This document shows, one piece after another, positions 1 to 62,081 of a stretch of 62,081 bases of DNA. A model generated the notes under the pieces. That model had not been told where the DNA came from and did not search any database. It saw nothing but the letters and a program-made list of their open reading frames with translations. This DNA is from Verrucomicrobiota bacterium (lineage in GTDB: Bacteria > Verrucomicrobiota > Kiritimatiellia > SS1-B-03-39 > UBA6053). Numbering within the stretch: position 1 is the first letter of the stretch; each line of letters starts with the position of its first letter. The stretch lies in NCBI GenBank assembly GCA_020831625.1, contig JAFIGD010000029.1:1-62081 (forward strand). Direction: 5' to 3'. Both the position numbers and the translations under genes were made by a program.

Positions 1-585
1 GGCAACATCCTCGGCTTCTGCGCCGGCGAACCCTGGAACAGCATGGCCGTGCAGCGCGGCATCGGCTTCGTGCCCGCCACCAGCCTCACCCACTGGAGCG
101 GACACCCCGAAAAAGTCCTCGGCTACCTGCGCGCCAAAGCCGACACCGCCCCCGAAACGTACGAAAAACTCACCGCCGCGCTTCTGCAGGCCAACGCCTA
201 CTGCGCCGATCCGCAGAACCGCATCCGCCTCGTCGAGACCCTCAGCCGCCGCGACGGCGTCAACGTGCCCGCCGCCGTCTTCCGCGACAGCCTCTTCGAC
301 CGCTTTGACAACGGCATCGGCGAACCGGAGGCCGCCCCCGGCTTTCACGCCTTCCCCGTCGGCGAATCGGCCCGGCCCGATCCCCGCGCATTCCGCAAAA
401 TCCTCGGCGAACTCGTGCACTGGAACTGCTGCCCCGCCCCCGCCGATCCCGAAACCGCCCTCACCCGCGCCATGGATCCGGGCACCTTCGACCGCGCCAC
501 CGCCGGCACCCCCGTCCTCCCCGACATCTCCCTCCCCGTCACCTCTCCCGAATTCACCGAAAGCGAATGCCTCCATGAAGTCTGA
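1..585 (+). CDS. Nitrate-type ABC transporter substrate-binding protein, C-terminal part
   Basis: The reading frame is open from base 1, so the gene starts before the window. The first residues read GNILGFCAGEPWN, which matches the GYCVGEPWN region of NrtA/CmpA-type nitrate or bicarbonate binding proteins, followed by a charged C-terminal lobe of about 180 residues. The family captures nitrate, nitrite or bicarbonate outside the inner membrane. It overlaps the ABC ATPase gene by 11 bases, indicating translational coupling, and lies next to nitrate assimilation genes, so nitrate is the likely ligand. No permease gene lies between the two, so the permease must be upstream or elsewhere. Confidence 0.85.
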   Translation, partial: GNILGFCAGEPWNSMAVQRGIGFVPATSLTHWSGHPEKVLGYLRAKADTAPETYEKLTAALLQANAYCADPQNRIRLVETLSRRDGVNVPAAVFRDSLFDRFDNGIGEPEAAPGFHAFPVGESARPDPRAFRKILGELVHWNCCPAPADPETALTRAMDPGTFDRATAGTPVLPDISLPVTSPEFTESECLHEV

Positions 586-1453
586 GTCCCGCCTCCTCGT
601 CCAAAATCTGGGGAAAACGTTCACCACCCGCAACGGCCCCTTCCGCGCCCTCGAAAACATCAACCTCGAAGTGCATCCCGGCGAGTTTGTCGCCCTCATG
701 GGCCATTCCGGCTGCGGCAAATCCACCCTGCTCAACATCATCGCCGGCCTCGACACCGCCACAGACGGCGCCGTGCTGCTCGACGGCGGCCCCATCCGCG
801 GCCCCGGTCCCGACCGCATGATGGTCTTCCAGAATTACTCCCTGCTCCCCTGGATGAACGTCTACAAAAACGTCCTGCTCGCCCTCCGCAGCTGCCGGCC
901 CGACCTCGACCGCAAAACGCAGGAAAGCGAGGCCCGCCGCTACATCGAAATGGTCGGACTCTCCCAAGCGATCCACCGCCTGCCCCGCGAACTCTCCGGC
1001 GGCATGAAACAGCGCGCCTCCATCGCCCGCGCCCTCGCCGTCAATCCCCGCGTCCTCCTCCTCGACGAACCCTTCGGCGCCCTCGACGCCCTCACCCGCG
1101 AGGAGCTCCAGGACGAACTCCTCGCCATTTGGGAGGAAAACAACACCACTGTCATCATGATCACCCACGACGCCGACGAGGCCATTCTCCTCTCCGACCG
1201 CATTATCATGATGACCAACGGTCCCGCCGCCGGCGTCGGCCGCGAATTTCCCGTGCCCCTCCAGCGCCCCCGCGACCGCGCCTCCCTGCTCGAGGATCCC
1301 GCCTTCTACACCCTCCGCAACCAGCTCATCGCCTACCTCTTCGGCAAAGAGGACGACTTCAGCCAGGGCGGGGACTTCGACAACACCCTCTTCGGCGCCG
1401 AAGCCTACACCGGCGAAGCCCCCCTCGAACCCGCCGCCTTCGCCGAAACCTGA
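575..1453 (+). CDS. nrtD: ABC transporter ATP-binding protein, NrtD/SsuB type
   Basis: 292 residues, the normal length for a single-domain NrtD. All ABC motifs are visible: Walker A GHSGCGKST near residue 45, Q-loop FQNYSLLPW, signature LSGGMKQR, Walker B VLLLDEPFGALD and switch histidine in ITHDADEA. It would power nitrate import with the binding protein upstream. The ATG at 575 was chosen because it sits inside the 3' end of the previous gene (11-base overlap) and gives a start at the family position. The same frame is open further upstream, but that stretch is proline-rich shadow sequence of the binding-protein gene. Nitrate rather than taurine or sulfonate specificity is inferred from the neighbours. 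Confidence 0.88.
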   Translation: MKSESRLLVQNLGKTFTTRNGPFRALENINLEVHPGEFVALMGHSGCGKSTLLNIIAGLDTATDGAVLLDGGPIRGPGPDRMMVFQNYSLLPWMNVYKNVLLALRSCRPDLDRKTQESEARRYIEMVGLSQAIHRLPRELSGGMKQRASIARALAVNPRVLLLDEPFGALDALTREELQDELLAIWEENNTTVIMITHDADEAILLSDRIIMMTNGPAAGVGREFPVPLQRPRDRASLLEDPAFYTLRNQLIAYLFGKEDDFSQGGDFDNTLFGAEAYTGEAPLEPAAFAET

Positions 1454-1461
1454 TTCCCCCG

Positions 1462-1509
1462 TTTCCGACCTTCGGAAAACCGGCCCGCTGATTTTCCGAC
1501 CTTCGGAAA
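1462..1509. promoter_or_regulatory. Paired 17-bp palindromes TTTCCGA-N3-TCGGAAA
   Basis: Two perfect palindromes, 1462-1478 and 1493-1509, both with CCT in the centre, start 31 bp apart and begin 9 bases after the nrtD stop. The same arrangement with the same 31-bp period occurs at 61955-62002 before the BMC operon, and a single copy lies at 16551. The spacing of about three helical turns suggests cooperative protein binding. A double terminator or RNA hairpin after the stop codon is the alternative. Confidence 0.5.
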
Positions 1510-1692
1510 CAACAAAAATGAATACAATGAACCCTCTGACGACAATTTTGAAGCAATCCTCCAGACGGCTCGACAGAACCGGCGCGATTCTTTTCAGGCC
1601 GAATCCGTCGAACCCCCTTTGTTTCCGCATGAAACCCGAAACCGCGGACCGCAGCATCCGCACATGGCACACAGGTTGCTAAATGAAAGCCC

Positions 1693-1896
1693 ATGAGTTC
1701 ATCCGCATTCAAATCCAAGGACACCGAAGCCGAAATCGAGGTGGGTCCCCTCACACCGGGGCAGGCCAAACTGATTCAGTTTCTGCGTTCGCTGGACAAG
1801 AACTACCGGCACAGTTTCACCTTGATCTGCAACGGGGCCGAGCCCGCCAAGATCGAGGAGGTTATGGAGCACCGCGACATCGACCTGCGTCTCTGA
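1693..1896 (+). CDS. Small conserved-looking protein, unknown function
   Basis: 67 residues, soluble, with no signal peptide or membrane segment. The C-terminal half (TPGQAKLIQFLRSLDK...EEVMEHRDIDLRL) looks helical and acidic. The ATG at 1693 gives a compact frame that ends just before a strong intrinsic terminator. The gene lies between the nitrate transporter and the porin/nitrite reductase genes in the same direction, so a link to nitrogen assimilation is plausible, but no family was recognised. Confidence 0.55.
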   Translation: MSSSAFKSKDTEAEIEVGPLTPGQAKLIQFLRSLDKNYRHSFTLICNGAEPAKIEEVMEHRDIDLRL

Positions 1897-1942
1897 CCGG
1901 ACGCGCCCCCATCCTGTTTAAACCGGCACGGAGATTTGCCTC

Positions 1943-1996
1943 AAGCCGACCTTTCCGATCCCTTTTGGGGGATCGGAGCGGTCGGCTTTTTCTTTT
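1943..1996 (+). terminator. Rho-independent terminator
   Basis: Outer arms AAGCCGAC/GTCGGCTT enclose an inner stem CCGATCCC/GGGATCGG with a short T-rich loop, followed by TTTTTCTTTT. It closes the small gene at 1693 and separates the transporter part from the porin-nitrite-nitrate operon. Confidence 0.8.
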
Positions 1997-2030
1997 GCCC
2001 TGAACCCCAAAACAACCAAAAAAGACCCCC

Positions 2031-3269
2031 ATGAAAACCAAACAAACCCTGATGATGCTCCTGTTGCTTCCCGCGCTGTTGCTTCCCGCGCCGTCACTCT
2101 CCGCGGAGGAGGCCGGTTCCCCCGAAAGCCTTTTGGACGCCGTCCGCGAGGGAACCCCCGCCCTGAATCTGCGCCTGCGCGCCGAATACGGCGACGAGGA
2201 CGGCAAAGAATCCTCCACCGCCCTCACCGCCCGCACCCGGCTCGCCTACACCACCGGGGTGTGGCAGGGTCTGAGCGCCGGCATCGAATTCGAGGCCACC
2301 CGCGCCGTCGACACCGACGACTACAACGCCGCCGGCGTCACCGGAAACCCCGACAAAACCGTAATCGCCGATCCGCCCTCCACCGAACTCAACCAGGCCT
2401 TCCTTCGCTACACGCACGGCGGCGTCACCGGCGTCGCCGGCCGCCAGCGCCTCGTGCTCGACAACGCCCGCTTCGTCGGCGATGTCGGCTGGCGCCAGAA
2501 CAACCAGACCTATGACGCCGCGACGCTCACCGCCTCTGTTACTGAAGACCTGACTCTTCTGTACGGGTACATCGGCGGCGTGAACCGCATCTTCGGATCT
2601 CAGGCCGAAGGCGTCCAGCGCCGCCTGGATTCCGACTCCCACATCGTCAACCTCCGTTACACCGGACTCCCCCTCGGCACCGTCGGCCTTTACGGCTACT
2701 TTCTCGACTTCGACAACGCCGCCGCGCTGTCCTCCGACACCTTCGGCGCGTATCTGGACGGCCGCCGGGCCGCTGGGGAGGGAAAGGCCATCGCGTACCG
2801 TCTGGAGGCCGCGGCCCAGCGCAACAACTCCGCCAGCGCCGCCGAGGGCGATGCGCTCTACTTCGCCGCGTCCGGAGCCTACCACTTCGGCCCCTCCTTT
2901 ATCGGCCTCGGCTACGAACGGCTGGAGGCGGACGTCGGAGAGGACAGCTCCTTCGCGTTCAGCACCCCGCTGGCCACCCTGCACGCCTTCAACGGCTGGG
3001 CCGACAAGTTTCTCGCCACCCCCGCCAACGGACTTGAGGACATCAACGTCCGCGCCTCGACGCTGCTGCCCGGCCAGGTTCGCCTCACCGCTGTCCACCA
3101 CTGGTTCTCCGCCACGGAGACCTCCGACACCTACGGCCGCGAGCTGAATCTGCTTCTCGTGAAACCCGTCGGGTCCGCCACGCTGCTGGCAAAATACGCC
3201 AACTACCGCGCGGATGACTTCGCGGCCGACACCGAACGGCTCACCCTCGAACTCAACTTCGCTTTCTAA
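2031..3269 (+). CDS. Outer-membrane porin, alginate-export-like beta-barrel
   Basis: 412 residues with a clear N-terminal signal peptide: a basic start, a Leu-rich core and cleavage around LSAEE near residue 26. The rest alternates polar and hydrophobic residues as in amphipathic strands (for example LNLRLRAEYGDE, TRTRLAYTTGVW-like segments) and ends in a terminal Phe after LTLELNFAF, the usual barrel-insertion signature. It resembles the AlgE/OprD-like porins of PVC bacteria. It is first in the run that continues into nitrite and nitrate reductase, so it is probably the outer-membrane entry for nitrate or nitrite. The substrate is inferred only from position. GC-rich codon use matches its neighbours. 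Confidence 0.75.
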   Translation: MKTKQTLMMLLLLPALLLPAPSLSAEEAGSPESLLDAVREGTPALNLRLRAEYGDEDGKESSTALTARTRLAYTTGVWQGLSAGIEFEATRAVDTDDYNAAGVTGNPDKTVIADPPSTELNQAFLRYTHGGVTGVAGRQRLVLDNARFVGDVGWRQNNQTYDAATLTASVTEDLTLLYGYIGGVNRIFGSQAEGVQRRLDSDSHIVNLRYTGLPLGTVGLYGYFLDFDNAAALSSDTFGAYLDGRRAAGEGKAIAYRLEAAAQRNNSASAAEGDALYFAASGAYHFGPSFIGLGYERLEADVGEDSSFAFSTPLATLHAFNGWADKFLATPANGLEDINVRASTLLPGQVRLTAVHHWFSATETSDTYGRELNLLLVKPVGSATLLAKYANYRADDFAADTERLTLELNFAF

Positions 3270-3280
3270 GGAGTCAAAAA

Positions 3281-3706
3281 ATGGCTGTTCCACTCCCAGA
3301 CACCTCCTCAAACACGGTCGTTCCCCCCGCCGGGGGACCGACCGTGGTCCGCCTGTTCGTGGAACGGCTGCGGGTGCCGAGTCTCGTTCATCCCGACACC
3401 ATGACCGACACCATCTGTCTCGACGCGCATCCGGCCACCCTGCCTCACCTCGGCGTCCTCGTCCGCCGGCTGGATGTGCCGTTCTCCATTGTGGATGAGG
3501 ACATCCCCTGGAACATCCTGGTCTCCGGTCTGGGCCAACTGGATCTCACCGACACCGTCTGCGATGTGGTCGGTCTGCGGGTGCGTCTGGCCGGGGCCGT
3601 CCGGGTTCAACCCGGATTCACCTATTACGCCGCCCGCCTGCTGGGGGCGGGTTCCCTGCGGACCGGTGCCGGGGCGGGCGTGGTTTGGAAAGGAAAATCC
3701 TCATGA
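3281..3706 (+). CDS. Hypothetical protein in nitrate assimilation operon
   Basis: 141 residues, no signal peptide or membrane segment. The start at 3281 follows a good ribosome site (AAGGAG at 3268-3273). The middle part is hydrophobic with possible beta strands (VRLFVERLRV, VDEDIPWNILVSGL, VVGLRVRLAGAV). The stop overlaps the nitrite reductase start as ATGA (3703-3706), so the two are translationally coupled and probably made in proportion. No family was recognised. Position suggests an accessory factor for nitrite reduction or transport. Confidence 0.6.
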   Translation: MAVPLPDTSSNTVVPPAGGPTVVRLFVERLRVPSLVHPDTMTDTICLDAHPATLPHLGVLVRRLDVPFSIVDEDIPWNILVSGLGQLDLTDTVCDVVGLRVRLAGAVRVQPGFTYYAARLLGAGSLRTGAGAGVVWKGKSS

Positions 3707-5493
3707 ACAATCAACCCTTCAACGAAGATCAGAAACAATATCTCCAGGGGTACTTCGCCGGACTGCAGCAGTCCGGCGACGCTCCCCCGTTTGCCGGGGT
3801 CACCGCCGCGGGCGCGCTCACCGCCCGTCCCGCCGAGGCCTCCGGCGGCAACCTGGCCGCGCCGGCGTCCGATGCGGCCGAGCCCTCGGAGCTGTACGGA
3901 ACCCCCTACAAAAATCTCAGCAAAGAGGAGAAGATCAAGCTCGCCGAAAATCCGCTCGACATGTGGAACCGCATGGTCGCCATGGCGGAGAAGGATGAGT
4001 TCGCCGAGGGAGAGGACATCTTCCGCTTCAAGTTCCACGGACTTTTCAACTGCAAGCCCAACCAGGACGGCTACATGCTCCGGTGCCGCATGCCCGGCTG
4101 CTGCATCACCGCCGCGCAGATGGACACCCTCGCCGACATCGCCGAAACCCATGGCGGCGGCTACGCGCACGTCACCACCCGCGGCAACATCCAGATCCGC
4201 GAAATCCAGCCCCGCGGCACCATTCCCACGCTGCTGTCGCTGGCCGACGCCGGGCTCACCTCCAAAGGCTCCGGCGGCGACAACATCCGCAACATCACCT
4301 GCTCCCCGCTTTCCGGCGTGGATCCGCGGGAGCTGATGGACTGCCGTCCCTTCGCGCGGGCCATGCACCACTACATTCTCAACACCCGCGAATTTTATGG
4401 CCTGCCCCGAAAGTTCAACATCGCTTTCGACGGCGGCGGACAGATCACCATCATGGCCGACACCAACGACATCGGCTTTTTCATCGTCGAGGTGCCCGAA
4501 GGCCAGGACCTGCCCGCCGGGCTCTACGCCCGCGTCGAGGTTGGCGGCGTCGCCGGACACGGCCACTTCGCCAAAGATCTCGGCATCCTCATCCGCCCCG
4601 AACAGATGGTTGCCTTCGCCGCCGCCATCCTCCGCGTCTTCGTGCGCGAGGGCAACCGCGCCAACCGCAAACGCGCCCGGCTGGTGTACTGCGTTGAGGC
4701 CATGAGTCACGCCGCCTTCCTCGAGGCCGTCAAAAACGAAATCGATTTCGATGTGCCCGATGCGTCGGCCGCGCTCACGCTGCCGCGCGGACCGATCGAC
4801 CGCTTCGGGCACATCGGCTTTCATCCCCAGAAGCAGGAGGACCAGCACTACGTCGGTGTCGCCATGCTCGTGGGCCGCATGAGCATCCCGCAGATGCGGG
4901 CCGTGGCCGACATCGCCCGCAAATACGGCTCCGGCGATCTGCGCTTCACCGTCTGGCAGAATGTGATCCTCACCGGCATCAAAACCGAAGACAAAGCCGC
5001 CGTGCAGGCCGCCCTGGAGGCGATCGAGTACCGGGTGGAAACCTCCTGTGCCACCGCCGGTCTCACCGCCTGCACCGGCAACACCGGCTGCAAACTTTCG
5101 CAAACCGACACCAAAGAAACCGCCGCTGAAATCGCCCGGCATCTCGACGCCGCGCTCAAACTCCGCGATCCTCTCAACATTGTGCTCACCGGCTGTCCCA
5201 ACGCCTGCGCCCAGCACGTCTGCGCCGACATCGGCCTGCTCGGCATCAAAACCAAACGCGACGGCGAATCCATCGAGGCCTACAACATTTCCGTGGGCGG
5301 TGGCGTGGGGGCGGAGCAGGGCCTGGCCCGCGACTTCGCCAAGGCCGTGCCGCGCGACGAGGTGCCGCCGCTCATCGAGCGCATGCTGCGCGTGTACGGG
5401 CGCGAGGCGCAGGAGGATGAATCGTTTCTGGCCTACGCCCGCCGGGTTGAACCCGATATATTCCGCAACCTCGTTGAAGCCCTGGAGGTCTGA
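3703..5493 (+). CDS. nirA: Siroheme/[4Fe-4S] nitrite reductase (NirA family)
   Basis: 596 residues, with two ferredoxin-like half domains and two siroheme-binding domains as in the nitrite/sulfite reductase family. The cluster-siroheme ligands appear as TACTGNTGCK and TGCPNACAQ near residues 460-505. It catalyses six-electron reduction of nitrite to ammonium in the cytoplasm. The first 20 residues (PFNEDQKQYLQGYFAGL) strongly resemble the start of the flavoprotein encoded next (PFTSAQREWLNGFLAGL), suggesting a docking helix. ATG 3703 was preferred over the upstream TTG 3685 because of the GGAAAGGA ribosome site and the ATGA overlap. Sulfite reductase is a possible alternative, but the nitrate reductase downstream argues for nitrite. 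Confidence 0.88.
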   Translation: MNNQPFNEDQKQYLQGYFAGLQQSGDAPPFAGVTAAGALTARPAEASGGNLAAPASDAAEPSELYGTPYKNLSKEEKIKLAENPLDMWNRMVAMAEKDEFAEGEDIFRFKFHGLFNCKPNQDGYMLRCRMPGCCITAAQMDTLADIAETHGGGYAHVTTRGNIQIREIQPRGTIPTLLSLADAGLTSKGSGGDNIRNITCSPLSGVDPRELMDCRPFARAMHHYILNTREFYGLPRKFNIAFDGGGQITIMADTNDIGFFIVEVPEGQDLPAGLYARVEVGGVAGHGHFAKDLGILIRPEQMVAFAAAILRVFVREGNRANRKRARLVYCVEAMSHAAFLEAVKNEIDFDVPDASAALTLPRGPIDRFGHIGFHPQKQEDQHYVGVAMLVGRMSIPQMRAVADIARKYGSGDLRFTVWQNVILTGIKTEDKAAVQAALEAIEYRVETSCATAGLTACTGNTGCKLSQTDTKETAAEIARHLDAALKLRDPLNIVLTGCPNACAQHVCADIGLLGIKTKRDGESIEAYNISVGGGVGAEQGLARDFAKAVPRDEVPPLIERMLRVYGREAQEDESFLAYARRVEPDIFRNLVEALEV

Positions 5494-5495
5494 TC

Positions 5496-7235
5496 ATGTC
5501 CACCGTTCCCGTCCTTCCCGAATCCGCCCCCTTCACCTCCGCCCAGCGTGAATGGCTCAACGGCTTTCTCGCCGGCCTCTACAGCCGCGGTGCCGTGGCC
5601 CCCGGCATGGAGACCGCGGCCCCCGCCGCCAAAGCCCCGCTGATGATTCTCTTCGGCTCGCAGACCGGCACCGCCGAGGGGCTCGCCCGCGAAACCGCCG
5701 ACAAGGCCGCCTCCCTCGGCTTCGAGCCCACCGTTCTCGAACTGGACGCCTGCGAACCCGCGCAGCTGCTCGAACAGAAACACGCCCTCATCATCACCAG
5801 CACCTACGGCGACGGGGAAATGCCGGACAACGCGCGCGGCTTCTGGGGAAAAATCTCCGCCGAAGACGCGCCCAAACTGTCGCACCTCGCCTACTCGGTG
5901 CTGGCCCTGGGCGACACAAACTACGAAACCTTCTGCACCGCCGGCAAAGAACTCGACGCCCGCTTCGAGGCGCTCGGCGCCCGGCGCGTCACCCCACGCG
6001 TCGATTGCGATGTGGACTACGAGGAACCCTTCAGCCAGTGGATCGAGGCCACGCTGCCCGCGCTCAAACCGGAGGACGCGCCCGCGTCGCCGCCTGCAAC
6101 CGGTGTCCCCGCCGCCAAACCCGCGGCCTGGTCCAAGAAAAATCCCTACACAACCACGCTGTTGGAAAACCGGGTGCTCTCCGGTGAAGGCTCCGAAAAG
6201 GATGTGCGGCATTACGTGATCTCCCTGCCCGAAGCGGATCTGCCCTACACCGCCGGGGACGCGCTTTCAGTAATGCCCGAAAACAGTCTCGCCCGGGTGG
6301 AGGCGCTGATCGGCATTCTGGATCTGCCCGCCAACGCCAAGGTGACGCTCAGCGGGGAGAGTCTGGGGCTGGCCGACGCCCTGCGCACCCGCCTGGAAAT
6401 CCGCACCCCCGCCAAGACTTTCGTCGAGGCCCTCGCCGCCAAAGCGCAGTCTCCCACGCTCGATCAGCACCGAGCCGACCCCGCGCAGCTCGCCGCCTAT
6501 CTCGACGGACGCGAGGTGCTCGATCTTCTCCGCGAATATCCCGTGCCCTGGACCCCGGAGGAGCTGGTGAGCGCCCTGCGTCCGCTGCAGGCCCGCGCCT
6601 ACAGCATCAGCTCCAGTCCCAAGGCCCATCCCGGCGAGGTGCATCTCTGCGTCTCCACTGTGAAATACACCGCCCGCGACCGCGAACAGACCGGCGTCTG
6701 CTCCGGCTGGATGGCCGACCTCGAACCCGGCGCGCCGCTGGGGGTCTTCCTCACCCCCAACAAACACTTCGGCGTGCCCGAAAACGACGCCGCGCCCATG
6801 ATCATGGTCGGCCCCGGCACCGGCATCGCCCCCTTCCGCGCCTTCCTGGAGGAGCGCCGAGCCCGCGGCGCGTCCGGCAAAAACTGGCTCTTCTTCGGAG
6901 ACCGGCACGAGGCGCACGATTTTCTCTACGCGGACGAACTGAAGGCCTTCGCGGACGCGGGCGGTCTCCACCGCCTCGATCTCGCCTGGTCCCGCGACAC
7001 CGACAAAAAAGTCTATGTGCAGGATAAAATGCGCGAACACGCCGCCGAACTGTATCAGTGGCTCAACGAGGGTGCCTCCTTTTTTGTCTGCGGCGACGCC
7101 CACCGCATGGCCAAGGATGTGGAACAAGCCCTGCTGGATATTTTCATGACCGAAGGCAAACTGGACGAGGCCGGCGCCAAGGCCGCACTGGATAAGCTCA
7201 AAAAAGAAAAACGATACGTGCGCGATGTCTATTGA
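5496..7235 (+). CDS. CysJ-like diflavin reductase, electron donor to NirA
   Basis: 579 residues, usual for the alpha subunit of sulfite reductase. Order: short N-terminal helix, FMN flavodoxin domain with FGSQTGTAEGLA near residue 53, FAD-binding domain with RAYSISSSP near 368, and NADPH domain with GPGTGIAPFRAFLEERR near 445, ending YVRDVY as in the CysJ/P450-reductase family. It should pass NADPH electrons through FAD and FMN to the siroheme enzyme. It starts 2 bases after the nirA stop and overlaps nasA by 11 bases, so this looks like an NADPH-driven nitrite reductase pair instead of a ferredoxin-dependent one. Confidence 0.87.
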   Translation: MSTVPVLPESAPFTSAQREWLNGFLAGLYSRGAVAPGMETAAPAAKAPLMILFGSQTGTAEGLARETADKAASLGFEPTVLELDACEPAQLLEQKHALIITSTYGDGEMPDNARGFWGKISAEDAPKLSHLAYSVLALGDTNYETFCTAGKELDARFEALGARRVTPRVDCDVDYEEPFSQWIEATLPALKPEDAPASPPATGVPAAKPAAWSKKNPYTTTLLENRVLSGEGSEKDVRHYVISLPEADLPYTAGDALSVMPENSLARVEALIGILDLPANAKVTLSGESLGLADALRTRLEIRTPAKTFVEALAAKAQSPTLDQHRADPAQLAAYLDGREVLDLLREYPVPWTPEELVSALRPLQARAYSISSSPKAHPGEVHLCVSTVKYTARDREQTGVCSGWMADLEPGAPLGVFLTPNKHFGVPENDAAPMIMVGPGTGIAPFRAFLEERRARGASGKNWLFFGDRHEAHDFLYADELKAFADAGGLHRLDLAWSRDTDKKVYVQDKMREHAAELYQWLNEGASFFVCGDAHRMAKDVEQALLDIFMTEGKLDEAGAKAALDKLKKEKRYVRDVY

Positions 7236-10200
7236 GCAGACCAAAACCATCTGCCCCTACTGCGGCGTCGGCTGCGGTGTGCTCGCCACCAAAGACGGCG
7301 AGGGCCGCCTTGAGGTGGAGGGCATCCCCGACTATCCCGTGAACCGGGGCAAACTCTGCAGCAAAGGCCGCTATCTGCACCACGCCGCCGCCGACCGCGA
7401 CCACCGGCTGCTCCATCCCGCCTTCCGCGACCGCGACAGCGACAGCGGCGAATACAGTGAGGTGTCCTGGGACACGGCCATGGCGCGGCTGACCGACACC
7501 GTGCGCCGCGCGCAGGCGGAGCACGGGCCCGACGCGGTCGCGTTTTACGTCTCCGGCCAGTGCCTCACCGAGGAATACTACCTCGCAAACAAAATCGTCA
7601 AAGGCTTCCTCGGCACCAACAACATCGACACCAATTCGCGGCTCTGCATGAGCAGCGCGGTGATGGGCTACAAGGAAACCCTGGGCGACGACCTGGTGCC
7701 CGCCTGTTACGAGGATCTGGATCACTGCGACTGCTTCCTCGTCGCCGGGGCCAACCCGAGCTGGTGCCATCCCATTCTCTGGCGGCGTGTCGAGGCCCGC
7801 AAGCAGGCGAAACCCGACACCAAAATCATCGTCGTCGATCCCCGCCGCACCGAAACCTGCGCCTTCGCCGATCTGCACCTGCAGCTGCTGCCCGGCACCG
7901 ACATCGTCCTCTTCAACGCCATCGCCGCCCTGCTCGTCGAATGGGGCGAAATCGATCACGACTTTATCACAAACCACACCGAGGGCTTCGAGAGACTCAA
8001 GGCCGAACTCGAACGCGTGCCGCTGCCGGAGCGGGCGCGCGTCTGCGGCTTGAATCCTCTCGACATTGTCCAGGCCGCCTCCTGGATCGGCAAAAGCCCG
8101 ACCTTCATGAGCCTCTGGACCATGGGACTGAACCAGAGCCGCATGGGCACCGATAAAAACGTGGCCCTCATTCAGCTCAATCTTCTTCGCGGGGCGATCG
8201 GCAGGCCAGGGTGTGGTCCTCTCTCCCTCACCGGGCAGCCAAACGCCATGGGCGGACGCGAGGTCGGCGGCATGGCCACCCTGCTTGCCGCCCACCACGA
8301 TCCCGCCAACCCCGCGCACCGCGCCAAAGTCGCCGGACACTGGCAGTCCCCGCCGCTCTCCGGGCGGCCCGGCCTCACCGCCACCGAAATCGTCGAGGCG
8401 CTGGAGGCGGGCAGTCTCAAAGTGCTGTGGATCATCGCCACCAACCCCGCCGTCAGTCTGCCCGATCAGACCCGCTGGGAGGCGGCGGTCGCCAAGGCCG
8501 ATCTGGTGGTGGTGCAGGACTTCTCCAACCGGGCCGACACCCTGCGCTTCGCGGATGTCATTCTGCCCGCCGCCACCTGGCTGGAAAAAGAAGGCACCAT
8601 GACCAATTCCGAACGCCGCGTCGCCCGCGTCCGCAAGCTGATCGACCCGCCCGGCGAAGCCCGTCCCGACGCCGACATTCTGCTGGACTTCGCCCGCCGC
8701 ATGGGTTGGGAGCAGGCCTTCAATTACACGGGACCGGCGGAGATTTTCGCCGAGGCCGCCGCCCTCACCCGGGGCACCGCCATTGACATCTCGGGGCTCT
8801 CCTATGAACGCATCGACCGCGAACTCTCGGTGCAGTGGCCCTGTCCCGATGAAGGCGACGGCTCCGCACGTCTCTTCACCGATCACCGCTTCGCCACGCC
8901 CAACGGACGCGCCCGCCTGAAGCCGGTGCCCGACGCGGTACCCTCGCCGGGACCCTGCGCCGAGTATCCGCTCCTGCTCACCACCGGACGCATCCGCGAT
9001 CAGTGGCACACCATGACCCGGACCGGCGGCGTGCGCCGTCTCAACCTGCAGCAGGACCATCCCGCCCTCGACCTGCATCCCGACGACATCCGCCGTCACG
9101 GACTCGAGGAGGGCTGGCCCGCCGAGGTGCGCAGCGCCGGCGGTTCGCTGATCCTGCGCGTGCGCGCCACCGAAGGGCTGCGCCCCGGCGTGGCCTTCAT
9201 CCCCATGCACTGGGGCCGGGGGAGCGCCGAAGGCCGCGGACTGGTCAACCGCCTGCTGAGCGTGCACACCGATCCCCGCTCCAAACAGCCAGACTTTAAA
9301 TACACCCCCGTGCGCGTGCTGCGTCCGGTGAAACCCCGCGAACGCATTGTCATTGTCGGCGCGGGCGCGGGCGCGCTGCAGTTTCTCACCCGCTACCGGC
9401 AGTACAATCAAACCGACGAAATCACCGTCATCGGTCTGGAACCGCGCGGGTTTTACAACCGCATTCTGCTGCCGGACTATCTCACCGGGGAGCGGACCTG
9501 GGACTCCCTGGAAACGCTCCAGCGCGAGGCGGAGAACAAACTCAAATTCCACTTCGTGCAGGGCGTGTCCGTCACCGGAATAGACCGGGAGCGCCGCGTC
9601 GTTTTGCGCGACGACGGAGAGGAGACCCCTTACGACAAGCTCATCCTCGCCACCGGCTCCGGCCCCTTCGTGCCGCCCGGCGTGCCCGTGCATCTGCCCC
9701 GCGTCTTCACCATGCGCACCCGCGAGGACGCCGACCGCGCCCGCGCCGCGATTCAACCCGGCACCCGCGTGCTCATCATGGGCGGCGGACTGCTGGGCAT
9801 CGAACTCGCGGCCGCGCTCGACGCGGGTGCCGTGAAGTGCACCGTGGTCAATCTCACCGCCCGCCTCATGCAGATTCAGCTCGACGAAACCGCGGGTACC
9901 CTGCTGCGGCAGGAACTCGAGGAGCGCGGCATCCGCGTGATCTGTGAGGACTCGCTCGCGGAATACCACACCGACGCCGACGGGGCCTTCATCGGGGCCA
10001 TCACCCAAAAGGGCGAGCGCATCGACGCGGAGGTTCTGTTCGTGGCCGTCGGCACCCGGCCCAACATCGCGTACCTCAAAGACAGCGGGATTGACATCAA
10101 GCGCGGCGTTTGCGTGAACGACCACCTGCAGACCAGCGATCCCGACATCTACGCCCTCGGCGAAATCGCGGAGCACCGCGGCATGCTCTACGGCATCACC

Positions 10201-10758
10201 GCCGGAGCCCAGGAGCAGGCCAATGTCGCCGCCCGCCACCTGGCCGGGGATGTCTGGTCCGGCTATGAGGGCTCCACCCTCTTCAACATCCTTAAAATTC
10301 ACGGACGCGACGTGCGCTCCGCCGGGATCAGCGAGTTTCCCGCCGGCAGCGAAAACGACCCCGCCTGGGAGGACGTGGTGTTCGCCGACAAACGCCGCCG
10401 CATTTACCAGCGCTGCATCCTGCACAACCGCCGGCTCGTAGGCGCGCAGTTCGTCGGCGACGCCTCCCCCTGGGACGAATGCAAACGCCACATCGACTCC
10501 CGGCTCGAACTCGAGCAGGAGCGCGACACCCTGCTGCGCCCCGCCGCCGCCGAAGAGCGTCCGCCCGTTCTGGGGCGGCTCGTCTGCACCTGCAACCAGG
10601 TGGGCGAAACCAATCTGCACAACGCCATCCGCGACGGCGCAACCGATCTCGAAACCCTCTGCACAAAAACCAAAGCCGGCACCGGCTGCGGCTCCTGCCG
10701 GCCCGAAGTACAAATGATCCTGGAAAAAAATCACCGGGCGGATCATGCCGCAGTATAG
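7225..10758 (+). CDS. nasA: Assimilatory nitrate reductase fused to FAD oxidoreductase and [2Fe-2S] BFD domain
   Basis: 1177 residues. Residues 1-60 hold the [4Fe-4S] site (C10, C13, C17, C45 in CPYCGVGC...GKLC). About 60-690 is the molybdopterin oxidoreductase and its C-terminal cofactor-binding domain. From about 704 a NirB/NasB-like FAD-NAD(P)H oxidoreductase begins (ERIVIVGAGAG, second dinucleotide site VLIMGGGLLGIELA). From about 1120 there is a BFD-like [2Fe-2S] domain (VCTCNQVGE...GCGSCRPE). In Klebsiella the catalytic and electron-input parts are separate NasA and NasB; here one chain carries both. It reduces nitrate to nitrite in the cytoplasm with NAD(P)H. It overlaps the diflavin reductase by 11 bases and is the last gene of the operon. 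Confidence 0.9.
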   Translation: MSIEQTKTICPYCGVGCGVLATKDGEGRLEVEGIPDYPVNRGKLCSKGRYLHHAAADRDHRLLHPAFRDRDSDSGEYSEVSWDTAMARLTDTVRRAQAEHGPDAVAFYVSGQCLTEEYYLANKIVKGFLGTNNIDTNSRLCMSSAVMGYKETLGDDLVPACYEDLDHCDCFLVAGANPSWCHPILWRRVEARKQAKPDTKIIVVDPRRTETCAFADLHLQLLPGTDIVLFNAIAALLVEWGEIDHDFITNHTEGFERLKAELERVPLPERARVCGLNPLDIVQAASWIGKSPTFMSLWTMGLNQSRMGTDKNVALIQLNLLRGAIGRPGCGPLSLTGQPNAMGGREVGGMATLLAAHHDPANPAHRAKVAGHWQSPPLSGRPGLTATEIVEALEAGSLKVLWIIATNPAVSLPDQTRWEAAVAKADLVVVQDFSNRADTLRFADVILPAATWLEKEGTMTNSERRVARVRKLIDPPGEARPDADILLDFARRMGWEQAFNYTGPAEIFAEAAALTRGTAIDISGLSYERIDRELSVQWPCPDEGDGSARLFTDHRFATPNGRARLKPVPDAVPSPGPCAEYPLLLTTGRIRDQWHTMTRTGGVRRLNLQQDHPALDLHPDDIRRHGLEEGWPAEVRSAGGSLILRVRATEGLRPGVAFIPMHWGRGSAEGRGLVNRLLSVHTDPRSKQPDFKYTPVRVLRPVKPRERIVIVGAGAGALQFLTRYRQYNQTDEITVIGLEPRGFYNRILLPDYLTGERTWDSLETLQREAENKLKFHFVQGVSVTGIDRERRVVLRDDGEETPYDKLILATGSGPFVPPGVPVHLPRVFTMRTREDADRARAAIQPGTRVLIMGGGLLGIELAAALDAGAVKCTVVNLTARLMQIQLDETAGTLLRQELEERGIRVICEDSLAEYHTDADGAFIGAITQKGERIDAEVLFVAVGTRPNIAYLKDSGIDIKRGVCVNDHLQTSDPDIYALGEIAEHRGMLYGITAGAQEQANVAARHLAGDVWSGYEGSTLFNILKIHGRDVRSAGISEFPAGSENDPAWEDVVFADKRRRIYQRCILHNRRLVGAQFVGDASPWDECKRHIDSRLELEQERDTLLRPAAAEERPPVLGRLVCTCNQVGETNLHNAIRDGATDLETLCTKTKAGTGCGSCRPEVQMILEKNHRADHAAV

Positions 10759-10801
10759 GTGAGAGGAACCCCTGATCTTTGAGGCCAGGAATCCCTGGGG
10801 A

Positions 10802-11100
10802 GGGGCGGCATTCCTGCCGCACACCAGAGTCACTCGTCCGTGCCTGTCCGTGCCGGTCCGTGCAAATCCGTGCCCCACACCCTTTTGCGCCGCGGCCTGC
10901 GAACAAGGCCGGGCGTCAACAGCCGACTTCCGGCCCGAACAAAACCCCAAAAAAAACCACAATTTAATTCCTCGACAATCTGGATTGGGATCTGTTGGCT
11001 ACAGACCGAAAGAAACCCCATGTTCGAAGCAACCTTCCATCCACAATTCCCGCAGCTCCCGTGCGATCACGGGAGGCGGAAGCGGCTTGAGTCCGGTGCG
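10802..11100 (+). repeat. Cassette-array repeat, copy 1
   Basis: First of eight same-direction copies. Order: GGCGGCATTCC start, a TCCGTGC tandem block (about 10828-10870), a CCTTTTGCGCCGCGGCC hairpin block, an A-rich tract, the core hairpin CTCGACAA...GGATTGGGATC (10971-10998), a conserved ATGTTCGAAGCAACCTTCCA stretch at 11020, and a CCCGTG-CGAT-CACGGG hairpin (11058-11073). It fills most of the 400-bp gap after nasA and is followed at once by a promoter and antitoxin remnant. Confidence 0.8.
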
Positions 11101-11124
11101 TCAATACATTTTTCTCCGGACCTA

Positions 11125-11153
11125 TTGACACGAAAAGAGGAGCAGGATAGGAT
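11125..11153 (+). promoter_or_regulatory. Sigma70-type promoter, leaderless geometry
   Basis: TTGACA (11125-11130), 17-bp spacer, TAGGAT (11148-11153). The ATG at 11160 lies 7 bases past the -10 end, where transcription should begin, so the mRNA is predicted to be leaderless. The promoter at 19943-19971 is nearly the same sequence. Confidence 0.6.
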
Positions 11154-11159
11154 GGAAAC

Positions 11160-11288
11160 ATGAACACAGAGCAGGAAGTACGCAGCAGTGTCATAGTTCT
11201 TTCGGCGAGCGAACGCACCAGCTTGGCGCATGAACTCATCCTCAACCGCAACATGCCAAACAAGGGCCCCCATGCCAAATACAGCTGA
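11160..11288 (+). pseudogene. 5' remnant of an addiction-module antitoxin gene
   Basis: The first about 23 codons (LSASERTSLAHELIL) match the start of the antitoxin at 19978, base for base in long stretches. Then the similarity ends and the frame stops after 42 codons. It overlaps the start of a second antitoxin gene at 11272. The promoter and 5' end of one antitoxin gene have evidently been joined to another, a recombination product. Confidence 0.6.
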
Positions 11289-11499
11289 AATCATTCGCGG
11301 AGCCGAATCTCTCCCGGTGGAGGAAAGAATGCTTGTCGTCGACTCCCTGTTGCGCACCCTGAACCCTCCCGATCCGGAGATCGACCAACAATGGGCGGTT
11401 GTCGCGAAACGAAGGCTTGAAGAACTCCATTCCGGCCGGGTATCCGCCGTCCCCGGTGAAGAAGTTTTTGAAAACATTCGCCGTCGATTTGCAATATGA
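11272..11499 (+). CDS. Putative addiction-module antitoxin, TIGR02574-like
   Basis: 75 residues with the family pattern: N-terminal helix with LPVEERMLVVDSLLRTL, then NPPDPEIDQQWAVVAKRRLEEL and a short tail VPGEEVFENIRRRF. Proteins of this type neutralise ParE/RelE toxins. The start at 11272 lacks a clear ribosome site, and the gene probably depends on the promoter at 11125. The stop overlaps the start of a broken toxin frame (ATGA), the usual order antitoxin then toxin. With the toxin destroyed, the antitoxin may be a fossil or an anti-addiction factor. Confidence 0.65.
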   Translation: MPNTAEIIRGAESLPVEERMLVVDSLLRTLNPPDPEIDQQWAVVAKRRLEELHSGRVSAVPGEEVFENIRRRFAI

Positions 11500-11594
11500 C
11501 CTTTGATTTCCATCCGGAAGCGGAAAGAATTTTCATCCTTGCCGTAATGCACCTCCACCGCGAACCGGACTACTGGAAGCACAGGGATGTATAA
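11496..11594 (+). pseudogene. Internally deleted ParE/RelE toxin remnant
   Basis: 32 codons: the start MTFDFHPEAE is typical of a ParE-family N terminus and is joined directly to IFILAVMHLHREPDYWK, the usual C terminus. About 60 central codons are missing, so the toxin fold cannot form. It overlaps the antitoxin stop as ATGA. The same kind of lesion occurs in the toxin at 20202. Confidence 0.7.
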
Positions 11595-11613
11595 AGACGT
11601 TTACAGTGAGAAG

Positions 11614-12012
11614 CGGTTTTTTGGGGACGGAGCGGCATTCCCCACACGCCCCGCGTGGCAACCAGCCCCACACCAGGCTCACCCATCCGTGCCTGTCCGT
11701 GCAGATCCGTGCCCTGCCGCACACAATAGAAAGTATTTTTTACAGAAGGTAACGAAGAGAACGAAGCCATTCCACTGGTTTTTTTGACGGGATGGACAGG
11801 ATTGACGGGATCGTGCGGGGGGTTGGGGCGGCGGAACTGCGCGGCGCAGCCGCCATGGAGTGCTTTAGCGAATGTTATGAGCTACAGCCTTTTGTGCCGC
11901 AGAGTGTGGATGTGGCCGGGCGTCAACAGCCGACTTCCGTCCCGGGACAAAAACCCTCAGATCAATTCCTCGACAACCCGGATGGGGATCGGTTGACTTT
12001 TGGCGGGCACTA
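11614..12012 (+). repeat. Cassette-array repeat, copy 2
   Basis: Contains GGAGCGGCATTCC, the TCCGTGC block (about 11690-11715), an ACAGAAGGTAACGAAGAGAA block, a TGACGGGATGGACAGGATTG block, the CCTTTTGTGCCGC block and the core CTCGACAACCCGGAT (11969-11994). The last third (ATGTTCGAAGC and the CCCGTG hairpin) is absent; the copy stops shortly before the next TA pair. No gene was seen in 11595-12055. Confidence 0.75.
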
Positions 12013-12055
12013 AAAATCCTTGATTCCGAGTGCAATGAGCATTAAGTTCTTTATC

Positions 12056-12274
12056 ATGGTAACTACACTACAAGTTGAGCAGATGTCGCGGACAGAGAAG
12101 CTTCAGGTCATGGAGACTCTTTGGGCCGCTTTGTCCGTGCCTGACTCCGAGATGGAGTCGCCTGCCTGGCATGCTGACGCACTCAGGGAAACCGAAGACC
12201 GGGCCAGTCGCGGTGAAGAACGCATGGTGGATTGGGATGTTGCCAAGCGGGCACTGAGGAATCGTTTTGAATGA
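12056..12274 (+). CDS. Addiction-module antitoxin, TIGR02574-like
   Basis: 72 residues with the family layout: helix VEQMSRTEKLQVMETLWAAL, then ESPAWHADALRETEDRASRG and VDWDVAKRALRNRFE at the end. Its stop overlaps the toxin start as ATGA, so the two are translationally coupled. The ATG at 12056 fits the family start. A weak promoter (TTGATT at 12020, TAAGTT at 12043) would place transcription at or just before this ATG, like the other TA modules here, but the match is poor. Confidence 0.78.
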   Translation: MVTTLQVEQMSRTEKLQVMETLWAALSVPDSEMESPAWHADALRETEDRASRGEERMVDWDVAKRALRNRFE

Positions 12275-12576
12275 GGATCAAGGTATTATCCTCTGCCGTT
12301 GATGATCTTTCCGCCGGAAGAATATTCTACGAGCACCAGGCAGAGGGAGTTGGAGCATATTTTTTCGACTCTCTCTTTTCAGACATAGATTCTCTCGCTC
12401 TCTATGCCGGGATTCACCCAATCATCCACGGTTACCACCGGATGCTGTCCAAAAGATTTCCGTACGCGATATATTATAAGGTTGAGAATGACCTGGCTGT
12501 TGTATGGCGCGTGCTCGACCTTCGAAGAAATCCTGACAGCATTCGGGATGCGCTGGGGAAAAGAAGAACAAGATAA
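12271..12576 (+). CDS. ParE/RelE-family toxin
   Basis: 101 residues, full length for this family: N-terminal helices (SAVDDLSAGRIFYEHQAEGVGAYFFDSLFSDIDSL), a central strand with HGYHRMLSKRFPYAIYYK and a C-terminal strand VENDLAVVWRVLDLRRNP. The RFPYAIYY motif and final Arg-rich strand are typical of ParE-like gyrase or ribosome inhibitors. It pairs with the antitoxin just upstream and is the only complete TIGR02574-type pair in the array. Which target it poisons cannot be told from sequence. Confidence 0.8.
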   Translation: MRIKVLSSAVDDLSAGRIFYEHQAEGVGAYFFDSLFSDIDSLALYAGIHPIIHGYHRMLSKRFPYAIYYKVENDLAVVWRVLDLRRNPDSIRDALGKRRTR

Positions 12577-12579
12577 AAA

Positions 12580-12945
12580 CCGGAATTTATTACAGAAGGA
12601 AGCAAAGGGAGCAAGGCATGTCCGCTGCTTTCTTGACGGGATGAACTGGATCAACGGGATCGTGCAGGGGGATGGGGGCGGCGGAAATGTGCGCGTAGTG
12701 CCTTGGAGTGCTTTAGCGAATGTTATGAGCTACACCCTTTTGCGCCGCGGCCTGAGAACGATGCCGGGCGACAACAGCGGGCATTCGGCCCGGGACAAAA
12801 ACCCCAAAAAACCACAGTTTAATTCCTCGACAATCCGGATTGGGATCGGTTGATTGTCGGCAGAAAGCAAACCCCATGTTCGAAGCAAGCGTTCATCTTC
12901 AACTTCAGCGGCATCCGTGCTCCTGCAAGATGCGGGCACGGCGTT
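12580..12945 (+). repeat. Cassette-array repeat, copy 3
   Basis: Contains the TTACAGAAGG block, the TTGACGGGATGAACTGGATC block, GCGGAAATGTGCGCGTAG, CTTTAGCGAATGTTATGAGC, the CCTTTTGCGCCGCGGCCTG block and a fully palindromic core with arms CGACAATC/GATTGTCG (12828-12859). It then has ATGTTCGAAGCAAGC at 12876, after which the sequence departs from the others. A TCCGTGC block in reverse sense (GCACGGACAGCACGGACAGC, 12946-12965) follows, just before the four-helix gene. Confidence 0.75.
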
Positions 12946-12996
12946 GCACGGACAGCACGGACAGCACGGACCGCGGTTGTGTCGGGAGGGCATTTG

Positions 12997-13656
12997 ATGG
13001 GGAATGAGGGATTGGGGGATTTGCTCCCGCCAAGTGGCGGATACCGGAACCTGAAAACCTTCCGCTTGGCGCGGTTGGTCTATGACATCACCGTTCGTTT
13101 CTGTGATCTGTATGTGCCGTTGTCGTCGAGGACCCATGATCAAATGGTGCAGGCGGCCAGGTCCGGAGTTCAGAATATCGCCGAAGGCAGCGCGGCATCG
13201 GTGACCTCGCAAAAAATGGAAATGAAGCTCACGGGTGTGGCCTGGGCGTCGCTGGGAGAGTTGGAACTGGATTTTGAGGATTACCTCCGACACTGGGGGC
13301 TTCCCCAATGGGAGGGTGATCATCCCGTATTGTGCCGGTTCAAGGCCACGCGCTGCGCCGATCTTCCCGCTTTCCGCGCCTGGATCGCCACGGAACTCCG
13401 GCATCCGGATTCGGCTTCGGTGCGTCCGTGCGAATCCGCGCAGGTCCGTGCCCTGCAGTGCCCGCCCGGCCTGCGCGGACGACAGGACCGCCCGGATGCC
13501 TACGCGGCCAACGGAGCGCTCTCGCTGCTGAATCTGGTCCGCCCCTGGCTGGTCCGTCAGCTTGGCGCCCAGGGAAATGCATTCTTGGAAAAAGGCGGGT
13601 TCACGGAACGATTGTACAAAGCCCGCTCGGGTGCCAGGCGTCATCAGTGGACTTGA
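12997..13656 (+). CDS. Four-helix-bundle (23S rRNA intervening-sequence-like) protein
   Basis: 219 residues. The N-terminal half (TFRLARLVYDITVRFC, QMVQAARSGVQNIAEGSA, GELELDFEDYLRHWGL) is the S23/four-helix-bundle family. The C terminus (GALSLLNLVRPWLVRQL, GGFTERLYKARS) is the suffix domain found in longer members. The start at 12997 follows GGGAGGG. The family is often encoded in rRNA inserts or isolated islands and its role is unclear. Oddly, the segment around 13420-13460 (SVRPCESAQVRAL) is translated from the TCCGTGC repeat block that otherwise lies between genes, so a repeat has inserted in frame. Confidence 0.75.
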   Translation: MGNEGLGDLLPPSGGYRNLKTFRLARLVYDITVRFCDLYVPLSSRTHDQMVQAARSGVQNIAEGSAASVTSQKMEMKLTGVAWASLGELELDFEDYLRHWGLPQWEGDHPVLCRFKATRCADLPAFRAWIATELRHPDSASVRPCESAQVRALQCPPGLRGRQDRPDAYAANGALSLLNLVRPWLVRQLGAQGNAFLEKGGFTERLYKARSGARRHQWT

Positions 13657-13689
13657 GGTTTCTTGAGCCTTTTCCAATGAACTCCAGAG

Positions 13690-14030
13690 AGGGGAGCCTT
13701 CCCCACGCGTCCCGCGCAACAAACCGCCGCACACCAGAGTCACCCGTCCGTGCCTGTCCGTGCAGGTCCGTGCACTGCCGTGCCCTACACCCTTTTGCGC
13801 CACGGCCTGAGAACAAGGCCGGGCGTCAACAGTGGGCTATCGGCCCGGGACAAAAAACCCAAAAACCCCAAAAAAAACCACAATTTAATTCCTCGACAAT
13901 CCGGATGGGGATCGGTTGATTGTCGGCAGAAAGCAAACCCCATGTTCGAAGCAAGCTTCCATTCACAACCCTTGCGGCCCCAGTGCGATCACGGGAGGCG
14001 GGTGCGGCTTTAGTCCGCCGCGTATGCGGG
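13690..14030 (+). repeat. Cassette-array repeat, copy 4
   Basis: Close to copy 1 in layout: CCCCACGCGTCCCGCG, TCCGTGC block (about 13745-13785), CCTTTTGCGCCACGGCC hairpin block, A-rich tract, core 13892-13925 with arms CGACAATC/GATTGTCG, ATGTTCGAAGCAAGCTTCCA at 13942, and a weakened CAGTG-CGAT-CACGGG hairpin near 13980. The remaining 170 bases before the next operon hold no recognisable gene. Confidence 0.8.
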
Positions 14031-14203
14031 GATGTCCTCGTCGACGGCCAAACGGACCTGGGCCCAGTCGGATCTGTCGTTGGTGTCGGTTTTCGGGTGG
14101 AGTGGAGTGAGCTGGACCGAAGAAAAAGCAAAAACTTAGAAAAAATGACGGTTTCTATCGGTTTCGGGTTGTAAAGTCATGTGTAAAGTGGGATAGTTGA
14201 ACC

Positions 14204-15001
14204 ATGTCCGATCGAATCCATCCCCCACTGAAGCTGCCCCGCAGCCCCTTGATTTTTGTGCTGGCCCAGGTTCGTTTTCCCGAGTCGCTGGGAATTAAGG
14301 AGCGCATTCCCGTGATACAAGATGCCTTGCGTAAACTTGGATACCTGAAGGTGAATCAAAGGGAAATCATCCAAACGCGCAGAGATTCACAGAACAACGT
14401 GATCTCAAAGCAAATCCACAACCAATGGGAGTTTATAGACCGGGCGGGAACCCAGTCCGTCTTGGTGGACCCCAGATTTGTGAATGTGAATGCTTCAGAA
14501 TATGATGTGTTTGAGGCGTTTCAAAAATGTGTGGCGAAGGTTCTGGGGGTTGTGGCTTCTTGCATTGAGCCTGGTTTAATCGAGCGGCTGGGGCTGCGGT
14601 ATGTGGATTTGATTTCTCCATGTGAAGGACATGGAATGGTTGACTATGTTGACCCGGCGTTAAGGGGTTTCCAAATCGATCCAGACAAAGATCGTGAAGC
14701 CTACTACATTGAGACCATAACGAAAACGGGAGAGCATAAACGATTTATTCATCGTTACACCGAAACAGAGCGTGGATTGGGCTTCCCTCCCGACTTACTG
14801 CCTTCAGGCTTGCGCCTCAGGCAAGATCCCCGCCGTGACAGCGTTTTCGGGCTATTGGATATGGATCATATTCTGACCCAAGAGTTGAATGTGGAACCGG
14901 ATTCAATCCTGGAGGCGTTTACTGATCTGCATGCCCACCACATCAAAGCGTTTAAACGTAGTGTTACGCAAGGAGCTTTGGACGAATGGAGTCAACCATG
15001 A
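14204..15001 (+). CDS. TIGR04255-family protein
   Basis: 265 residues. The start (PPLKLPRSPLIFVLAQVRFPES) and the middle (LIERLGLRYVDLISPCEG) match the sporadically distributed TIGR04255 family, which has no assigned function; members have the N-terminal beta-rich half and a conserved GLRYVN/D motif. There is no signal peptide, so it is probably cytoplasmic. It is first in a three-gene operon and its stop overlaps the next start. GC and codon use are lower than in the nas block, in line with acquisition. A conflict or defence role is possible from its scattered distribution but is inference. Confidence 0.7.
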   Translation: MSDRIHPPLKLPRSPLIFVLAQVRFPESLGIKERIPVIQDALRKLGYLKVNQREIIQTRRDSQNNVISKQIHNQWEFIDRAGTQSVLVDPRFVNVNASEYDVFEAFQKCVAKVLGVVASCIEPGLIERLGLRYVDLISPCEGHGMVDYVDPALRGFQIDPDKDREAYYIETITKTGEHKRFIHRYTETERGLGFPPDLLPSGLRLRQDPRRDSVFGLLDMDHILTQELNVEPDSILEAFTDLHAHHIKAFKRSVTQGALDEWSQP

Positions 15002-15684
15002 GCCCAACCGCCAGAGATTATGGAAAGTACCTGGGAATCGGCTTGATTGCATCCGGTGCTTGCGCTGAAGAACCACGAATCAATATATGGAATGATTCAG
15101 GTTTTGATGTGGATTTTGTCTTTTCCGGATGCCCCAACGAGGAACTTCCTCTTCCATGGGGCACCACGGATGAAGGGATTAGCTACTATTTGTCCAGCAT
15201 CGCTTATCCCGAAATGGAGATCCATGATCAAATCGCCGCCGAACAGGTTCCCGCCCTCCTGCGGAACCTGAAGCGGGTTTTGAACCTGACCACCACCGAT
15301 CTGGCGAGTATTTGTGGTGTAAGCCGCCCCACTATTTACAGTTGGCGCAAGGGGGGAAGCATTGATTCTCAAAACCTCAAGCGGCTGGACACGCTCTCAA
15401 AACTTCTCACGTCCTGGTCGGCGCGGATGAACATGGGACTCATTTCAGCCCCCTCCGTGCCCGCCAGCCCGGAATTGAACAGAATGCTTTTTGCGGAGAC
15501 GCTGGATGAGCTGGCGATTGAGAAGCTCCTGGCCTCGCTGGCCGAAACAGCAAGAGTCCTGGAGGCGAAACGTCCTAACTCGGGCCGGGAACTGGCGGAA
15601 GCGCACGGCCTGGAACCCCTTTCCGAAGACGCCCGGGAACGAAACATGATGATGGTGCGCCTGTCCGCAGGCACGGGGAGATAA
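14986..15684 (+). CDS. HTH-domain regulator-like protein in TIGR04255 operon
   Basis: 232 residues. The N-terminal half carries an unassigned acidic domain (IWNDSGFDVDFVFSGCP). A helix-turn-helix lies around residues 100-130 (LTTTDLASICGVSRPTIYSWRKG), and the rest is helical. The start at 14986 has AAGGAG 10 bases upstream; the alternative ATG at 14998 would give an ATGA overlap with the preceding stop. It probably binds DNA and controls the operon, or senses a signal through its N-terminal part. Located between two unknown proteins in one transcription unit. Confidence 0.65.
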   Translation: MESTMSPTARDYGKYLGIGLIASGACAEEPRINIWNDSGFDVDFVFSGCPNEELPLPWGTTDEGISYYLSSIAYPEMEIHDQIAAEQVPALLRNLKRVLNLTTTDLASICGVSRPTIYSWRKGGSIDSQNLKRLDTLSKLLTSWSARMNMGLISAPSVPASPELNRMLFAETLDELAIEKLLASLAETARVLEAKRPNSGRELAEAHGLEPLSEDARERNMMMVRLSAGTGR

Positions 15685-15690
15685 AACGGC

Positions 15691-16488
15691 ATGGGTGCGG
15701 GAGAGGAGGCTCAACAGATTCGGAACCGGGGCTGGACACAGGGGTCCGTTCTGCCACCCTGCCAGATTCCGGTACTCGCCCCCATGGAAACGGAAGCCGG
15801 CTGGCTGGTCATCACACAGGCCTGCGATTTGGTTCACACAGACTTCGAACAGGAGCCGTATGTGGAACTGCTCCCCCTTCATGCCGTCCCCGACACGCAG
15901 CGGGGGCAAATCGGCAACTTTCTCCACGGGAAAAACCCCCGTGTGCTTTGTTTCGAGATCGGCCGCAGGCTCTTCCAAGTGTACGGCCGCGAGCGGGAAC
16001 GCCTGGACCGCAAGGTGCTTGCGACCGTTTTGCCTGATCCCGGCTTGCGATTGGAAGGCGCGATTCTGCGCATGCTGACCAACTGGCTGGCAAAACGATA
16101 TATCCGCCCCGCTCTGCCCGATGCCTTCAATGCCCGCCTTGGCGAAAAACCCCATGGAAAGAAAATCCGCGGGCTGCTGAAGCAAAAAGGGCATTGGATT
16201 GAATCCATCTTGATCCAATGCTCTCCCCCCCGGGATGAACTGACAGACAGCCAAAACTACAAGGCCGTTTTGTGGTTGCTGATGCGGGTCGACCTCTATG
16301 ATATTCCTTCGGCCCGCGATGAGGCGCTGGACCTCGCGGAATCCTTCGAAGAACTGCTCGAAAATGTCAAAGGGATTGATTTCCTTGATTGCAGCCTGCT
16401 CAGTGAAGCGGAGGTAAGTCTCGACGACCTGCGGTCTTTTGTGCCATGGGATTTTGACGACTTGAGCCACCGTGACGACCTTTCCTGA
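15691..16488 (+). CDS. Unknown protein with VITQACDLVH motif
   Basis: 265 residues, soluble. The segment GWLVITQACDLVHTDFEQEPYVE near residues 37-57 resembles the 'SQ(D/T)CDIV' motif seen in uncharacterised proteins of mobile and defence loci. The remainder is mixed alpha/beta with an acidic C terminus (EVSLDDLRSFVPWDFDDLS). It begins 6 bases after the HTH gene, so it belongs to the same operon. Conserved Cys and Asp in QACDLV could be metal or catalytic residues, but this is a guess. No function is assigned. Confidence 0.6.
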   Translation: MGAGEEAQQIRNRGWTQGSVLPPCQIPVLAPMETEAGWLVITQACDLVHTDFEQEPYVELLPLHAVPDTQRGQIGNFLHGKNPRVLCFEIGRRLFQVYGRERERLDRKVLATVLPDPGLRLEGAILRMLTNWLAKRYIRPALPDAFNARLGEKPHGKKIRGLLKQKGHWIESILIQCSPPRDELTDSQNYKAVLWLLMRVDLYDIPSARDEALDLAESFEELLENVKGIDFLDCSLLSEAEVSLDDLRSFVPWDFDDLSHRDDLS

Positions 16489-16550
16489 GAAACATCCCCC
16501 CCTTGCATTTTTGAATACATCAACAGACCCTAAAGCCGGGACTTCCACCC

Positions 16551-16567
16551 TTTCCGACCGTCGGAAA
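16551..16567. promoter_or_regulatory. Single TTTCCGA-N3-TCGGAAA palindrome
   Basis: Perfect 7-bp arms with CCG centre, 62 bases after the preceding stop. Same consensus as the pairs at 1462 and 61955, but unpaired. Could be an operator or part of a terminator for the TIGR04255 operon. Confidence 0.4.
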
Positions 16568-16689
16568 ACGTTCAAAATCCTCTTTTCCTTGAACCAACTG
16601 AAAAACGTTTCGAACAGAGGTACAAGTCACGACATGGAACCCTTCGGCTCTGGATCGCCTGAACATGCTTGGTGAAAAATCAAAAATCC

Positions 16690-16800
16690 TCTCTCAAAAC
16701 CCTCGACAACCCGGATTGGGATCGGTTGATTGTCAGCTGAAAGAAAAACCCATGTTCGAAGCAACATTCCATCCACAATCCCCCTCGAGCCGGACGGCGT
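16690..16800 (+). repeat. Cassette-array repeat, copy 5 (short)
   Basis: Only the last third is present: core CTCGACAACCCGGATTGGG (16702-16736) and ATGTTCGAAGCAACATTCCA at 16752. The TCCGTGC and CCTTTTG blocks and the final CCCGTG hairpin are missing. It still separates the TIGR04255 operon from the next TA pair. Confidence 0.7.
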
Positions 16801-16817
16801 TTTCATAAAATTTCTCG

Positions 16818-16846
16818 TTGCCGACTGTGGTACTTAGTGCTATAGT
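16818..16846 (+). promoter_or_regulatory. Promoter of RelE/HTH module
   Basis: TTGCCG (16818-16823), 17-bp spacer, TATAGT (16841-16846). The GTG at 16853 is 7 bases after the -10 end, the same distance as at 11160, 19978 and 50798. Confidence 0.5.
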
Positions 16847-16852
16847 ATAAAC

Positions 16853-17221
16853 GTGAAAGACCTCATGACAAAACAGTTTGGGAAATGGGTGTCGAATCAA
16901 TCGATGGATACCAGCCAATTGAAAACCGCACTGGAGGAAGTCAGACAGGGCATATGCGAAGCCAACCTTGGCGGCCACCTGTACAAGAAAAGAATCCCTT
17001 TTAAAGGGCACGGAAAAAGGGGAAGCGGGAGAACGATCGTATGCTTTAAGAAGGAGCAAATCGCTATTTTTATCCACGGCTTCGCAAAGAATGAAACCGA
17101 CAACCTTTCACCCAAAGAACTCAAAGCCTTCAAAGCTTTAGCAAAAATATTAACCGAACTCACCCCCGGTCAGATTTCAACCGCACTGAAAAACGGAGAC
17201 TTCAAAGAGGTAAACCAATGA
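16853..17221 (+). CDS. RelE/HigB-like toxin (COG4737 type)
   Basis: 122 residues from GTG 16853. The pattern FGKWVSNQSMDTSQLKTAL, then GGHLYKKRIPFKGHGKRGSGRT, CFKKEQIAIFIHGFAKNETDN and LSPKELKAFKALAKIL is that of the RelE/HigB-like toxins that pair with a downstream HTH antitoxin. They act as ribosome-dependent mRNA endonucleases in studied members. The GTG start is favoured by promoter geometry. ATG 16865 is the alternative and fits the family N terminus equally well. The stop overlaps the antitoxin start (ATGA), so here the toxin comes first. Confidence 0.78.
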   Translation: MKDLMTKQFGKWVSNQSMDTSQLKTALEEVRQGICEANLGGHLYKKRIPFKGHGKRGSGRTIVCFKKEQIAIFIHGFAKNETDNLSPKELKAFKALAKILTELTPGQISTALKNGDFKEVNQ

Positions 17222-17523
17222 GAAAATCAATTGTCGATTCCATCCAGAACACCGTGGCTGATCTAAATAAGAGCGGGATTGTCGATGACATCACGATGAA
17301 GAACATCGAAACCCTTTGCCTGCCCGAAGTCCATGACTACTCGCCGGAGAGTATTGTATCCCTCCGGCGTCAAAACCACCTCAGCCAGGCGGCGCTTGCC
17401 GCAGTGCTCAATATCAGTCCCTCCACTGTCCGTAAATGGGAACAGGGCACGAAAAAGCCTGCGGGAGCATCCAAAAAACTGCTGGACCTCGTGGAGCGTA
17501 AAGGCATCGAAGTGCTGGTGTGA
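17218..17523 (+). CDS. HTH antitoxin (HigA/XRE type)
   Basis: 101 residues. A C-terminal XRE-type helix-turn-helix runs from about residue 50 (SIVSLRRQNHLSQAALAAVLNISPSTVRKWEQGTKK), preceded by a 45-residue segment that would bind the toxin. It should neutralise the partner and repress the shared promoter at 16818. Toxin-first order and the ATGA overlap match HigBA-like modules. Confidence 0.82.
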   Translation: MRKSIVDSIQNTVADLNKSGIVDDITMKNIETLCLPEVHDYSPESIVSLRRQNHLSQAALAAVLNISPSTVRKWEQGTKKPAGASKKLLDLVERKGIEVLV

Positions 17524-17589
17524 ACGCAGTAGCTTTGCTGCCTAAAATCAGTCTCTGCTCCTTCCATAAAATTCTCGACAACCAGGATA

Positions 17590-18260
17590 AACACGTATCC
17601 TTTAGGCGGCAGGGGGGGGGGAAGTTCTCACGGAGGCGCAGGGGCACGGAGGGGAGCATAAAGTCTTTGAGGAGGAGCGGCATTCCCCACACGCCCCGCG
17701 TGGCAAGCCGCCGTCCACCAGGCTCATCCGTCCGTGCCTGTCCGTGCAGATCCGTGCCCTGCCGCACACCATGGTAACAATTTTTTACAGAAGGCAACGA
17801 AGAGAACGAAGCCATTCCACCGTTTTTTTTTGACGGGATGAACTGGATCAACGGGATAGTGCGGGGTGCCTCTCACGGAGGCACAGCGGCACGGAGGGGA
17901 GTATAACGTCATTGGATCGGCGGCATTCCCCGCGCGTCCCGCGTAACAAACCGCCGCCCACCAGGCTCACCCGTCCGTGCCTGTCCGTGCAGATCCGTGC
18001 CCTGCCGTGCCCTACACCCTTTTGCGCCGCGGCCTGAGAACGAGGCCGGGCGTCAACAGCCGGCTTCCGTCCTGGGACAAAAACCCAAAAAAACAACAGT
18101 TTAATTCCTCGACAACCCGGATTGGGATCGGTTGATTGTCGGCAGAAAGAAAATCCCATGTTCGAAGCAACCTTCCATCCACAATCCCTTCGGCACCCGT
18201 GCGATCACGGGAGGCGGGGGCGGTTTGAGTCCGGTGCGTCCCCGGGGATGTCCTTCGGGC
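17590..18260 (+). repeat. Cassette-array repeat, copy 6 (long)
   Basis: Composite copy. It has a CTCACGGAGGCGCAGGGGCA block (about 17626), a TCCGTGC block (17729-17760), the ACAGAAGGCAACGAAGAGAA block, the TGACGGGATGAACTGGATC block, a second CTCACGGAGGCACAGCGGCA block (17873), a second TCCGTGC block (17970-18005), CCTTTTGCGCCGCGGCCTG, the core at 18108-18142, ATGTTCGAAGCAACC at 18158 and a perfect CCCGTG-CGAT-CACGGG hairpin (18196-18211). No gene was seen in 17524-18386. Confidence 0.8.
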
Positions 18261-18386
18261 GGATGGGGGAGAAACCTTTTTCTATCTGCTGGTGAGTCAA
18301 AACTTGACAATTCAGGCTTCTTTGGGGCCGAGTGCTCTCGCCCCTAAGAGCTTGATTGTGGACGTCACATCAAGTTCGGCATGGCT

Positions 18387-19238
18387 CTACGCCTCGCTTG
18401 CAAAATCCCGCAGGGCCTGTTTGTTTTCTTCATTCACGGTTTCCGCCCCCTGGCCTTTAATTTTCTCGAGGACTTCCCCGGCAGCGTTTTTCTTTTTCTT
18501 ATCGTCCGGCTCTTTAATGACGAAGAGAAGATGTTCAGGATGATCGGTCAGCTTGTTCAAACGATCCAGACGGCTGCACCAGCGGTCACCATGTTCAAGA
18601 ATACTGGTGGCATCCCGCTTGTCCAGATGTAGAGGTTTGATCGCACGGAGAACCTTCCCGTCCTTTTCTTTAACAAACGGTAGTTTCACCTTGTAGTCCG
18701 TTTCAGGGTCCAAAAAAGTTCGTTCCGTGTAGAGATTATCGAGTTTCTGCTCTTTCAAAAAACGAGCCAGACGTTTTTGCATGACTTTTTCCTGATAGTC
18801 GTGCTGATTTGCAAATTGACGCTCCACGTAGTGCTCAAAGAGAGCCTCAAGGGTTGTTTCGGGATGATCGGTCGCCACGGTCCGGATGCCGCTGTACCGC
18901 ATGATGCTCTCACGGGGACGGACCACTTCCCTAAATAAATTGATGAGGCTTTTCTCGTCCAGATCCAGTTCATGCTGCCCGGCATCTTCGTCAGGATTCA
19001 CCATTTGCGCAACCCGCTGCAGCTCCTTGTCACAGAGGGTTCTCGCGGTGGTGTAGATCCCGGGGTCCATCTCAGGAAAAAAACGGGTAATACGGTCCCG
19101 TCGCCGGGTTTCGATTCTAAATTCAAAACGGCGCGGGCGGTTGCAGATCATCACGATCCCGACATTCGCGAATTCCTCTGTCTCCGGATAAGGGAGAAAG
19201 CGGATCACGGCATAGTTGCATATGGCTTTCATGTTCAT
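18387..19238 (-). CDS. DUF3037 family protein, orphan
   Basis: 283 residues. The start (CNYAVIRFLPYPETEEFANVGIVM) is the DUF3037 hallmark. In other genomes this family usually sits next to a HipA-like kinase gene, suggesting a toxin-antitoxin-like pair; here no HipA-like gene is adjacent. It is the only cassette in the array read on the minus strand. No signal peptide or membrane helix. The C-terminal part is charged and helical. The ATG at 19238 gives the family start; a second ATG lies two codons in. Confidence 0.75.
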   Translation of the reverse strand: MNMKAICNYAVIRFLPYPETEEFANVGIVMICNRPRRFEFRIETRRRDRITRFFPEMDPGIYTTARTLCDKELQRVAQMVNPDEDAGQHELDLDEKSLINLFREVVRPRESIMRYSGIRTVATDHPETTLEALFEHYVERQFANQHDYQEKVMQKRLARFLKEQKLDNLYTERTFLDPETDYKVKLPFVKEKDGKVLRAIKPLHLDKRDATSILEHGDRWCSRLDRLNKLTDHPEHLLFVIKEPDDKKKKNAAGEVLEKIKGQGAETVNEENKQALRDFASEA

Positions 19239-19329
19239 GGTTCTGTCCTGAATAGGTCGGCGACCTTTTCGTATCCTGACACAACATCCTCAATTCGTTC
19301 AAGGGAAAAATCCGGGTGGGTTTGGGGGA

Positions 19330-19930
19330 TTTGACGCTTTTACAGAAGGTAACGAAGAGAACGAAGCCATTCCACCGTTTTTTTTGACGGGATGGACTGG
19401 ATCGACGGGACAGTGCGGGGTGCCTCTCACGGAGGCACAGCGGCACGGAGGGGAGTATAAAGTCATTGGATCGGCGGCATTCCCCACGCGTCCAAGTTGG
19501 TAAGCCCCCCACACCAAAGTCACCCGTCCGTGCCTGTCCATGCAAATCCGTGCTCTGCCGTGCCCCACACCCTTTTGTGCCGCGGGTTGTCGGTGAGGCC
19601 GGGCGTTGAGGGAGGGTTTGGGTTGCGGTGGAAATGTGCGCGTAGCGCCTTGGAGTGCTTTAGCGAATTTTATGAGCTACAGCCTTTTGTGCCGCGGGGT
19701 GAGAACGAGGCCGGGCATCAACAGCCGACTTCCGTCCCGGAACAAAAACCCCAAAAAACCACAACTTAATTCCTCGACAACCCGGATTGGGATCGGTTGA
19801 TTGGCGGCAGAAAGAAAATCCCATGTTCGAAGCAACCTTCCATTCACAATTCTTAGGTTTCCCGTGCGATCACGGGAGACGGGGGCGGTTTGAGTCCGGC
19901 GCGTTCTTGGTGCGCCATCCAATACATTTT
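19330..19930 (+). repeat. Cassette-array repeat, copy 7 (long)
   Basis: Contains the ACAGAAGGTAACGAAGAGAA block, TGACGGGATGGACTGGATC, CTCACGGAGGCACAGCGGCA, a TCCGTGC block (19525-19558), two CCTTTTGTGCCGCGG blocks, the core at 19773-19806, ATGTTCGAAGCAACCTTCCA at 19823 and a CCCGTG-CGAT-CACGGG hairpin at 19861-19876. It is followed directly by the promoter of the next antitoxin, as in copy 1. Confidence 0.8.
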
Positions 19931-19942
19931 TCCCAGGACCTA

Positions 19943-19971
19943 TTGACACGAAAAGGGGAGCGGAATAGGAT
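19943..19971 (+). promoter_or_regulatory. Sigma70-type promoter, leaderless geometry
   Basis: TTGACA (19943-19948), 17-bp spacer, TAGGAT (19966-19971), start codon 7 bases later at 19978. Sequence nearly the same as the promoter at 11125. Confidence 0.65.
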
Positions 19972-19977
19972 AAATAC

Positions 19978-20205
19978 ATGAGCACAGTGCAAGAAGCCCG
20001 CAGCATGGTCATGACACTTTCGGCAAGCGAACGCGCCAGCTTGGCGCATGAACTCATCCTGAGCCTTGACGACCCGATGGATACCCAACTCACCGCCTCG
20101 CAGGAGGTGGAAATACAGCGGCGTCTGGCCGTGGTGCGCGAGGGAACCGCTTCAGGACGCCCTGCAAACGAGGTCTTTGCTGATGTTCGGAAAAAATACG
20201 TATGA
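19978..20205 (+). CDS. Addiction-module antitoxin
   Basis: 75 residues with the family layout: VQEARSMVMTLSASERASLAHELILSL, acidic linker, EVEIQRRLAVVREGTASGRPANEVFADVRKKY. It resembles the remnant at 11160 in its first third. The stop overlaps the start of a broken toxin frame (ATGA). Expression is probably from the leaderless promoter at 19943. With its toxin internally deleted, this antitoxin appears to be kept without its partner. Confidence 0.72.
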   Translation: MSTVQEARSMVMTLSASERASLAHELILSLDDPMDTQLTASQEVEIQRRLAVVREGTASGRPANEVFADVRKKYV

Positions 20206-20321
20206 CCGCAGTGACCTTACTGCAAGAAGCTGAGAATGAATCTTGTGAAAACGACCAAGTATGGGTCATCGCCATTGCGCACTGCAAACGCCGTATGGGA
20301 TATTGGAACGAAAGAACCTGA
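20202..20321 (+). pseudogene. Internally deleted RelE/ParE toxin remnant
   Basis: 39 codons: a short N-terminal stretch (TLLQEAENE) leads directly into DQVWVIAIAHCKRRMGYWNER, the usual C-terminal strand of the toxin family. The middle of the toxin is missing. Starts inside the antitoxin stop as ATGA. Second example of this lesion in the array, after 11496. Confidence 0.68.
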
Positions 20322-20384
20322 CGTGAAGGCTTGCTATTCAATATTGAATTGAAATATGCCTCTTTAATGCAAGGCGGGTAGGAT

Positions 20385-20975
20385 TCGGCGAGGGGTGGCA
20401 TTTCTGCCGCACACCATGGTAACTGTTTTTTACAGAAGGCAAAGAAGAGAACGAAGCCATTCAACCGGTTTTTTGACGGGATGGACTGGACCAACGGGAT
20501 CGTGCGGGGGGATGGGGGCGGCGGAAATGTGCGCGTAGCGCCTTGGAGTGCTTTAGCGAATTTTATGAGCTACAGCCTTTTGTGCCGCGGAGTGTGGATG
20601 TGGCCGGGCGTTGTGGGCGGGTTTGGGTGGGAGGGCGGCAGCTCGCGGGACTCGCTTCACGCACTCCAGGGACGCTTCGCGTCGGGCGGCGGAACTGCGC
20701 GGCGCAGCCGCCCTGGAGTGCTTTAGCGAATTTTATGAGCTACAGCCTTTTGCGCCGAAGGTTGTCGTTGAGGCCGGGCCCCAACAGCAGCCATCCGGCC
20801 CGGGACAAAAAGCCAAAAAACCACAGTTTAATTCCTCGACAATCCGGATTGGGATCGGTTGACTTCGACTGAAAGAAAACCCCATGTTCGAAGCAACCTT
20901 CCATCCACAATCCCTTCGGCACCCGTGTGATCACGGGAGGCGGGAGCGGCTTGAGTCCGTCGAGCCGGCAAAAGT
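20385..20975 (+). repeat. Cassette-array repeat, copy 8
   Basis: Contains the TTACAGAAGGCAAAGAAGAG block, TGACGGGATGGACTGGACC, GCGGAAATGTGCGCGTAGCG, a doubled CTTTAGCGAATTTTATGAGC block (about 20560 and 20725), CCTTTTGCGCCGAAGG, the core at 20835-20865, ATGTTCGAAGCAACC at 20884 and a CCCGTG-TGAT-CACGGG hairpin (20922-20937). Last copy of the array. Confidence 0.78.
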
Positions 20976-21037
20976 CGTGTTGAGTGGGCCCCATTTCTAG
21001 CGTATAAATTTCATAACCAAACTCAATAAGGAATAAA

Positions 21038-21295
21038 ATGGACACAACTGAGAGTAAATTATCTTTCCGGGCTGAATGTGAAGTTTTCTATGGGGATGAG
21101 GTATTCACAGAAAAATCCGATGTCCAGATTTCCGTAGAGCTGGAGGAAAATGAGGATTATTCCGATTCCTGCTTCAGTAATTATAAAAAGATGTATCAAG
21201 CAACATTGGATCATTTAAATGTTTTAGCTGAAAAAACATGGGGGAAGTTTGAACCTCCTACATCAATCAATTTGAAGATAACTCCTATTCAGTAA
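21038..21295 (+). CDS. Small acidic hypothetical protein
   Basis: 85 residues, strongly acidic (VELEENEDYSDSC), with no membrane segment. The ATG at 21038 follows AATAAGGAATAAA, a usable ribosome site. The low GC contrasts with the nas genes. No family recognised. It follows repeat copy 8 and precedes the AAA ATPase by 120 bases, so it may belong to the same cassette. Confidence 0.5.
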   Translation: MDTTESKLSFRAECEVFYGDEVFTEKSDVQISVELEENEDYSDSCFSNYKKMYQATLDHLNVLAEKTWGKFEPPTSINLKITPIQ

Positions 21296-21414
21296 GAAAC
21301 AAAAAAACACCAAAAATGGCGGGCTACTCCGTTTTTCCGCTGCCACGGCAATGAAGTACATCTACGCCACCAAACAAGTCGGTGCGGATAAGCTTCGACA
21401 CCAGAAAGGATTAG

Positions 21415-22653
21415 ATGCGTAAGACACCTAGACCAGAAGACGTATTCACCCCGCGATCGGCGGTAGTTAACCCGAAAATGTATGTACTTCGGCAGAGTCT
21501 AGAAAATTCGCTAATCTCTGCGCTAAGGGGGCGACTCCATATCGTGATTCATGGAGAAAGCGGAACAGGAAAATCTTGGCTTTTCAAGAAAGTCCTCTCC
21601 GATGAAAGCGCCGAATATACAGTCGCCAATTTAGCTAATGCATCCCGACTAGGAAGCATCGCCGCCGAACTAAAGAACCTTGTGGATAGGGAGGAAACCG
21701 CCGTCAAAACTGGCTACGAAGAAGAGAAATTCGCTGAACTCAAGCCGGTTTTCGCATCAGTGAATCTTTCGCACAGAGGTTTGTATACTTACGGATCTAT
21801 GGAGCCTTTTGAAGCATGCTTGAAGATGCTTCGCATGAAGGCAGGAGTAAATATTGCAGCCCTGGTATTTGACAATCTGGAAGCCGCATTTACCGAACCA
21901 CTCCTCAAGGAACTCGCAGACTTACTTATTCTCTGTGATGACGAACGCTATGATCACTACAAAGTACGTATCATAATCGTCGGTGTTCCTTCCGGTATCA
22001 AAGAGTACTACTACAAGACACCACACCACAGCACAATAGCTAATCGTCTGTATGAGCTTCCAGAAGTTTCTCGTCTTTCTTTAGTTGAGGCCAAGACGCT
22101 TCTACGCAACGGCCTCATTGACGAGCTAAAATACTCTTGCGATAATCTTGACTCAATTCTCTCGCACATCGTATGGGTGACTGACAGAGTTCCGCAGATG
22201 TTGCACGAGTATGGTCTTGAACTTTCAAAACTGGCCGAAGTATCAGATCGGACCTTAACTGAGGACCTCATCGAACAAGCTGACAGTGCTTGGATGTTTC
22301 AATCGCTTCAACATGCTTATGCAGTGATTGAAAACCATATGAACGAACGTGAAACTCGGGCCGGGAGACGCAACCAAACGCTATTTGCATTGGGTTCAGT
22401 TGATGGAGAGCATTTTAGGGCACCTGAAGTCGAACACATATTACGCAAAGTGTTCCCTGTGTCAACCAAAGGCACTGCGCTGAATATACCACAGATGCTG
22501 TCCCATCTCGCAAGTGGTGATCGGCCCGTTATAAAGCGATCACCCAAAGGCGACGAGTATAGTTTTACCGATCCTCGGCTTCGCATGGTTCTTCGAGCGA
22601 TGCTTGTCAAAAATAATGAGGAACGCGTATTTAAGAGGCGAATGTCTAGATGA
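21415..22653 (+). CDS. AAA/STAND-like ATPase
   Basis: 412 residues. Walker A GESGTGKSW near residue 47 and Walker B ALVFDNLE near 158 mark a P-loop ATPase of the ORC/AAA type. About 260-330 is helical and 340-400 looks like a winged helix (VEHILRKVFPV...PVIKRSPKGDEYSFTDPRLRMVLRAML). A ribosome site AAAGGA lies before the ATG. Such stand-alone ATPases occur in defence and mobile islands as sensors or remodelers; its partner is unknown. It is followed by a 56-base imperfect hairpin and a membrane protein. GC is well below the window average, suggesting transfer. Confidence 0.7.
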   Translation: MRKTPRPEDVFTPRSAVVNPKMYVLRQSLENSLISALRGRLHIVIHGESGTGKSWLFKKVLSDESAEYTVANLANASRLGSIAAELKNLVDREETAVKTGYEEEKFAELKPVFASVNLSHRGLYTYGSMEPFEACLKMLRMKAGVNIAALVFDNLEAAFTEPLLKELADLLILCDDERYDHYKVRIIIVGVPSGIKEYYYKTPHHSTIANRLYELPEVSRLSLVEAKTLLRNGLIDELKYSCDNLDSILSHIVWVTDRVPQMLHEYGLELSKLAEVSDRTLTEDLIEQADSAWMFQSLQHAYAVIENHMNERETRAGRRNQTLFALGSVDGEHFRAPEVEHILRKVFPVSTKGTALNIPQMLSHLASGDRPVIKRSPKGDEYSFTDPRLRMVLRAMLVKNNEERVFKRRMSR

Positions 22654-22662
22654 AGGCTTCGG

Positions 22663-22727
22663 GCCTAACAAAGCCCTGAACCGGACTCTGAAAGCCTTGG
22701 GGTTGGCTTCCAGAGTCTGATTAGGGC
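22663..22727. other. attC-like imperfect hairpin
   Basis: GCCTAAC (22663) is followed by nested arms GCCCT/AGGGC, GGACTCTG/CAGAGTC and AAGCC/GGCTT with unpaired bases between them (22673-22727). This layout resembles integron attC recombination sites, and GCCTAAC fits the RYYYAAC box. The matching GTTRRRY box on the right is not found, and no T-run follows, so it is neither a perfect attC nor a clear terminator. Confidence 0.4.
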
Positions 22728-22751
22728 AACTTTATTTAAAAGGAAAAAATC

Positions 22752-23492
22752 ATGATTGAATGGCTAAATCAGAACCAAGGATTCGTCCTCGGGTTGCTCA
22801 CATTTGTTTATGTTGTGGCAACCATAATCCTAGTCATAATCAGCTTGGTCCAAGCAAAGCTCACAAGAAAGAGCCTAAAAAGCGCAGCAGAATCCGAGAA
22901 ACGACGATATCGACCGCATGTGCTGTTCGATCTGTATTCGGAGAACGTCGCAATATATGCATCGCTACAGAACACAGGGGCCACCCCTGCTTTCAACATC
23001 ACCCTATCTTTGTCGCCCGAGATATACTGTGAGATTAGGGGGCAAAAAAGAGAGTGCCCCCTTATTGGACAGAGTGTGTCTTTTCTCGCGCCAACTCGAG
23101 AAGTCCGCGATGCTTGTGCTTTTGGAGGCGAGTTTGGCAGCCACTTCCCAGAGCCAATCTTCACAGGATCTGTGTCATACGAAGACGCTGAGGGGTTTGT
23201 GTATAAGGAAGAATTTAAAATCGATCTCCGTGCCCAACGGCAATTACTTAGTATTGGTAAGAAAGATCCTGGAAAAGAGTTGGAGAAGATTGCCAATGCA
23301 TTAAAGGATCTCACCTCTACAAAATTCAATCCTCTCATTCGAGTCATGTGTGAAGATCAATACAGACAAGAACAAGAAGAGATGATCTTCGAAGCACAAA
23401 AACAACTTGAGGATCACAAGAATTCACTCAATCAACCCGTTGAAAATAACAATGATTCAGATTCACCTCAGCTCAAGGCTGACGATTTTTGA
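22752..23492 (+). CDS. Membrane-anchored hypothetical protein
   Basis: 246 residues. A single N-terminal transmembrane helix (GLLTFVYVVATIILVIISLV, residues 15-34) is followed by a basic segment and a beta-rich domain (VAIYASLQNTGATPAFNITL) that could be Ig-like. The C terminus is helical and acidic. A ribosome site AAAAGGAA precedes the ATG. Proteins of this shape often accompany ATPases in accessory islands, but no specific family is assigned. Confidence 0.6.
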   Translation: MIEWLNQNQGFVLGLLTFVYVVATIILVIISLVQAKLTRKSLKSAAESEKRRYRPHVLFDLYSENVAIYASLQNTGATPAFNITLSLSPEIYCEIRGQKRECPLIGQSVSFLAPTREVRDACAFGGEFGSHFPEPIFTGSVSYEDAEGFVYKEEFKIDLRAQRQLLSIGKKDPGKELEKIANALKDLTSTKFNPLIRVMCEDQYRQEQEEMIFEAQKQLEDHKNSLNQPVENNNDSDSPQLKADDF

Positions 23493-23545
23493 TCTTTGAT
23501 GTTCTTTCACCTAGTGGAATCCCCTCTATACATTCAGGAAGTTGG

Positions 23546-23756
23546 GGACTCCATCAGCCCAATTTACTCCGGCGAAAACTGAAATAACTCATAGACGATG
23601 GCGTCGATACGGGCCTCGTGATTGGCCAGTGCTTTTTCGTCCCCGGCCTTTTTCGCGGCGGCGCATTTTGCGGCGAGGTCGCTGAGTTCGGCTTTTTGGT
23701 TGTTGGTGGCGGTGGGGATGGGGATCCGGATGGAGTTCTCTGGGTTCGTAATCTGT
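23546..23756 (-). pseudogene. 3' remnant of an Eco57I-like restriction-modification gene
   Basis: Translated on the minus strand the stretch gives KAELSDLAAKCAAAKK and ARIDAIVYELFQFSPE, closely matching the C terminus of the intact gene ending at 25157 (AELSDLAAKCAAAKK, ARIDTIVYKLFQLSPE). A stop follows SPE, nine residues before the end of the intact protein. Nothing upstream of the remnant continues the gene. It shows that a second such gene once lay here. Confidence 0.75.
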
Positions 23757-23790
23757 CATTTACAACGCAGCTGTTATCTTGGCAGTCGCA

Positions 23791-24659
23791 TTACGCCACT
23801 TCCCTTTCTGACAAGGCCAAGTAGTAGAATGCCTCGGGCAAGGTTGTTTTGATCCGGTTCAGGGGTTGATCAACTTTCAGTTGGTACTCACGGACGAGGT
23901 CTGAGCGGGTTTCGAGGGTGAACGTGAGCGATTCAGCACTCGGGGTGACGGTGCCGTCCAAAATTCGGGTCAGAAGGCAGATTTTGGCGGCAGCAATTTT
24001 GGCTTCGAGATCGGTTCGGAACGGGTCTCTTACCAGATGGTTTTGGAGTCGTTTTATACCGTTGATCAGATCCGAAACCAAGGCTGTTTCGGGTTTCCCT
24101 CCCTTCACGCCATGAAGCAAAAGTTGTTTGGCGGTGTGGTGACTGTCGTGAAGGGTATCGGTGATGCTGTGCTCTCCACCCCGATAATGCGCCTCCATCC
24201 TGTGGCTTTCTTTGTACGCACCTCGGAAGACTTCCAGATTCGAACAGTCAAATCCCGTACAGTTTGAATGAACTCGGTTTTGATGGGAAGGCTGACACTT
24301 TCCAAACCGCAATCCTCTTCTTCCACCACATCCAGAAGGACATAATCTTCTTTGTTGATCAAACATGAGTTGTAGAAATATCGGAAATGCCTTCTGGCCG
24401 GCAACCCACGAGCCCCCCGCTCATCTTCATCCTGCCGTATAAAATGAGCTTGCGTCCCTACCTTCCGGATTGTTCGTTCCAAAGCCGATCCTGTAACGGA
24501 AGTGACAATATCCACGTCAATGGAAAGTCGCTTGATCCTGGGCAAATGAAGGAGAAGGGAGGTTCCTCCCTTGAATAAAAACGGTATTCCGCTTTCCGCC
24601 AAAAGGCCTAGTAAAGCCAGGGCGTGAATGCATTTTTCCAGCAAAAGTGGGTCCACCAA
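23791..24659 (-). pseudogene. AbiEii-like nucleotidyltransferase, frameshifted and 5'-truncated
   Basis: The N-terminal half (24105-24659) has FLFKGGTSLLLHLPRIKRLS and IDVDIV, the nucleotidyltransferase GG(T)S and DxD signature of AbiEii/type IV toxins. The C-terminal half continues in another frame (23791-24366: YKESHRMEAHYRGGEH, HDSHHTAKQLLLHGVKGGKP). The frameshift lies around 24200-24330. The family start is also missing: the frame upstream of 24659 meets a stop with no ATG. No AbiEi antitoxin gene is adjacent. Probably inactive. Confidence 0.7.
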
Positions 24660-24867
24660 GCCAAATTGTCCCCGTTGAGCTTACAGGTATTCACTAGTAA
24701 AACCTTTGCCCTGCATCATGCATTATCTCCAGTTGTCTCGCATTATTGGAGTTAATGCATTCAATATGTGCGAGGATGAGGCTTCTTCGTCGATCTTACG
24801 GCAGAGTTTATGAGGATAATTTCAGAAAACGCATCGCAGATTCAAATGCCACATCGGATAGCACCTT

Positions 24868-25132
24868 GCGGGCCGAAGGTCCGCGCCGATACCAGCTCGG
24901 TCCGGACACGGGGACCGCGCGAGCGGAACCCGGGGCCGGGCCGGGTCCGGTGTATCAAAACAAGTTTGCGGGCCGTAGGTCCGCACAGATTACCGGGGGC
25001 ATGGCGAGTGGGGTAATTTGCGCGGACCTTCGGCCCGCGAGACGCGGGGGGTTTGGTCCCGTTCCCGGCCCGTCATCGGGCCTTCAGCCCGAAGACGGAC
25101 CGGGCTGGTATTGGCTCGGACCTTCGGCCCGA
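24868..25132. repeat. 265-bp nested inverted repeat
   Basis: Outer arms of about 37 bases (24868-24906 and 25096-25132) are near-perfect inverted copies built on GGGCCGAAGGTCCG. A second inner pair (about 24967-24990 and 25012-25040) carries the same core. The element could form a large cruciform or RNA hairpin. It is GC-rich, unlike the AT-richer sequence on its left, and lies just beyond the 3' end of the restriction-modification gene. No protein is encoded. Confidence 0.75.
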
Positions 25133-25156
25133 CGACCCTGCTTAAATCTGCGATCC

Positions 25157-28100
25157 TTATTGAATTGAAGACCCCACCAGCCCGATTTCCTCCGGCGAAA
25201 GCTGGAACAGCTTGTAGACGATGGTATCGATGCGGGCCTCGTGGTCGGCCAGTGCTTTTTCGTCACCGTCCTTTTTCGCGGCGGCGCATTTTGCGGCCAG
25301 GTCGCTGAGTTCGGCTGTTTGGGCGTCGTTCATGGGGGGAACCGGGACTTTCTCCATCACTTCTGTGAACGCCCGCATGTATCCACCCCGAATTTGGTTT
25401 GAGAGCTTGCTGTAAACGAACTCTGTCAGTCCCGAGTTGAGGTATGCGCAGAGCCATTTTTCTCCCCGGGCGATGAAATAGGTGGTGTTAACCGAATAAA
25501 TTTCATCTTCGGCGTATGCGAAGCTTTGGTGTTCATAAATATCGGGATAGATGATCCGTGGATTTGAGAAATCATTCCAGTATTGGCATGACCGCAGTTC
25601 CCAGAAGTACTTCCCTTGATCAGATCGTTTGATGAGCTTTTCGCGGTATTCGCCGTCGAGCATTCGCTTGGCGATGACGGGATAGGTTTGTCGGAAACAG
25701 GCCTCGGCCTCTTCCGGTTGGAGTTTGCTCCAGGGATGGGTTTTGTTTTCGCTGGATTCGATCCGGATCAAGTACAGGTCGGCGTGAATGGGTGTCCATT
25801 TTTTCACGTCGCGACCGCGAAGATAGGGCTTGAGGAGTTCCGCCGATTTAGGATCCTCGGCGATCAGTTGGTCGCGGGTTTCGGCGTCGACGACGAAGGC
25901 ATCGTTGAATCCGGTTTTGATGCCGTAGTAGAAGCGTCCTTCGACCACTTCACCGAGGGGTGTGCCGAGGCGTTGGATTTTTTCGAGTAGGTTGAAAGTC
26001 TCGGGATTCTCCAGCCGCCAGGCGTCGGGGGTGAGTCGGGACTGGAGCAGCGGGAAGCCAATGCGGTCGAGACTTTCGTCGAGGTTTTCGAATTCGTCCT
26101 CCGGCAGCCAGGTGCAGGCGGGAAATTTGTGGTCTTTGGACGGGGAGACTTTCTCTCCCAGCAGGATGGAGGCGTAGGCGATGGCTTCGAAGACCGGGGC
26201 GTCGCCGAAGTCGATGAGTTGCCGCAGGGTGAGTTCGTCGGTCAGCAGTTTCCGCAGGGCCTTGCCGTAGGCGGCGCGGTAGAATTTGTTGGAGGTAATG
26301 AAGGTGAGGACGCCGTCGGGTTTGAGGATGCGCAGGGCGCGTTCGAAGAAGAGGCAATAGAGGTCGGCGGTTTTGCCGAAGCTTTGGTAGCCGCTGTTTT
26401 TGAGGCCTTCTTTGATGTCGGCGGGGAGGGACTGGATCTGCACGTAGGGCGGGTTGCCGATGACGGCGTCGAAGCCGATGAAGGCGCCTTCGTTGTCGAG
26501 CACTTCGGGGAATTCGAAGCGCCATTCGAAGGCGTCTTCGAAGATGCGGTTGCTGCGGATGGTCTCGATTTCGTCGTCGAGCTTCTGAATGTCGGCGGTG
26601 AGGGTTTTGACCTCTTTGTTCCAGGCGGCTTTCTCTTTGGGGGTCTGTTCGAAGAGGCGGGTCTGGAGGGTGAGTTCGTTGAGGCGGCCGGTGAGTTTGT
26701 TTTTGCGGCGGACGCGGGGATCGTTGTTGTGAATCTCGGCTTCGAAGTCGCCTTTGATGTCGCTGATAAGCTGGCGCATCTTGCGCTTTTGCTCTTTGGT
26801 CTGCGCGTTGCGGTAGCTCATGACCGCGACGCGGTAGCCGTCGATGGTCCATTTGCTTTTGCGCAGGGCCTGTTTCAGGTCGGAATCGAGGTCGAAACGG
26901 CTGATGAGGGAGTTGCCGCACTTGATGTTGATGTCGATGTTGGGCAGGGTCTCAAGCTGGTTCTCGCTTTTGTAGTAGGCGTGTTTGAGCAGTTCGATCC
27001 ACAGGCGCAGCCGGCAGATTTTCACGGAATTGGGGTTGAGGTCCACTCCGAAGAGGCAGTTCTCGATGAGGGTCTGCTTTTCGTGGAAGAGGGCCTCCTG
27101 CACGCGCTGGCTTTCGGGCAGGGAGGGTTTGTATTCGAAAAAGTCGCCATCCTCGTCGGTGATGAACAGTTCGTCGTGGACGACCTCGACGTGGTAGTTT
27201 TTGAGGCGGCGGCCCTGGCGGTCGCAGAGCAGCCCGAGTTCGCTTTTGAGGGCGATGATTTCGTTGAGGGCGGAGACGAGAAAATGGCCGGAGCCGACGG
27301 CGGGGTCGCAGAATTTGAGGGCGTTGATGACGCGGTTGGCCTCTGCGCGGTCCTCGATGCGGTCGGCGAGCTGTGGAAGACTTTGGCAGTCCCAGCCTTT
27401 GACCTCTTTGAATTTCCGGAGCACCGCGAGGCGGATGGTCTCGCGGCACATATACATGGTGATGAAGCCGGGGGTGAAGAAGGATCCGTCGCGGTAGCCG
27501 TTGATTTTCTCGAAGATGAGGCCGAGCACGGAGGCGTTGATGAGGGTTTTGTTGTCCTCCTGGATTTCTCCGGTGCCCTCGGAGGTGAAGTCGTAGGCGT
27601 CGAGGAAGGTGAAGAGGTATTCCAGGGCGTCGCGTTCGCCCTCGATCCGTTTGCCGCGGCTGTCCCGCAGCACGGTGCCGGGGTGGAGGGCGAGCGGGCG
27701 GTCTTTGAGCTGGCAGACGAAGAGGCCGTGGTGCTCGATGTCGGAGGGTTCAAAGAGGGAGCTGTTGAGATAGGGGACGTTTCTGAAGCGGGCGGCGATT
27801 TCGGGGTCGCGCGCGTCGGGTTCGCGGGCGAGCACCTGGAAAAAGAGGGCGTCGAGGTCGTCGTAGCTGCCGATCTTCTTGTAGTTGAGGAAGGCATAGG
27901 CGGGGTCGCCCTTGTGATAGGAGAGGAGCTGGGCCTCGAGGAGTTTGAGGAACAGCACCCGGTTGGTCCAGGTGATGACGAGTTCGAGGGCGATGTTGAA
28001 GAGCCGCTCCTCCCGGGTTTCGCCGTATTGTTTTGGATTGGGGATGTGGGCGAGGTTGTCGCGGGCCTCGAGCTGCCGGATGGCGTTTTCCAGCAGGGAG

Positions 28101-29104
28101 CCGGGATCGCGTTCGCCTTCGGGCTTGCGTTCGATGAGCTTTTTGCCGCCCTGTTTGCGTTCGGCGAGGCCGATGATGTGGAGGAGTTCGCTGTAAAAGC
28201 GGCGGTCGAGGGAGTTGCTGTCGTTGGCGAAGGGGAGCTTGAGCAGGTGGGTGGGGGAGAGGAGTTTGGAGAGAATGACGAGTGACGAATGACGAGTGTG
28301 AGGAGTGTCGAGTGACGAATGACGAGTGTGAGGAGTGTCGAGTGACGAATGACGAGTGACGAATGGGGGAGAGGGGACAGGAGCGCCGATCGCCGCATCG
28401 GCTGGGGCGAAGGGGGATGGAGGGGATGGAGGGGATGGGGAACGCGAACTTCGAACATCGAACGTTGAACGTTGAACGTCGAGGTCCCGCAAATCAATGT
28501 GTGTGAACTCCATCAGCGGCGACGCAAGCTCCAACGCCGGCGAGGCGATGTCTTTGTAGAAATGCTCGGTTTTGGTGCCGGCGAGGCGTTTTCCCTCGAA
28601 TTCGCGGAAGAGGCGGACGAGGGTTTTGTCGCGGGCGAAGCAGCGTTCGAACACCCGCGCGTCGAAGATGAACCATTCGTGGACGTTGGTGACGATCAGG
28701 TGGCGGAGTTCCAGGTTATGAAGGGTGATGCGTTCGCGCAGGTAGTAGAGCAGCAGTTCCTGCAGGGCCTTGGTGTTGAGCCGGTCGCGGGTGGGCATTT
28801 CCGCGGCGTTGGCGGGGCTTTTGACCTCCAGGATCACCCCCACCGGCGTTTTGGCATCGCTGCCGTTGTGGATCACCAGATCATTGCGGCCTTTTGTATT
28901 GATAAAGCGGTCGGGCGCGAAGCCGGTGTGCTTGAGCAGGTCGCTGAGCAGGTTTTTGTGGAACTCCTCGGACTCGGCGGGATTGACGCTGTCGAACAGC
29001 GTGGCCAGCGCGGCTTTGAAGCCCTCCATGTCGGCGCGGTTGGGCTTCACCTTTAAAAAGGCTTTGTTCAGTGCCTGGCGCGGTTTCAGTCGGATCGGGG
29101 CCAT
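25157..29104 (-). CDS. Eco57I-like/type IIG restriction-modification enzyme
   Basis: 1315 residues in one chain. A PD-(D/E)XK-type nuclease motif appears at VILEVKSPAN near residue 93. Methyltransferase motif I is CDPAVGSGHFLV near 600 and motif IV NPPYVQIQ near 883. The C-terminal 400 residues match TaqI-like target-recognition domains (PYLRGRDVKKW, and LSDLAAKCAAAKK at the end). It should cut and methylate DNA by itself. ATG 29104 follows AAGGA. Unusual: residues about 205-280 (Ser/Pro/His-rich, with RHSSLDTPHT repeats) are encoded by dispersed-repeat DNA inserted in frame between the nuclease and helical domains. Activity with this insert is uncertain. Confidence 0.85.
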   Translation of the reverse strand: MAPIRLKPRQALNKAFLKVKPNRADMEGFKAALATLFDSVNPAESEEFHKNLLSDLLKHTGFAPDRFINTKGRNDLVIHNGSDAKTPVGVILEVKSPANAAEMPTRDRLNTKALQELLLYYLRERITLHNLELRHLIVTNVHEWFIFDARVFERCFARDKTLVRLFREFEGKRLAGTKTEHFYKDIASPALELASPLMEFTHIDLRDLDVQRSTFDVRSSRSPSPPSPPSPFAPADAAIGAPVPSPPFVTRHSSLDTPHTRHSSLDTPHTRHSSLVILSKLLSPTHLLKLPFANDSNSLDRRFYSELLHIIGLAERKQGGKKLIERKPEGERDPGSLLENAIRQLEARDNLAHIPNPKQYGETREERLFNIALELVITWTNRVLFLKLLEAQLLSYHKGDPAYAFLNYKKIGSYDDLDALFFQVLAREPDARDPEIAARFRNVPYLNSSLFEPSDIEHHGLFVCQLKDRPLALHPGTVLRDSRGKRIEGERDALEYLFTFLDAYDFTSEGTGEIQEDNKTLINASVLGLIFEKINGYRDGSFFTPGFITMYMCRETIRLAVLRKFKEVKGWDCQSLPQLADRIEDRAEANRVINALKFCDPAVGSGHFLVSALNEIIALKSELGLLCDRQGRRLKNYHVEVVHDELFITDEDGDFFEYKPSLPESQRVQEALFHEKQTLIENCLFGVDLNPNSVKICRLRLWIELLKHAYYKSENQLETLPNIDINIKCGNSLISRFDLDSDLKQALRKSKWTIDGYRVAVMSYRNAQTKEQKRKMRQLISDIKGDFEAEIHNNDPRVRRKNKLTGRLNELTLQTRLFEQTPKEKAAWNKEVKTLTADIQKLDDEIETIRSNRIFEDAFEWRFEFPEVLDNEGAFIGFDAVIGNPPYVQIQSLPADIKEGLKNSGYQSFGKTADLYCLFFERALRILKPDGVLTFITSNKFYRAAYGKALRKLLTDELTLRQLIDFGDAPVFEAIAYASILLGEKVSPSKDHKFPACTWLPEDEFENLDESLDRIGFPLLQSRLTPDAWRLENPETFNLLEKIQRLGTPLGEVVEGRFYYGIKTGFNDAFVVDAETRDQLIAEDPKSAELLKPYLRGRDVKKWTPIHADLYLIRIESSENKTHPWSKLQPEEAEACFRQTYPVIAKRMLDGEYREKLIKRSDQGKYFWELRSCQYWNDFSNPRIIYPDIYEHQSFAYAEDEIYSVNTTYFIARGEKWLCAYLNSGLTEFVYSKLSNQIRGGYMRAFTEVMEKVPVPPMNDAQTAELSDLAAKCAAAKKDGDEKALADHEARIDTIVYKLFQLSPEEIGLVGSSIQ
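28280..28484. repeat. Dispersed-repeat insertion within the restriction gene
   Basis: A 30-bp unit is repeated 2.8 times at 28280-28363 (starts GAGTGACGAATGACGAGTGT). A GATGGAGGGGATGGAGGGG stretch and a GAACGTTGAACGTTGAACG run (about 28460-28480) follow. All periods keep the reading frame, giving the repeated peptide RHSSLDTPHT. Confidence 0.8.
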
Positions 29105-29206
29105 TCCTTGGGATTCTCCATTCGGCGGGTTGATGCGGATTTCTTCGTAGCACGGAGGCGGGCCGGCCGTCGAGACGAATTGGGGGGATTTGCGGCGGGG
29201 CGAGGG

Positions 29207-29250
29207 GTCTCACGGAGGCACAGAGGCACGGAGCGGAGCGTGAAGAAAAC
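29207..29250. repeat. Fragment of array repeat (CACGGAGGCACAGAGGCACG block)
   Basis: TCTCACGGAGGCACAGAGGC matches the block in array copies 6 and 7 (17873, 19427). It lies alone in the gap upstream of the restriction gene, so parts of the repeat family are scattered beyond the array. Confidence 0.6.
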
Positions 29251-29323
29251 GCCGATATCTTTATCTGTCCGACTTTCATGAATACAAAAGCGGGGTGACC
29301 CGTCCATTTCGACCGCTTGATCT

Positions 29324-29372
29324 TATAATAAGGATTCCTTTTATTATAGTTTAGAATTTTATCCTATAATAA
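29324..29372. promoter_or_regulatory. Candidate operator/promoter of fic
   Basis: A near-perfect 25-bp palindrome (29324-29348, arms TATAATAAGGA/TCCTTTTATTATA) is followed by a related half-site TCCTATAATAA (29362-29372), 30 bases before the fic start. The Fic protein ends in a winged-helix domain, so autorepression is plausible. Confidence 0.5.
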
Positions 29373-29400
29373 CAGGGCCGTTTATGATAGGCTTGTGTCC

Positions 29401-30576
29401 ATGAAAAGAACGATTCAAGGTAAATATGAAACCGCGACAACGCTGGGCGAGGCGGTTCGCGCCTTTGTACCCTCCCCCCTTCCTCCGGTTCCTCCAATTG
29501 ACTGGCATCCACAGCTTCGAAGTCGTTTTGACGGGGCAATGCACGCCCTGGGGCGGCTCGACAGCGTATCCTCCCTGCTGCCCGACGTGTCCCTGTTTCT
29601 CTATACCTACGTGCGCAAAGAGGCTGTACTCTCCTCCATGATCGAAGGCACACAATCCTCCCTCTCCGACCTGCTCCTTTATGAAATGAAAGAATCACCC
29701 GGGGTCCCCCTCGACGACGTGCGCGAGGTCAGCAACTATGTAAACGCCCTGGAACACGGACTCCGCCGTCTTCGAGGTGGTTTCCCTCTTTCCCTGCGGC
29801 TGATCCGTGAAATGCATGAACTGCTTTTGGCTGACGGCAGGGGCCGCGAAAAAGACCCCGGCGCGTTCCGCCGCAGCCAGAACTGGATCGGCGGCACCCG
29901 CCCCGGCAACGCGCATTTCGTTCCTCCCCCTCCCCAACGAATTATGGAATGCATGGGGGCTCTGGAGCTGTTTTTACACAATCAGCCGGAACCCACACCG
30001 CCGCTCATCAAGGCCGCACTCGCCCATGTGCAGTTCGAAACCATTCATCCTTTTCTCGACGGCAATGGGCGTCTGGGAAGGCTGCTCATCCCCCTGATCC
30101 TCTGCGAAAGCGGCATCCTCCGCGAACCCATGCTCTATCTCAGCCTCTTCTTCAAAACCCACCGCCAAACGTATTACGATCTCCTCAACCGTGTCCGCAC
30201 GGAGGGCGACTGGGAAGCCTGGCTGGACTACTTCGCCGAAGCCGTCACCCTCACCGCCACCCAGGCCGTCGATGCCGTCCAACGCCTCGAAGCCCTCGCC
30301 CGCGGGGACCGCGAACGCATCCACTCCCTCGGCCGGGCCGCCAAATCCGCCCGGCAAATCCACCAGGAACTGCTTCGCCGCCCACTTGCCACCTCACCCG
30401 AACTCGCTCATCGCACCGGCCTCACCGCCATCACCGTCAATCGCGCCCTCGACCACCTCTGCACGCTTGAGATCCTCCGCGAAATCACCGGACAACGCCG
30501 CAACCGCGTTTTCGCCTATCCCCGCTTCCTCGCCATCCTCCAGGAGGGCACCGAACCGCTCGTGGCGGGGAGCTGA
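29401..30576 (+). CDS. Fic-family protein with autoinhibitory helix and winged helix
   Basis: 391 residues. The Fic active site HPFLDGNGRLGR is at 216-227; its His is the catalytic base for AMP transfer to target hydroxyls. The inhibitory motif S-x-x-x-E-G (SSMIEG, 78-83) is N-terminal, so this is a class II, self-inhibited Fic. A C-terminal winged helix (about 320-380: TSPELAHRTGLTAITVNRAL) probably binds DNA. ATG 29401 was chosen; GTG 29395 is possible. It is monocistronic between the restriction gene and recQ. Target protein unknown. Confidence 0.85.
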   Translation: MKRTIQGKYETATTLGEAVRAFVPSPLPPVPPIDWHPQLRSRFDGAMHALGRLDSVSSLLPDVSLFLYTYVRKEAVLSSMIEGTQSSLSDLLLYEMKESPGVPLDDVREVSNYVNALEHGLRRLRGGFPLSLRLIREMHELLLADGRGREKDPGAFRRSQNWIGGTRPGNAHFVPPPPQRIMECMGALELFLHNQPEPTPPLIKAALAHVQFETIHPFLDGNGRLGRLLIPLILCESGILREPMLYLSLFFKTHRQTYYDLLNRVRTEGDWEAWLDYFAEAVTLTATQAVDAVQRLEALARGDRERIHSLGRAAKSARQIHQELLRRPLATSPELAHRTGLTAITVNRALDHLCTLEILREITGQRRNRVFAYPRFLAILQEGTEPLVAGS

Positions 30577-30752
30577 CTCCCGTTATCCGGCCTCCCCGCT
30601 GCGGCGGGAGGATGGGTGAGTGCGGACTTCTGGCGGTTGTGTGGCCCTGGCACCACCGCCACAAGGACGCAGGGTGGCCGGGGCGGCGGAGTACGGGAAT
30701 TTCTTTCAAAAAAATCTATACGTTCGAACCCATTTAAGGTATACGTTTGATT

Positions 30753-32675
30753 ATGTCTGATTCAAACTCCCCCCGCGCGACCTTAAAACAGTTTTTTGGA
30801 TTCGACGACTTCCGCCCCGGTCAGGAGGCGGTGGTCGGTCACCTGCTGGCGGGCCGGTCGGCCCTGGCGGTGTTTCCCACCGGCGGCGGCAAGAGCCTGT
30901 GTTATCAGTTGCCGGCCCTGCATCTGGAGGGGCTCACGCTGGTGGTGTCGCCGCTGATCGCCCTGATGAAGGATCAAATCGATTTCCTCGTCGGCAAAGG
31001 CATTGCCGCCGCCCGCATGGACTCCAGCCTGACCGCCGATGAGTCGCGCAAAGTCTGGGACGATCTGTGGGAGGGCCGGCTGAAGCTCCTGTATGTCGCC
31101 CCCGAACGCTTCGCCAGCGAACGTTTTCTGCAAAGGCTGCGCCGCGCGCGCATCAGCATGATGGTGATTGACGAGGCCCACTGCATCTCCGAATGGGGGC
31201 ACAACTTCCGGCCGGATTACATGAAGCTCGCGAAGCTCGCCCGCGATGTCAATGCGGAGCGGGTGCTGACCCTGACCGCGACCGCCACCCCGGCGGTGGC
31301 GCGGGACATCCGCAAGAGCTTTGACATCGCGCCCGAAGCCTACATCAACACCGGCTTTCACCGTCCGAATTTGTTTTACCGGGTGACCCCCGTGACCCGT
31401 TCGGAGCGGGACGCGCTGCTGCTCGAACGCATTCGGACGCGGCCTCCGGGCGCCACGATCGTGTACGTCACCCTGCAGAAAACCGCCGAGGAGGTCGCGG
31501 CGATGCTGGCGGCTCACGGTTTCCCGGCGCAGGCCTATCACGCCGGTCTCGATCCGCAGGTGCGCCATGCCGCGCAGGACAAATTCATGTCCTCGCCCGA
31601 TGCGATTGTGGTGGCCACCATCGCCTTCGGTATGGGCATCGACAAAGCGGACATCCGATACGTCTATCACTACAATCCGCCCAAATCACTGGAGAATTAC
31701 ATGCAGGAAACCGGGCGCGCGGGCCGCGACGGGAAACCCTCCGGCTGTGAAATGCTGTTTTGTCCCGACGACATCCCCGCGCTGGAGAATTTCAGCTACG
31801 GGGACACCCCTTCACTGGAGTCGGTGGAAGGGTTTCTGCGCGAACTCACCGGGCAGCCCGACACCTTCGATCTCTCCATGTACGAGCTGTCCTCCCGGCA
31901 CGACATCCGCCAACTGGTGGTGTCCACCCTCCTGACCTATCTGGAACTCGAAGGCGTTCTCGAAGCCACCGGACCGCTTTACAACGAATACAAATTCCAG
32001 CCCCTGCGCACATCCAGGGAGATGCTGGCCCGGTTCGATCCCGAACGCGCCGCGCTCATCAAAAATCTATTCAGCCAGGCCCGGAAAGGCCGCACCTGGT
32101 TCACGCTCGACATCGCCTCCGCCGCCGAACGCCTCGCCCAGCCCCGCGCCCGGCTGGTGGCGGCGCTGAATTATCTGGAGGAGCAGGGCGATCTCAAACT
32201 GCAGGTGGCCGGACTCCGCCACGGATACCGCTTTGTACAGCGTCCCGCCGACGACGACGCGCTGGCCAAAACCCTCCACGAACGCTTCCGCAAAGCCGAA
32301 ACCCGCGATATCGCCCGCATCCGGCAGGTGATCGATCTTGCCAAAACCTCCGACTGTCTGGTCAAGGCCCTGTTGGATTACTTTGGCGAAGCCCTGGAAA
32401 AACCCTGCGGCCACTGTGACCGCTGCAAGGGCGACTTCACGGCGTTTATCGAAAGCCAGGAATCCGCCACCCTTTCGCGCGAGGATCAGGAAGTCCTCAA
32501 AAAACTCCGGGCCGAAAACCATCCCGCCCTGCAGTCGCCCCGGCAAATCGCCCGCTTTCTCTGCGGCATCGCCTCCCCCGCCGCCAGCAAAGCCCGGCTC
32601 ACCCGCGACCCGCGGTTCGGCAGCCTCGCCCACCGCCGCTTCGCAACCCTCGCCAAAGCGGCGGCGGGTTGCTAA
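30753..32675 (+). CDS. recQ: RecQ-type ATP-dependent DNA helicase
   Basis: 640 residues. Helicase motifs: FRPGQE, Walker A FPTGGGKSLCYQLP near 44, DEAHCISEWGHNFRPDY near 139, and motif VI QETGRAGRDG near 317. A zinc-binding segment with CGHCDRC lies near 550. It unwinds 3'-tailed duplexes in recombination and repair. The last 60 residues do not show a clear HRDC domain. ATG 30753 was chosen over the TTG two codons upstream. The 3' end (from 32640) carries a 24-bp stretch that is repeated 170 bases further on, next to a misplaced symporter fragment. Confidence 0.88.
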   Translation: MSDSNSPRATLKQFFGFDDFRPGQEAVVGHLLAGRSALAVFPTGGGKSLCYQLPALHLEGLTLVVSPLIALMKDQIDFLVGKGIAAARMDSSLTADESRKVWDDLWEGRLKLLYVAPERFASERFLQRLRRARISMMVIDEAHCISEWGHNFRPDYMKLAKLARDVNAERVLTLTATATPAVARDIRKSFDIAPEAYINTGFHRPNLFYRVTPVTRSERDALLLERIRTRPPGATIVYVTLQKTAEEVAAMLAAHGFPAQAYHAGLDPQVRHAAQDKFMSSPDAIVVATIAFGMGIDKADIRYVYHYNPPKSLENYMQETGRAGRDGKPSGCEMLFCPDDIPALENFSYGDTPSLESVEGFLRELTGQPDTFDLSMYELSSRHDIRQLVVSTLLTYLELEGVLEATGPLYNEYKFQPLRTSREMLARFDPERAALIKNLFSQARKGRTWFTLDIASAAERLAQPRARLVAALNYLEEQGDLKLQVAGLRHGYRFVQRPADDDALAKTLHERFRKAETRDIARIRQVIDLAKTSDCLVKALLDYFGEALEKPCGHCDRCKGDFTAFIESQESATLSREDQEVLKKLRAENHPALQSPRQIARFLCGIASPAASKARLTRDPRFGSLAHRRFATLAKAAAGC

Positions 32676-32677
32676 TC

Positions 32678-32810
32678 CTCAAACAAACATCAGCACCGAC
32701 ACCGCCGTCAGCGCCAGCAGAATCCCGGCGAGCACGCGGGGATCCGCATACCAGGCGATTTTGGCATCCGCGGTCCGTGCGGACCATGTGAGGTCGGCAA
32801 GCGAGCCGGT
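32678..32810 (-). pseudogene. Duplicated 3' end of the Na+/solute symporter gene
   Basis: 133 bases match 45417-45549, the last 44 codons of the symporter, with two mismatches and the same orientation. It starts just after the recQ stop. The two copies form direct repeats 12,739 bases apart that enclose the giant gene and its neighbour. Confidence 0.9.
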
Positions 32811-32833
32811 TCGCAACCCTAGCCAAAGCGGCG
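32810..32833 (+). repeat. 24-bp repeat of the recQ 3' end
   Basis: TTCGCAACCCT-N-GCCAAAGCGGCG at 32810-32833 repeats 32640-32663 inside recQ with one mismatch. The symporter fragment lies between the two, a scar of the rearrangement. From 32834 to 33086 no gene is seen; the sequence turns AT-rich and should hold the promoter of the giant gene. Confidence 0.8.
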
Positions 32834-33086
32834 AACGATTTATAGGATCGTGTATTCCTGGAGGAATCGTTGCAATATGTCACTGCAAAAGAGACCCTTT
32901 TTCGTTTTTCCTGAATAATTTGGAAATGGTTCGCGTACAATTCCTGATATGCATTTTCAACAAAATTTAGTGGATCTTTCTTTTATATTTACGTAACTTA
33001 TTCCCATAAGTGAAACCCGTTTGTCAGGTATTTTCCTGTCCACCTCGCACGTCGTGTCCTGAAGGAATGAGAAAGTAAGTATTCAT

Positions 33087-36000
33087 ATGAAATTTTTAAT
33101 GACCAAAGTCATACGCTGTCTCTCGTTCCTATGTTTTTTCATTCGTTTTTCACAAGTCTCATTCGGTCAAACTGCGGGAACGGTTGATGTCGACTTCGAC
33201 CCTGATTTCGATGGTTTTGCGCTTGCAGCCATTGCCCGGCAGCCGGACGGGAAACTTATCGTCGGGGGTTATTTCAGGAACGTCAATGGGTACCCTCGCA
33301 GAAATATTGCACGGCTGAATGAGGATGGTTCTCTGGACGGGAGCTTTGATCCCGACCTGGGCATCAGCGGTTCTGTCGGAACTGTCGCAGTTCAACCGGA
33401 TGGTAAAATTTTGATAGGAGGCTCTTTCACATTCATCAGCGGAAACATTCGTAATCGGATTGCACGGCTGAATTCGGACGGCACGTTGGATATGAGTTTT
33501 GAGGCGGATGCAGACAGTAATGTTGAAACAATTCACATTCAAGCGGACGGAAAAATTCTGGTTGGCGGGTGGTTTAGCTCAATGAACGGCGAGCCGAAAA
33601 ATCGGATTGCCAGGCTGAACATTGACGGTTCATTGGACCAGGGGTTTAATCCGGATGTCAATGGTTCGGTGTATACACTTGTCACCCAAACAGACGGCAA
33701 AATTCTGCTGGGTGGAAATTACACCGCGATCGGCGGTCAAACACGTAACTTCATCGCCCGAATAAACGAAGACGGAACGCTGGATTCAGAATTTAATCCG
33801 GTGCCTAACGGCGTGATCCATACTATGGCGCTTCAGTCTGACGGCAAAATTCTGCTGGGGGGGGGATTCACCTCACTCAGCGGCCAGGTCCGAAACCGTG
33901 TTGCAAGGTTACACCCAAACGGTTCCGTGGATATAAACTTCGACCCAAATGTGAACGACACTGTAAGAACGTTGACGTTGCAGGCCGATGGAAAAATTCT
34001 GGTCGGCGGGGATTTCAGTACCGTGAAAAACCAATCCCGCAGTAGAATCGTGAGATTGGCAACCAGTGGTTTTCCTGATAACAGTTTTACCGGAGCCTCC
34101 GGCAATATTGTTTTTTCGCTTGCATTACAATCGGACGGCAAGGTTCTGGTCGGCAGCCAATCCTCCTTGACCAGATTGCATAACGAGCCGGCAAACACGG
34201 TTTTGGGAGTATTAGGCACCTCAGAAATCAATTGGTATCGTGAAGGGAGTGCGCCGGAAATCGAGCAAGTCCGGTTTGAATATTGGAATGGTTCAACCTG
34301 GCAGAACACAGAACAGCCTCAACGGATGAGTCACGGCTGGCAGATTACAGATGTAAACCTTCCCGAAAGAGGATGGGTACGCGCTCAAGGACGCGCTCAT
34401 GGCGGGTTCCAAAACAACTCATCCGGGATCATTCAGGAAATCATCGCATACGGGGACGGAGCGTTTCCCTTCATTGGTTTAAGCAAGGAGGGTGAATCCC
34501 TGCTGCCTGGCGTGTCCACAATAAGTTTCGGCACCTTGCAATGGAGGGAGGCTTCATCTCCTGTTCTGCTGACTGTCAGTAATCAGGGCGATGCGGTGCT
34601 TGAGAATCTGGCTGTTCATTTAGAAGGCGTACATGGGGCTGAATTTGTCGTGAGCCCATTGACCGAGTCCTCTTTGCCCCCAGGCCACAGCACTTCAGTT
34701 GCCGTGTTGTTTTCGCCGACATCCGTTGGCAGCCGAAATGCCATTTTGTCGATCACCAGTAATGATGCATCGCATCACCCATTTTCGGTCGGATTGACAG
34801 GCACAGGATTGCACGGGGAAATGGAATTTAATCCGGATATCGGACCAACACAAAGTGCGGTTTTTGCTTTTGTGACACAATCGGACGGGAAAATCATGGT
34901 TGGAGGGAATTTCACCAGCATCAGTGGACAGACTCGAAACCGTATTGCGCGACTGAACGCGGATGGATCGTTGGACATGGGTTTTGATCCGAATGCCAGC
35001 GGGATTGTTTATGCGATGGCGGTACAGCAGGATGGCAGGATATTGATCGGTGGAAATTTCACAAGTCTTGGAGGGCAGCCGCGAAGCCGCCTTGCCCGAC
35101 TGAATGCTGACGGTGTGTTGGACGAAAGTTTCAATCCTCCTTCTATCAGTAACGTGATTAGGGCGGTTACATTGCAAGAGGATGGAAAAATACTGATCGG
35201 GGGGAGTTTCACCAATATCGGAGGGCAAGTACGTAACCGGATTGCCCGATTGAATCCGGACGGCACACTGGATGAAACGTTTATTTGCAGCGCCAACAGT
35301 GATGTCTACTCTTTAGTGTTGCAGCCGGACGGTAAAATCATCGCGGGCGGATTTTTTACGAGTATTGGCGGCCAAACCCGGAATCGAATTGCACGATTAA
35401 ACACGGACGGGGCTCTTGACGAACTGTTTAATCCTGACGCAAACAACGCCGTCAACACACTCATCCTGCAGGCGAACGGCAAAATTCTGGTCGGAGGCAA
35501 TTTTACGAATTTGGGTGGACAAGCACGCAACCGGCTGGCTCGGTTGCAATCGGATGGCACACTGGATGAGGATTTTGATCCGAATGTGAGCAATCCGGTG
35601 CATTCCCTTGCACTCCAGACAGACGGAAAAATTCTGCTGGGAGGGGAATTCGGGAGGATTGGGGAGGTGACACGCAACCGGATTGCAAGGCTTAATCCTG
35701 AAGGAACGCTGGACCCGACTTTTAATCCGGGCGCCAGTGGCACGGTCAGAGCCCTCATGTTGCAGCCGGAGGGTAACGTCCTGGCCGGAGGTGATTTTTT
35801 CACCCTCGGGGGCCAACCCCGAAATCGGATTGCGCGGTTACAGAATGATCCGGCGCATTCAGAACTGGTGAAACCGGCGGACGATCAGCTTGTCTGGCAT
35901 CGCGGAGGCAGTGCCCCGGAAATTGAACAGGTACAGACTGCATACTGGGACGGTGCCACATGGCAACACACAGGTACCGCCGAACGCATGCACGGGGGGT

Positions 36001-39000
36001 GGCAAATCATTAATTTGAATCTCCCTGCCAGTGCCTGGCTCCGAGTGCAGGCACGCACTCAAGGTGGTGCATACAGCAGTTCGTCCACGATGATCAGGGA
36101 GTTGACGACGTACGGCGGTGGATCATTCCCTTCGATTGATGTAAGCGTGGGGGGGGAACCCTACAGAACAGGGGCTGCGTCGCTGGATTTTGGAAAAATA
36201 AAATGGAAAGAGACTTCGGAACAAATCCCGGTGACGATCATGAACCAGGGAGATGGCATTCTCGACGACCTGGAGGTACATCTAGCTGGTGATCATGCAA
36301 GTGATTTCTCTGTTTCCCCGATTTCAGCGACCTCATTAGCCCCCGGTGAAAGCACCACCATTATGGTTTCTTTCCGTTCTTGGAACAGTGGTGGACGAAA
36401 CGCGATTCTTAAGATTACCAGTAATGATATGTCTAAAGAAACCTTGTCAATTACATTGGCAGGTGAGGTTGTGCACGCGGACCTTGATCTGAATTTGGGT
36501 TTTTTCGTGGGCGATGTCATGACTCTTGCGAGACAACAGGACGGAAAAGTTCTTCTGGGGGGCGGTTTTAACACTATTGAGGGGCAAAGCTTTAACCGAA
36601 TTGCCCGAATGAATGCCGACGGTTCTCTGGATACCCGATTCAATCCAAATGCAAATAATAATGTTCACAGCATCGCGGTGCAACCGGATGGGAAAATTAT
36701 CGTGGGAGGAACATTCTCCAGCATTGGTGATCAGCCGCGTGGCTATATCGCACGCTTGCATGAAGATGGCAGTGTGGATGACAGTTTCAACGCTTTTGCC
36801 GGGGGGGCACCCGCTACCGGAATATTCTCTCTCGCGCTGCAACCGGACGGGAAAATCGTGATTGCAGGTTCAATATCGACGGTTGACGGGCAATCATTCA
36901 GTCGTATTGCCAGGCTTAATTCCGACGGATCGTTGGATCAAACATTCAATGTGAATGTAAATAACACGGTCTTGACGATCGGGCTGCAGCCGGATGGAAA
37001 GATCCTGGTGGGAGGACTCTTCACCACGGTCAACGGACTGTCACGAAACCGGATTGCCCGGTTACATGATGACGGAACGGTTGACGAGAACTTTGATCCG
37101 AATTCAAACGGTTTCGTCACTGCTTTCGCAATTCAGTCGGACGGCGGTATTCTGGTCGGGGGTGGTTTTGCAAATATCGGTGGGCAGCCACGCGATCGGA
37201 TTGCCCGATTAAATCAGGACGGATCAGCGGACGAGATGTTTCTTTCAAGTACAAGCCACCCGGTCACCACCTTTGCCTTACAGTCGGACGGAAAGATTCT
37301 GGTCGGAGGCGATTTTACAAGTATTGGAAATCAACCGCGCAACCGCATTGCCCGGTTGTACACCGACGGTACGCTGGACCTTTCCTTTGATCCGAATGCT
37401 GACGGTTCGGTTAAAGCTGTTCTGTTGGAATCCGACGGCAGGATCATGGTTGCGGGCGGATTTACATTCATCGGCGGAGAACCGCGCAATCAAATTGCAC
37501 GGTTACGGAATGATCCGGCGATTTCAGAATTGACGGTGACGGAAACCAGCCAAATTAACTGGCGGCGGGACGGAGGCGCTCCGGATTTCGACCGGGTGGA
37601 GTTTGCATATTGGGACGGTACAGCATGGCAAAACACAATTCTCCCGTATCGCTATGCGGATGCATGGCAGACCCACCCGCTTAACCTGCCGATAAATACA
37701 TGGATTCGGGCACAAGGGTTCATTGCCGGGGGCTGGAATAACAATTCATCAGGAATGATTGAGGAGATCATTCCATATGGCGGGGAAGGATTTTCGTCTC
37801 TATCCATCCGGATAAACGACGAACCTGCAGAAATAGACACCGCCAGCATAAAGTTTACCGGGGTCCAATGGGGGGCAATCGCAAACCCGGTTCAGGTGAG
37901 TATAACAAACGACGGGGATGCTCCACTTGAAGATTTGGCACTTGCATTGGGGGGAACTCACGCGGGCGACTTTACCCACACCCCGCTTTCCGTCACATCA
38001 TTGGCCCCCGGTGAAAACACCACTGTTTCCCTGTTTTTCAATCCTACGGGCAGCGGAAACCGGGTGGGAATACTTTCTGTGCTCAGCAATGACAGAACGA
38101 AATCCCCTTTCAAAATCACCTTGGCCGGTTCCGTTTCATACCTGGATAATGGATTCAACCCCGGTGCCGGCGGAATTGTCCATGCCATCGCATTACAACC
38201 GGACGAAAGGATCCTGCTCGCGGGAAATTTTAACACGATCGGGGAGCAGATTCACAGGAGAATCGCCCGTTTGAATGTGGACGGTTCTTTGGATGAAGAC
38301 TTTAACCAATCCGTAACCGGCGGTGCCGTCAGAACACTTGCTTTGCAGTCGGACAGGAAAATTCTCATCGGCGGGAGTTTTACGCAAGTAGATGGACTGT
38401 GGCGGAATCACCTCGCCCGGCTGAATCCGGACGGTTCTCTGGATGACACCTTTACCCCGGCTGTAAGCCACCAAATTCTGTCGCTGGTTTTACAGGCCGA
38501 CGGTAAGATCCTTATAGGGGGTAGTTTCACATCTGTCGGAGGAGAAACCCGTAACCGAATCGCTCGATTGAGTCCTAACGGATCATTGGATGCAACATTT
38601 AATCCCGACGCGAACGGGGCCGTGCAATCCATCGCAATCCAGGCGAATGAACAAATCGTGATTGGAGGAAATTTTACAGCGGTCAACGGGCAACCGCGTA
38701 ACCGGATTGCCCGGCTGAATCCGGACGGGACTCTGGATGAAACGTTTAATCCGCCCATGCACAACACCGTCTTTTGTCTGGCAATACAACCCGACGGCAA
38801 AATCCTCGCGGGAGGAGGTTTTACAGGTAACATCAGGCGGTTAAACTCCGACGGCACCAACGATGAGGGCTTCAATGTTCATGCGGATTCCACTGTCAGA
38901 ACTATAGCAATTCAGTCGGACGGCAAAATTATAGCAGGTGGAGATTTTAAGATGATTGGCGGTCGGACACGCAACCGGATTGCCCGTTTACATTCCAACG

Positions 39001-42000
39001 GTGTTGTTGATCCGGATTTCGACCCGAATGCAAGTTTAGCTGTGCATTCCATCACGTTACTGCCAAATGGCAACATTCTCGTCGGAGGGAATTTCAATTC
39101 AATCGATGGGCAACCCCGCAGCCGAATCGCACGGCTGCATAATGATTTGGCAACCTCGGCAATCTCATTGACGGGTAATGAACAGTTGGATTGGCAACGT
39201 GGCGGAAGTGCCCCGGTCATTGAGCAGGTACAGGTGGCATATTGGGATGGTACCGCATGGCAGAACACAGGCAACGCCGAACGTGTTTCCGGCGGCTGGC
39301 GGGCCACCGGGCTTCATCTACCGGACGACACATGGGTACGCGTTCAAGGGCGCACCAGCGGAGGTGAAAACAACGGATCATCCGGCTTCCTTCGAGAAGT
39401 CATTGTCAAAGAAGGGGGTTTAATGCCTTCTATCGCATTGAGTGCCGAGAATAACGTGCTGGCAACCGGTTCAGCCTCATTGGATTTTGGGGATACACAG
39501 TGGAAATCGAATACAGCTTCAATTGATGTGACGATCACAAATGAAGGTGGTGCTGACCTCGAAAATCTATCCCTGGTGCTTGAAGGCGCCCATGCCGCGG
39601 ATTTCAGCTTCACACCACCGCCGCAGACCTCTCTTGGCCCTGGTGAAAGCACAACATTTACAGTGTCGTTCCATCCAATGTCCATCGGCGAACGCACCGG
39701 AAGAATCTTGGTATACAGCAGTGACGCAATGAAATCCCCTTTTTGGATTCGGTTAACTGGCTCAGGTCTGCATGGAGATGAGAATTTTAGTCCGGAAATC
39801 AGTTCTCATCTGGTGAGTTCCATCGCGGTACAGCCCAATGGCAGAATTCTGATCGGCGGGGATTTCACCACGGTTAACGGGCATTCACGCAACCGGATTG
39901 CACGTCTGAATTCGGACGGTTCGTTGGACGCGGGCTTCAATCCGGATGCCAACAGCATCATTCACACGCTTGCCTTGCAGCCGGACGGAAAAATTTTGGT
40001 CGGTGGGGGGGGGAGTTTTACATCAATCGGCGGTCAAACGCGATACGCACTGGCGAGACTGTACCCGGACGGATCGGTGGAGGAAGGCTTTTCACCGACT
40101 GTGAATGGCTCTGTCAATGCCCTGGCCGTGTTGCCGGACAGCAAAATTCTGGTCGGCGGTTTTTTCCCGGGCATCGGTATTCACCGTCGTCATTGCATTG
40201 CCCTTTTGAGTCCTGACGGCACTGTACACGAAGGTTTTAATGCGGATGCCAATGATCAGGTGAACAGTCTTGCGTTACAGACGGACGGGAAAATTCTGGC
40301 CGGCGGAAACTTCACGAGCATCAGTGGATTTTCATACAACCGCATTGTGCGCCTTTGGCCGAATGGCTGGCCGGATGATGATTTCAATCCGAATGCCAAT
40401 GGAAATGTCAAAACCATTGTGGTTCAGCCGGACGGGAAAATTCTGGTCGGAGGAGATTTCACCATAATCGACGGACAAACCCGCAACCGGATTGCCAGGC
40501 TGAACCCGGATGGGTCGTTGGACCCGGATTTTAATCCAGGAGCCAACAACACCATCAACACCTTCGCCCTGCAGGCTGACGGCAAAATTTTAGTTGGGGG
40601 TACCTTCACCACAATCGGAGGAAGAACCAGAAGCCGGATTGCACGGCTGAACGGGGACGGCACGGTGGACGTTAGTTTTGATCCGAGTGCAAATCACGAG
40701 GTCAATGCCCTTGCGTTAAAGTCAGACGGAAGCCTCCTTGTCGGCGGTCGTTTTATGGCGATCGGCGGGCTTGCCCGCAATCGGCTGACACGACTGCAGA
40801 ATGATCCGGCGACTTCAAACCTTTCGGTCACAGGTACTTCACAAATTAATTGGCAACTGGGCGGCAGTGCACCTGAGGTCGAACAGGTTCAGTTTTCTTA
40901 CTGGAATGGTTCCGCATGGCTGAACATTGGAAACGCTCAACGCGTATCCGGTGGCTGGCGGGCCATCGGGCTGTCCCTTCCCTCCAGCACCTGGGTTCGC
41001 GCACACGGTCACACCAGCGGAGGTCAATATAACAGTTCTTCCGGGATGATCCAAAAACTGATCCATTATGGAGGAGGGGCACATCCCTCAATCGCTCTAA
41101 GCGTTGCGGGAGAATCGTTGGAATCAGATTCTGCGGTTTTAAATTTTGATTCCCAACGGTGGAGGGAAATTTCGTCGCCTGTTGTGGTGACGATTACGAA
41201 TCAAGGCGGTGCCGCGCTCAACAACCTTGCGGTGGCGTTGGAGGATGTTTATGGAACAGATTTTGTCCTCTCCGCACTGCCGGTGACCCACTTGCCCCCT
41301 GGGGGAAGCACTCATTTTTCAGTGCAATTCAGACCCAACGGCGGAGCTCTCCGCGAAGGATGGGTTTCCGTGACGAGCAATGATATGGCACAGACCCCTT
41401 TCCGAATTCGATTAACAGGTATAGGCATCGTAACGGAAGAATCGTTCAATCCCGATATAGACGGGGTGGTCAAAACCTTCGTTTTACATCCGGGCGGTAA
41501 AACATTGGTCGGGGGAGATTTCAACAATTTCGCCGGAGAAATACGTGATCGGATCGCGCGTCTGAATGAGGACGGGACACTTGACGATACCTTTAATCCC
41601 GGAGCGAATGGTTTGATCCGCTCTCTGGCGGTACAGTCGGACGGCAGGGTTCTGGTGGGGGGTGATTTCACCATGATCGGCGGCCATTTACGAAATCGAA
41701 TCGCCAGGTTAAACATGGACGGAACATTGGACAGTAGTTTTAACCTGAATACCAATAACAGTGTTCGCGCCCTGGCGATACAACCGGATGGCAGGATCGT
41801 GGTCGGAGGTGATTTCACCATGATCAACGGCCATGTGCGGAATCGGATTGCAAGGCTGAACGCAGACGGAACCTTGGATGATAGCTTTCACCCGGATGCC
41901 AACAGTATTGTATATACCCTCGCGATACAACCCGACGGAAAAATCCTGGCCGGAGGAAATTTCACGAGGATCGGAGGAATGGCCCGCAACCTTGTTGCCC

Positions 42001-43874
42001 GCCTGAACACGGATGGAACCTTGGACACGTTGTTTAATCCGAATGCCGACGGAACGGTTTTCTCACTGGCCGTTCAGCCTGACGGGAAAATCCTTGCAGG
42101 AGGATCCTTCTCACATATCGCGGGGCAATCTCGCAACCGAATAGCAAGACTGAACCTGGACGGGGCACTGGACGCGGGTTTCAATCCGAATGCCAACAAT
42201 TCTGTTTACTCCTTTGCATTGCAGGCCGACGGCAAAATTCTTGTGGGAGGAACCTTTAAGAGTATCGGGGGACAGACCCGCAACCGAATTGCGCGTTTGA
42301 ACCCAAACGGAACAGTGGATCCGCATTTTGATCCAAACGCCGGTGATACAGTCAACTCCATCGCCATACAATCGGACGGAGCCATTCTCCTTGGGGGACG
42401 TTTCACGAACATCAGTGGACAGGCGCACAATCGGTTTGCACGAGTGGAGAACGATCCGGCAAGTTCAGAACTAATCGTAACGGGAACCTCACAAATCCAT
42501 TGGCAACGAACCGGCAGCGCTCCGGAAATCGATCAGGTTGCGTTTACGTTTTGGGATGGAAACACATGGCAAAACGCGGGCAATGCCCACCGCGTTTCCG
42601 ATGGCTGGCAGGCTGACGGCCTTGCTCTACCCGGGAGCGCCTGGATCCGCGCATACGGTCGCACAAATGGCGGACAATTTAACGGCTCATCGGGCGCGGT
42701 TGTGCAAATCAGTTCCTACGGGGGGTTCCACCCCCACATCACACTCGTCGCGAATGACGAGATATTGGAGATGGAATCATCAGTATTGAACTTGGGTTCC
42801 CTCGATATACAACAGGTTTCAGACCCGATACATTTGACGATTGCCAACCAGGGGAATGCTGTACTAAACAACATATCCATCGGACTGGGAGGCATGCACG
42901 CAGATGATTTCACCATGACTTCCCCGGGCGAGACCTCACTGTCTCCCGGCGAAAGTACCTCATTTCTGGTTTCCTTTCATCCGTTGAGTATCGGAAACCG
43001 TATGGCCACTTTATCCATCACAAGCAGCGATGTGTTACACAGCCCTTTTCCAATTGCATTAGCAGGAATCGGCATGCCCATCGGGATTTCAGAGCCACTT
43101 AGTCCTTCAGATCTGGATTTCATACTCGGGGGTGACTCGGAGTGGTATCTACAAGGAGAAGTGAAAAGGACCGGGCACGCCCTATCCGCCCGCAGTGGCG
43201 ATATCGGCAACAACAGTTCCAGCTGGATCGAAACCACTGTCATTGGCCCGGGGATCCTTACGTATTGGCGCAGGGTCTCCTCCCGGTTGAGTTCCGATCA
43301 CTTTCGGGTTCGATTAAACGGTTCCGTTGTTACTTCGCAATCCGGTGAGCTACCCTGGGCGATGGAAACCCTCAATATCCCTGAGGGAATACATACTGTT
43401 CGTTGGGAGTATACCAAGGGTTACTATTCCAGCATGGGACTTGATGCCGCGTTCCTGGATGAGGTGGTCTGGATGCCCGGCGGCGGGTATGCAACCTGGC
43501 CAATTCTAGAGGCCTTGCCGGTGGACAGGAGGGCTCCCACAGATTTGAACGGTCCGCTGAATTGGCCTAACCTTCTTGCATTTGCTATGGGAGTGAACCC
43601 ACTCACAGCCACATGGGATCATTTACCTTCCCTCGGGGAGTTGCTACTTGAGGAAAATCGTGTACAATTTATCTTTCAGCGAAATCCTGATGCAACCGGC
43701 GTCAACCTGATTCCATATATGACGACGGAATTGAATAGTGAATGGGTCGAAGTGTCTGTGTTGAGTCAAAGCATCTCCCCTTTGGGAGATGGGAATGAGG
43801 AGGTTGTAGTTGAACTGCCGCTGCCCGAGGGACCACTCCTCTTCATTCGACTGGAGGCGCGTTCGGATGAATAG
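33087..43874 (+). CDS. Giant secreted protein: six modules of seven delta-60 repeats plus Ig-like domain
   Basis: 3595 residues with an N-terminal signal peptide ending near SFGQ (residue 28). Six modules begin near residues 25, 577, 1130, 1683, 2228 and 2781. Each has seven delta-60 repeats of about 50 residues (consensus FNPNANGTVYALAVQPDGKI, then LVGGDFTSIGGQTRNRIARL), a linker with SAPEIEQV, YWDG and W, and a Hydin/ASPM-like Ig domain (ITNQGDAVLE-like, SLxPGESTT). Seven repeats per module suggest seven-bladed propellers, 42 blades in all. Residues 3332-3595 form a separate C-terminal part with a jelly-roll-like segment. Probably a cell-surface adhesin or matrix protein. GC is lower than in flanking genes. 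No cleavage or sorting signal was recognised at the C terminus. Confidence 0.88.
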   Translation: MKFLMTKVIRCLSFLCFFIRFSQVSFGQTAGTVDVDFDPDFDGFALAAIARQPDGKLIVGGYFRNVNGYPRRNIARLNEDGSLDGSFDPDLGISGSVGTVAVQPDGKILIGGSFTFISGNIRNRIARLNSDGTLDMSFEADADSNVETIHIQADGKILVGGWFSSMNGEPKNRIARLNIDGSLDQGFNPDVNGSVYTLVTQTDGKILLGGNYTAIGGQTRNFIARINEDGTLDSEFNPVPNGVIHTMALQSDGKILLGGGFTSLSGQVRNRVARLHPNGSVDINFDPNVNDTVRTLTLQADGKILVGGDFSTVKNQSRSRIVRLATSGFPDNSFTGASGNIVFSLALQSDGKVLVGSQSSLTRLHNEPANTVLGVLGTSEINWYREGSAPEIEQVRFEYWNGSTWQNTEQPQRMSHGWQITDVNLPERGWVRAQGRAHGGFQNNSSGIIQEIIAYGDGAFPFIGLSKEGESLLPGVSTISFGTLQWREASSPVLLTVSNQGDAVLENLAVHLEGVHGAEFVVSPLTESSLPPGHSTSVAVLFSPTSVGSRNAILSITSNDASHHPFSVGLTGTGLHGEMEFNPDIGPTQSAVFAFVTQSDGKIMVGGNFTSISGQTRNRIARLNADGSLDMGFDPNASGIVYAMAVQQDGRILIGGNFTSLGGQPRSRLARLNADGVLDESFNPPSISNVIRAVTLQEDGKILIGGSFTNIGGQVRNRIARLNPDGTLDETFICSANSDVYSLVLQPDGKIIAGGFFTSIGGQTRNRIARLNTDGALDELFNPDANNAVNTLILQANGKILVGGNFTNLGGQARNRLARLQSDGTLDEDFDPNVSNPVHSLALQTDGKILLGGEFGRIGEVTRNRIARLNPEGTLDPTFNPGASGTVRALMLQPEGNVLAGGDFFTLGGQPRNRIARLQNDPAHSELVKPADDQLVWHRGGSAPEIEQVQTAYWDGATWQHTGTAERMHGGWQIINLNLPASAWLRVQARTQGGAYSSSSTMIRELTTYGGGSFPSIDVSVGGEPYRTGAASLDFGKIKWKETSEQIPVTIMNQGDGILDDLEVHLAGDHASDFSVSPISATSLAPGESTTIMVSFRSWNSGGRNAILKITSNDMSKETLSITLAGEVVHADLDLNLGFFVGDVMTLARQQDGKVLLGGGFNTIEGQSFNRIARMNADGSLDTRFNPNANNNVHSIAVQPDGKIIVGGTFSSIGDQPRGYIARLHEDGSVDDSFNAFAGGAPATGIFSLALQPDGKIVIAGSISTVDGQSFSRIARLNSDGSLDQTFNVNVNNTVLTIGLQPDGKILVGGLFTTVNGLSRNRIARLHDDGTVDENFDPNSNGFVTAFAIQSDGGILVGGGFANIGGQPRDRIARLNQDGSADEMFLSSTSHPVTTFALQSDGKILVGGDFTSIGNQPRNRIARLYTDGTLDLSFDPNADGSVKAVLLESDGRIMVAGGFTFIGGEPRNQIARLRNDPAISELTVTETSQINWRRDGGAPDFDRVEFAYWDGTAWQNTILPYRYADAWQTHPLNLPINTWIRAQGFIAGGWNNNSSGMIEEIIPYGGEGFSSLSIRINDEPAEIDTASIKFTGVQWGAIANPVQVSITNDGDAPLEDLALALGGTHAGDFTHTPLSVTSLAPGENTTVSLFFNPTGSGNRVGILSVLSNDRTKSPFKITLAGSVSYLDNGFNPGAGGIVHAIALQPDERILLAGNFNTIGEQIHRRIARLNVDGSLDEDFNQSVTGGAVRTLALQSDRKILIGGSFTQVDGLWRNHLARLNPDGSLDDTFTPAVSHQILSLVLQADGKILIGGSFTSVGGETRNRIARLSPNGSLDATFNPDANGAVQSIAIQANEQIVIGGNFTAVNGQPRNRIARLNPDGTLDETFNPPMHNTVFCLAIQPDGKILAGGGFTGNIRRLNSDGTNDEGFNVHADSTVRTIAIQSDGKIIAGGDFKMIGGRTRNRIARLHSNGVVDPDFDPNASLAVHSITLLPNGNILVGGNFNSIDGQPRSRIARLHNDLATSAISLTGNEQLDWQRGGSAPVIEQVQVAYWDGTAWQNTGNAERVSGGWRATGLHLPDDTWVRVQGRTSGGENNGSSGFLREVIVKEGGLMPSIALSAENNVLATGSASLDFGDTQWKSNTASIDVTITNEGGADLENLSLVLEGAHAADFSFTPPPQTSLGPGESTTFTVSFHPMSIGERTGRILVYSSDAMKSPFWIRLTGSGLHGDENFSPEISSHLVSSIAVQPNGRILIGGDFTTVNGHSRNRIARLNSDGSLDAGFNPDANSIIHTLALQPDGKILVGGGGSFTSIGGQTRYALARLYPDGSVEEGFSPTVNGSVNALAVLPDSKILVGGFFPGIGIHRRHCIALLSPDGTVHEGFNADANDQVNSLALQTDGKILAGGNFTSISGFSYNRIVRLWPNGWPDDDFNPNANGNVKTIVVQPDGKILVGGDFTIIDGQTRNRIARLNPDGSLDPDFNPGANNTINTFALQADGKILVGGTFTTIGGRTRSRIARLNGDGTVDVSFDPSANHEVNALALKSDGSLLVGGRFMAIGGLARNRLTRLQNDPATSNLSVTGTSQINWQLGGSAPEVEQVQFSYWNGSAWLNIGNAQRVSGGWRAIGLSLPSSTWVRAHGHTSGGQYNSSSGMIQKLIHYGGGAHPSIALSVAGESLESDSAVLNFDSQRWREISSPVVVTITNQGGAALNNLAVALEDVYGTDFVLSALPVTHLPPGGSTHFSVQFRPNGGALREGWVSVTSNDMAQTPFRIRLTGIGIVTEESFNPDIDGVVKTFVLHPGGKTLVGGDFNNFAGEIRDRIARLNEDGTLDDTFNPGANGLIRSLAVQSDGRVLVGGDFTMIGGHLRNRIARLNMDGTLDSSFNLNTNNSVRALAIQPDGRIVVGGDFTMINGHVRNRIARLNADGTLDDSFHPDANSIVYTLAIQPDGKILAGGNFTRIGGMARNLVARLNTDGTLDTLFNPNADGTVFSLAVQPDGKILAGGSFSHIAGQSRNRIARLNLDGALDAGFNPNANNSVYSFALQADGKILVGGTFKSIGGQTRNRIARLNPNGTVDPHFDPNAGDTVNSIAIQSDGAILLGGRFTNISGQAHNRFARVENDPASSELIVTGTSQIHWQRTGSAPEIDQVAFTFWDGNTWQNAGNAHRVSDGWQADGLALPGSAWIRAYGRTNGGQFNGSSGAVVQISSYGGFHPHITLVANDEILEMESSVLNLGSLDIQQVSDPIHLTIANQGNAVLNNISIGLGGMHADDFTMTSPGETSLSPGESTSFLVSFHPLSIGNRMATLSITSSDVLHSPFPIALAGIGMPIGISEPLSPSDLDFILGGDSEWYLQGEVKRTGHALSARSGDIGNNSSSWIETTVIGPGILTYWRRVSSRLSSDHFRVRLNGSVVTSQSGELPWAMETLNIPEGIHTVRWEYTKGYYSSMGLDAAFLDEVVWMPGGGYATWPILEALPVDRRAPTDLNGPLNWPNLLAFAMGVNPLTATWDHLPSLGELLLEENRVQFIFQRNPDATGVNLIPYMTTELNSEWVEVSVLSQSISPLGDGNEEVVVELPLPEGPLLFIRLEARSDE

Positions 43875-43895
43875 CTTTTCGAAAAGACCGTAAAT

Positions 43896-45350
43896 TCAGC
43901 GACCGGTGCTATAACCGAATATGCGTCGGAATAAACTGCGTGATTTAACTGCAGGGTGGATACCTTCCGGCAGGGAGGTGGACGCGAGGAGCGCATGAAG
44001 ATACGCCTCGTCCACAGGCTGCCTTTTGAAATCTTTGCCGAGCAGGCGGCGAAGTTTGCGGACAGCTTCTTGGCGGGTGTCGCCGGTGTTGGCTTCGTGC
44101 CGCTCCCAGAATTCCTCCCACCAGCCTTCGGGCTGCACCTTGGGTCCGTCGTATTCGGTAACCCGGCCCCGGTCACCGTCGGTCACCAGACTCCCTACAA
44201 AATCCGCCTCGGCGTAGACGCGTTCGATTTGGGCGCGGATTTCTTTGAGGTCGGCTTCGCTCACCACTCCGTTTGAGGTGGCTTTGTAAAACTGAACGGT
44301 GACCCGCACCGGAAACCGGGGGTCACGCTCGATGGGCAGCCGGTCGATTTCGGTGAATGGCCCCTCCACTTCGCCATGCCCGATGACGGCGTTCTCCACG
44401 TCGCTGTCCTCCCACAGCATGTCCATTTCCGGCACCATGGAGTAGAACACCCCGTCTTCCCAAGCCATCGCACTCCTTCGCGGAGGATTCCGCTGCCGCA
44501 GCGGCACCTGAATGAGCAGCACCATGTTCAGGCCGCTTTCCCCGGCGGCGTCCGGCATCGGTCCGTCACGCGTTTCACCGTCCCGGGCGTGGAAATCACT
44601 TTCGCGTTCGCCGGTGAGGCTCGCGCGTTCTCCGTTTTTATTGAAGAAAAGCCGCTGCCCCCAACTGTTGCCCTCTTCAAACGCGTCCCGCACATTGTCG
44701 ATGACGGTGACGCTGCCGCCCTCGCGGGTGGCCAGCAGAGTCAGAACCGCCGGATCTTCCCGCACGGACTGATAATTGAAGAGCACCGGATTAAAGGTCA
44801 CCGATCCGGCTTGCGGGATGGGCAGAAAACATGCCTGGGCACTGACCAGCACCCTGGAGTCGCGGTTCGGCGCATACAGGCTGCGCCGTCCTTCTCCACG
44901 CCAGGAGCCTGGATCGTTCAGATAGAGGGTGGGATTCTGTAAAAACTCTTTCAACGAAATCCGGCGCAGGTCATGGCCGCGCTCATTGCCCACGAGCAGG
45001 AAAAACAGTTCAGGATCGATGTCGGCGGACCGGTCGGAAAAATTCGGGAAACGAATCACCGGCATGGCATGGAGCGTGTTCCCGGCGCGATCATCCATGG
45101 GGACCGCCACCTGAATGGTCATATCGCTGATGTTTGGACCCACGGCAGAATTCTGGAAACGACCCGTATCCTCCCAGGTCACATTGACAATGTCGAGGCC
45201 AAGTTCCCGGGCCATCCGGCGGGCATCCGGCCGGCTTGACATCTGTTGCACCCGCTCCACGGTTTCCCGGAACGACGGGGTGTCCTCCGCTGCCAATAAA
45301 TGACAAAAGCTCATAACAACCACTATGCCCGCGTATTTTCGAATAAACAT
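43896..45350 (-). CDS. Secreted hypothetical protein
   Basis: 484 residues with a signal peptide (hydrophobic core IVVVMSFCHLLAAE, cleavage near residue 21). The mature part is mixed alpha/beta with IIDxx-type strands but no recognised domain. The end is basic (KSRSLFRRIFGYSTGR). It converges on the giant gene with 21 bases between stops, and both lie inside the 12.7-kb direct-repeat segment, so they may have arrived together and could act together outside the inner membrane. Function unknown. Confidence 0.65.
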   Translation of the reverse strand: MFIRKYAGIVVVMSFCHLLAAEDTPSFRETVERVQQMSSRPDARRMARELGLDIVNVTWEDTGRFQNSAVGPNISDMTIQVAVPMDDRAGNTLHAMPVIRFPNFSDRSADIDPELFFLLVGNERGHDLRRISLKEFLQNPTLYLNDPGSWRGEGRRSLYAPNRDSRVLVSAQACFLPIPQAGSVTFNPVLFNYQSVREDPAVLTLLATREGGSVTVIDNVRDAFEEGNSWGQRLFFNKNGERASLTGERESDFHARDGETRDGPMPDAAGESGLNMVLLIQVPLRQRNPPRRSAMAWEDGVFYSMVPEMDMLWEDSDVENAVIGHGEVEGPFTEIDRLPIERDPRFPVRVTVQFYKATSNGVVSEADLKEIRAQIERVYAEADFVGSLVTDGDRGRVTEYDGPKVQPEGWWEEFWERHEANTGDTRQEAVRKLRRLLGKDFKRQPVDEAYLHALLASTSLPEGIHPAVKSRSLFRRIFGYSTGR

Positions 45351-45417
45351 GATGCTCTCCTTTTAAGGTTCCCCCTAAAGACGTCTCCCAAAATATAATT
45401 CTTAGGATAAACGATGC

Positions 45418-46995
45418 TCAAACAAACATCAGCACCGACACCGCCGTCAGCGCCAGCAGAATCCCGGCAAGCACGCGGGGATCCGCATACCAGGCGATTT
45501 TAGCATCCGCGGTCCGTGCGGACCATGTGAGGTCGGCAAGCGAGCCGGTCGCGGGACGGGGCTCGCGGGCGGCGGAAATCAGGAACACCAGTGCGGCGAC
45601 CGCAGTCAGAATCACTGCCGTATAGGTGAAGTGCAGGGTGTAAATGCCGAGCGCCTGCAACACAAAAAGCAGCAGCGACACCGCATGGGTGCCCATCAGG
45701 GTGATTAACCCGGTTTTGGCACCCCCGCGTCCCGTCATCACCCCCATGACAAACAACACGATCACCGGCGGAACCGCGAAGGTGAGGATTTGCTGCAGGT
45801 AATCAAACAGTCCGGCAAAATACTGGATCATGGGCGCCCAGATGGCGGCAATCACCATGAATACAAAGGTTGAAACCCGTCCGACATGCGCGGTTTCTTC
45901 TTCGGTCATGTTCGGCCTGCGGGGTTTGATGAAGTCGAGGGTCACCAGCGTCGAGGCGGAGTTCAGGGTGGAGTCGATGCTCGACATAATCGCCGCGATC
46001 AGGCCGGCCATCACCAGACCGAGAACACCCACCGGCAAATACTCACGCACCAGCGTCGGGAACACCTGGTCGGGATCGGTCAAATCCGGCAGCAACACCA
46101 CCGCCATCACACCCGGCAGCACCATAATGAACAGCGGGGTCAGTTTCAGAAAACCCGCCAGCAGCGCCCCGTAGCGGGCGTGATTCACATCTCTGGCCCC
46201 CAGCACCCGCTGGACGATGTATTGATTCATGCCCCAGTAGTAAAAACCCAGAAGCAGCACCCCGGTGAACATGCCCGGCCAGGGCAAATCCGGATCCGAG
46301 GGCGGACGGATCATGGAGAGATGCCCGTTAAACCGCTCGGATGCCTGAACCCCTTCCACCACCGCCGTCCAGGAGTAATCGAACTGGGCGAAGCAAATCA
46401 CCGCGAGGATGGCGGTGCCGACCAACAGGATCACCCCCTGAATCACATCCGTGAACACCACCGCCGCCAGTCCGCCCGCCATCGTATACACGCCGGCGAG
46501 CAGCGCCAGCACGATGCAGGTCACCCAAAGATTCAGCCCCGGGAAAAACACCTGCAGGACCATCGCCCCCGCGAACAGCGCTCCGGCGGTATCCACCACC
46601 AGACTGAGAAAAATATTCAGAGCCGAGAAATACCGCCGGGCTTTGGGGCCGTAGCGCTTCTCCAGAAATTCCGGCACGGTGCTGATCCGCGATTTGATGT
46701 AAAACGGAATCAACAGAAACATCATCAACACCAGAACAATCGACGTGCCCCACTCGTATGCGCTCACCGCCACCCCGTATCGGTAGGCGTTCCCCGCCAG
46801 CCCCACCAGTGTGGTGCTGGAGATATTGGAGGCGAACAGCGAAAACCCGATCACCGGCCAAACCAGTTTCCGCCCCGCCAGAAACAAGTCCTCCCCGCTG
46901 TGCGTCCGCTTCGCCACCCGGATACCAATCCAGACAATCGCGGCGAAATAAGCAAGAATAATCAAAATATCGATAATGTGGATCGGTAAGTTCAT
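45418..46995 (-). CDS. Sodium/solute symporter (SSS family)
   Basis: 525 residues with about 13 hydrophobic helices, usual for SSS transporters of the SGLT/PutP group. Family features are visible: SGEDLFLAGRKLVWPVIGFSL near the N terminus, GGLAAVVFTDVIQG in helix 5, and SSIDSTLNSASTLVTLDF in helix 8, which carries Na+-binding serines. It imports a sugar, acid or other solute with Na+. ATG 46995 fits the family start better than the one 12 codons upstream. The 3' end is duplicated at 32678. The nearby BMC sugar pathway makes a sugar substrate thinkable, but nothing in the sequence proves it. Confidence 0.85.
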   Translation of the reverse strand: MNLPIHIIDILIILAYFAAIVWIGIRVAKRTHSGEDLFLAGRKLVWPVIGFSLFASNISSTTLVGLAGNAYRYGVAVSAYEWGTSIVLVLMMFLLIPFYIKSRISTVPEFLEKRYGPKARRYFSALNIFLSLVVDTAGALFAGAMVLQVFFPGLNLWVTCIVLALLAGVYTMAGGLAAVVFTDVIQGVILLVGTAILAVICFAQFDYSWTAVVEGVQASERFNGHLSMIRPPSDPDLPWPGMFTGVLLLGFYYWGMNQYIVQRVLGARDVNHARYGALLAGFLKLTPLFIMVLPGVMAVVLLPDLTDPDQVFPTLVREYLPVGVLGLVMAGLIAAIMSSIDSTLNSASTLVTLDFIKPRRPNMTEEETAHVGRVSTFVFMVIAAIWAPMIQYFAGLFDYLQQILTFAVPPVIVLFVMGVMTGRGGAKTGLITLMGTHAVSLLLFVLQALGIYTLHFTYTAVILTAVAALVFLISAAREPRPATGSLADLTWSARTADAKIAWYADPRVLAGILLALTAVSVLMFV

Positions 46996-47108
46996 ACCAA
47001 CAGGGTAACCCGACCTCATACCAAAATGCAACCCTGTTTTTTCGATCGGGTGAATTCATGTTCATCCGTGATTGAATTCAGCCGGAAGTCCGTTATCTCA
47101 TATACAAT

Positions 47109-48029
47109 ATGGATTCTCCAGCCAAACGCGCCTCACTCAAGACTCTTCCTTTGCGGTACCGCATCTATCAAAAGGAGCGCCACCCCCTGTGGATGGCGGT
47201 CCCCATGGCCGCCGCCATCAGCTATTCCGGCGTCACCTTCTCCGCCATCATGGCGCACCGCGCCCCTCCGGGACTGGCCGTCTACCTGATCGCGTTCGTG
47301 GTGACGCTCTGCTTCCACCTGCAGCGCCGGATTGCCGATGACCTGCGGAACGTGCGCTTTGACCGCAAATACCAGCCCAACCGCCCCATTCCCCGCGGCC
47401 TGGTGTCTCCAAACGAACTGCGCCTGCTGTTTGCCGCTCTGCTCCCCCTGCAGGCACTGCTCTCTATGACGGTGCATATCCGAATGTTCGGTCCGCTGCT
47501 GATCACCACCGTGTTTCTCATGTTGCTGACCATGGGGGTGGGGCCGTTGCGCTGGAACAGCTTAAACCCGCTCTTCTATCTGTTTTTTCACCGGCTTGCC
47601 GCGCCTCTCACCGTTTTTTGCATATCCGCGTTGGAATGGCTTCCCCGGACCGGACACCCCCACCCGACCCTCTTTTTCCTGCTGACGGTCAGTTTTCTGA
47701 ACAGCTTCGCGCTGGAAATCGGCCGCAACTTCGACCTTCCCGGCGAAGGCGTTCCCGAATCCCGCAGCTATGCCAAGTTCTGGGGACCGCGCAAAGCGGC
47801 CGTGATCTGGTGGATGATGATCAACCTTGCGGCGATGTTTTCCAGCCTGACCCGGGTCATCCGCGGCGCGCCGGTGGACGGCATGCTGGTGTTGCTGGCG
47901 GGAGTTGTCGTCACCGGCGTTTTCGCCTACCGCGTGGCCGCAACCCTCAATCCGAAAACAGCCTCCCGACTCGCCGCACTCTCCAGCCTGTGGACCATCA
48001 CCATGTTCCTTACACTGGTACTGGGCTGA
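47109..48029 (+). CDS. UbiA-like prenyltransferase family protein
   Basis: 306 residues with about eight hydrophobic helices. The first Asp-rich motif is present (IADDLRNVRFD at 75-85, followed by RPIPRGLVS), as in UbiA aromatic prenyltransferases. A second motif occurs as FALEIGRNFDLP near 200. Membrane-bound. The polyprenyl acceptor is unknown. It runs toward hisA with a gap of 7 bases, so the two are cotranscribed. A copy of its last 110 bases lies at 49857 as part of a tandem duplication, with considerable divergence. Confidence 0.75.
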   Translation: MDSPAKRASLKTLPLRYRIYQKERHPLWMAVPMAAAISYSGVTFSAIMAHRAPPGLAVYLIAFVVTLCFHLQRRIADDLRNVRFDRKYQPNRPIPRGLVSPNELRLLFAALLPLQALLSMTVHIRMFGPLLITTVFLMLLTMGVGPLRWNSLNPLFYLFFHRLAAPLTVFCISALEWLPRTGHPHPTLFFLLTVSFLNSFALEIGRNFDLPGEGVPESRSYAKFWGPRKAAVIWWMMINLAAMFSSLTRVIRGAPVDGMLVLLAGVVVTGVFAYRVAATLNPKTASRLAALSSLWTITMFLTLVLG

Positions 48030-48036
48030 CCACGTC

Positions 48037-48807
48037 ATGACCCGCTTCCGCCCCTGCATTGATCTCCACAACGGCCGCGTGAAGCAAATCGTGGGCGGAA
48101 CCCTCCGCAACGAAGACGAGCCCCGAACCAATTTCGTCAGCCCGAACGGCGCCGACTGGTTTGCGAACCGCTACCGCGAAGACAACCTCACCGGCGGTCA
48201 TGTCATCCAACTCGGTCCCGGAAATCAGGAGGCCGCCGAACAGGCCCTCGCCGCCTGGCCGAAGGGCCTGCAGCTCGGCGGCGGCATCCGCGAAGACAAC
48301 GCCCTGGCCTGGCTCGAAAACGGCGCCGACAAAATCATCGTCACCTCCTGGCTCTTTGACGAACACGCCCGTTTCCAGCCCAAACGCATGGAACAATTGG
48401 CCCGCCTCGTCGGTCCCGAACATCTGGTCATCGACCTCAGTTGCCGCGGACGCTTTCCCGATTGGCGCGTGGCCATGAACCGCTGGCAAACCCCCACCGA
48501 CCTGGCCGTCAACGCCGAAACGCTCGCCTTCATGGCTGATTTCTGCTCTGAATTTCTCATTCACGCCGCCGATGTCGAAGGCCTCAAAGCCGGCATGGAC
48601 GAGGACCTCATCCGCATGTTGGGAGCCGAATCCCCCCTCCCCGTCACCTACGCCGGCGGGGCCTCCCGCTTCGAGGATCTCGCCCGAACCGAAAGCCTCA
48701 GCCAGGGCCGGGTCGACCTCACCATCGGCTCCGCCCTCGATCTCTTCGGCGGAACCATCCCCTACGCCGACTGCGTCGCCTGGAACCGGCGTGAACACTC
48801 TAAATAA
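48037..48807 (+). CDS. hisA: Eukaryote-type HisA isomerase, copy 1
   Basis: 256 residues. The N terminus FRPCIDLHNGRVKQIVGGTL is the eukaryote/HIS6-type version of HisA, with catalytic Asp in CIDLHNG. It converts ProFAR to PRFAR, fourth step of histidine synthesis, in a TIM barrel. The other catalytic Asp should be in LVIDLSC (near residue 132) and the phosphate loop in the C-terminal half (AGGAS, GSALDLFGG). ATG 48037 gives the family start. A second copy at 49974 is almost identical except for a few bases near the start and the last codons. No other his genes are present. Confidence 0.87.
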   Translation: MTRFRPCIDLHNGRVKQIVGGTLRNEDEPRTNFVSPNGADWFANRYREDNLTGGHVIQLGPGNQEAAEQALAAWPKGLQLGGGIREDNALAWLENGADKIIVTSWLFDEHARFQPKRMEQLARLVGPEHLVIDLSCRGRFPDWRVAMNRWQTPTDLAVNAETLAFMADFCSEFLIHAADVEGLKAGMDEDLIRMLGAESPLPVTYAGGASRFEDLARTESLSQGRVDLTIGSALDLFGGTIPYADCVAWNRREHSK

Positions 48808-48868
48808 TAAACATCCGCCTAAAGATTTTGACTCAGATGCACGCTTTACAGACCAGCAGGATCGCACC

Positions 48869-49564
48869 ATGAAAAAATACTGGGCCTTTTGGTGTTTATT
48901 TCCTGCACAGGTTGCCTTTGCCCAACCTTTCGAAACCTTTGAGGAAGCGGAGTACTTCTTTAATAATGATACGTTCTATTGGCCCATGTTTATTTTGTGC
49001 CTCGGACTCGCCGGATCCGTACTTGCACTGGCATTTCGGATGGCCGTGCAACACCCGCCGCCCCCTTCAAACCTGAAGGCATTGAGCGCGGCACACCCGG
49101 AATATAACCGCTTGGGAGGATGGCTGGTGATTCCAATGCTGGGTCTCATCATCAAGGCGGCCGGAGGTATCCTTTCCTGCTTCGGGTTTGGATTGGCGGT
49201 TTTTCGCTGGAACTTCTGGATCCTCTTGGGGGAGATCGGCAAAGAACCCGGAAGTTTCATAAACGGCACCTCCTTTATCGGACTGATGATTCTGTATATT
49301 TGGCCCGCATTTTTTCTTCCTGTGCTCCTCGTGCAGTTTTTCAAAAGAAAATCCGTGGTTCCCGCAATGATCATCGTCTACACGCTCACCTCATTGCTGA
49401 TCACGCTGGGCAACTACATCCTTTTTATATGGGCTGGATTGGACAGTTCCGGCTACACCACCGGCTTCTTTCTGGGACAATTCGCTGTGGTCTGTATTTT
49501 CAAAATCCCATGGCTGTTCTATTTTGTTCAATCGGAACGCGTTAAAGTGTACTTCAGCCACTGA
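48869..49564 (+). CDS. DUF2569-like membrane protein
   Basis: 231 residues. A signal-like N terminus (WAFWCLFPAQVAFAQ) is followed by at least four hydrophobic helices (WPMFILCLGLAGSVLALAF, LGGWLVIPMLGLIIKAAGGI, LYIWPAFFLPVLLVQFF, SLLITLGNYILFIWAGL), and the RLGGWLVIPMLGL motif is the DUF2569 hallmark. Function unknown, inner membrane. The duplicated segment downstream has lost this gene to vapBC: only its last six codons remain there (51388-51406). Confidence 0.75.
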   Translation: MKKYWAFWCLFPAQVAFAQPFETFEEAEYFFNNDTFYWPMFILCLGLAGSVLALAFRMAVQHPPPPSNLKALSAAHPEYNRLGGWLVIPMLGLIIKAAGGILSCFGFGLAVFRWNFWILLGEIGKEPGSFINGTSFIGLMILYIWPAFFLPVLLVQFFKRKSVVPAMIIVYTLTSLLITLGNYILFIWAGLDSSGYTTGFFLGQFAVVCIFKIPWLFYFVQSERVKVYFSH

Positions 49565-49619
49565 TGAGGCAAACAGTCACGGATTCAAGATCGGATTCGT
49601 GAGGGAGTTCGGGTTGAGA

Positions 49620-49855
49620 TTACGCCAATAAACGTGCGATAATGTCGTGGCTTTCCTCTTCAATTCCAAGGTCGCTCTCGGCTTTGCCCGCCCGTACCAA
49701 TACCGCGCATTAGACAGGTCGCCCTCCTCGCGGTGCAGATTGGCGTGAACCTAGGCGCCGTCCAGAAGGTCTCCCTGCTGGCATAACGCGTGGGCTTTCT
49801 CCCAATTTCCCTTTTCCGCATACCAGAGGGCCTGCAAAGGAGGCCCCCAGTCGGC
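49620..49855 (-). pseudogene. Truncated copy of the TPR-like gene at 51461
   Basis: Matches the C-terminal two thirds of the gene at 51461-51823. A TAG replaces the Trp codon of DGAWVHANL, and the 5' end is cut at the duplication junction (49855/49857). Inactive. Confidence 0.8.
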
Positions 49856-49856
49856 A

Positions 49857-49966
49857 TTTTCGCCTACCGCGTGGCCTCCACCCTCAACCCCAAAGCCGCC
49901 GCCCGCCTCGACACCCTCTCCAGCCTGTGGACCATCACCATGTTCCTCACCGTCGTGCTGGGCTGA
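49857..49966 (+). pseudogene. 3' fragment of the UbiA-like gene
   Basis: Corresponds to 47920-48029, from TTTTCGCCTACCGCGTGGCC to the stop. Several substitutions occur, many more than in the following hisA copy. Marks the left edge of the second duplication unit. Confidence 0.85.
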
Positions 49967-49973
49967 GCGCACC

Positions 49974-50741
49974 ATGACCCGCTTCCGTCCCTGCATCGAT
50001 CTCCACAACGGCCGCGTGAAGCAAATCGTGGGCGGAACCCTCCGCAACGAAGACGAGCCCCGAACCAATTTCGTCAGCCCGAACGGCGCCGACTGGTTTG
50101 CGAACCGCTACCGCGAAGACAACCTCACCGGCGGTCATGTCATCCAACTCGGTCCCGGAAATCAGGAGGCCGCCGAACAGGCCCTCGCCGCCTGGCCGAA
50201 GGGCCTGCAGCTCGGCGGCGGCATCCGCGAAGACAACGCCCTGGCCTGGCTCGAAAACGGCGCCGACAAAATCATCGTCACCTCCTGGCTCTTTGACGAA
50301 CACGCCCGTTTCCAGCCCAAACGCATGGAACAATTGGCCCGCCTCGTCGGTCCCGAACATCTGGTCATCGACCTCAGTTGCCGCGGACGCTTTCCCGATT
50401 GGCGCGTGGCCATGAACCGCTGGCAAACCCCCACCGACCTGGCCGTCAACGCCGAAACGCTCGCCTTCATGGCTGATTTCTGCTCTGAATTTCTCATTCA
50501 CGCCGCCGATGTCGAAGGCCTCAAAGCCGGCATGGACGAGGACCTCATCCGCATGTTGGGAGCCGAATCCCCCCTCCCCGTCACCTACGCCGGCGGGGCC
50601 TCCCGCTTCGAGGATCTCGCCCGAACCGAAAGCCTCAGCCAGGGCCGGGTCGACCTCACCATCGGCTCCGCCCTCGATCTCTTCGGCGGAACCATCCCCT
50701 ACGCCGACTGCGTCGCCTGGAACCGGCGGGAACAAATCTAG
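49974..50741 (+). CDS. hisA: Eukaryote-type HisA isomerase, copy 2
   Basis: 255 residues, identical in protein to copy 1 except for the last residues (NRREQI instead of NRREHSK). At DNA level I see two differences in the first 30 bases and none until the final codons. The UbiA tail just before it and the TPR fragment after it differ much more, so the two hisA copies look recently homogenised by gene conversion, or are under strong selection. Same reaction as copy 1. It is followed 21 bases after its stop by the vapBC promoter. Confidence 0.87.
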   Translation: MTRFRPCIDLHNGRVKQIVGGTLRNEDEPRTNFVSPNGADWFANRYREDNLTGGHVIQLGPGNQEAAEQALAAWPKGLQLGGGIREDNALAWLENGADKIIVTSWLFDEHARFQPKRMEQLARLVGPEHLVIDLSCRGRFPDWRVAMNRWQTPTDLAVNAETLAFMADFCSEFLIHAADVEGLKAGMDEDLIRMLGAESPLPVTYAGGASRFEDLARTESLSQGRVDLTIGSALDLFGGTIPYADCVAWNRREQI

Positions 50742-50762
50742 CCGATATACGGCCCCGCAATA

Positions 50763-50793
50763 TTGACAGATAACGTTATCATGTTTATGATAA
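50763..50793 (+). promoter_or_regulatory. vapBC promoter with overlapping operator
   Basis: TTGACA (50763-50768), 17-bp spacer, TATGAT (50786-50791); ATG 7 bases on at 50798. A perfect inverted repeat TTATCAT-GTTT-ATGATAA (50776-50793) covers the -10, a fitting VapB autorepression site. Confidence 0.7.
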
Positions 50794-50797
50794 CATA

Positions 50798-51013
50798 ATG
50801 AGAACGATAGTTGATATTCCAGATCAGACCCTACCCATCCTGGATCATTATGCCAAAACGCATAAGCTTTCACGAGCGGCGGTAATCCGCAAGGCGATCG
50901 GACTTTATTTGGATAACGTTTCAACCGACCCGGATGAAGCATTTGGCCTTTGGCGTGAACGGGAGGTGGACGGGGTGTCCTACCAGGAAAATCTTCGGAA
51001 AGAATGGGATTAA
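50798..51013 (+). CDS. vapB: VapB-type antitoxin (ribbon-helix-helix)
   Basis: 71 residues. The N-terminal half (RTIVDIPDQTLPILDHYA, LSRAAVIRKAIGLYL) is a CopG/MetJ-like ribbon-helix-helix that would bind the palindrome at 50776. The C-terminal part (FGLWREREVDGVSYQENLR) is the toxin-wrapping segment. It is directly followed by vapC. Confidence 0.85.
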   Translation: MRTIVDIPDQTLPILDHYAKTHKLSRAAVIRKAIGLYLDNVSTDPDEAFGLWREREVDGVSYQENLRKEWD

Positions 51014-51379
51014 GTGAAGGCGGTACTGGATACCAATATTCTGATTGATTATCTCAGAGGAATCCCTTCGGCCAAAGAGGAAATCCTAAGGTATCGTTCC
51101 CCACTGATCAGTATCCTGACTAAAATGGAAGTTTTGGCAGGAGTAAAAGATACCGACGAGGAAGCCCGAATAAGAACATTTTTAGCCCGGTTTCAGATGA
51201 TTGGCCTGGAGGATACCATTGCCGAGCGGGCAATTCAGCTTCGGAAATCGTTACGAATCAAAATGCCGGATGCGATTATTTATGCGACAGCACAGCAGGA
51301 GGATTGCCTTTTGGTAACTCGGAACACCAAGGATTTTCCAAGCGATCTTCCCGATGTGCGATGTCCCTACACGTTGTAA
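51014..51379 (+). CDS. vapC: VapC-type PIN-domain toxin
   Basis: 121 residues from GTG 51014, right behind the vapB stop. PIN-domain acidic residues: D6 in VLDTNILIDYL, E39 in LTKMEVLAG, D in MPDAIIYATA near 90 and a final Asp in TKDF. It is a Mg2+-dependent RNase in studied members, often cutting tRNA. The cassette 50733-51387 replaces the DUF2569 gene of the parental duplication unit. Confidence 0.87.
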   Translation: MKAVLDTNILIDYLRGIPSAKEEILRYRSPLISILTKMEVLAGVKDTDEEARIRTFLARFQMIGLEDTIAERAIQLRKSLRIKMPDAIIYATAQQEDCLLVTRNTKDFPSDLPDVRCPYTL

Positions 51380-51460
51380 ATCGCGCAAGTGTACTTCAGC
51401 CACTGATGAGGAAAAAATCACGGATTCAAGATCGGATTCGTGAGGGCATTCGGATTGATA

Positions 51461-51823
51461 TTACGCCAATAAACTTGCGATGATATCGCGGCGTTCCTCT
51501 TCAATACTCTGATTGCTCTCGGATTTGCCCGCCCGCTGATACCAGTACCGCGCATTGGACAGGTCGCCCTCCTCGCGGTGCAGGTTGGCGTGTACCCAGG
51601 CGCCGTCCGGAAGGTCTCCCTGCTGGCATAACTCGTGGGCTTTCTCCCAATTTCCTTTCTCCGCATACCAGAGGGCCTGCAAAGGAGGCCCCCAGTCGGC
51701 CTCCGGGGTGTCGTGTTGGCGGCAGTGGTGGAGAAAATCGGAAAGAGTGTTCATGTCGTCATTTTGCATCGGAACATTCAAATGTGCAAGGCTGTAATGG
51801 TTTAAATCAGCATCACGCATCAT
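51461..51823 (-). CDS. TPR-like hypothetical protein
   Basis: 120 residues, helical. The centre has [24 protein letters not shown] and [26 protein letters not shown], two helix-pair repeats like tetratricopeptides. The start at 51823 overlaps the ferredoxin gene by 11 bases; ATG 51754 is possible and fits many relatives better. Encoded after the ferredoxin on the same strand. A broken copy lies at 49620. Confidence 0.65.
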
Positions 51824-52196
51824 GCGTCTCTCTGTTCTCCATCCCGATTTGATATGCCTCTACACGTTCGCCTCCGATCAGATGCTGCTGAATGATTTTT
51901 TCCAGGACATCAGGCGAGCAGGAGTGATACCAAACGCCCTCCGGATAGACAACCGCCACCGGCCCGTGACAACAGACCCGAAGGCAGTTCGCTTTGGTCC
52001 GGGCCACGCCACCCTTCTCAGATAAACCCAGTTCCTTCAGCCGTTTCTTGAGATAGTTCCAGCTCTCCAGGCCCTGTTCCCGGGAACAACAGTCCGCCTC
52101 CGTCTGATCGCAACAAAGAAAAATGTGATGGCGAATCGAATCCAACCCGGCATTCTTCGCACAGGCCAACACTTCAGCGCTGGGGGATATATTCAT
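51813..52196 (-). CDS. Thioredoxin-like [2Fe-2S] ferredoxin
   Basis: 127 residues. Cysteines in [12 protein letters not shown] and [18 protein letters not shown] fit the COG3411 thioredoxin-fold [2Fe-2S] ferredoxins, whose cluster is bound by two Cys pairs. It probably carries electrons in the cytoplasm; partner unknown. It overlaps the TPR-like gene by 11 bases, so they form an operon. Confidence 0.78.
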
Positions 52197-52208
52197 AGAA
52201 ACTTCATA

Positions 52209-52628
52209 TCATGTGATAGTTGTATGTCTCACGCCCAGTTTACAGAATGACTGAAAACAAATATTCAGGCCAATGTTCAGTGAGCTTAATGCCGTGTGGA
52301 GATCCGGATCGATAAATAATTCAGCCATTTCCCTGCCGTAAACCGATACCGAAACATATGCATCAAAGGTGGCTGTCAGTTTCTCAATTTGGGTCGACTT
52401 CAGGAGTAACGTATCCAGAAAGTGGCGGAAATGTTTTTCAAAATCATCCTGGTCGCAAAGCCGGATGAGTTCCCATGAACCGTCTTTGTGCCGACTTTTC
52501 CCATTACGACGCAGGTCACCAGGTTTGTGAGACGTGTCCGGTTCAAGGCACATGATTTTCGTCACGATGTCCGGATTTAAATTCTTTCCGAAAAAAATTA
52601 AACTGATCTTGGTGTTTGGCTGAGTCAT
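52209..52628 (-). CDS. DUF4279-family protein
   Basis: 139 residues. The pattern FFGKNLNPDIVTKIMCLEPD, GDLRRNGKSR and WELIRLCDQDDFEKHFRHFL fits DUF4279, a small immunity-like family of unknown function often found in accessory regions. It lies 12 bases upstream of the ferredoxin gene on the same strand. Confidence 0.65.
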   Translation of the reverse strand: MTQPNTKISLIFFGKNLNPDIVTKIMCLEPDTSHKPGDLRRNGKSRHKDGSWELIRLCDQDDFEKHFRHFLDTLLLKSTQIEKLTATFDAYVSVSVYGREMAELFIDPDLHTALSSLNIGLNICFQSFCKLGVRHTTIT

Positions 52629-52688
52629 TTCTACTGTTTCCTGCTATGAGCCCAGGCGTGCTGGGCTGACAGGGTGTAACCGAGGATT

Positions 52689-53123
52689 TCAATCCACGGA
52701 TGGATTATAATATTTTTCCCCACCCGCCTCCCGCAAAAGGCGCAGTCGTTCGGTGCTTGATTCAGGATAAGGCCTTTCAGATGTCTCGATTTCTTCGCAA
52801 AGTCGGCGTTCGATGGAGTCTCCAACCCATTCGTTCAGGCTCTGTCCAGCGATTTTGGCATAGATGGCGGCTTGCCGATGGATTTCCGGCGCGACTCGGA
52901 TTTGAAAAGTGCCGGAAAACGGACGCTCGGGTTCTTTCCCGACTTGCTTACAGGTTTCGAGATAGTCATCGACAGCGGTTTCAAATTCTGTTCGAAGGCC
53001 CGTAACGGATTCCGATTCATATGTCACCAGATCGTCAATGAATACTATTTTACCATGCAGGCAGCCGTCCTTGTGGCTGATTTCCGCCGAACCCAAATAG
53101 TCTTTGTATTTCATGTGATTCAT
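52689..53123 (-). CDS. hicB: HicB-type antitoxin
   Basis: 144 residues. The partial RNase-H-like fold of HicB is visible (GSAEISHKDGCLHGKIVFIDD, VTGLRTEFETAVDDYLETC), followed by a ribbon-helix-helix (GTFQIRVAPEIHRQAAIYA, LNEWVGDSIERRL). It neutralises HicA and represses the operon. Overlaps hicA by 4 bases (53120-53123). Confidence 0.84.
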   Translation of the reverse strand: MNHMKYKDYLGSAEISHKDGCLHGKIVFIDDLVTYESESVTGLRTEFETAVDDYLETCKQVGKEPERPFSGTFQIRVAPEIHRQAAIYAKIAGQSLNEWVGDSIERRLCEEIETSERPYPESSTERLRLLREAGGEKYYNPSVD

Positions 53124-53368
53124 AACAATCCCGCGTCTTTTAATTTCTGATGCACTTCTTTCAGGGCGTAGGCTTTTAGGACCTTCCGGGGGTGTGGTTC
53201 GTGTAAGTTGATGATGCTATTCAGGGCTTGGTTGTAAAATTTCCGGCGCGACCCATGGTTTTTAAGCTCATGGTAACCAAATAGTTTCAGCAAGGCCTGA
53301 AGTTCAGTCCATTCGAAGTCCGACGGCAGTTGTAAAAAACGTCGAATCAACTTCTCTTTCCTACTCAT
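53120..53368 (-). CDS. hicA: HicA-type mRNA interferase toxin
   Basis: 82 residues, normal length. The double-stranded-RNA-binding-like fold shows RFLQLPSDFEWTELQALLKLFGY, GSRRKF and the end NLHEPHPRKVLKAYALKEV; family members use the His in a GSH/GSR and a LHxPHP-like region. It degrades mRNA. A Shine-Dalgarno-like AAAGG lies before the ATG, so this module is not leaderless. From 53369 to 53549 no gene is seen; it should hold the hicAB promoter. Confidence 0.83.
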   Translation of the reverse strand: MSRKEKLIRRFLQLPSDFEWTELQALLKLFGYHELKNHGSRRKFYNQALNSIINLHEPHPRKVLKAYALKEVHQKLKDAGLL

Positions 53369-53549
53369 AAATCAGCCTTTAGGATTTTGCAATTATTTTT
53401 TAGTTGCATATAGTTTTAACAAGTCCCAACCCCACCAAAACCCTAAGAAATTCTACGTCCTGGATATCTGTCTTGACTCCCATCCCTTCAGATTGCCTGG
53501 CGGGCGGTAAACGAAAAGAAAAAGTGGGAAAATCCCCCACCCTCTCTGT

Positions 53550-54473
53550 TCAGATCACTTTATTGAGCGTCTCGCGCAAAGCCCGGCCGCTGGCCTGGAG
53601 GCCCTGGGCCTCTTTCGGCCACAGGCTGATTTCCACGTGGTCGATCACGCCGGCACGGCCGACGATCGTCGGCACGCTGATGCTCAGATCCCGCAGGCCG
53701 TAGCAGCCGTGCTGCTGTGAGCTGACCGGAAGCAACTGCTGTTTGTCCAGAGCCACCGCGTGAACGGTTTCCGCGATGGTCGCGCCGACCGCCCAGCCGG
53801 CCCCGCCTTTGCGGCGGATCACTTCCGCGCCGCTGCCTTTGGTGCGCTCGAAGAGCTTCTGCTGCAGCGCCGGAGTCACCGCCTTGAGCCCGCTCAAAGG
53901 AAGGCCATTGACCGCCGCCGAAGACCAGACCGGAATCATGCTGTCGCCGTGCTCGCCGAGAATCAGCGCGTTCACCTGCGACGCGTCCAGCTTCAGTTCC
54001 TGGGCGATCAGGGAACGGAACCGGCAGGTGTCGAGCATGGTGCCCAGACCGTAGACCTGCTGCCAGGGCAAATTCAGGGTCCGCACCGCGAGTTCCGTGA
54101 GAATGTCCACCGGATTGGAGACCACAAACACATGCGCGGTCGGTTTGTAGCCGCCCCGCTGAATGCTGTCCAAAATCTTTTTAAAGAGTTCGACGTTCCG
54201 GTTGATCAAATCCAGCCGCGACTCATCCGGCTTGCGGCGGAGTCCGGCGGTGATCACAAAGATATCCGAATCCGCAGCGCGGTCATAGTCGCCCGCGTAG
54301 ATCCGCTGTCCGCCCAGGGTCGCGGCCCCGTGCAAAAGGTCCAGAGCCTCGCCCTGGGCGAGATCCTCGTTGGCATCCAAGATTTGAATTTCTTTAACGA
54401 TGCCGGCGCATTGCAACGCAAACGCGGCGTTGGATCCTACGCGGCCACCGCCGCCGATAATGGTTGTTTTCAT
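53550..54473 (-). CDS. Lactate/malate dehydrogenase family protein of the BMC locus
   Basis: 307 residues. NAD-binding IIGGGGRVGSNAAFALQ is at the N terminus, the catalytic His is in LGEHGDSMIPVW, and the substrate loop reads TAGLRRKPDESRLDL. The residue aligned with LDH Gln102 is Arg, as in malate dehydrogenases, so lactate specificity is doubtful. PVM-type BMC loci usually encode such an enzyme and it is thought to recycle NADH for the aldehyde dehydrogenase. Here it is separated from the other BMC genes by a TA operon. Confidence 0.83.
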   Translation of the reverse strand: MKTTIIGGGGRVGSNAAFALQCAGIVKEIQILDANEDLAQGEALDLLHGAATLGGQRIYAGDYDRAADSDIFVITAGLRRKPDESRLDLINRNVELFKKILDSIQRGGYKPTAHVFVVSNPVDILTELAVRTLNLPWQQVYGLGTMLDTCRFRSLIAQELKLDASQVNALILGEHGDSMIPVWSSAAVNGLPLSGLKAVTPALQQKLFERTKGSGAEVIRRKGGAGWAVGATIAETVHAVALDKQQLLPVSSQQHGCYGLRDLSISVPTIVGRAGVIDHVEISLWPKEAQGLQASGRALRETLNKVI

Positions 54474-54500
54474 ATTTTTCTCCTGATGTGAAATGGGGGG

Positions 54501-54695
54501 TTATGAGGAATAAGAGGGGGGAGGTTCAGAGACCTTTGACAAATTCAGGCCGGGGGCTTTGACGGAAACAAAGCGGGGGTGACGCTCCTGTTGGCGTTTC
54601 ATTGCCGATCGAACGTACAAAAGAGGGTCCCCCTGATGCTCGCGCAACAACTGCTCGCGAATGTCATGTATTTCGGAAACAATGGGTTCATTCAT
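54501..54695 (-). CDS. Putative antitoxin or accessory protein of PIN module
   Basis: 64 residues. The helical N terminus VSEIHDIREQLLREHQGDP resembles small antitoxins that sit beside PIN-like toxins (a conserved I..IR..L...H.GD pattern). The C terminus is Ser/Pro-rich. It follows the toxin gene with an ATGA overlap. Partner assignment is inference. Confidence 0.65.
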   Translation of the reverse strand: MNEPIVSEIHDIREQLLREHQGDPLLYVRSAMKRQQERHPRFVSVKAPGLNLSKVSEPPPSYSS

Positions 54696-55195
54696 GTTGA
54701 TTCATCCCCGCTTAACTCAAAAGGTGTACAAATAAGTGGCATCGGATACCCCCAACCCGTAAGCAGACGCCTCAAGCCGGGGAGCACATCCGCATTGGCC
54801 AGATGTGAACAATTCCATGTTAGCAGAATATCAACCGCATAGACAGAACATACCGCCACATGCGCGGCATCCAAGCGGCTCTTGATCGGGAAAAGCCCTG
54901 AATCGATCAATTTTTTGTATAATTGGATAACCTCCTCATTGATCTCCAGCTCATCCAAACCTTTAAGGACCTCCATCCGGCGGCTTGCAGCTTCGGCATC
55001 ACCCGCTTTCACCTCATCCCAAACAAACTGTGAAACCACCAACTGATATCGGTGCCGACTTTGCTCCCACCACTCCCGTGTGGTAAGTTGCTTGGCCGCT
55101 GTCACGATTTGAGCGGAAATCCTGGATGTCAAAAAGCCGGGAATCGTCGACTCCAAATAGACCAGGTTCTTGCGGGGTATTCTCTCCTGGCTCAT
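54692..55195 (-). CDS. PIN-like toxin
   Basis: 167 residues. A PIN fold is suggested by VYLESTIPGF (where an Asp is often Glu), WDEVKAGD, DAAHVAVCSVYAVDILLTWN and CSHLANA. These fit the group of PIN-like RNases whose gene precedes a small antitoxin. It overlaps both neighbours by 4 bases, so three genes make one operon. Confidence 0.75.
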   Translation of the reverse strand: MSQERIPRKNLVYLESTIPGFLTSRISAQIVTAAKQLTTREWWEQSRHRYQLVVSQFVWDEVKAGDAEAASRRMEVLKGLDELEINEEVIQLYKKLIDSGLFPIKSRLDAAHVAVCSVYAVDILLTWNCSHLANADVLPGLRRLLTGWGYPMPLICTPFELSGDEST

Positions 55196-55368
55196 GATTT
55201 CACCTTGCTCGGACCAACCTCTAGACTGTCTTCATTTGCCGGAAAAGCATGATGCAAAAGTTGCAGGGCTTTGTTGAGATCTCCGTCGGCGCGGTCCAGA
55301 TAGACCGGATCATGGCCATAGCTCATGAACAGACGGCGATCTGGTTCAGGTGATGCGGAGGAATTCAT
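55192..55368 (-). CDS. Small hypothetical protein of PIN operon
   Basis: 58 residues, with PDRRLFMSYGHDPVYLDRADGD then LNKALQLLHHAFP. No family recognised. ATG 55368 was chosen; a TTG lies six codons upstream. First gene of the three-gene operon, so perhaps an antitoxin or regulator. Confidence 0.55.
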   Translation of the reverse strand: MNSSASPEPDRRLFMSYGHDPVYLDRADGDLNKALQLLHHAFPANEDSLEVGPSKVKS

Positions 55369-55403
55369 GATTTTCAAAAGGCGCAAACATCGGCTCGAAT
55401 TTA

Positions 55404-55449
55404 TCAGTGTCCATCAGTGTCCATCAGTGTCCATCAGTGTCCATCAGTG
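55404..55449. repeat. Tandem TCAGTGTCCA repeat
   Basis: A 10-bp unit occurs about 4.6 times between the PIN operon and the aldolase gene. It marks the right edge of the TA insertion into the BMC operon. Confidence 0.85.
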
Positions 55450-55483
55450 GTTTTATTCTTCAACGCTTCTCTGGCTACCCTAA

Positions 55484-56563
55484 TCAGGACTTACTCAAAC
55501 TTTGCATGATCTGATTCGTGATCTGCTGCACCAAGACCTCGGCATCATCGTTGTACTCCTGTCCGCCGGAGGCGGCGGGGGCTTCGTGCGGCGGAACCGC
55601 GCAGAGGACGCCGGGACGGAAATCGGAATTGTCGCAGAGTTCGCACTCTTTCCAGGAATCCCGGTAATCATCCATGCCCAACGATTTGCGCAGGCCGATC
55701 AGCTCCTTCGCCTGCGAGCCGGAAATCGTTTTCAGCGGTTTGCCCAGTTGCGAGGCCATCCACACGGTTTTGCAATAGGCGTCGGTGTTTTCCATCTTCC
55801 AGTAGGCGTCCTCAATATCTTTCCCCCAGGTGATCACCCCGTGGTTTTCCATCAGAATCGACTGATGGTCCACACCCACCTCGCCCACCACCTGCGCGTT
55901 CTCGGGAGAGCCGGGCGTGCGGTACGGCGCGTAGCCGATCTGCCCCAGAAACACCTCGGCCTCGGGAATCATACAGGTCGGCGGAATCACTCCGGCCACC
56001 GCATAAGCGGTCGCGTGGGGCGGATGCGCGTGACAGCAGGCTTTGGCCTTGGGCTGACGCTGCATAATCGCCATGTGCGTCATCGCCTCGCTGGTCCGCT
56101 TGCGTTTTCCGGCGTACTGCCTGCCGGCGAAATCGATTAGACACATGTCGTCGGCGGTCATGAAGCCCTTGGAGATCAGCGTCGGGGTGCAGAGCACCAG
56201 ATTGTCGCCCACGCGGACCGTCAGGTTCCCGCCGTTGCCATCCACATAATCTTTGGACCAGATCCGTTTTCCGATGTCGGCCATGCGCTCACGCAGTTCG
56301 CGAATGGGTGCCGAGTCATAAAACGCCAACAGCGCCTCCGGGGTTTTCGGATCCGCGCCCGGCTCCCACCTGTATTCATAATCCGGAACCACCGGCTCGG
56401 CGTATACTGCGGCCTTGCCCTGAGACTTCCGGCCGGCGCCGCGGCGCGCGTCGTTGAGCAGATCCCGGGCCTGCGGCGTGAGCAGAGCGTCCGAAGGCAC
56501 TCCGGAAGGTCCTTTGGAGGCCAGAAGGGCTTGCATGTCTTTAGCGGTAATTAAGGTTTTCAT
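55484..56563 (-). CDS. Class II aldolase of BMC locus (fuculose/rhamnulose phosphate)
   Basis: 359 residues. The class II aldolase/adducin fold is in the middle: GNGGNLTVRVGDNLVL, Zn ligands in CCHAHPPHA and a third His in LMENHGVITWG. It splits fuculose- or rhamnulose-1-phosphate to DHAP and lactaldehyde. Both ends carry helical tails (ITAKDMQALLAS at the start, AEVLVQQITNQIMQSLSKS at the end). The last one resembles BMC encapsulation peptides, so the enzyme is probably packed in the shell. It is 8 bases from the next BMC gene. Confidence 0.85.
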   Translation of the reverse strand: MKTLITAKDMQALLASKGPSGVPSDALLTPQARDLLNDARRGAGRKSQGKAAVYAEPVVPDYEYRWEPGADPKTPEALLAFYDSAPIRELRERMADIGKRIWSKDYVDGNGGNLTVRVGDNLVLCTPTLISKGFMTADDMCLIDFAGRQYAGKRKRTSEAMTHMAIMQRQPKAKACCHAHPPHATAYAVAGVIPPTCMIPEAEVFLGQIGYAPYRTPGSPENAQVVGEVGVDHQSILMENHGVITWGKDIEDAYWKMENTDAYCKTVWMASQLGKPLKTISGSQAKELIGLRKSLGMDDYRDSWKECELCDNSDFRPGVLCAVPPHEAPAASGGQEYNDDAEVLVQQITNQIMQSLSKS

Positions 56564-56570
56564 GATCGTC

Positions 56571-56870
56571 TCAAGCGTTTGGAGGTTGGTAAATTAAACG
56601 GTCTAAAATCATACAGTTGTAGGCGTCCACCGGCGTATCCTCGTGGAACGAGGCGGCGGCCTCGCCGCCTTCACTGAAGGCAATGCGGTCACCCGCCGAT
56701 GCGCCCAGCTCATCAAACACCACAATGCTGTTGCCTTTCGGCAGCGGATCGGTGGTGCCGGACAATAAATATTCGCGCGTGGCCGGAATCACCATCAAAA
56801 ACCGGCCGCCTTTGAACGCGTCCAGCTTGTGGCTCATGGTCACCCGGCCAATCACCTGGCCAATCTTCAT
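56571..56870 (-). CDS. BMC-P shell vertex protein (EutN/CcmL) 1
   Basis: 99 residues, starting KIGQVIGRVTMSHKLDAFKG, with GRFLMVIPATREYLL and a GNSIVVFDELGASAGDRIAF core typical of the pentameric EutN/CcmL fold that closes shell corners. The start at 56870 is an ATGA overlap with the upstream BMC-P gene. First of three BMC-P genes in the operon. Confidence 0.85.
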   Translation of the reverse strand: MKIGQVIGRVTMSHKLDAFKGGRFLMVIPATREYLLSGTTDPLPKGNSIVVFDELGASAGDRIAFSEGGEAAASFHEDTPVDAYNCMILDRLIYQPPNA

Positions 56871-57133
56871 ACCGCCACCCCGTCGACAATGTTGGTGACC
56901 ATATAGCGCAGCGGACTGTGCGGGTCCTTCACCCACTCGCGAAGCGCCGCGCCGTCGCTGCTGATAATGACCTTCTGATGCAGGCCGGCACCCATGCCGT
57001 CGAGCGCAATCAGCGGCACTCCGATGTCGTTCTCCTCCTCGTCGATCGGCTGACACACCGCCAGTTTCCATCCCTTCACACTCGGGTGCCGGATGGTGCT
57101 GGTGGCGGTGCCGTCAACGCGGGCGAGAAACAT
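56867..57133 (-). CDS. BMC-P shell vertex protein (EutN/CcmL) 2
   Basis: 88 residues: FLARVDGTATSTIRHPSVKG, WKLAVCQPIDEEEN, VPLIALDGMGAGLHQKVIIS, IVDGVAV. Complete EutN/CcmL fold. Overlaps BMC-P 1 by 4 bases. Confidence 0.87.
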   Translation of the reverse strand: MFLARVDGTATSTIRHPSVKGWKLAVCQPIDEEENDIGVPLIALDGMGAGLHQKVIISSDGAALREWVKDPHSPLRYMVTNIVDGVAV

Positions 57134-57147
57134 GTCGGGCGGTATCC

Positions 57148-58611
57148 TTAAAACTGGTTCAGGTTGTCGACCATCACACAGCGGCGTTTGCGGGTGAAGG
57201 TCATCGGGGTGGTGATCCCCTCGCCGGTGGTGGTGGCAATGGAGAAACTCGCGTAGCCCTCGCCGCCGCTGCCGAGACCCGCGAGACAGGAGCCGTTCTT
57301 CACAAACAGGGTGCTGTCCAGCGCCTTGGCCATCTGCGTCATGTGCTCCACATTTAACGTATGGATCATGGAAGAGTGCTTGTAGCCGTGCTCGGAGATT
57401 TTCGCCAGGCGGACCGCCTCGTCAAAATCGCGCACCCGGATCACCGGAAGCAGGGGCATCATCTGCTCTTCAATCACAAAGAGATGGTCCGCATCGGTTT
57501 CAGCAAACAGCATTTCGGTGCCGGCAGGCACCGAGCGGCCCGCGATTTGCGCCAGCCGCGAGGCATCCGCGCCCACAAGCTCGCGGTTCAGGACCGGATG
57601 TGAACATCCGCCCGCGCCGTTTTTGGTCGAAAACGCCTCGGCGGTCACCGCCGCCAGTTCGCGGTCGTTCAACTGCACCGCCCCGGCGCGTTTGAAGGCC
57701 TCGATGAAATCGCGATAGACCTTGTCCAACACAAAGACCTGCTTTTCACCGATGCAGAGCAGGTTGTTGTCGAACGCGCCCCCGAAGATGATGTTCGCGG
57801 CGGCCTTATCCAGCCGGGCGGTCTCATCCACCACCACCGGCGGATTGCCGGGCCCCGCGCAAATCGCGCGCTTGCCGCTCTGCATCGCCGCTTTGACCAC
57901 CCCGGGACCGCCGGTGATGACCAACAGACCCACGTCCGGACTCTTGCACAACTCATTGAAGCTGTCCAGGGTCGGGGTTTCGATGATGGTGACGATATTG
58001 GGAATCCCCAATTCGCGCTCGATTTCGCGGTTGAAAGTTCGTACCGCCTCGGCGGCGCATTTGGCTCCGCCGGGATGCGCGTTGAACACCACCGTGTTGC
58101 CGGCGGCGACAATATTAATCACATTGCAGGCCAGCGTCGGAATCGAATGGGTCACCGGCGTAATCGCCCCCACCACGCCGAAGGGTGTGAACTCCTCCAT
58201 CGAGATTCCGTGATCGCCGCTCATGCCGTAGGGTTGCAACCATTCCACCCCGGGAAGATTCTGAATGCCCTGCAGTTTCGCGATTTTATGCTCCAGACGT
58301 CCGATTTTGGTCTCCGCGAACTCCAGTTTGCCCCACTCCTCATCCTTCGCGGTGCAGATGCGTTTGACGATATCCACCACCACGCGCCGGCCGGCCATGC
58401 CTTTCAGCCGCAGTGCCTCGAAGGCCTCGCGGGCGGCGGCCGCCGCCGAATTCGCATCCGGAAACACACCCAGATTTCCCCCGGATGCCCCGCCCCGTTT
58501 GGAGCAGCCACAGCCCTTGGACGCCGCGGACACGGTGCCACCGGATTGAATTTTCGAGAGCACGTCCTGGACAATGCTGCGGACCAAATCTTCACTCATC
58601 GCGTTTTGCAT
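57148..58611 (-). CDS. CoA-acylating aldehyde dehydrogenase of the BMC
   Basis: 487 residues, close to PduP/EutE-type enzymes. An N-terminal helix SEDLVRSIVQDVLSKIQ (6-22) is a typical encapsulation peptide, followed by a Gly/Ala/Cys linker. Catalytic Cys286 is in NNLLCIGEK; GGPGVVKAA and NPPVVVDETA match the family. It turns lactaldehyde into lactyl-CoA with NAD and CoA inside the shell. The start at 58611 is supported by a weak GAAAG site; the next ATG is four codons in. Confidence 0.88.
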   Translation of the reverse strand: MQNAMSEDLVRSIVQDVLSKIQSGGTVSAASKGCGCSKRGGASGGNLGVFPDANSAAAAAREAFEALRLKGMAGRRVVVDIVKRICTAKDEEWGKLEFAETKIGRLEHKIAKLQGIQNLPGVEWLQPYGMSGDHGISMEEFTPFGVVGAITPVTHSIPTLACNVINIVAAGNTVVFNAHPGGAKCAAEAVRTFNREIERELGIPNIVTIIETPTLDSFNELCKSPDVGLLVITGGPGVVKAAMQSGKRAICAGPGNPPVVVDETARLDKAAANIIFGGAFDNNLLCIGEKQVFVLDKVYRDFIEAFKRAGAVQLNDRELAAVTAEAFSTKNGAGGCSHPVLNRELVGADASRLAQIAGRSVPAGTEMLFAETDADHLFVIEEQMMPLLPVIRVRDFDEAVRLAKISEHGYKHSSMIHTLNVEHMTQMAKALDSTLFVKNGSCLAGLGSGGEGYASFSIATTTGEGITTPMTFTRKRRCVMVDNLNQF

Positions 58612-58634
58612 AGGGTTCTTTCAGAATTCGCGTC

Positions 58635-58946
58635 TTATGTGGACGACTTGTATATGTTCTTTCCGAGGACATCCACCGTGTCGATGATGCCCGTAACCGC
58701 CGCGTCAATCGGACAGGGGGAGAGCCCCTTGACCTTGCGCGCGGAACTGCCCTGCACCAGCATGACCAGCTCCCCCACCCCGGCTCCGATCGAATCCACC
58801 GCGACAATCGTGTTCGCGCCGTTCTTGAACTCAGAGGGGTTGGCCTCGTCCACCAGCACCGGACGCACCAGCAGGAGCTTGCGCCCCTGCATCGCGTCGT
58901 CCTTCTTGCTGGAGACGACCTGACCGATCACACGTGCCAGAAACAT
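58635..58946 (-). CDS. BMC-P shell vertex protein (EutN/CcmL) 3
   Basis: 103 residues: FLARVIGQVVSSKKDDAMQG, RKLLLVRPV, TIVAVDSIGAGVGELVMLVQ, AAVTGIIDTVDV. Has the best match of the three to classic CcmL/EutN and lies 3 bases from the BMC-H gene downstream of it. Confidence 0.88.
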   Translation of the reverse strand: MFLARVIGQVVSSKKDDAMQGRKLLLVRPVLVDEANPSEFKNGANTIVAVDSIGAGVGELVMLVQGSSARKVKGLSPCPIDAAVTGIIDTVDVLGKNIYKSST

Positions 58947-58949
58947 CGC

Positions 58950-59243
58950 TTACTTCTTCGCGGGTGCGGGCTTCGGCAGAATCGCGGCCACTTCGTCGTG
59001 CGGACGCGGGATCACCTGGACGCTGACCACCTGACCGTATTCGCTGGCGGCCTGGGTGCCGACTTCAATCGAGGCTTTGACCGCCGCGACATCGCCTTCG
59101 ATCATCGCCGCGCACAAGGCGCTGCCGACGCTCTTCATGGGGCCGATCAGTTTCACATCCGCCGCTTTGAGCATTGCGTCGACGGCTTGCACGAGGCAGG
59201 CCAGTCCTTTGGTTTCAATCATTCCGAGTGCTTGTTGTGCCAT
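58950..59243 (-). CDS. BMC-H shell hexamer protein 1
   Basis: 97 residues: ALGMIETKGLACLVQAVDAM, AAMIEGDVAAVKASIEVG and VIPRPHDEV are the BMC (Pfam00936) signature. The C-terminal tail ILPKPAPAKK extends beyond the fold. Forms facets of the shell. Confidence 0.9.
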   Translation of the reverse strand: MAQQALGMIETKGLACLVQAVDAMLKAADVKLIGPMKSVGSALCAAMIEGDVAAVKASIEVGTQAASEYGQVVSVQVIPRPHDEVAAILPKPAPAKK

Positions 59244-59307
59244 GGTATTTTCCTTGTTGGAGGTTTGTTTATCTTAAAAAAGGTTAAAGGTTCTGTAATC
59301 TGTCTGA

Positions 59308-60507
59308 TCAGACCGATCCGTCGGATCCGTCTGTTCGACCAAGCAACCGCCGGGTTTCCCGGGCGATGACGAGTTCTTCGTTGGCGAGGATGACCCACAC
59401 CTGGATGCGGGAGTCCCCGGCGTGAATGGAGCCTTCGCTGTGCAGCGGCGCGTTTTTGGCGGGATCGAGCTTCAGACCGAAGCCCTCGAGACCGGCGCAA
59501 ACCGCCTCGCGGAGCCAGGGATTGTGCTCGCCGATGCCGGCGGTGAAGACCAGAGCCTCCATGCCGCCCATTTTCAGCATATACGCACCAACATACTGGC
59601 GGATATTGTCCACCAGCACATCCAGCGCCAGCTGCGCGTCGGCATTTCCGGCATCCGCCGCGTCCTTGATATCCCGCAGATCATTGCTGACCCCCGAAAT
59701 ACCCAGCAGCCCGCCTTCTTTGTTCATCTGGCGAACCGCTTCGGACATCGGGATTCCCAGCTTTTCCATTGCATAGGGCAACGCCGCCGAATCCAGATCG
59801 CCAACCCGGTTGTTCTGCGGCAAGCCCGCCTGCGGACTGAGTCCGAAGCTGTTGCCGATGGCCACGCCGGTGTGAATGCCGGTGATCGAACTGCTGCCGC
59901 CAAGATGACAGGACACAACCCGCAACGGTTCACCTGTCCATTCCCCGGGGCGGCGGCTGTACAGATTCCGCACCCGCCCGGCGACATCCTCACGGCCCAT
60001 CAACTCTGCGGAACGCTCCGCGACAAACTTGTGGCTGGCACCGTGGAAGCCCTGGCGTTCAATCCCTAAATCCCGCCACGCTTTCGGCAGGGCATAGGTC
60101 CTGGACGCTTTGGGCACCCACTGATAAAACGCGGTTTCAAACAAGGCTACACGTTTGACGGAGGGAAACGTATCCCGGAAGTAGCGAATACTGGCCGCAT
60201 AGGGCGGATTGTGGGCCGGAGCGATTTCCTTGAAATCATCCAGCGCCTTCAGCGCGCGGTCATCGGCTTCAACACATCCGGAGAGATCTTTCCCCAGAAC
60301 GGTTTTAAAGCCGACCGCGTCCAGATCGTTCACGGAATCCAGATGACCCTCGTTCACCAATCCCGCCAGCGAGGCTTCAATCGCCTCCCCGTGGTCGGTC
60401 ACCCGCTCCAGCCCGCCCTTGGTGAGCAGACGCTCTTCAGCGCCCGCCATCTCATAGAGGCAGTACTTAAAGGAGGTGGAGCCGATGTTGGCAACGAGAA
60501 TCTTCAT
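59308..60507 (-). CDS. ackA: Acetate/propionate-type kinase
   Basis: 399 residues. N-terminal VANIGSTSFKYCLYEM, active-site Arg region and HGASHKFVAERSA, CHLGGSSSITGI and FTAGIGEHNPWLREAV match acetate kinases. It turns the acyl-phosphate made by PduL (here probably lactyl- or acetyl-phosphate) into acid plus ATP. The last residues (RTDGSDGSV) are encoded by a short GATCCGTCGGATCCGTC repeat, so the C terminus may have been extended by repeat DNA. Confidence 0.88.
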   Translation of the reverse strand: MKILVANIGSTSFKYCLYEMAGAEERLLTKGGLERVTDHGEAIEASLAGLVNEGHLDSVNDLDAVGFKTVLGKDLSGCVEADDRALKALDDFKEIAPAHNPPYAASIRYFRDTFPSVKRVALFETAFYQWVPKASRTYALPKAWRDLGIERQGFHGASHKFVAERSAELMGREDVAGRVRNLYSRRPGEWTGEPLRVVSCHLGGSSSITGIHTGVAIGNSFGLSPQAGLPQNNRVGDLDSAALPYAMEKLGIPMSEAVRQMNKEGGLLGISGVSNDLRDIKDAADAGNADAQLALDVLVDNIRQYVGAYMLKMGGMEALVFTAGIGEHNPWLREAVCAGLEGFGLKLDPAKNAPLHSEGSIHAGDSRIQVWVILANEELVIARETRRLLGRTDGSDGSV

Positions 60508-60533
60508 GCGGGAAGTCCGATTATCCGATCCAA

Positions 60534-60812
60534 TTATCCGATCCAGGAACCGAGACCGCTCAGGTCGTCGTGCGGACGCGGAATCACCAACACGGAATTC
60601 ACGGTGCCGATATGGCCCGCCGCTTCCGCGCCGGCCTCCACCGCCGCTTTGACCGCCGCCACGTCGCCGTGGAAGAAGCCGGTTACAATTCCGCTGCCGA
60701 CTTTTTCCCAGCCGGACATCGTCACATCCGCGGCTTTCAGCGCGGCATCGGAGGCTTCCAGAAGGGTCACCAGACCGACGGTTTCAATAATTCCCAATGC
60801 TTGTTTTGCCAT
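60534..60812 (-). CDS. BMC-H shell hexamer protein 2
   Basis: 92 residues from ATG 60812 (AAGGAA upstream), chosen over a start nine codons earlier because AKQALGIIETVGLVTLLEA is the family N terminus. FFHGDVAAVKAAVEAG and VIPRPHDDL are present. It differs from the other two BMC-H by SGWEKVGSG in place of the usual pore segment, so its central pore may differ. Confidence 0.87.
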   Translation of the reverse strand: MAKQALGIIETVGLVTLLEASDAALKAADVTMSGWEKVGSGIVTGFFHGDVAAVKAAVEAGAEAAGHIGTVNSVLVIPRPHDDLSGLGSWIG

Positions 60813-60828
60813 GATAGGGTTCCTTAAC

Positions 60829-61098
60829 TTAGAGTCCAAATTGTTTCACGAGGTCCGCGTGCGGACGGGGGATCACGTGCGATGCGACCAGTTCGCCGAC
60901 ACGGTTGGCGGCTTCGGCGCCGGCTTCGACGGCGGCTTTCACACTGCCCACGTCGCCTTTGACGGTAATCGAGATGTAAGCGCCGCCAATCGGGATTTGC
61001 TTGGCCAGGGTCACACCTGCGGCTTTGACCATGGCGTCAGCGGCTTCAACACTGCCGACCAGGCCTTTGGTTTCAATGATTCCAAGGGAGTCACTCAT
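60829..61098 (-). CDS. BMC-H shell hexamer protein 3
   Basis: 89 residues, the shortest and most canonical: SLGIIETKGLVGSVEAADAM, PIGGAYISITVKGDVGSVKA, VEAGAEAANRVGE, VIPRPHADL. Second gene of the operon after pduL, probably the main facet protein. Confidence 0.9.
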   Translation of the reverse strand: MSDSLGIIETKGLVGSVEAADAMVKAAGVTLAKQIPIGGAYISITVKGDVGSVKAAVEAGAEAANRVGELVASHVIPRPHADLVKQFGL

Positions 61099-61168
61099 TC
61101 GTTTTCCTCTTTCGGGTTCGTTCTGGCGCGGAATACGCGCCGTGGATTAGGTTGCGGGTTGTCAAAAA

Positions 61169-61864
61169 TCAGTCTTTTTTCAAAAGTTCACAGGGCGTGT
61201 CCGGCCGCAGGTTGCAGGCGTTGCCCTCGTCCGTGTCAATATGGATCTCCAGCTTGATCCCCTCGCCGATGCGGACCAGCACATTCTCAAAGGTCATCCC
61301 CAGCGGGCCGCCGACGCGGAGTTTCATCACATCGCCCGGTTTCACTCCGTAAAATTCAGCATCCGCCGGACTCATGTGCACATGCGGCGCGGCGCGGATC
61401 ACCCCCTCTTTCAATTCCAAATGCCCCGCCGGCCCCATCAGCAGACAGGGCGCGCTCCCCTTCACATCGCCCGAAAGCCGTGTCGGCACATTCGGAATCC
61501 CCAGCGCGATCGCGTCCGTGTAGGCCAGTTCAATCTGGTTCACATCCCGGCAGGGCCCCAGAATCCGCAAATTCGAAATCACCCGGCTGCGCGGCCCCAC
61601 CAGCGTCACCAACTCCTCCGCCGCGTAATACCCGTCCTGATACAGCCACTTCATCGGCGTCAGCGTGTGCCCCTTGCCAAACAGAACCTCGACCGCCTCC
61701 TGGGTCAAATGACAGTGCCGCGCACTCACATTCACCAGCAGCGGATTCGGCGCGTTCACCTTGCGCGGCACCGGCAATCCCAGCTCCGCATACACACGCG
61801 CACGCACTTGCGCCTCAATGGCTTGACGAATCACAACAGGACTTGCAGTTGACATGTCACGCAT
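61169..61864 (-). CDS. pduL: Phosphate acyltransferase PduL
   Basis: 231 residues. Two PduL half domains with Zn-binding His pairs H50/H52 (SARHCHLTQ) and H161/H163 (PHVHMSP) and a final His at 208 (EIHIDTDEGNA). It swaps CoA for phosphate on the acyl group made by the aldehyde dehydrogenase, freeing CoA inside the shell. The N-terminal helix PVVIRQAIEAQVRARVYAEL fits an encapsulation peptide. First gene of the operon, with its control region at 61865-62002. ATG 61855 is an alternative start. Confidence 0.9.
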   Translation of the reverse strand: MRDMSTASPVVIRQAIEAQVRARVYAELGLPVPRKVNAPNPLLVNVSARHCHLTQEAVEVLFGKGHTLTPMKWLYQDGYYAAEELVTLVGPRSRVISNLRILGPCRDVNQIELAYTDAIALGIPNVPTRLSGDVKGSAPCLLMGPAGHLELKEGVIRAAPHVHMSPADAEFYGVKPGDVMKLRVGGPLGMTFENVLVRIGEGIKLEIHIDTDEGNACNLRPDTPCELLKKD

Positions 61865-61954
61865 TCAGCCCGATTTTTTTGACTTTGACAACCGAAAACT
61901 TGCCCGATTGCGAAAAAACAAAAATAAACAGACATTTTCAAATAAAAACAGACA

Positions 61955-62002
61955 TTTCCGAACCTCGGAAAATAGCGCTATTCTTTTTCCGATGATCGGA
62001 AA
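61955..62002. promoter_or_regulatory. Paired palindromes TTTCCGA-N3-TCGGAAA before the BMC operon
   Basis: Perfect palindromes at 61955-61971 and 61986-62002, 31 bp apart, with a central AGCGCT palindrome between them. They lie about 90 bases upstream of pduL and 9 bases beyond the stop of the next gene on the right. Same spacing as the pair at 1462. A repeated AATGTCTGTTT motif occurs at 61922-61955 on the operon side. Confidence 0.55.
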
Positions 62003-62011
62003 ATGGAAAAA

Positions 62012-62081
62012 TCAGTCCTCAATCAGCACCACCCGCCAAAACCGGGGGGAGGCGGGGACGGGGGTGATTTCCCAGGTCAGC
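62012..62081 (-). CDS. C-terminal end of an unidentified protein (partial)
   Basis: On the minus strand a frame open to the window edge reads TWEITPVPASPRFWRVVLIE and D before a TGA at 62012-62014. It looks like a real protein end, but 22 residues are too few to name a family. If real, it is transcribed toward the BMC operon, with the palindrome pair between. Confidence 0.4.
   Translation of the reverse strand, partial: LTWEITPVPASPRFWRVVLIED

Follow-up and report, generated by a model that had tools for sequence, protein, structure and literature searches.

Small toxin-antitoxin and defence genes headed by an almost array-specific repeat in a Verrucomicrobiota bacterium

Sequence comparison across a whole 62,081-nt stretch of DNA from a Verrucomicrobiota bacterium (the window; assembly GCA_020831625.1, contig JAFIGD010000029.1) identified eight repeat copies on the + strand, each with one gene or operon behind it. 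The repeat is composite, made up of filler modules that are dispersed through the genome and of a module, A, that is nearly array-specific. We propose that the locus is a fast-changing defence and toxin-antitoxin hotspot in which duplication and recombination have multiplied the spacer, module A included, in place. We judge this reading about equally likely to be right or wrong.

Results

Organization of the array

The original prediction placed eight same-orientation copies of a single repeat family here, and all eight were found again at the predicted positions with a degenerate core pattern that has eight matches in the window, while a reversed-pattern control had none genome-wide. The predicted cargo was likewise borne out, as PF09720 antitoxins, a four-helix-bundle protein (TIGR04258/TIGR02436), a TIGR04255 protein, a RelE and HTH pair, a DUF3037 protein and an AAA ATPase. 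The predicted repeat is, however, composite: module A is common to the copies, and the filler modules are scattered over the genome. The features of the window are listed below.

10777..10950, + strand: filler modules M1-M2, dispersed repeats that precede A copy 1
10951..11102, + strand: module A copy 1, core 10971-10997
11125..11153, + strand: promoter-like site TTGACA-17-TAGGAT in the A-to-cargo gap, 7 nt ahead of ATG 11160
11160..11499, + strand: short antitoxin-like remnant, then PF09720 antitoxin (11272-11499)
11620..11948, + strand: filler modules
11949..12006, + strand: module A copy 2, truncated after the core
12038..12576, + strand: PF09720 antitoxin (12038-12274) with a partner gene (12271-12576) that has no Pfam or NCBIfam match
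12584..12805, + strand: filler modules
12806..12920, + strand: module A copy 3
12997..13656, + strand: four-helix-bundle protein, TIGR02436/TIGR04258, with PF05635 below cut-off
13696..13871, + strand: filler modules
13872..14038, + strand: module A copy 4
14204..16488, + strand: three genes, for a TIGR04255 protein, a protein with weak HTH matches and a protein without family match
16682..16782, + strand: module A copy 5, with no filler module detected upstream
16818..16846, + strand: promoter-like site TTGCCG-17-TATAGT in the A-to-cargo gap, 7 nt ahead of GTG 16853
16853..17523, + strand: RelE toxin (PF06296) and HTH antitoxin (PF01381)
17568..17588, + strand: ninth A core, truncated, about 45 nt past the HTH gene
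17606..18087, + strand: filler modules, two rounds
18088..18254, + strand: module A copy 6
18387..19238, - strand: DUF3037 protein, matching candidate defence model PDC-M66B
19338..19752, + strand: filler modules
19753..19904, + strand: module A copy 7
19943..19971, + strand: promoter-like site TTGACA-17-TAGGAT in the A-to-cargo gap
19978..20205, + strand: PF09720/TIGR02574 antitoxin, kin of the copy-1 cargo via a duplicated block
20387..20814, + strand: filler modules
20815..20962, + strand: module A copy 8
21038..23492, + strand: small acidic protein, AAA ATPase (PF13401; weak PDC-S59) and one more protein
25157..29104, - strand: type IIG restriction-methylation enzyme, adjoining the array

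No module A core lies downstream of the 21038..23492 unit in the window. A second array, with seven module A cores all on the same strand, is found on contig C49, and a paralogue of the type IIG enzyme adjoins it. Direct repeats alternate with short cassettes in both arrays (eight copies in the window and seven on C49), with one orientation per array. Counting these and a single unit on contig C80, 15 of the 16 headed units point away from their repeat, the exception being the DUF3037 gene, which lies on the - strand; a copy on contig C108 was left out of this count since the contig ends there.

Distribution of module A

The core of module A is CTCGACAAYCCGGATTGGGATCG. A looser form of the core pattern, with 25 matches genome-wide against one for the reversed-pattern control, gave 17 cores: eight in the window, seven on C49, one on C80 and one at the end of C108, where it stands behind an HTH and nucleotidyltransferase pair and possibly belongs to a third array. 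The truncated ninth core of the window reads AAAATTCTCGACAACCAGGAT. We took the copy number from this genome-wide scan because two similarity searches scored 40 of 62 and 40 of 47 first-look candidates in this genome, and another scored 9. A number of contigs break off within or close to these repeats, so further copies may sit outside the assembly. Filler modules were also found on nine other contigs, which held 21 of 42 matches among the 40 of 62 first-look candidates scored. A spread of the repeats among genes of every kind, named in advance as a pattern that would speak against a cassette array, was seen for the filler modules and not for module A.

The proposed search for the repeat, carried out in relatives, other genomes, plasmids and phages with stricter filters in the large searches, turned up partial matches alone, from two genomes of the same family, and no other genome with full copies of module A. 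An exact pattern, which fits 15 of the 17 known cores, matched once each in 15 GTDB stretches and six from IMG/VR, collections from which records near this genome may be absent, and these were rejected as their likeness to A was limited to the pattern plus short matches at E ~1. Direct-repeat loci in the sister species (G001) and in G003, first taken for sister arrays, were judged to be those species' own intergenic filler, and a locus on contig C242 of G001 to be tandem gene copies. Relatives compared at the C80/panD locus for an empty site carry unrelated-looking sequence ahead of panD.

In alignment, the left end of module A is more uniform than the right, and the cargo-side Blast ends, taken from 40 of 47 first-look candidates in this genome, fall at about 55, 65, 101, 106, 115, 149-158, 167 and 181 of the 181-nt consensus. 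Conservation of the core is not significantly higher than that of the rest of A (permutation p 0.12). In a small tree, whose supports are low, most copies group with others of their own array; there are exceptions, among them W16702, which groups with C80.

Duplicated blocks, separable cargo and a variable border

Within the array, a block comprising module A and an antitoxin is duplicated (10877-11242 and 19679-20060, 81%), and multi-module spacer blocks are common to array positions (for example 17783-18053 and 19338-19606, 88%). The antitoxin unit of copies 1 and 7 is also present in G001 without module A (82% over 238 nt), where homology starts at the -35 box and is preceded by sequence proper to G001. 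Additionally, C49 carries an 88-nt remnant of this unit, consisting of the promoter and first codons with the start codon lost, behind a different upstream sequence. Therefore, module A and its cargo are separable. The G001 antitoxin gene has a front like the window unit and a rear like a C49 antitoxin, consistent with recombination between units.

In line with the original prediction, different cargo is seen at the same border in a sister species. A nitrate-reductase-type gene forms the left border and is followed by the array in this genome and by a C5 methylase and a NaeI-type restriction system in G001, the variable defence cargo at a conserved border that is expected of a hotspot; this is one comparison, because the border gene was unmatched in the other two genomes of the genus.

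We infer that RecA-type or illegitimate recombination, rather than a dedicated enzyme, is the cause of the arrays. Gene units, some with their own promoter-like sites, lie between lineage-specific direct-repeat spacers made of dispersed filler and module A. Recombination within these repeat-rich spacers, either ordinary (RecA-type) or illegitimate, would bring in new units or remove them. Local duplication of spacer and gene blocks would then give each array its own version of A ahead of its genes. Recombination between copies, as originally suggested, is compatible with the duplicated block, but a homoplasy test detected no exchange among the copies of A (p 0.12-0.62, four distance limits). 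This result counts against the hotspot reading, as does the more uniform left end; A also heads its units, with 15 of 16 pointing away, and plain duplication needs neither.

Possible capture by a dedicated enzyme

An undescribed cassette-capture system could instead act at the fixed left part of A, with head polarity and an enzyme in trans or lost. Fifteen of the 17 cores do lie in two same-strand arrays, and the uniform left end, the integron-like cargo (small antitoxins, HicAB, RelE and orphans) and the possible third array at the C108 end are consistent with such a system. However, the cargo-side ends of A are ragged, the same antitoxin unit occurs without A in G001 and as the C49 remnant, the core does not stand out in conservation, and the homoplasy test was negative. 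Nor is there an obvious enzyme in this genome. None was seen beside the arrays, and four Phage_integrase matches were found genome-wide, of which three exceed the Pfam cut-off (XerD, an XerC-like protein just below its NCBIfam cut-off, and one adjoining an IS91 transposase), while the fourth, on C87, falls below it. The dedicated recombination system of the original prediction is therefore unsupported and we regard it as rather unlikely. We are equally sceptical of its fullest form, in which A would be the site of a lineage-restricted, head-polarity system that works through a trans enzyme, builds up parallel stocks of toxin-antitoxin and defence genes in its arrays and gives these genes a translation start.

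The pairing of an IS91 transposase with a tyrosine recombinase on contig C100, together with one more uniform and one ragged end of A, would suit one-ended rolling-circle (IS91/Helitron-like) capture, with the fixed end of A as the replication origin of a non-autonomous element. This is very unlikely, since the C100 locus, the one IS91 locus compared, shares chance-level short matches alone with the arrays and no terminal (origin) sequence, and the left part of A forms no hairpin beyond that of shuffles.

The array layout and cargo would also be those of a decayed integron or CALIN, an attC array without its integrase. As the original prediction noted, the layout is integron-like while the sites do not fit attC: neither RYYYAAC nor GTTRRRY occurs on either strand in any of the 16 aligned copies (the C108 copy being left out), and no pair of these boxes 40-150 nt apart lies within -150..+300 of the core in the same copies, which excludes a canonical attC for them. 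The reported absence of an integrase is also upheld, the best TIGR02249 score, that of the IS91-linked recombinase, reaching 159 bits where the cut-off is 265 (three recombinases above the Pfam cut-off scored, the C87 match left out, genome 96.29% complete). Furthermore, a core precedes the first unit and none follows the last unit of either array or the C80 gene, giving head and not tail polarity, where an integron has its recombination site at the cassette 3' end. We consider a decayed integron scarcely credible. Two copies that stand close behind a gene, the one on C108 and the truncated core at 17568, could be taken as showing 3' polarity.

Hairpins and the gene-head reading

The two predicted hairpins fared unequally. 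The CGACAATC/GATTGTCG core hairpin is weak: two copies folded on both strands no better than shuffles (z -0.40, -0.59, 0.42 and 1.06), and of its eight base pairs, three are disrupted in 8, 10 and 11 of the 16 copies, with 73% of cells paired. The CCCGTG/CACGGG stem is present in 11 of the 16 aligned copies, not in all, and pairs in 89% of cells among these. Speaking against a weak core hairpin, the two helices jointly pair in 79.5% of cells against at most 49.8% when slid, and 3 of 500 shuffles reached their covariation score, a score that relatedness alone can give. Rfam gave no match for L004, L007, L009, L010 and L039 at gathering scores, nor up to E 0.5 for window positions 10000-22000.

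Module A might act as a mobile gene-head, its conserved GAAAGAAAACCCCATGTTCGAAGC block opening a short leader frame that passes translation to the gene behind. The ATG is kept at this block in 14 of 16 copies, and the block area is the least variable 27-column stretch among 11 full copies (0.079, with 0.084 at the left edge of the core). On C80 the leader frame continues into a 382-aa protein. Elsewhere, 5 of 11 units have a leader stop that overlaps the start of the gene, where 1.5 would be expected (P 0.003). Several gene starts were chosen by the analyst, which favours such overlap, and the count excludes one duplicate, the two copies that lack an ATG, the - strand unit and the C80 fusion. 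In contrast, purifying selection is not seen in the leader codons (pN/pS 0.95 in frame), so the leader peptide was rejected as a real protein, and promoter-like sites in the A-to-gene gap of three window units would yield messages without A. Scans for such sites gave 9 against 4.9 expected (sd 2.4) and, for the C49 stretch, 12 against 9.1 (sd 3.0), only modestly above or near expectation. Overall, we find the gene-head reading doubtful, slightly more so than capture. The tails of C49_3432 and C49_8797 looked coding by eye, from synonymous changes in PLPLN; we do not rely on this because two of the three frames of these tails give 0.48 and the other tail pair gives 0.69 in frame.

Discussion

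Should ordinary recombination suffice to build integron-like arrays, a repeat-gene-repeat layout would not in itself point to a site-specific system. Further arrays that lack an integrase would then need a separability test, which looks for one cargo both with the repeat and without it. Were the capture reading true, it would represent a second, unrelated bacterial route to stockpiling small defence genes. The titles and abstract beginnings listed from the open-licence literature yielded no description of such an array.

One close likeness is to the chromosomal (sedentary) integron, in which direct, species-specific repeats of about 100 bp lie between small genes, several of them toxin-antitoxin. 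PMC8876359 describes near-identical, species-specific repeats of about 120 bp along such arrays, and short ORFs of attI and attC that aid translation by termination-reinitiation. In contrast, the array described here lacks attC boxes, has a weak core hairpin, carries its repeat at the gene head rather than the tail, and has no IntI above cut-off.

REP/ERIC-like repeats are dispersed intergenic repeats, and our filler modules resemble them in being modular and present at many other genome sites. Full A cores differ: outside the two arrays they occur only at one single-unit locus and at the end of one contig. Finally, defence islands and hotspots with exchangeable cargo, such as the P2/P4 phage hotspots (PMC9122126), likewise hold different defence genes at the same border, whereas here a single array-specific repeat marks almost every cargo unit.

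Results

Within the window, the composite repeat is present in eight copies, all on the + strand, and behind every copy comes a single gene or operon, as the original prediction had claimed. We conclude that the array is a real, lineage-specific, repeat-headed cassette array.

Array in the window, with its flanks and cargo
7225-10758: left flank, a gene we take to be of the nitrate-reductase type
11272, 12038, 19978: cargo, PF09720 antitoxins
Cargo: four-helix-bundle protein
Cargo: TIGR04255 operon
Cargo: RelE/HTH
Cargo: DUF3037 protein, matching PDC-M66B
Cargo: small acidic protein and AAA ATPase
25157-29104: right flank, type IIG restriction enzyme

Elsewhere in the window, a single 3595-aa frame (33087-43874) holds 37 DUF5122 beta-propeller stretches and Ig-like domains, and the genes at 54692-61864, with a confirmed aldehyde dehydrogenase domain, presumably form a bacterial microcompartment locus. 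Outside the window, on contig C100 of the same genome (L113), an IS91 transposase adjoins a tyrosine recombinase.

The repeat is two things, dispersed filler modules and module A, which heads each gene unit. When a 392-nt spacer was compared with its own genome by blast, the 42 matches listed, some of them short and weak, fell on the window's contig C42 (14), on C49 (7) and on nine other contigs (21; C31, C35, C43, C59, C61, C63, C80, C93 and C108); on C59 and C63 filler modules sit between other genes. What the eight copies in the window have in common is module A, the repeat as a whole being composite. Genome-wide, a loose core pattern (up to 3 mismatches) gave 25 matches against 1 for the reversed control pattern. 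The 17 with 0-2 mismatches (C42 8, C49 7, C80 1, C108 1) are taken as real, while the remaining 8, at 3 mismatches and on further contigs, look like chance. The end of C40 carries a tail-only piece of module A.

Aligned A copies have a common left part (A-rich tract, TTAAATTCCTCGACAAYCCGGATTGGGATCG) and extend about 40 to more than 170 nt before meeting cargo at many different points. Among 11 full copies diversity is lowest around AATTCCTCGACAA and GAAAGAAAACCCCATGTTCGAAGCAACC, and the whole core showed no significant excess of conservation over the rest of A (p 0.12). A small tree with low supports groups the copies mostly by array.

The C49 array also has a single orientation, and its cargo comprises PF09720 and RelB-like antitoxins, HicAB, a DUF2971 protein and proteins without a Pfam family. 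Five of the seven PF09720 matches in the genome lie inside the two arrays; three same-genus relatives have 18 on 18 separate contigs. A HicA/HicB pair lacking module A (window 52692-53368, -) is kin to the A-headed HicAB unit of C49. On C108 (L084, 5563-7079), the contig runs out at an A copy that follows an HTH and nucleotidyltransferase pair, AbiEii-like by a match below cut-off; this may be a third array.

Among the genomes searched, full copies of module A were confined to this one. Among 57 relatives, the core pattern matched once, in one genome, with 3 mismatches. A family blast with A (E 0.1) gave matches in 7 of 11 genomes, with full copies only in the source genome, partial ones in G009 (best match, positions 83-154 of 181) and G003 (86-125 of 181), and at most 30 nt in all remaining genomes. 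A sequence model of A matched 3 of 345 class genomes (the source; G003 and G009 partially) and, in an overlapping set of 387 phylum genomes, the source alone. Searches of plasmids and phages gave no match.

Discussion

Of 16 A copies, 14 contain an ATG that starts an open frame, which on C80 continues into a 382-aa protein, and the leader stop overlaps the next gene's start in 5 of 11 units (1.5 expected, P 0.003), a count in which several gene starts are our own choice and the copy 1 start was one base off, its overlap unchanged. These observations would suit module A as a mobile gene-head for the gene behind, but no purifying selection was seen on leader codons, and we consider this reading improbable.

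The antitoxin unit of copies 1 and 7 exists without A in front, because it recurs in the sister species G001 (contig C290, 82% over 238 nt), where homology begins at the -35 box and G001's own sequence lies further upstream, and because C49 holds an 88-nt remnant (promoter and first codons, start codon lost); the A core ahead of this remnant is about 700 nt away, and what directly adjoins it upstream belongs to other genes. In copies 1, 5 and 7, of which 1 and 7 are duplicates, a promoter-like site separates A from its gene and stops 7 nt short of the start codon; scans found 9 promoter-like sites in the window (4.9 expected, sd 2.4) and 12 in the C49 stretch (9.1 expected, sd 3.0). The C290 antitoxin gene (L152, 3402-3713, -) resembles the window unit at 19978 at its front (82%) and a different C49 antitoxin at its rear (90%), and is likely a recombinant of two antitoxin genes.

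G001 has the nitrate-reductase-type gene too (70% protein identity), but there a C5 methylase and a NaeI endonuclease come next, and the restriction enzyme adjoining the window array has a paralogue adjoining the C49 array. G001 also has same-strand intergenic repeats of its own (L153, C234 3232-10082), with 19 direct and 0 inverted pairs of at least 60 nt. We give about even credence to the view that the array arose within a defence hotspot, where DNA was duplicated locally and recombined by ordinary means; that a dedicated system lies behind it seems to us unlikely.

One core box of the attC site is RYYYAAC. PMC8876359 gives the core site as GTTRRRY. We reject an integron, since every defining feature tested other than layout fails (two polarity exceptions, a truncated A core at 17568 and the C108 copy, each lie close behind a gene). 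As predicted, the array is integron-like in layout, none of the 16 aligned A copies fits attC, and the three tyrosine recombinases scored include no integron integrase above cut-off.

Follow-up and report, generated by a model that had tools for sequence, protein, structure and literature searches.

Three coupled genes, here called A, B and C, probably encode an antiviral immune system and are put forward as a candidate for one. They were found on a 62,081-nucleotide stretch of DNA from a Verrucomicrobiota bacterium (hereafter, the window), and they form a compact operon that recurs in fixed order across many phyla, is preceded by an operator of its own, and occupies known antiphage hotspots in P2-like prophages.

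Organization of the operon and its setting in the window

The operon is made up of gene A (14204-15001; 265 aa), gene B (14986-15684; 232 aa) and gene C (15691-16488; 265 aa), all on the plus strand. ORF analysis placed a 16-base overlap between A and B and a 6-base gap between B and C, the very coupling described in the original prediction; the three genes constitute a tight operon. Gene A is, as had been proposed, a member of TIGR04255 (sporadTIGR04255), an NCBIfam family without assigned function, which it matches over 251 of 252 positions with 118.9 bits, well above the curated cut-off of 30. Residues R43, Y100, G130, R132, D219, D221 and W262 are invariant. The structure model of the protein (pLDDT 91.5) returned weak and mixed structural matches to AdoMetDC, TBP and guanidino kinases, with no SecB-like protein among the matches listed, and an assignment of function from the fold was rejected on these grounds. 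The term TIGR04255 occurred in none of the papers of the library searched.

Gene B carries the central HTH that had been claimed for the second protein. The domain is XRE-like, spans residues about 88-134, scores narrowly below the Pfam HTH cut-offs, and is the region over which the gene B profile matched Xre-type antitoxins and repressors. The region N-terminal to it is variable; a hydrophobic segment was found there in 43 of 97 cases (10.4 predicted by shuffles), and 79 of 97 cases had a G-[TSIV]-G motif (16.1 predicted by shuffles). The segment, which is short and weak in the window's own gene B, may serve as a membrane tether or as a segment that binds a toxin or another partner.

The surroundings of the operon also proved to be as described, namely toxin-antitoxin (TA) modules with a restriction island nearby. 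One TA module (Unstab_antitox and a ParE-like protein, 12020-12576) lies on one side of the operon and another (RelE and an HTH protein, 16853-17523) on the other, and a type IIG restriction enzyme and a SoFic-like protein (25157-29104 and 29395-30576, respectively) follow 9-15 kb downstream. The G+C content is 0.68 at 8-10 kb and drops to about 0.50-0.57 across the operon. Between positions 11000 and 19500, the intergenic stretches that separate the TA modules from the operon contain an interspersed repeat family (68-212 bp, at most five copies here, with GACAATC...GATTGTC arms), so that the TA modules and the operon each look cassette-like between repeats. Other features of the window include a DUF3037 protein that also matches the PADLOC candidate PDC-M66B (18387-19238), the consecutive arrangement of the type IIG restriction-methylation enzyme, the SoFic-like Fic protein and a RecQ-like helicase (25157-32675), and a single ORF of 3,595 aa with an apparent secretion signal (33087-43874).

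Distribution and joint inheritance of the three genes

A protein search with gene C retrieved 11 records from a plasmid collection, belonging to cyanobacteria, Deinococcota and alpha-, beta- and gamma-proteobacteria. All 11 displayed the A-B-C order and strand (a TIGR04255 gene followed by a gene that encodes an HTH or is unannotated, and lastly C), and the order was also present in a record labelled Acinetobacter phage. A scan of one genome per species gave 100 relatives, 80 of which were kept, and nine more were found on viral contigs with a mixed alignment, which was required there, scans of the viral contigs with single window proteins having given no match. In profile searches, nearly all of the ~80 species genomes and nine viral contigs had the genes in A-B-C order on the same strand; E. 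coli also carries this order. Exceptions were confined to contig ends, degraded copies (L046, L056, L096 and L101) and a natural A-B fusion in Rugamonas (L038, 8747-9991) which is devoid of the N-terminal hydrophobic part of B and is accompanied by an intact C. By record, the taxa comprise Pseudomonadota, cyanobacteria, Meiothermus, Verrucomicrobia, Terriglobia, Emticicia, Chloroflexi, Nitrospirae, Omnitrophota and Acidothermus. With about 100 loci and rare exceptions, the expectation that the same three-gene neighbourhood would be met in other genomes was strongly upheld, and no link to a housekeeping pathway was seen. Since the same order recurs across so many phyla, the grouping of A, B and C is beyond chance.

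The three genes also diverge together, pairwise identities correlating with r values of 0.93-0.95 that none of 500 permutations equalled. The operon is present in one copy per genome in 35 of 35 genomes checked (split in one genome), and it is rare, being found in 1 of 388 genomes of the window's phylum and in 19 of 5,426 E. coli genomes. A widely conserved gene order combined with such rarity characterizes a unit that moves horizontally.

TIGR04255 genes are not restricted to this arrangement. At four loci from the window's class (L115-L118) they adjoin other unknown proteins and are devoid of B and C, an arrangement consistent with a shared module, for instance a sensor. The adjoining proteins at L115, L116 and L117, clearly so at the first two, are of ~180 aa and 140-157 aa, and these three loci apparently represent a different TIGR04255 operon.

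A direct-repeat operator private to the operon

Upstream of gene A in the window lie two TGTAAAG half-sites 12 bp apart (TGTAAAGTCATGTGTAAAG, 14170-14188, plus strand), the second of which is separated from the start of the gene by 15 bases. The corresponding consensus upstream of A is the direct repeat TGTMAAS-N5-TGTMAAS. Of 99 upstream regions, 68 contained an exact pair of TGTMAAS half-sites at 12 bp; no such pair occurred in any of 6,202 control blocks drawn from the same loci. The operator is the sole match in the 62 kb of the window (0.00 expected) and the only one in the 4.9-Mb genome to which it belongs, and ten other genomes yielded 12 matches, 11 of them at the operon; it is thus conserved at, and private to, the operon. 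In two E. coli copies it stands 67 and 72 bp before A. BLAST similarity over the 150 bases upstream of A joined 83 of 97 loci, even though protein identity between them is often no more than about 25%, because this region bears an array of TGTMAAS half-sites (TGTCAAC, TGTAAAC and TGTAAAG at spacings of 12, 7 and 19 bp). Palindromic operators showed no excess upstream of A and were rejected, the signal consisting of direct repeats.

Variation in the recognition helix of gene B suggests which protein reads these repeats. A glutamine follows 'SR' in 88 B proteins, nearly all of which have TGTMAAS upstream, whereas the upstream regions of five B proteins with a lysine at this place are devoid of the TGTMAAS form; several of the latter loci display, by eye, a related 12-bp repeat such as GTGTAAT-N5-GTGTAAT. 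As the residue tracks the form of the repeat, gene B is the likely binder of the operator. The five lysine-type proteins are partly related to each other, and the covariation is therefore support rather than proof; judged from sequence, binding of the operator by gene B is probable, and we infer it strongly.

The modelled fold of gene C resembles MazF and CcdB

Gene C bears the VITQACDLVH motif and, in keeping with the original prediction of a third protein without a family, had no match in Pfam, NCBIfam or PADLOC. Residues C45, D46, E55, R84, W132, R136, Y137 and R139 are invariant. Its AlphaFold model (pLDDT 88.8) consists of a MazF/CcdB-like N-terminal fold and an alpha/beta C-terminal part. 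In comparisons with VIA-align, all 50 of the matches listed were MazF or CcdB chains (best Z 9.7, 101-105 residues, rmsd 3.1-3.6), and the best Foldseek value against these toxins was 1.9e-3, the matched region covering about residues 5-141. A sequence link to MazF was considered and rejected: hhalign against a six-sequence MazF profile gave a probability of 2.6%, that is, no detectable similarity, and PemK/CcdB was absent among 25 Pfam families listed for 75 gene C members. Given this lack of sequence-profile support, the likeness of the modelled N-terminal domain to MazF and CcdB is one of fold only. Compared by residue kind, the conserved positions of gene C (C45, D46, E55, R84 and so on) differ from the catalytic Arg/Thr of MazF.

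Gene C is also the most frequently broken gene in degraded copies. In three lineages (L056, L101 and the Meiothermus loci L005/L062) it is interrupted next to an intact A and B, which fits C as the costly part of the operon, the numbers being small.

Prophage hotspots and defence-gene neighbours

All four E. coli loci inspected lie in a P2-like prophage beside the portal gene gpQ. In MFDS1001074, the operon is flanked by the portal gene and by a DinI-like gene that itself follows the replication gene; the three further loci occupy the same gpA-gpQ place and share 64% DNA identity over B and C with the MFDS1001074 form. A P2-type portal gene likewise directly follows C in Escherichia sp. ESNIH1 and Franconibacter, and the viral contig L015 presents a P2-type integrase, A-B-C and then a cI-like repressor. 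Both the gpA-gpQ and the integrase-cI sites of P2-related phages are antiphage hotspots, and the P2 hotspot bears other cargo as well (Rousset 2022, PMC9122126), including partition genes. The location of the operon at two published antiphage hotspots supports a role in defence, and together with the conservation of the unit it lends substance to the original suggestion of a candidate conflict or defence system. Overall, loci also occur outside prophages and islands.

An association with other defence genes was borne out in part. Among the ORFs within 6 kb of 20 loci, strong PADLOC matches (counted per model, not per protein) were obtained for a type III restriction pair, ThsB, HmaA, a type IV restriction system and HEC-09; matches in control stretches taken from these contigs were fewer and for the most part weaker. 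The excess is modest at best, the named neighbours within 6 kb being mostly housekeeping genes along with three integrases, and a strong enrichment in defence islands was accordingly rejected.

Discussion

Computation establishes the structure of the operon, the joint inheritance of its genes, the operator and the location at prophage hotspots. In the mechanism that we propose, B would bind the tandem TGTMAAS half-sites that precede A and thereby repress the operon, acting as repressor and possible antitoxin, and C would be a harmful effector whose N-terminal MazF/CcdB-type domain halts a core process such as translation. As long as the cell is healthy, B (perhaps via its conserved N-terminal hydrophobic/GTG segment) and A would keep C inactive, with A, at a guess, in the role of sensor or second neutraliser; phage infection, sensed via A or through the loss of B, would free C and halt phage production. 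C is in this scheme a putative toxin, B or A its putative neutraliser, and the operon a putative block to phages. We consider the chances to be evenly balanced that A-B-C is a horizontally moving, self-contained defence cassette acting as a regulated TA-like (abortive infection) system. Counted against abortive infection are the Rugamonas A-B fusion, in which the hydrophobic segment is missing and yet C is intact, the absence of sequence similarity between C and MazF, the modest excess of defence genes, and the occurrence of loci beyond prophages and islands. The more specific idea of a hitherto undescribed three-component immune family, in which TIGR04255 would be a shared infection sensor controlling a MazF-fold effector with a C-terminal part of its own, silenced by a hydrophobic-segment repressor on tandem direct repeats, is possible but doubtful; if true, it would provide the first role for the functionless TIGR04255 family.

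The MazF/CcdB-like fold of C and an operator of the autoregulation type would also suit an addiction or plasmid-maintenance TA module that serves its own persistence and has not been selected for any antiphage role, as would the 11 plasmids and the TA modules beside the operon in the window. We find this rather unlikely in view of the copies of E. coli and its relatives at the P2 gpA-gpQ antiphage hotspot (even if that site also bears partition genes), and of three components and a large C-terminal part of C that exceed a minimal addiction pair. The assignment of roles might also be inverted, A being an effector enzyme with a conserved Arg/Asp active site (R43, R132, D219 and D221 are invariant), C and B a sensing and regulatory pair, and the fold of C a non-toxic binding domain; TIGR04255 genes beside unknown proteins other than B and C fit a shared effector as well as a shared sensor. 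The toxin-type fold of C, the predominance of breaks in C among degraded copies, and the weak, mixed structural matches of A speak against such an inversion, which we hold to be decidedly unlikely. Least probable is a non-defensive accessory operon of prophages or plasmids serving, for example, lysogeny or copy-number control: B does resemble an autorepressor with an HTH, and some copies lie near integrases and cI, but chromosomal copies stand beside housekeeping genes in many phyla, and the operon's own genome holds no further copies of the operator.

Several known systems invite comparison with A-B-C. With the type II TA systems MazEF and CcdAB it shares the modelled N-terminal fold of C and a putative autorepressor gene directly upstream of C; it differs from them in the lack of sequence similarity of C, the extra C-terminal part of this protein, the third gene and the direct-repeat operator. 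The order of genes in toxin-antitoxin-chaperone (TAC) systems, in which the chaperone component is SecB-like, is not that of A-B-C. A-B-C resembles TAC (e.g. CmdTAC, PMC11618068) in its three-component logic, with possible control of one toxin by two proteins, and differs in its (putative) toxin. A further system to compare consists of three genes lacking a clear predicted domain, which reside at the P2 hotspot and protect against P1 (Rousset 2022, PMC9122126); the name Rst_3HP is in use (PMC9090908). The E. coli A-B-C copies likewise comprise three genes and are found at exactly the same gpA-gpQ hotspot. We take the name Rst_3HP to stand for the three-gene P2-hotspot system that Rousset described in 2022, and as the E. 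coli operon could look domain-less in Pfam annotation, E. coli A-B-C could be Rst_3HP. No Rst_3HP model was matched when the window proteins were compared to PADLOC, a library that may not contain one. Were the two the same, the family would already have a demonstrated antiphage activity, and the novelty would lie in the operator together with the fold of C, the connection to TIGR04255 and the spread over many phyla.

Relative to the TIGR04255 family as such, A-B-C is set apart by two specific partners and an operator, and the direct-repeat operator and the prophage-hotspot location are what is new here. A sporadic and functionless family thereby becomes part of a defined, mobile and self-regulated unit, the private operator and fixed partner genes of which allow the cassette to be recognised readily in any genome, and its copies in E. 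coli prophages offer a ready laboratory model for the function of TIGR04255.
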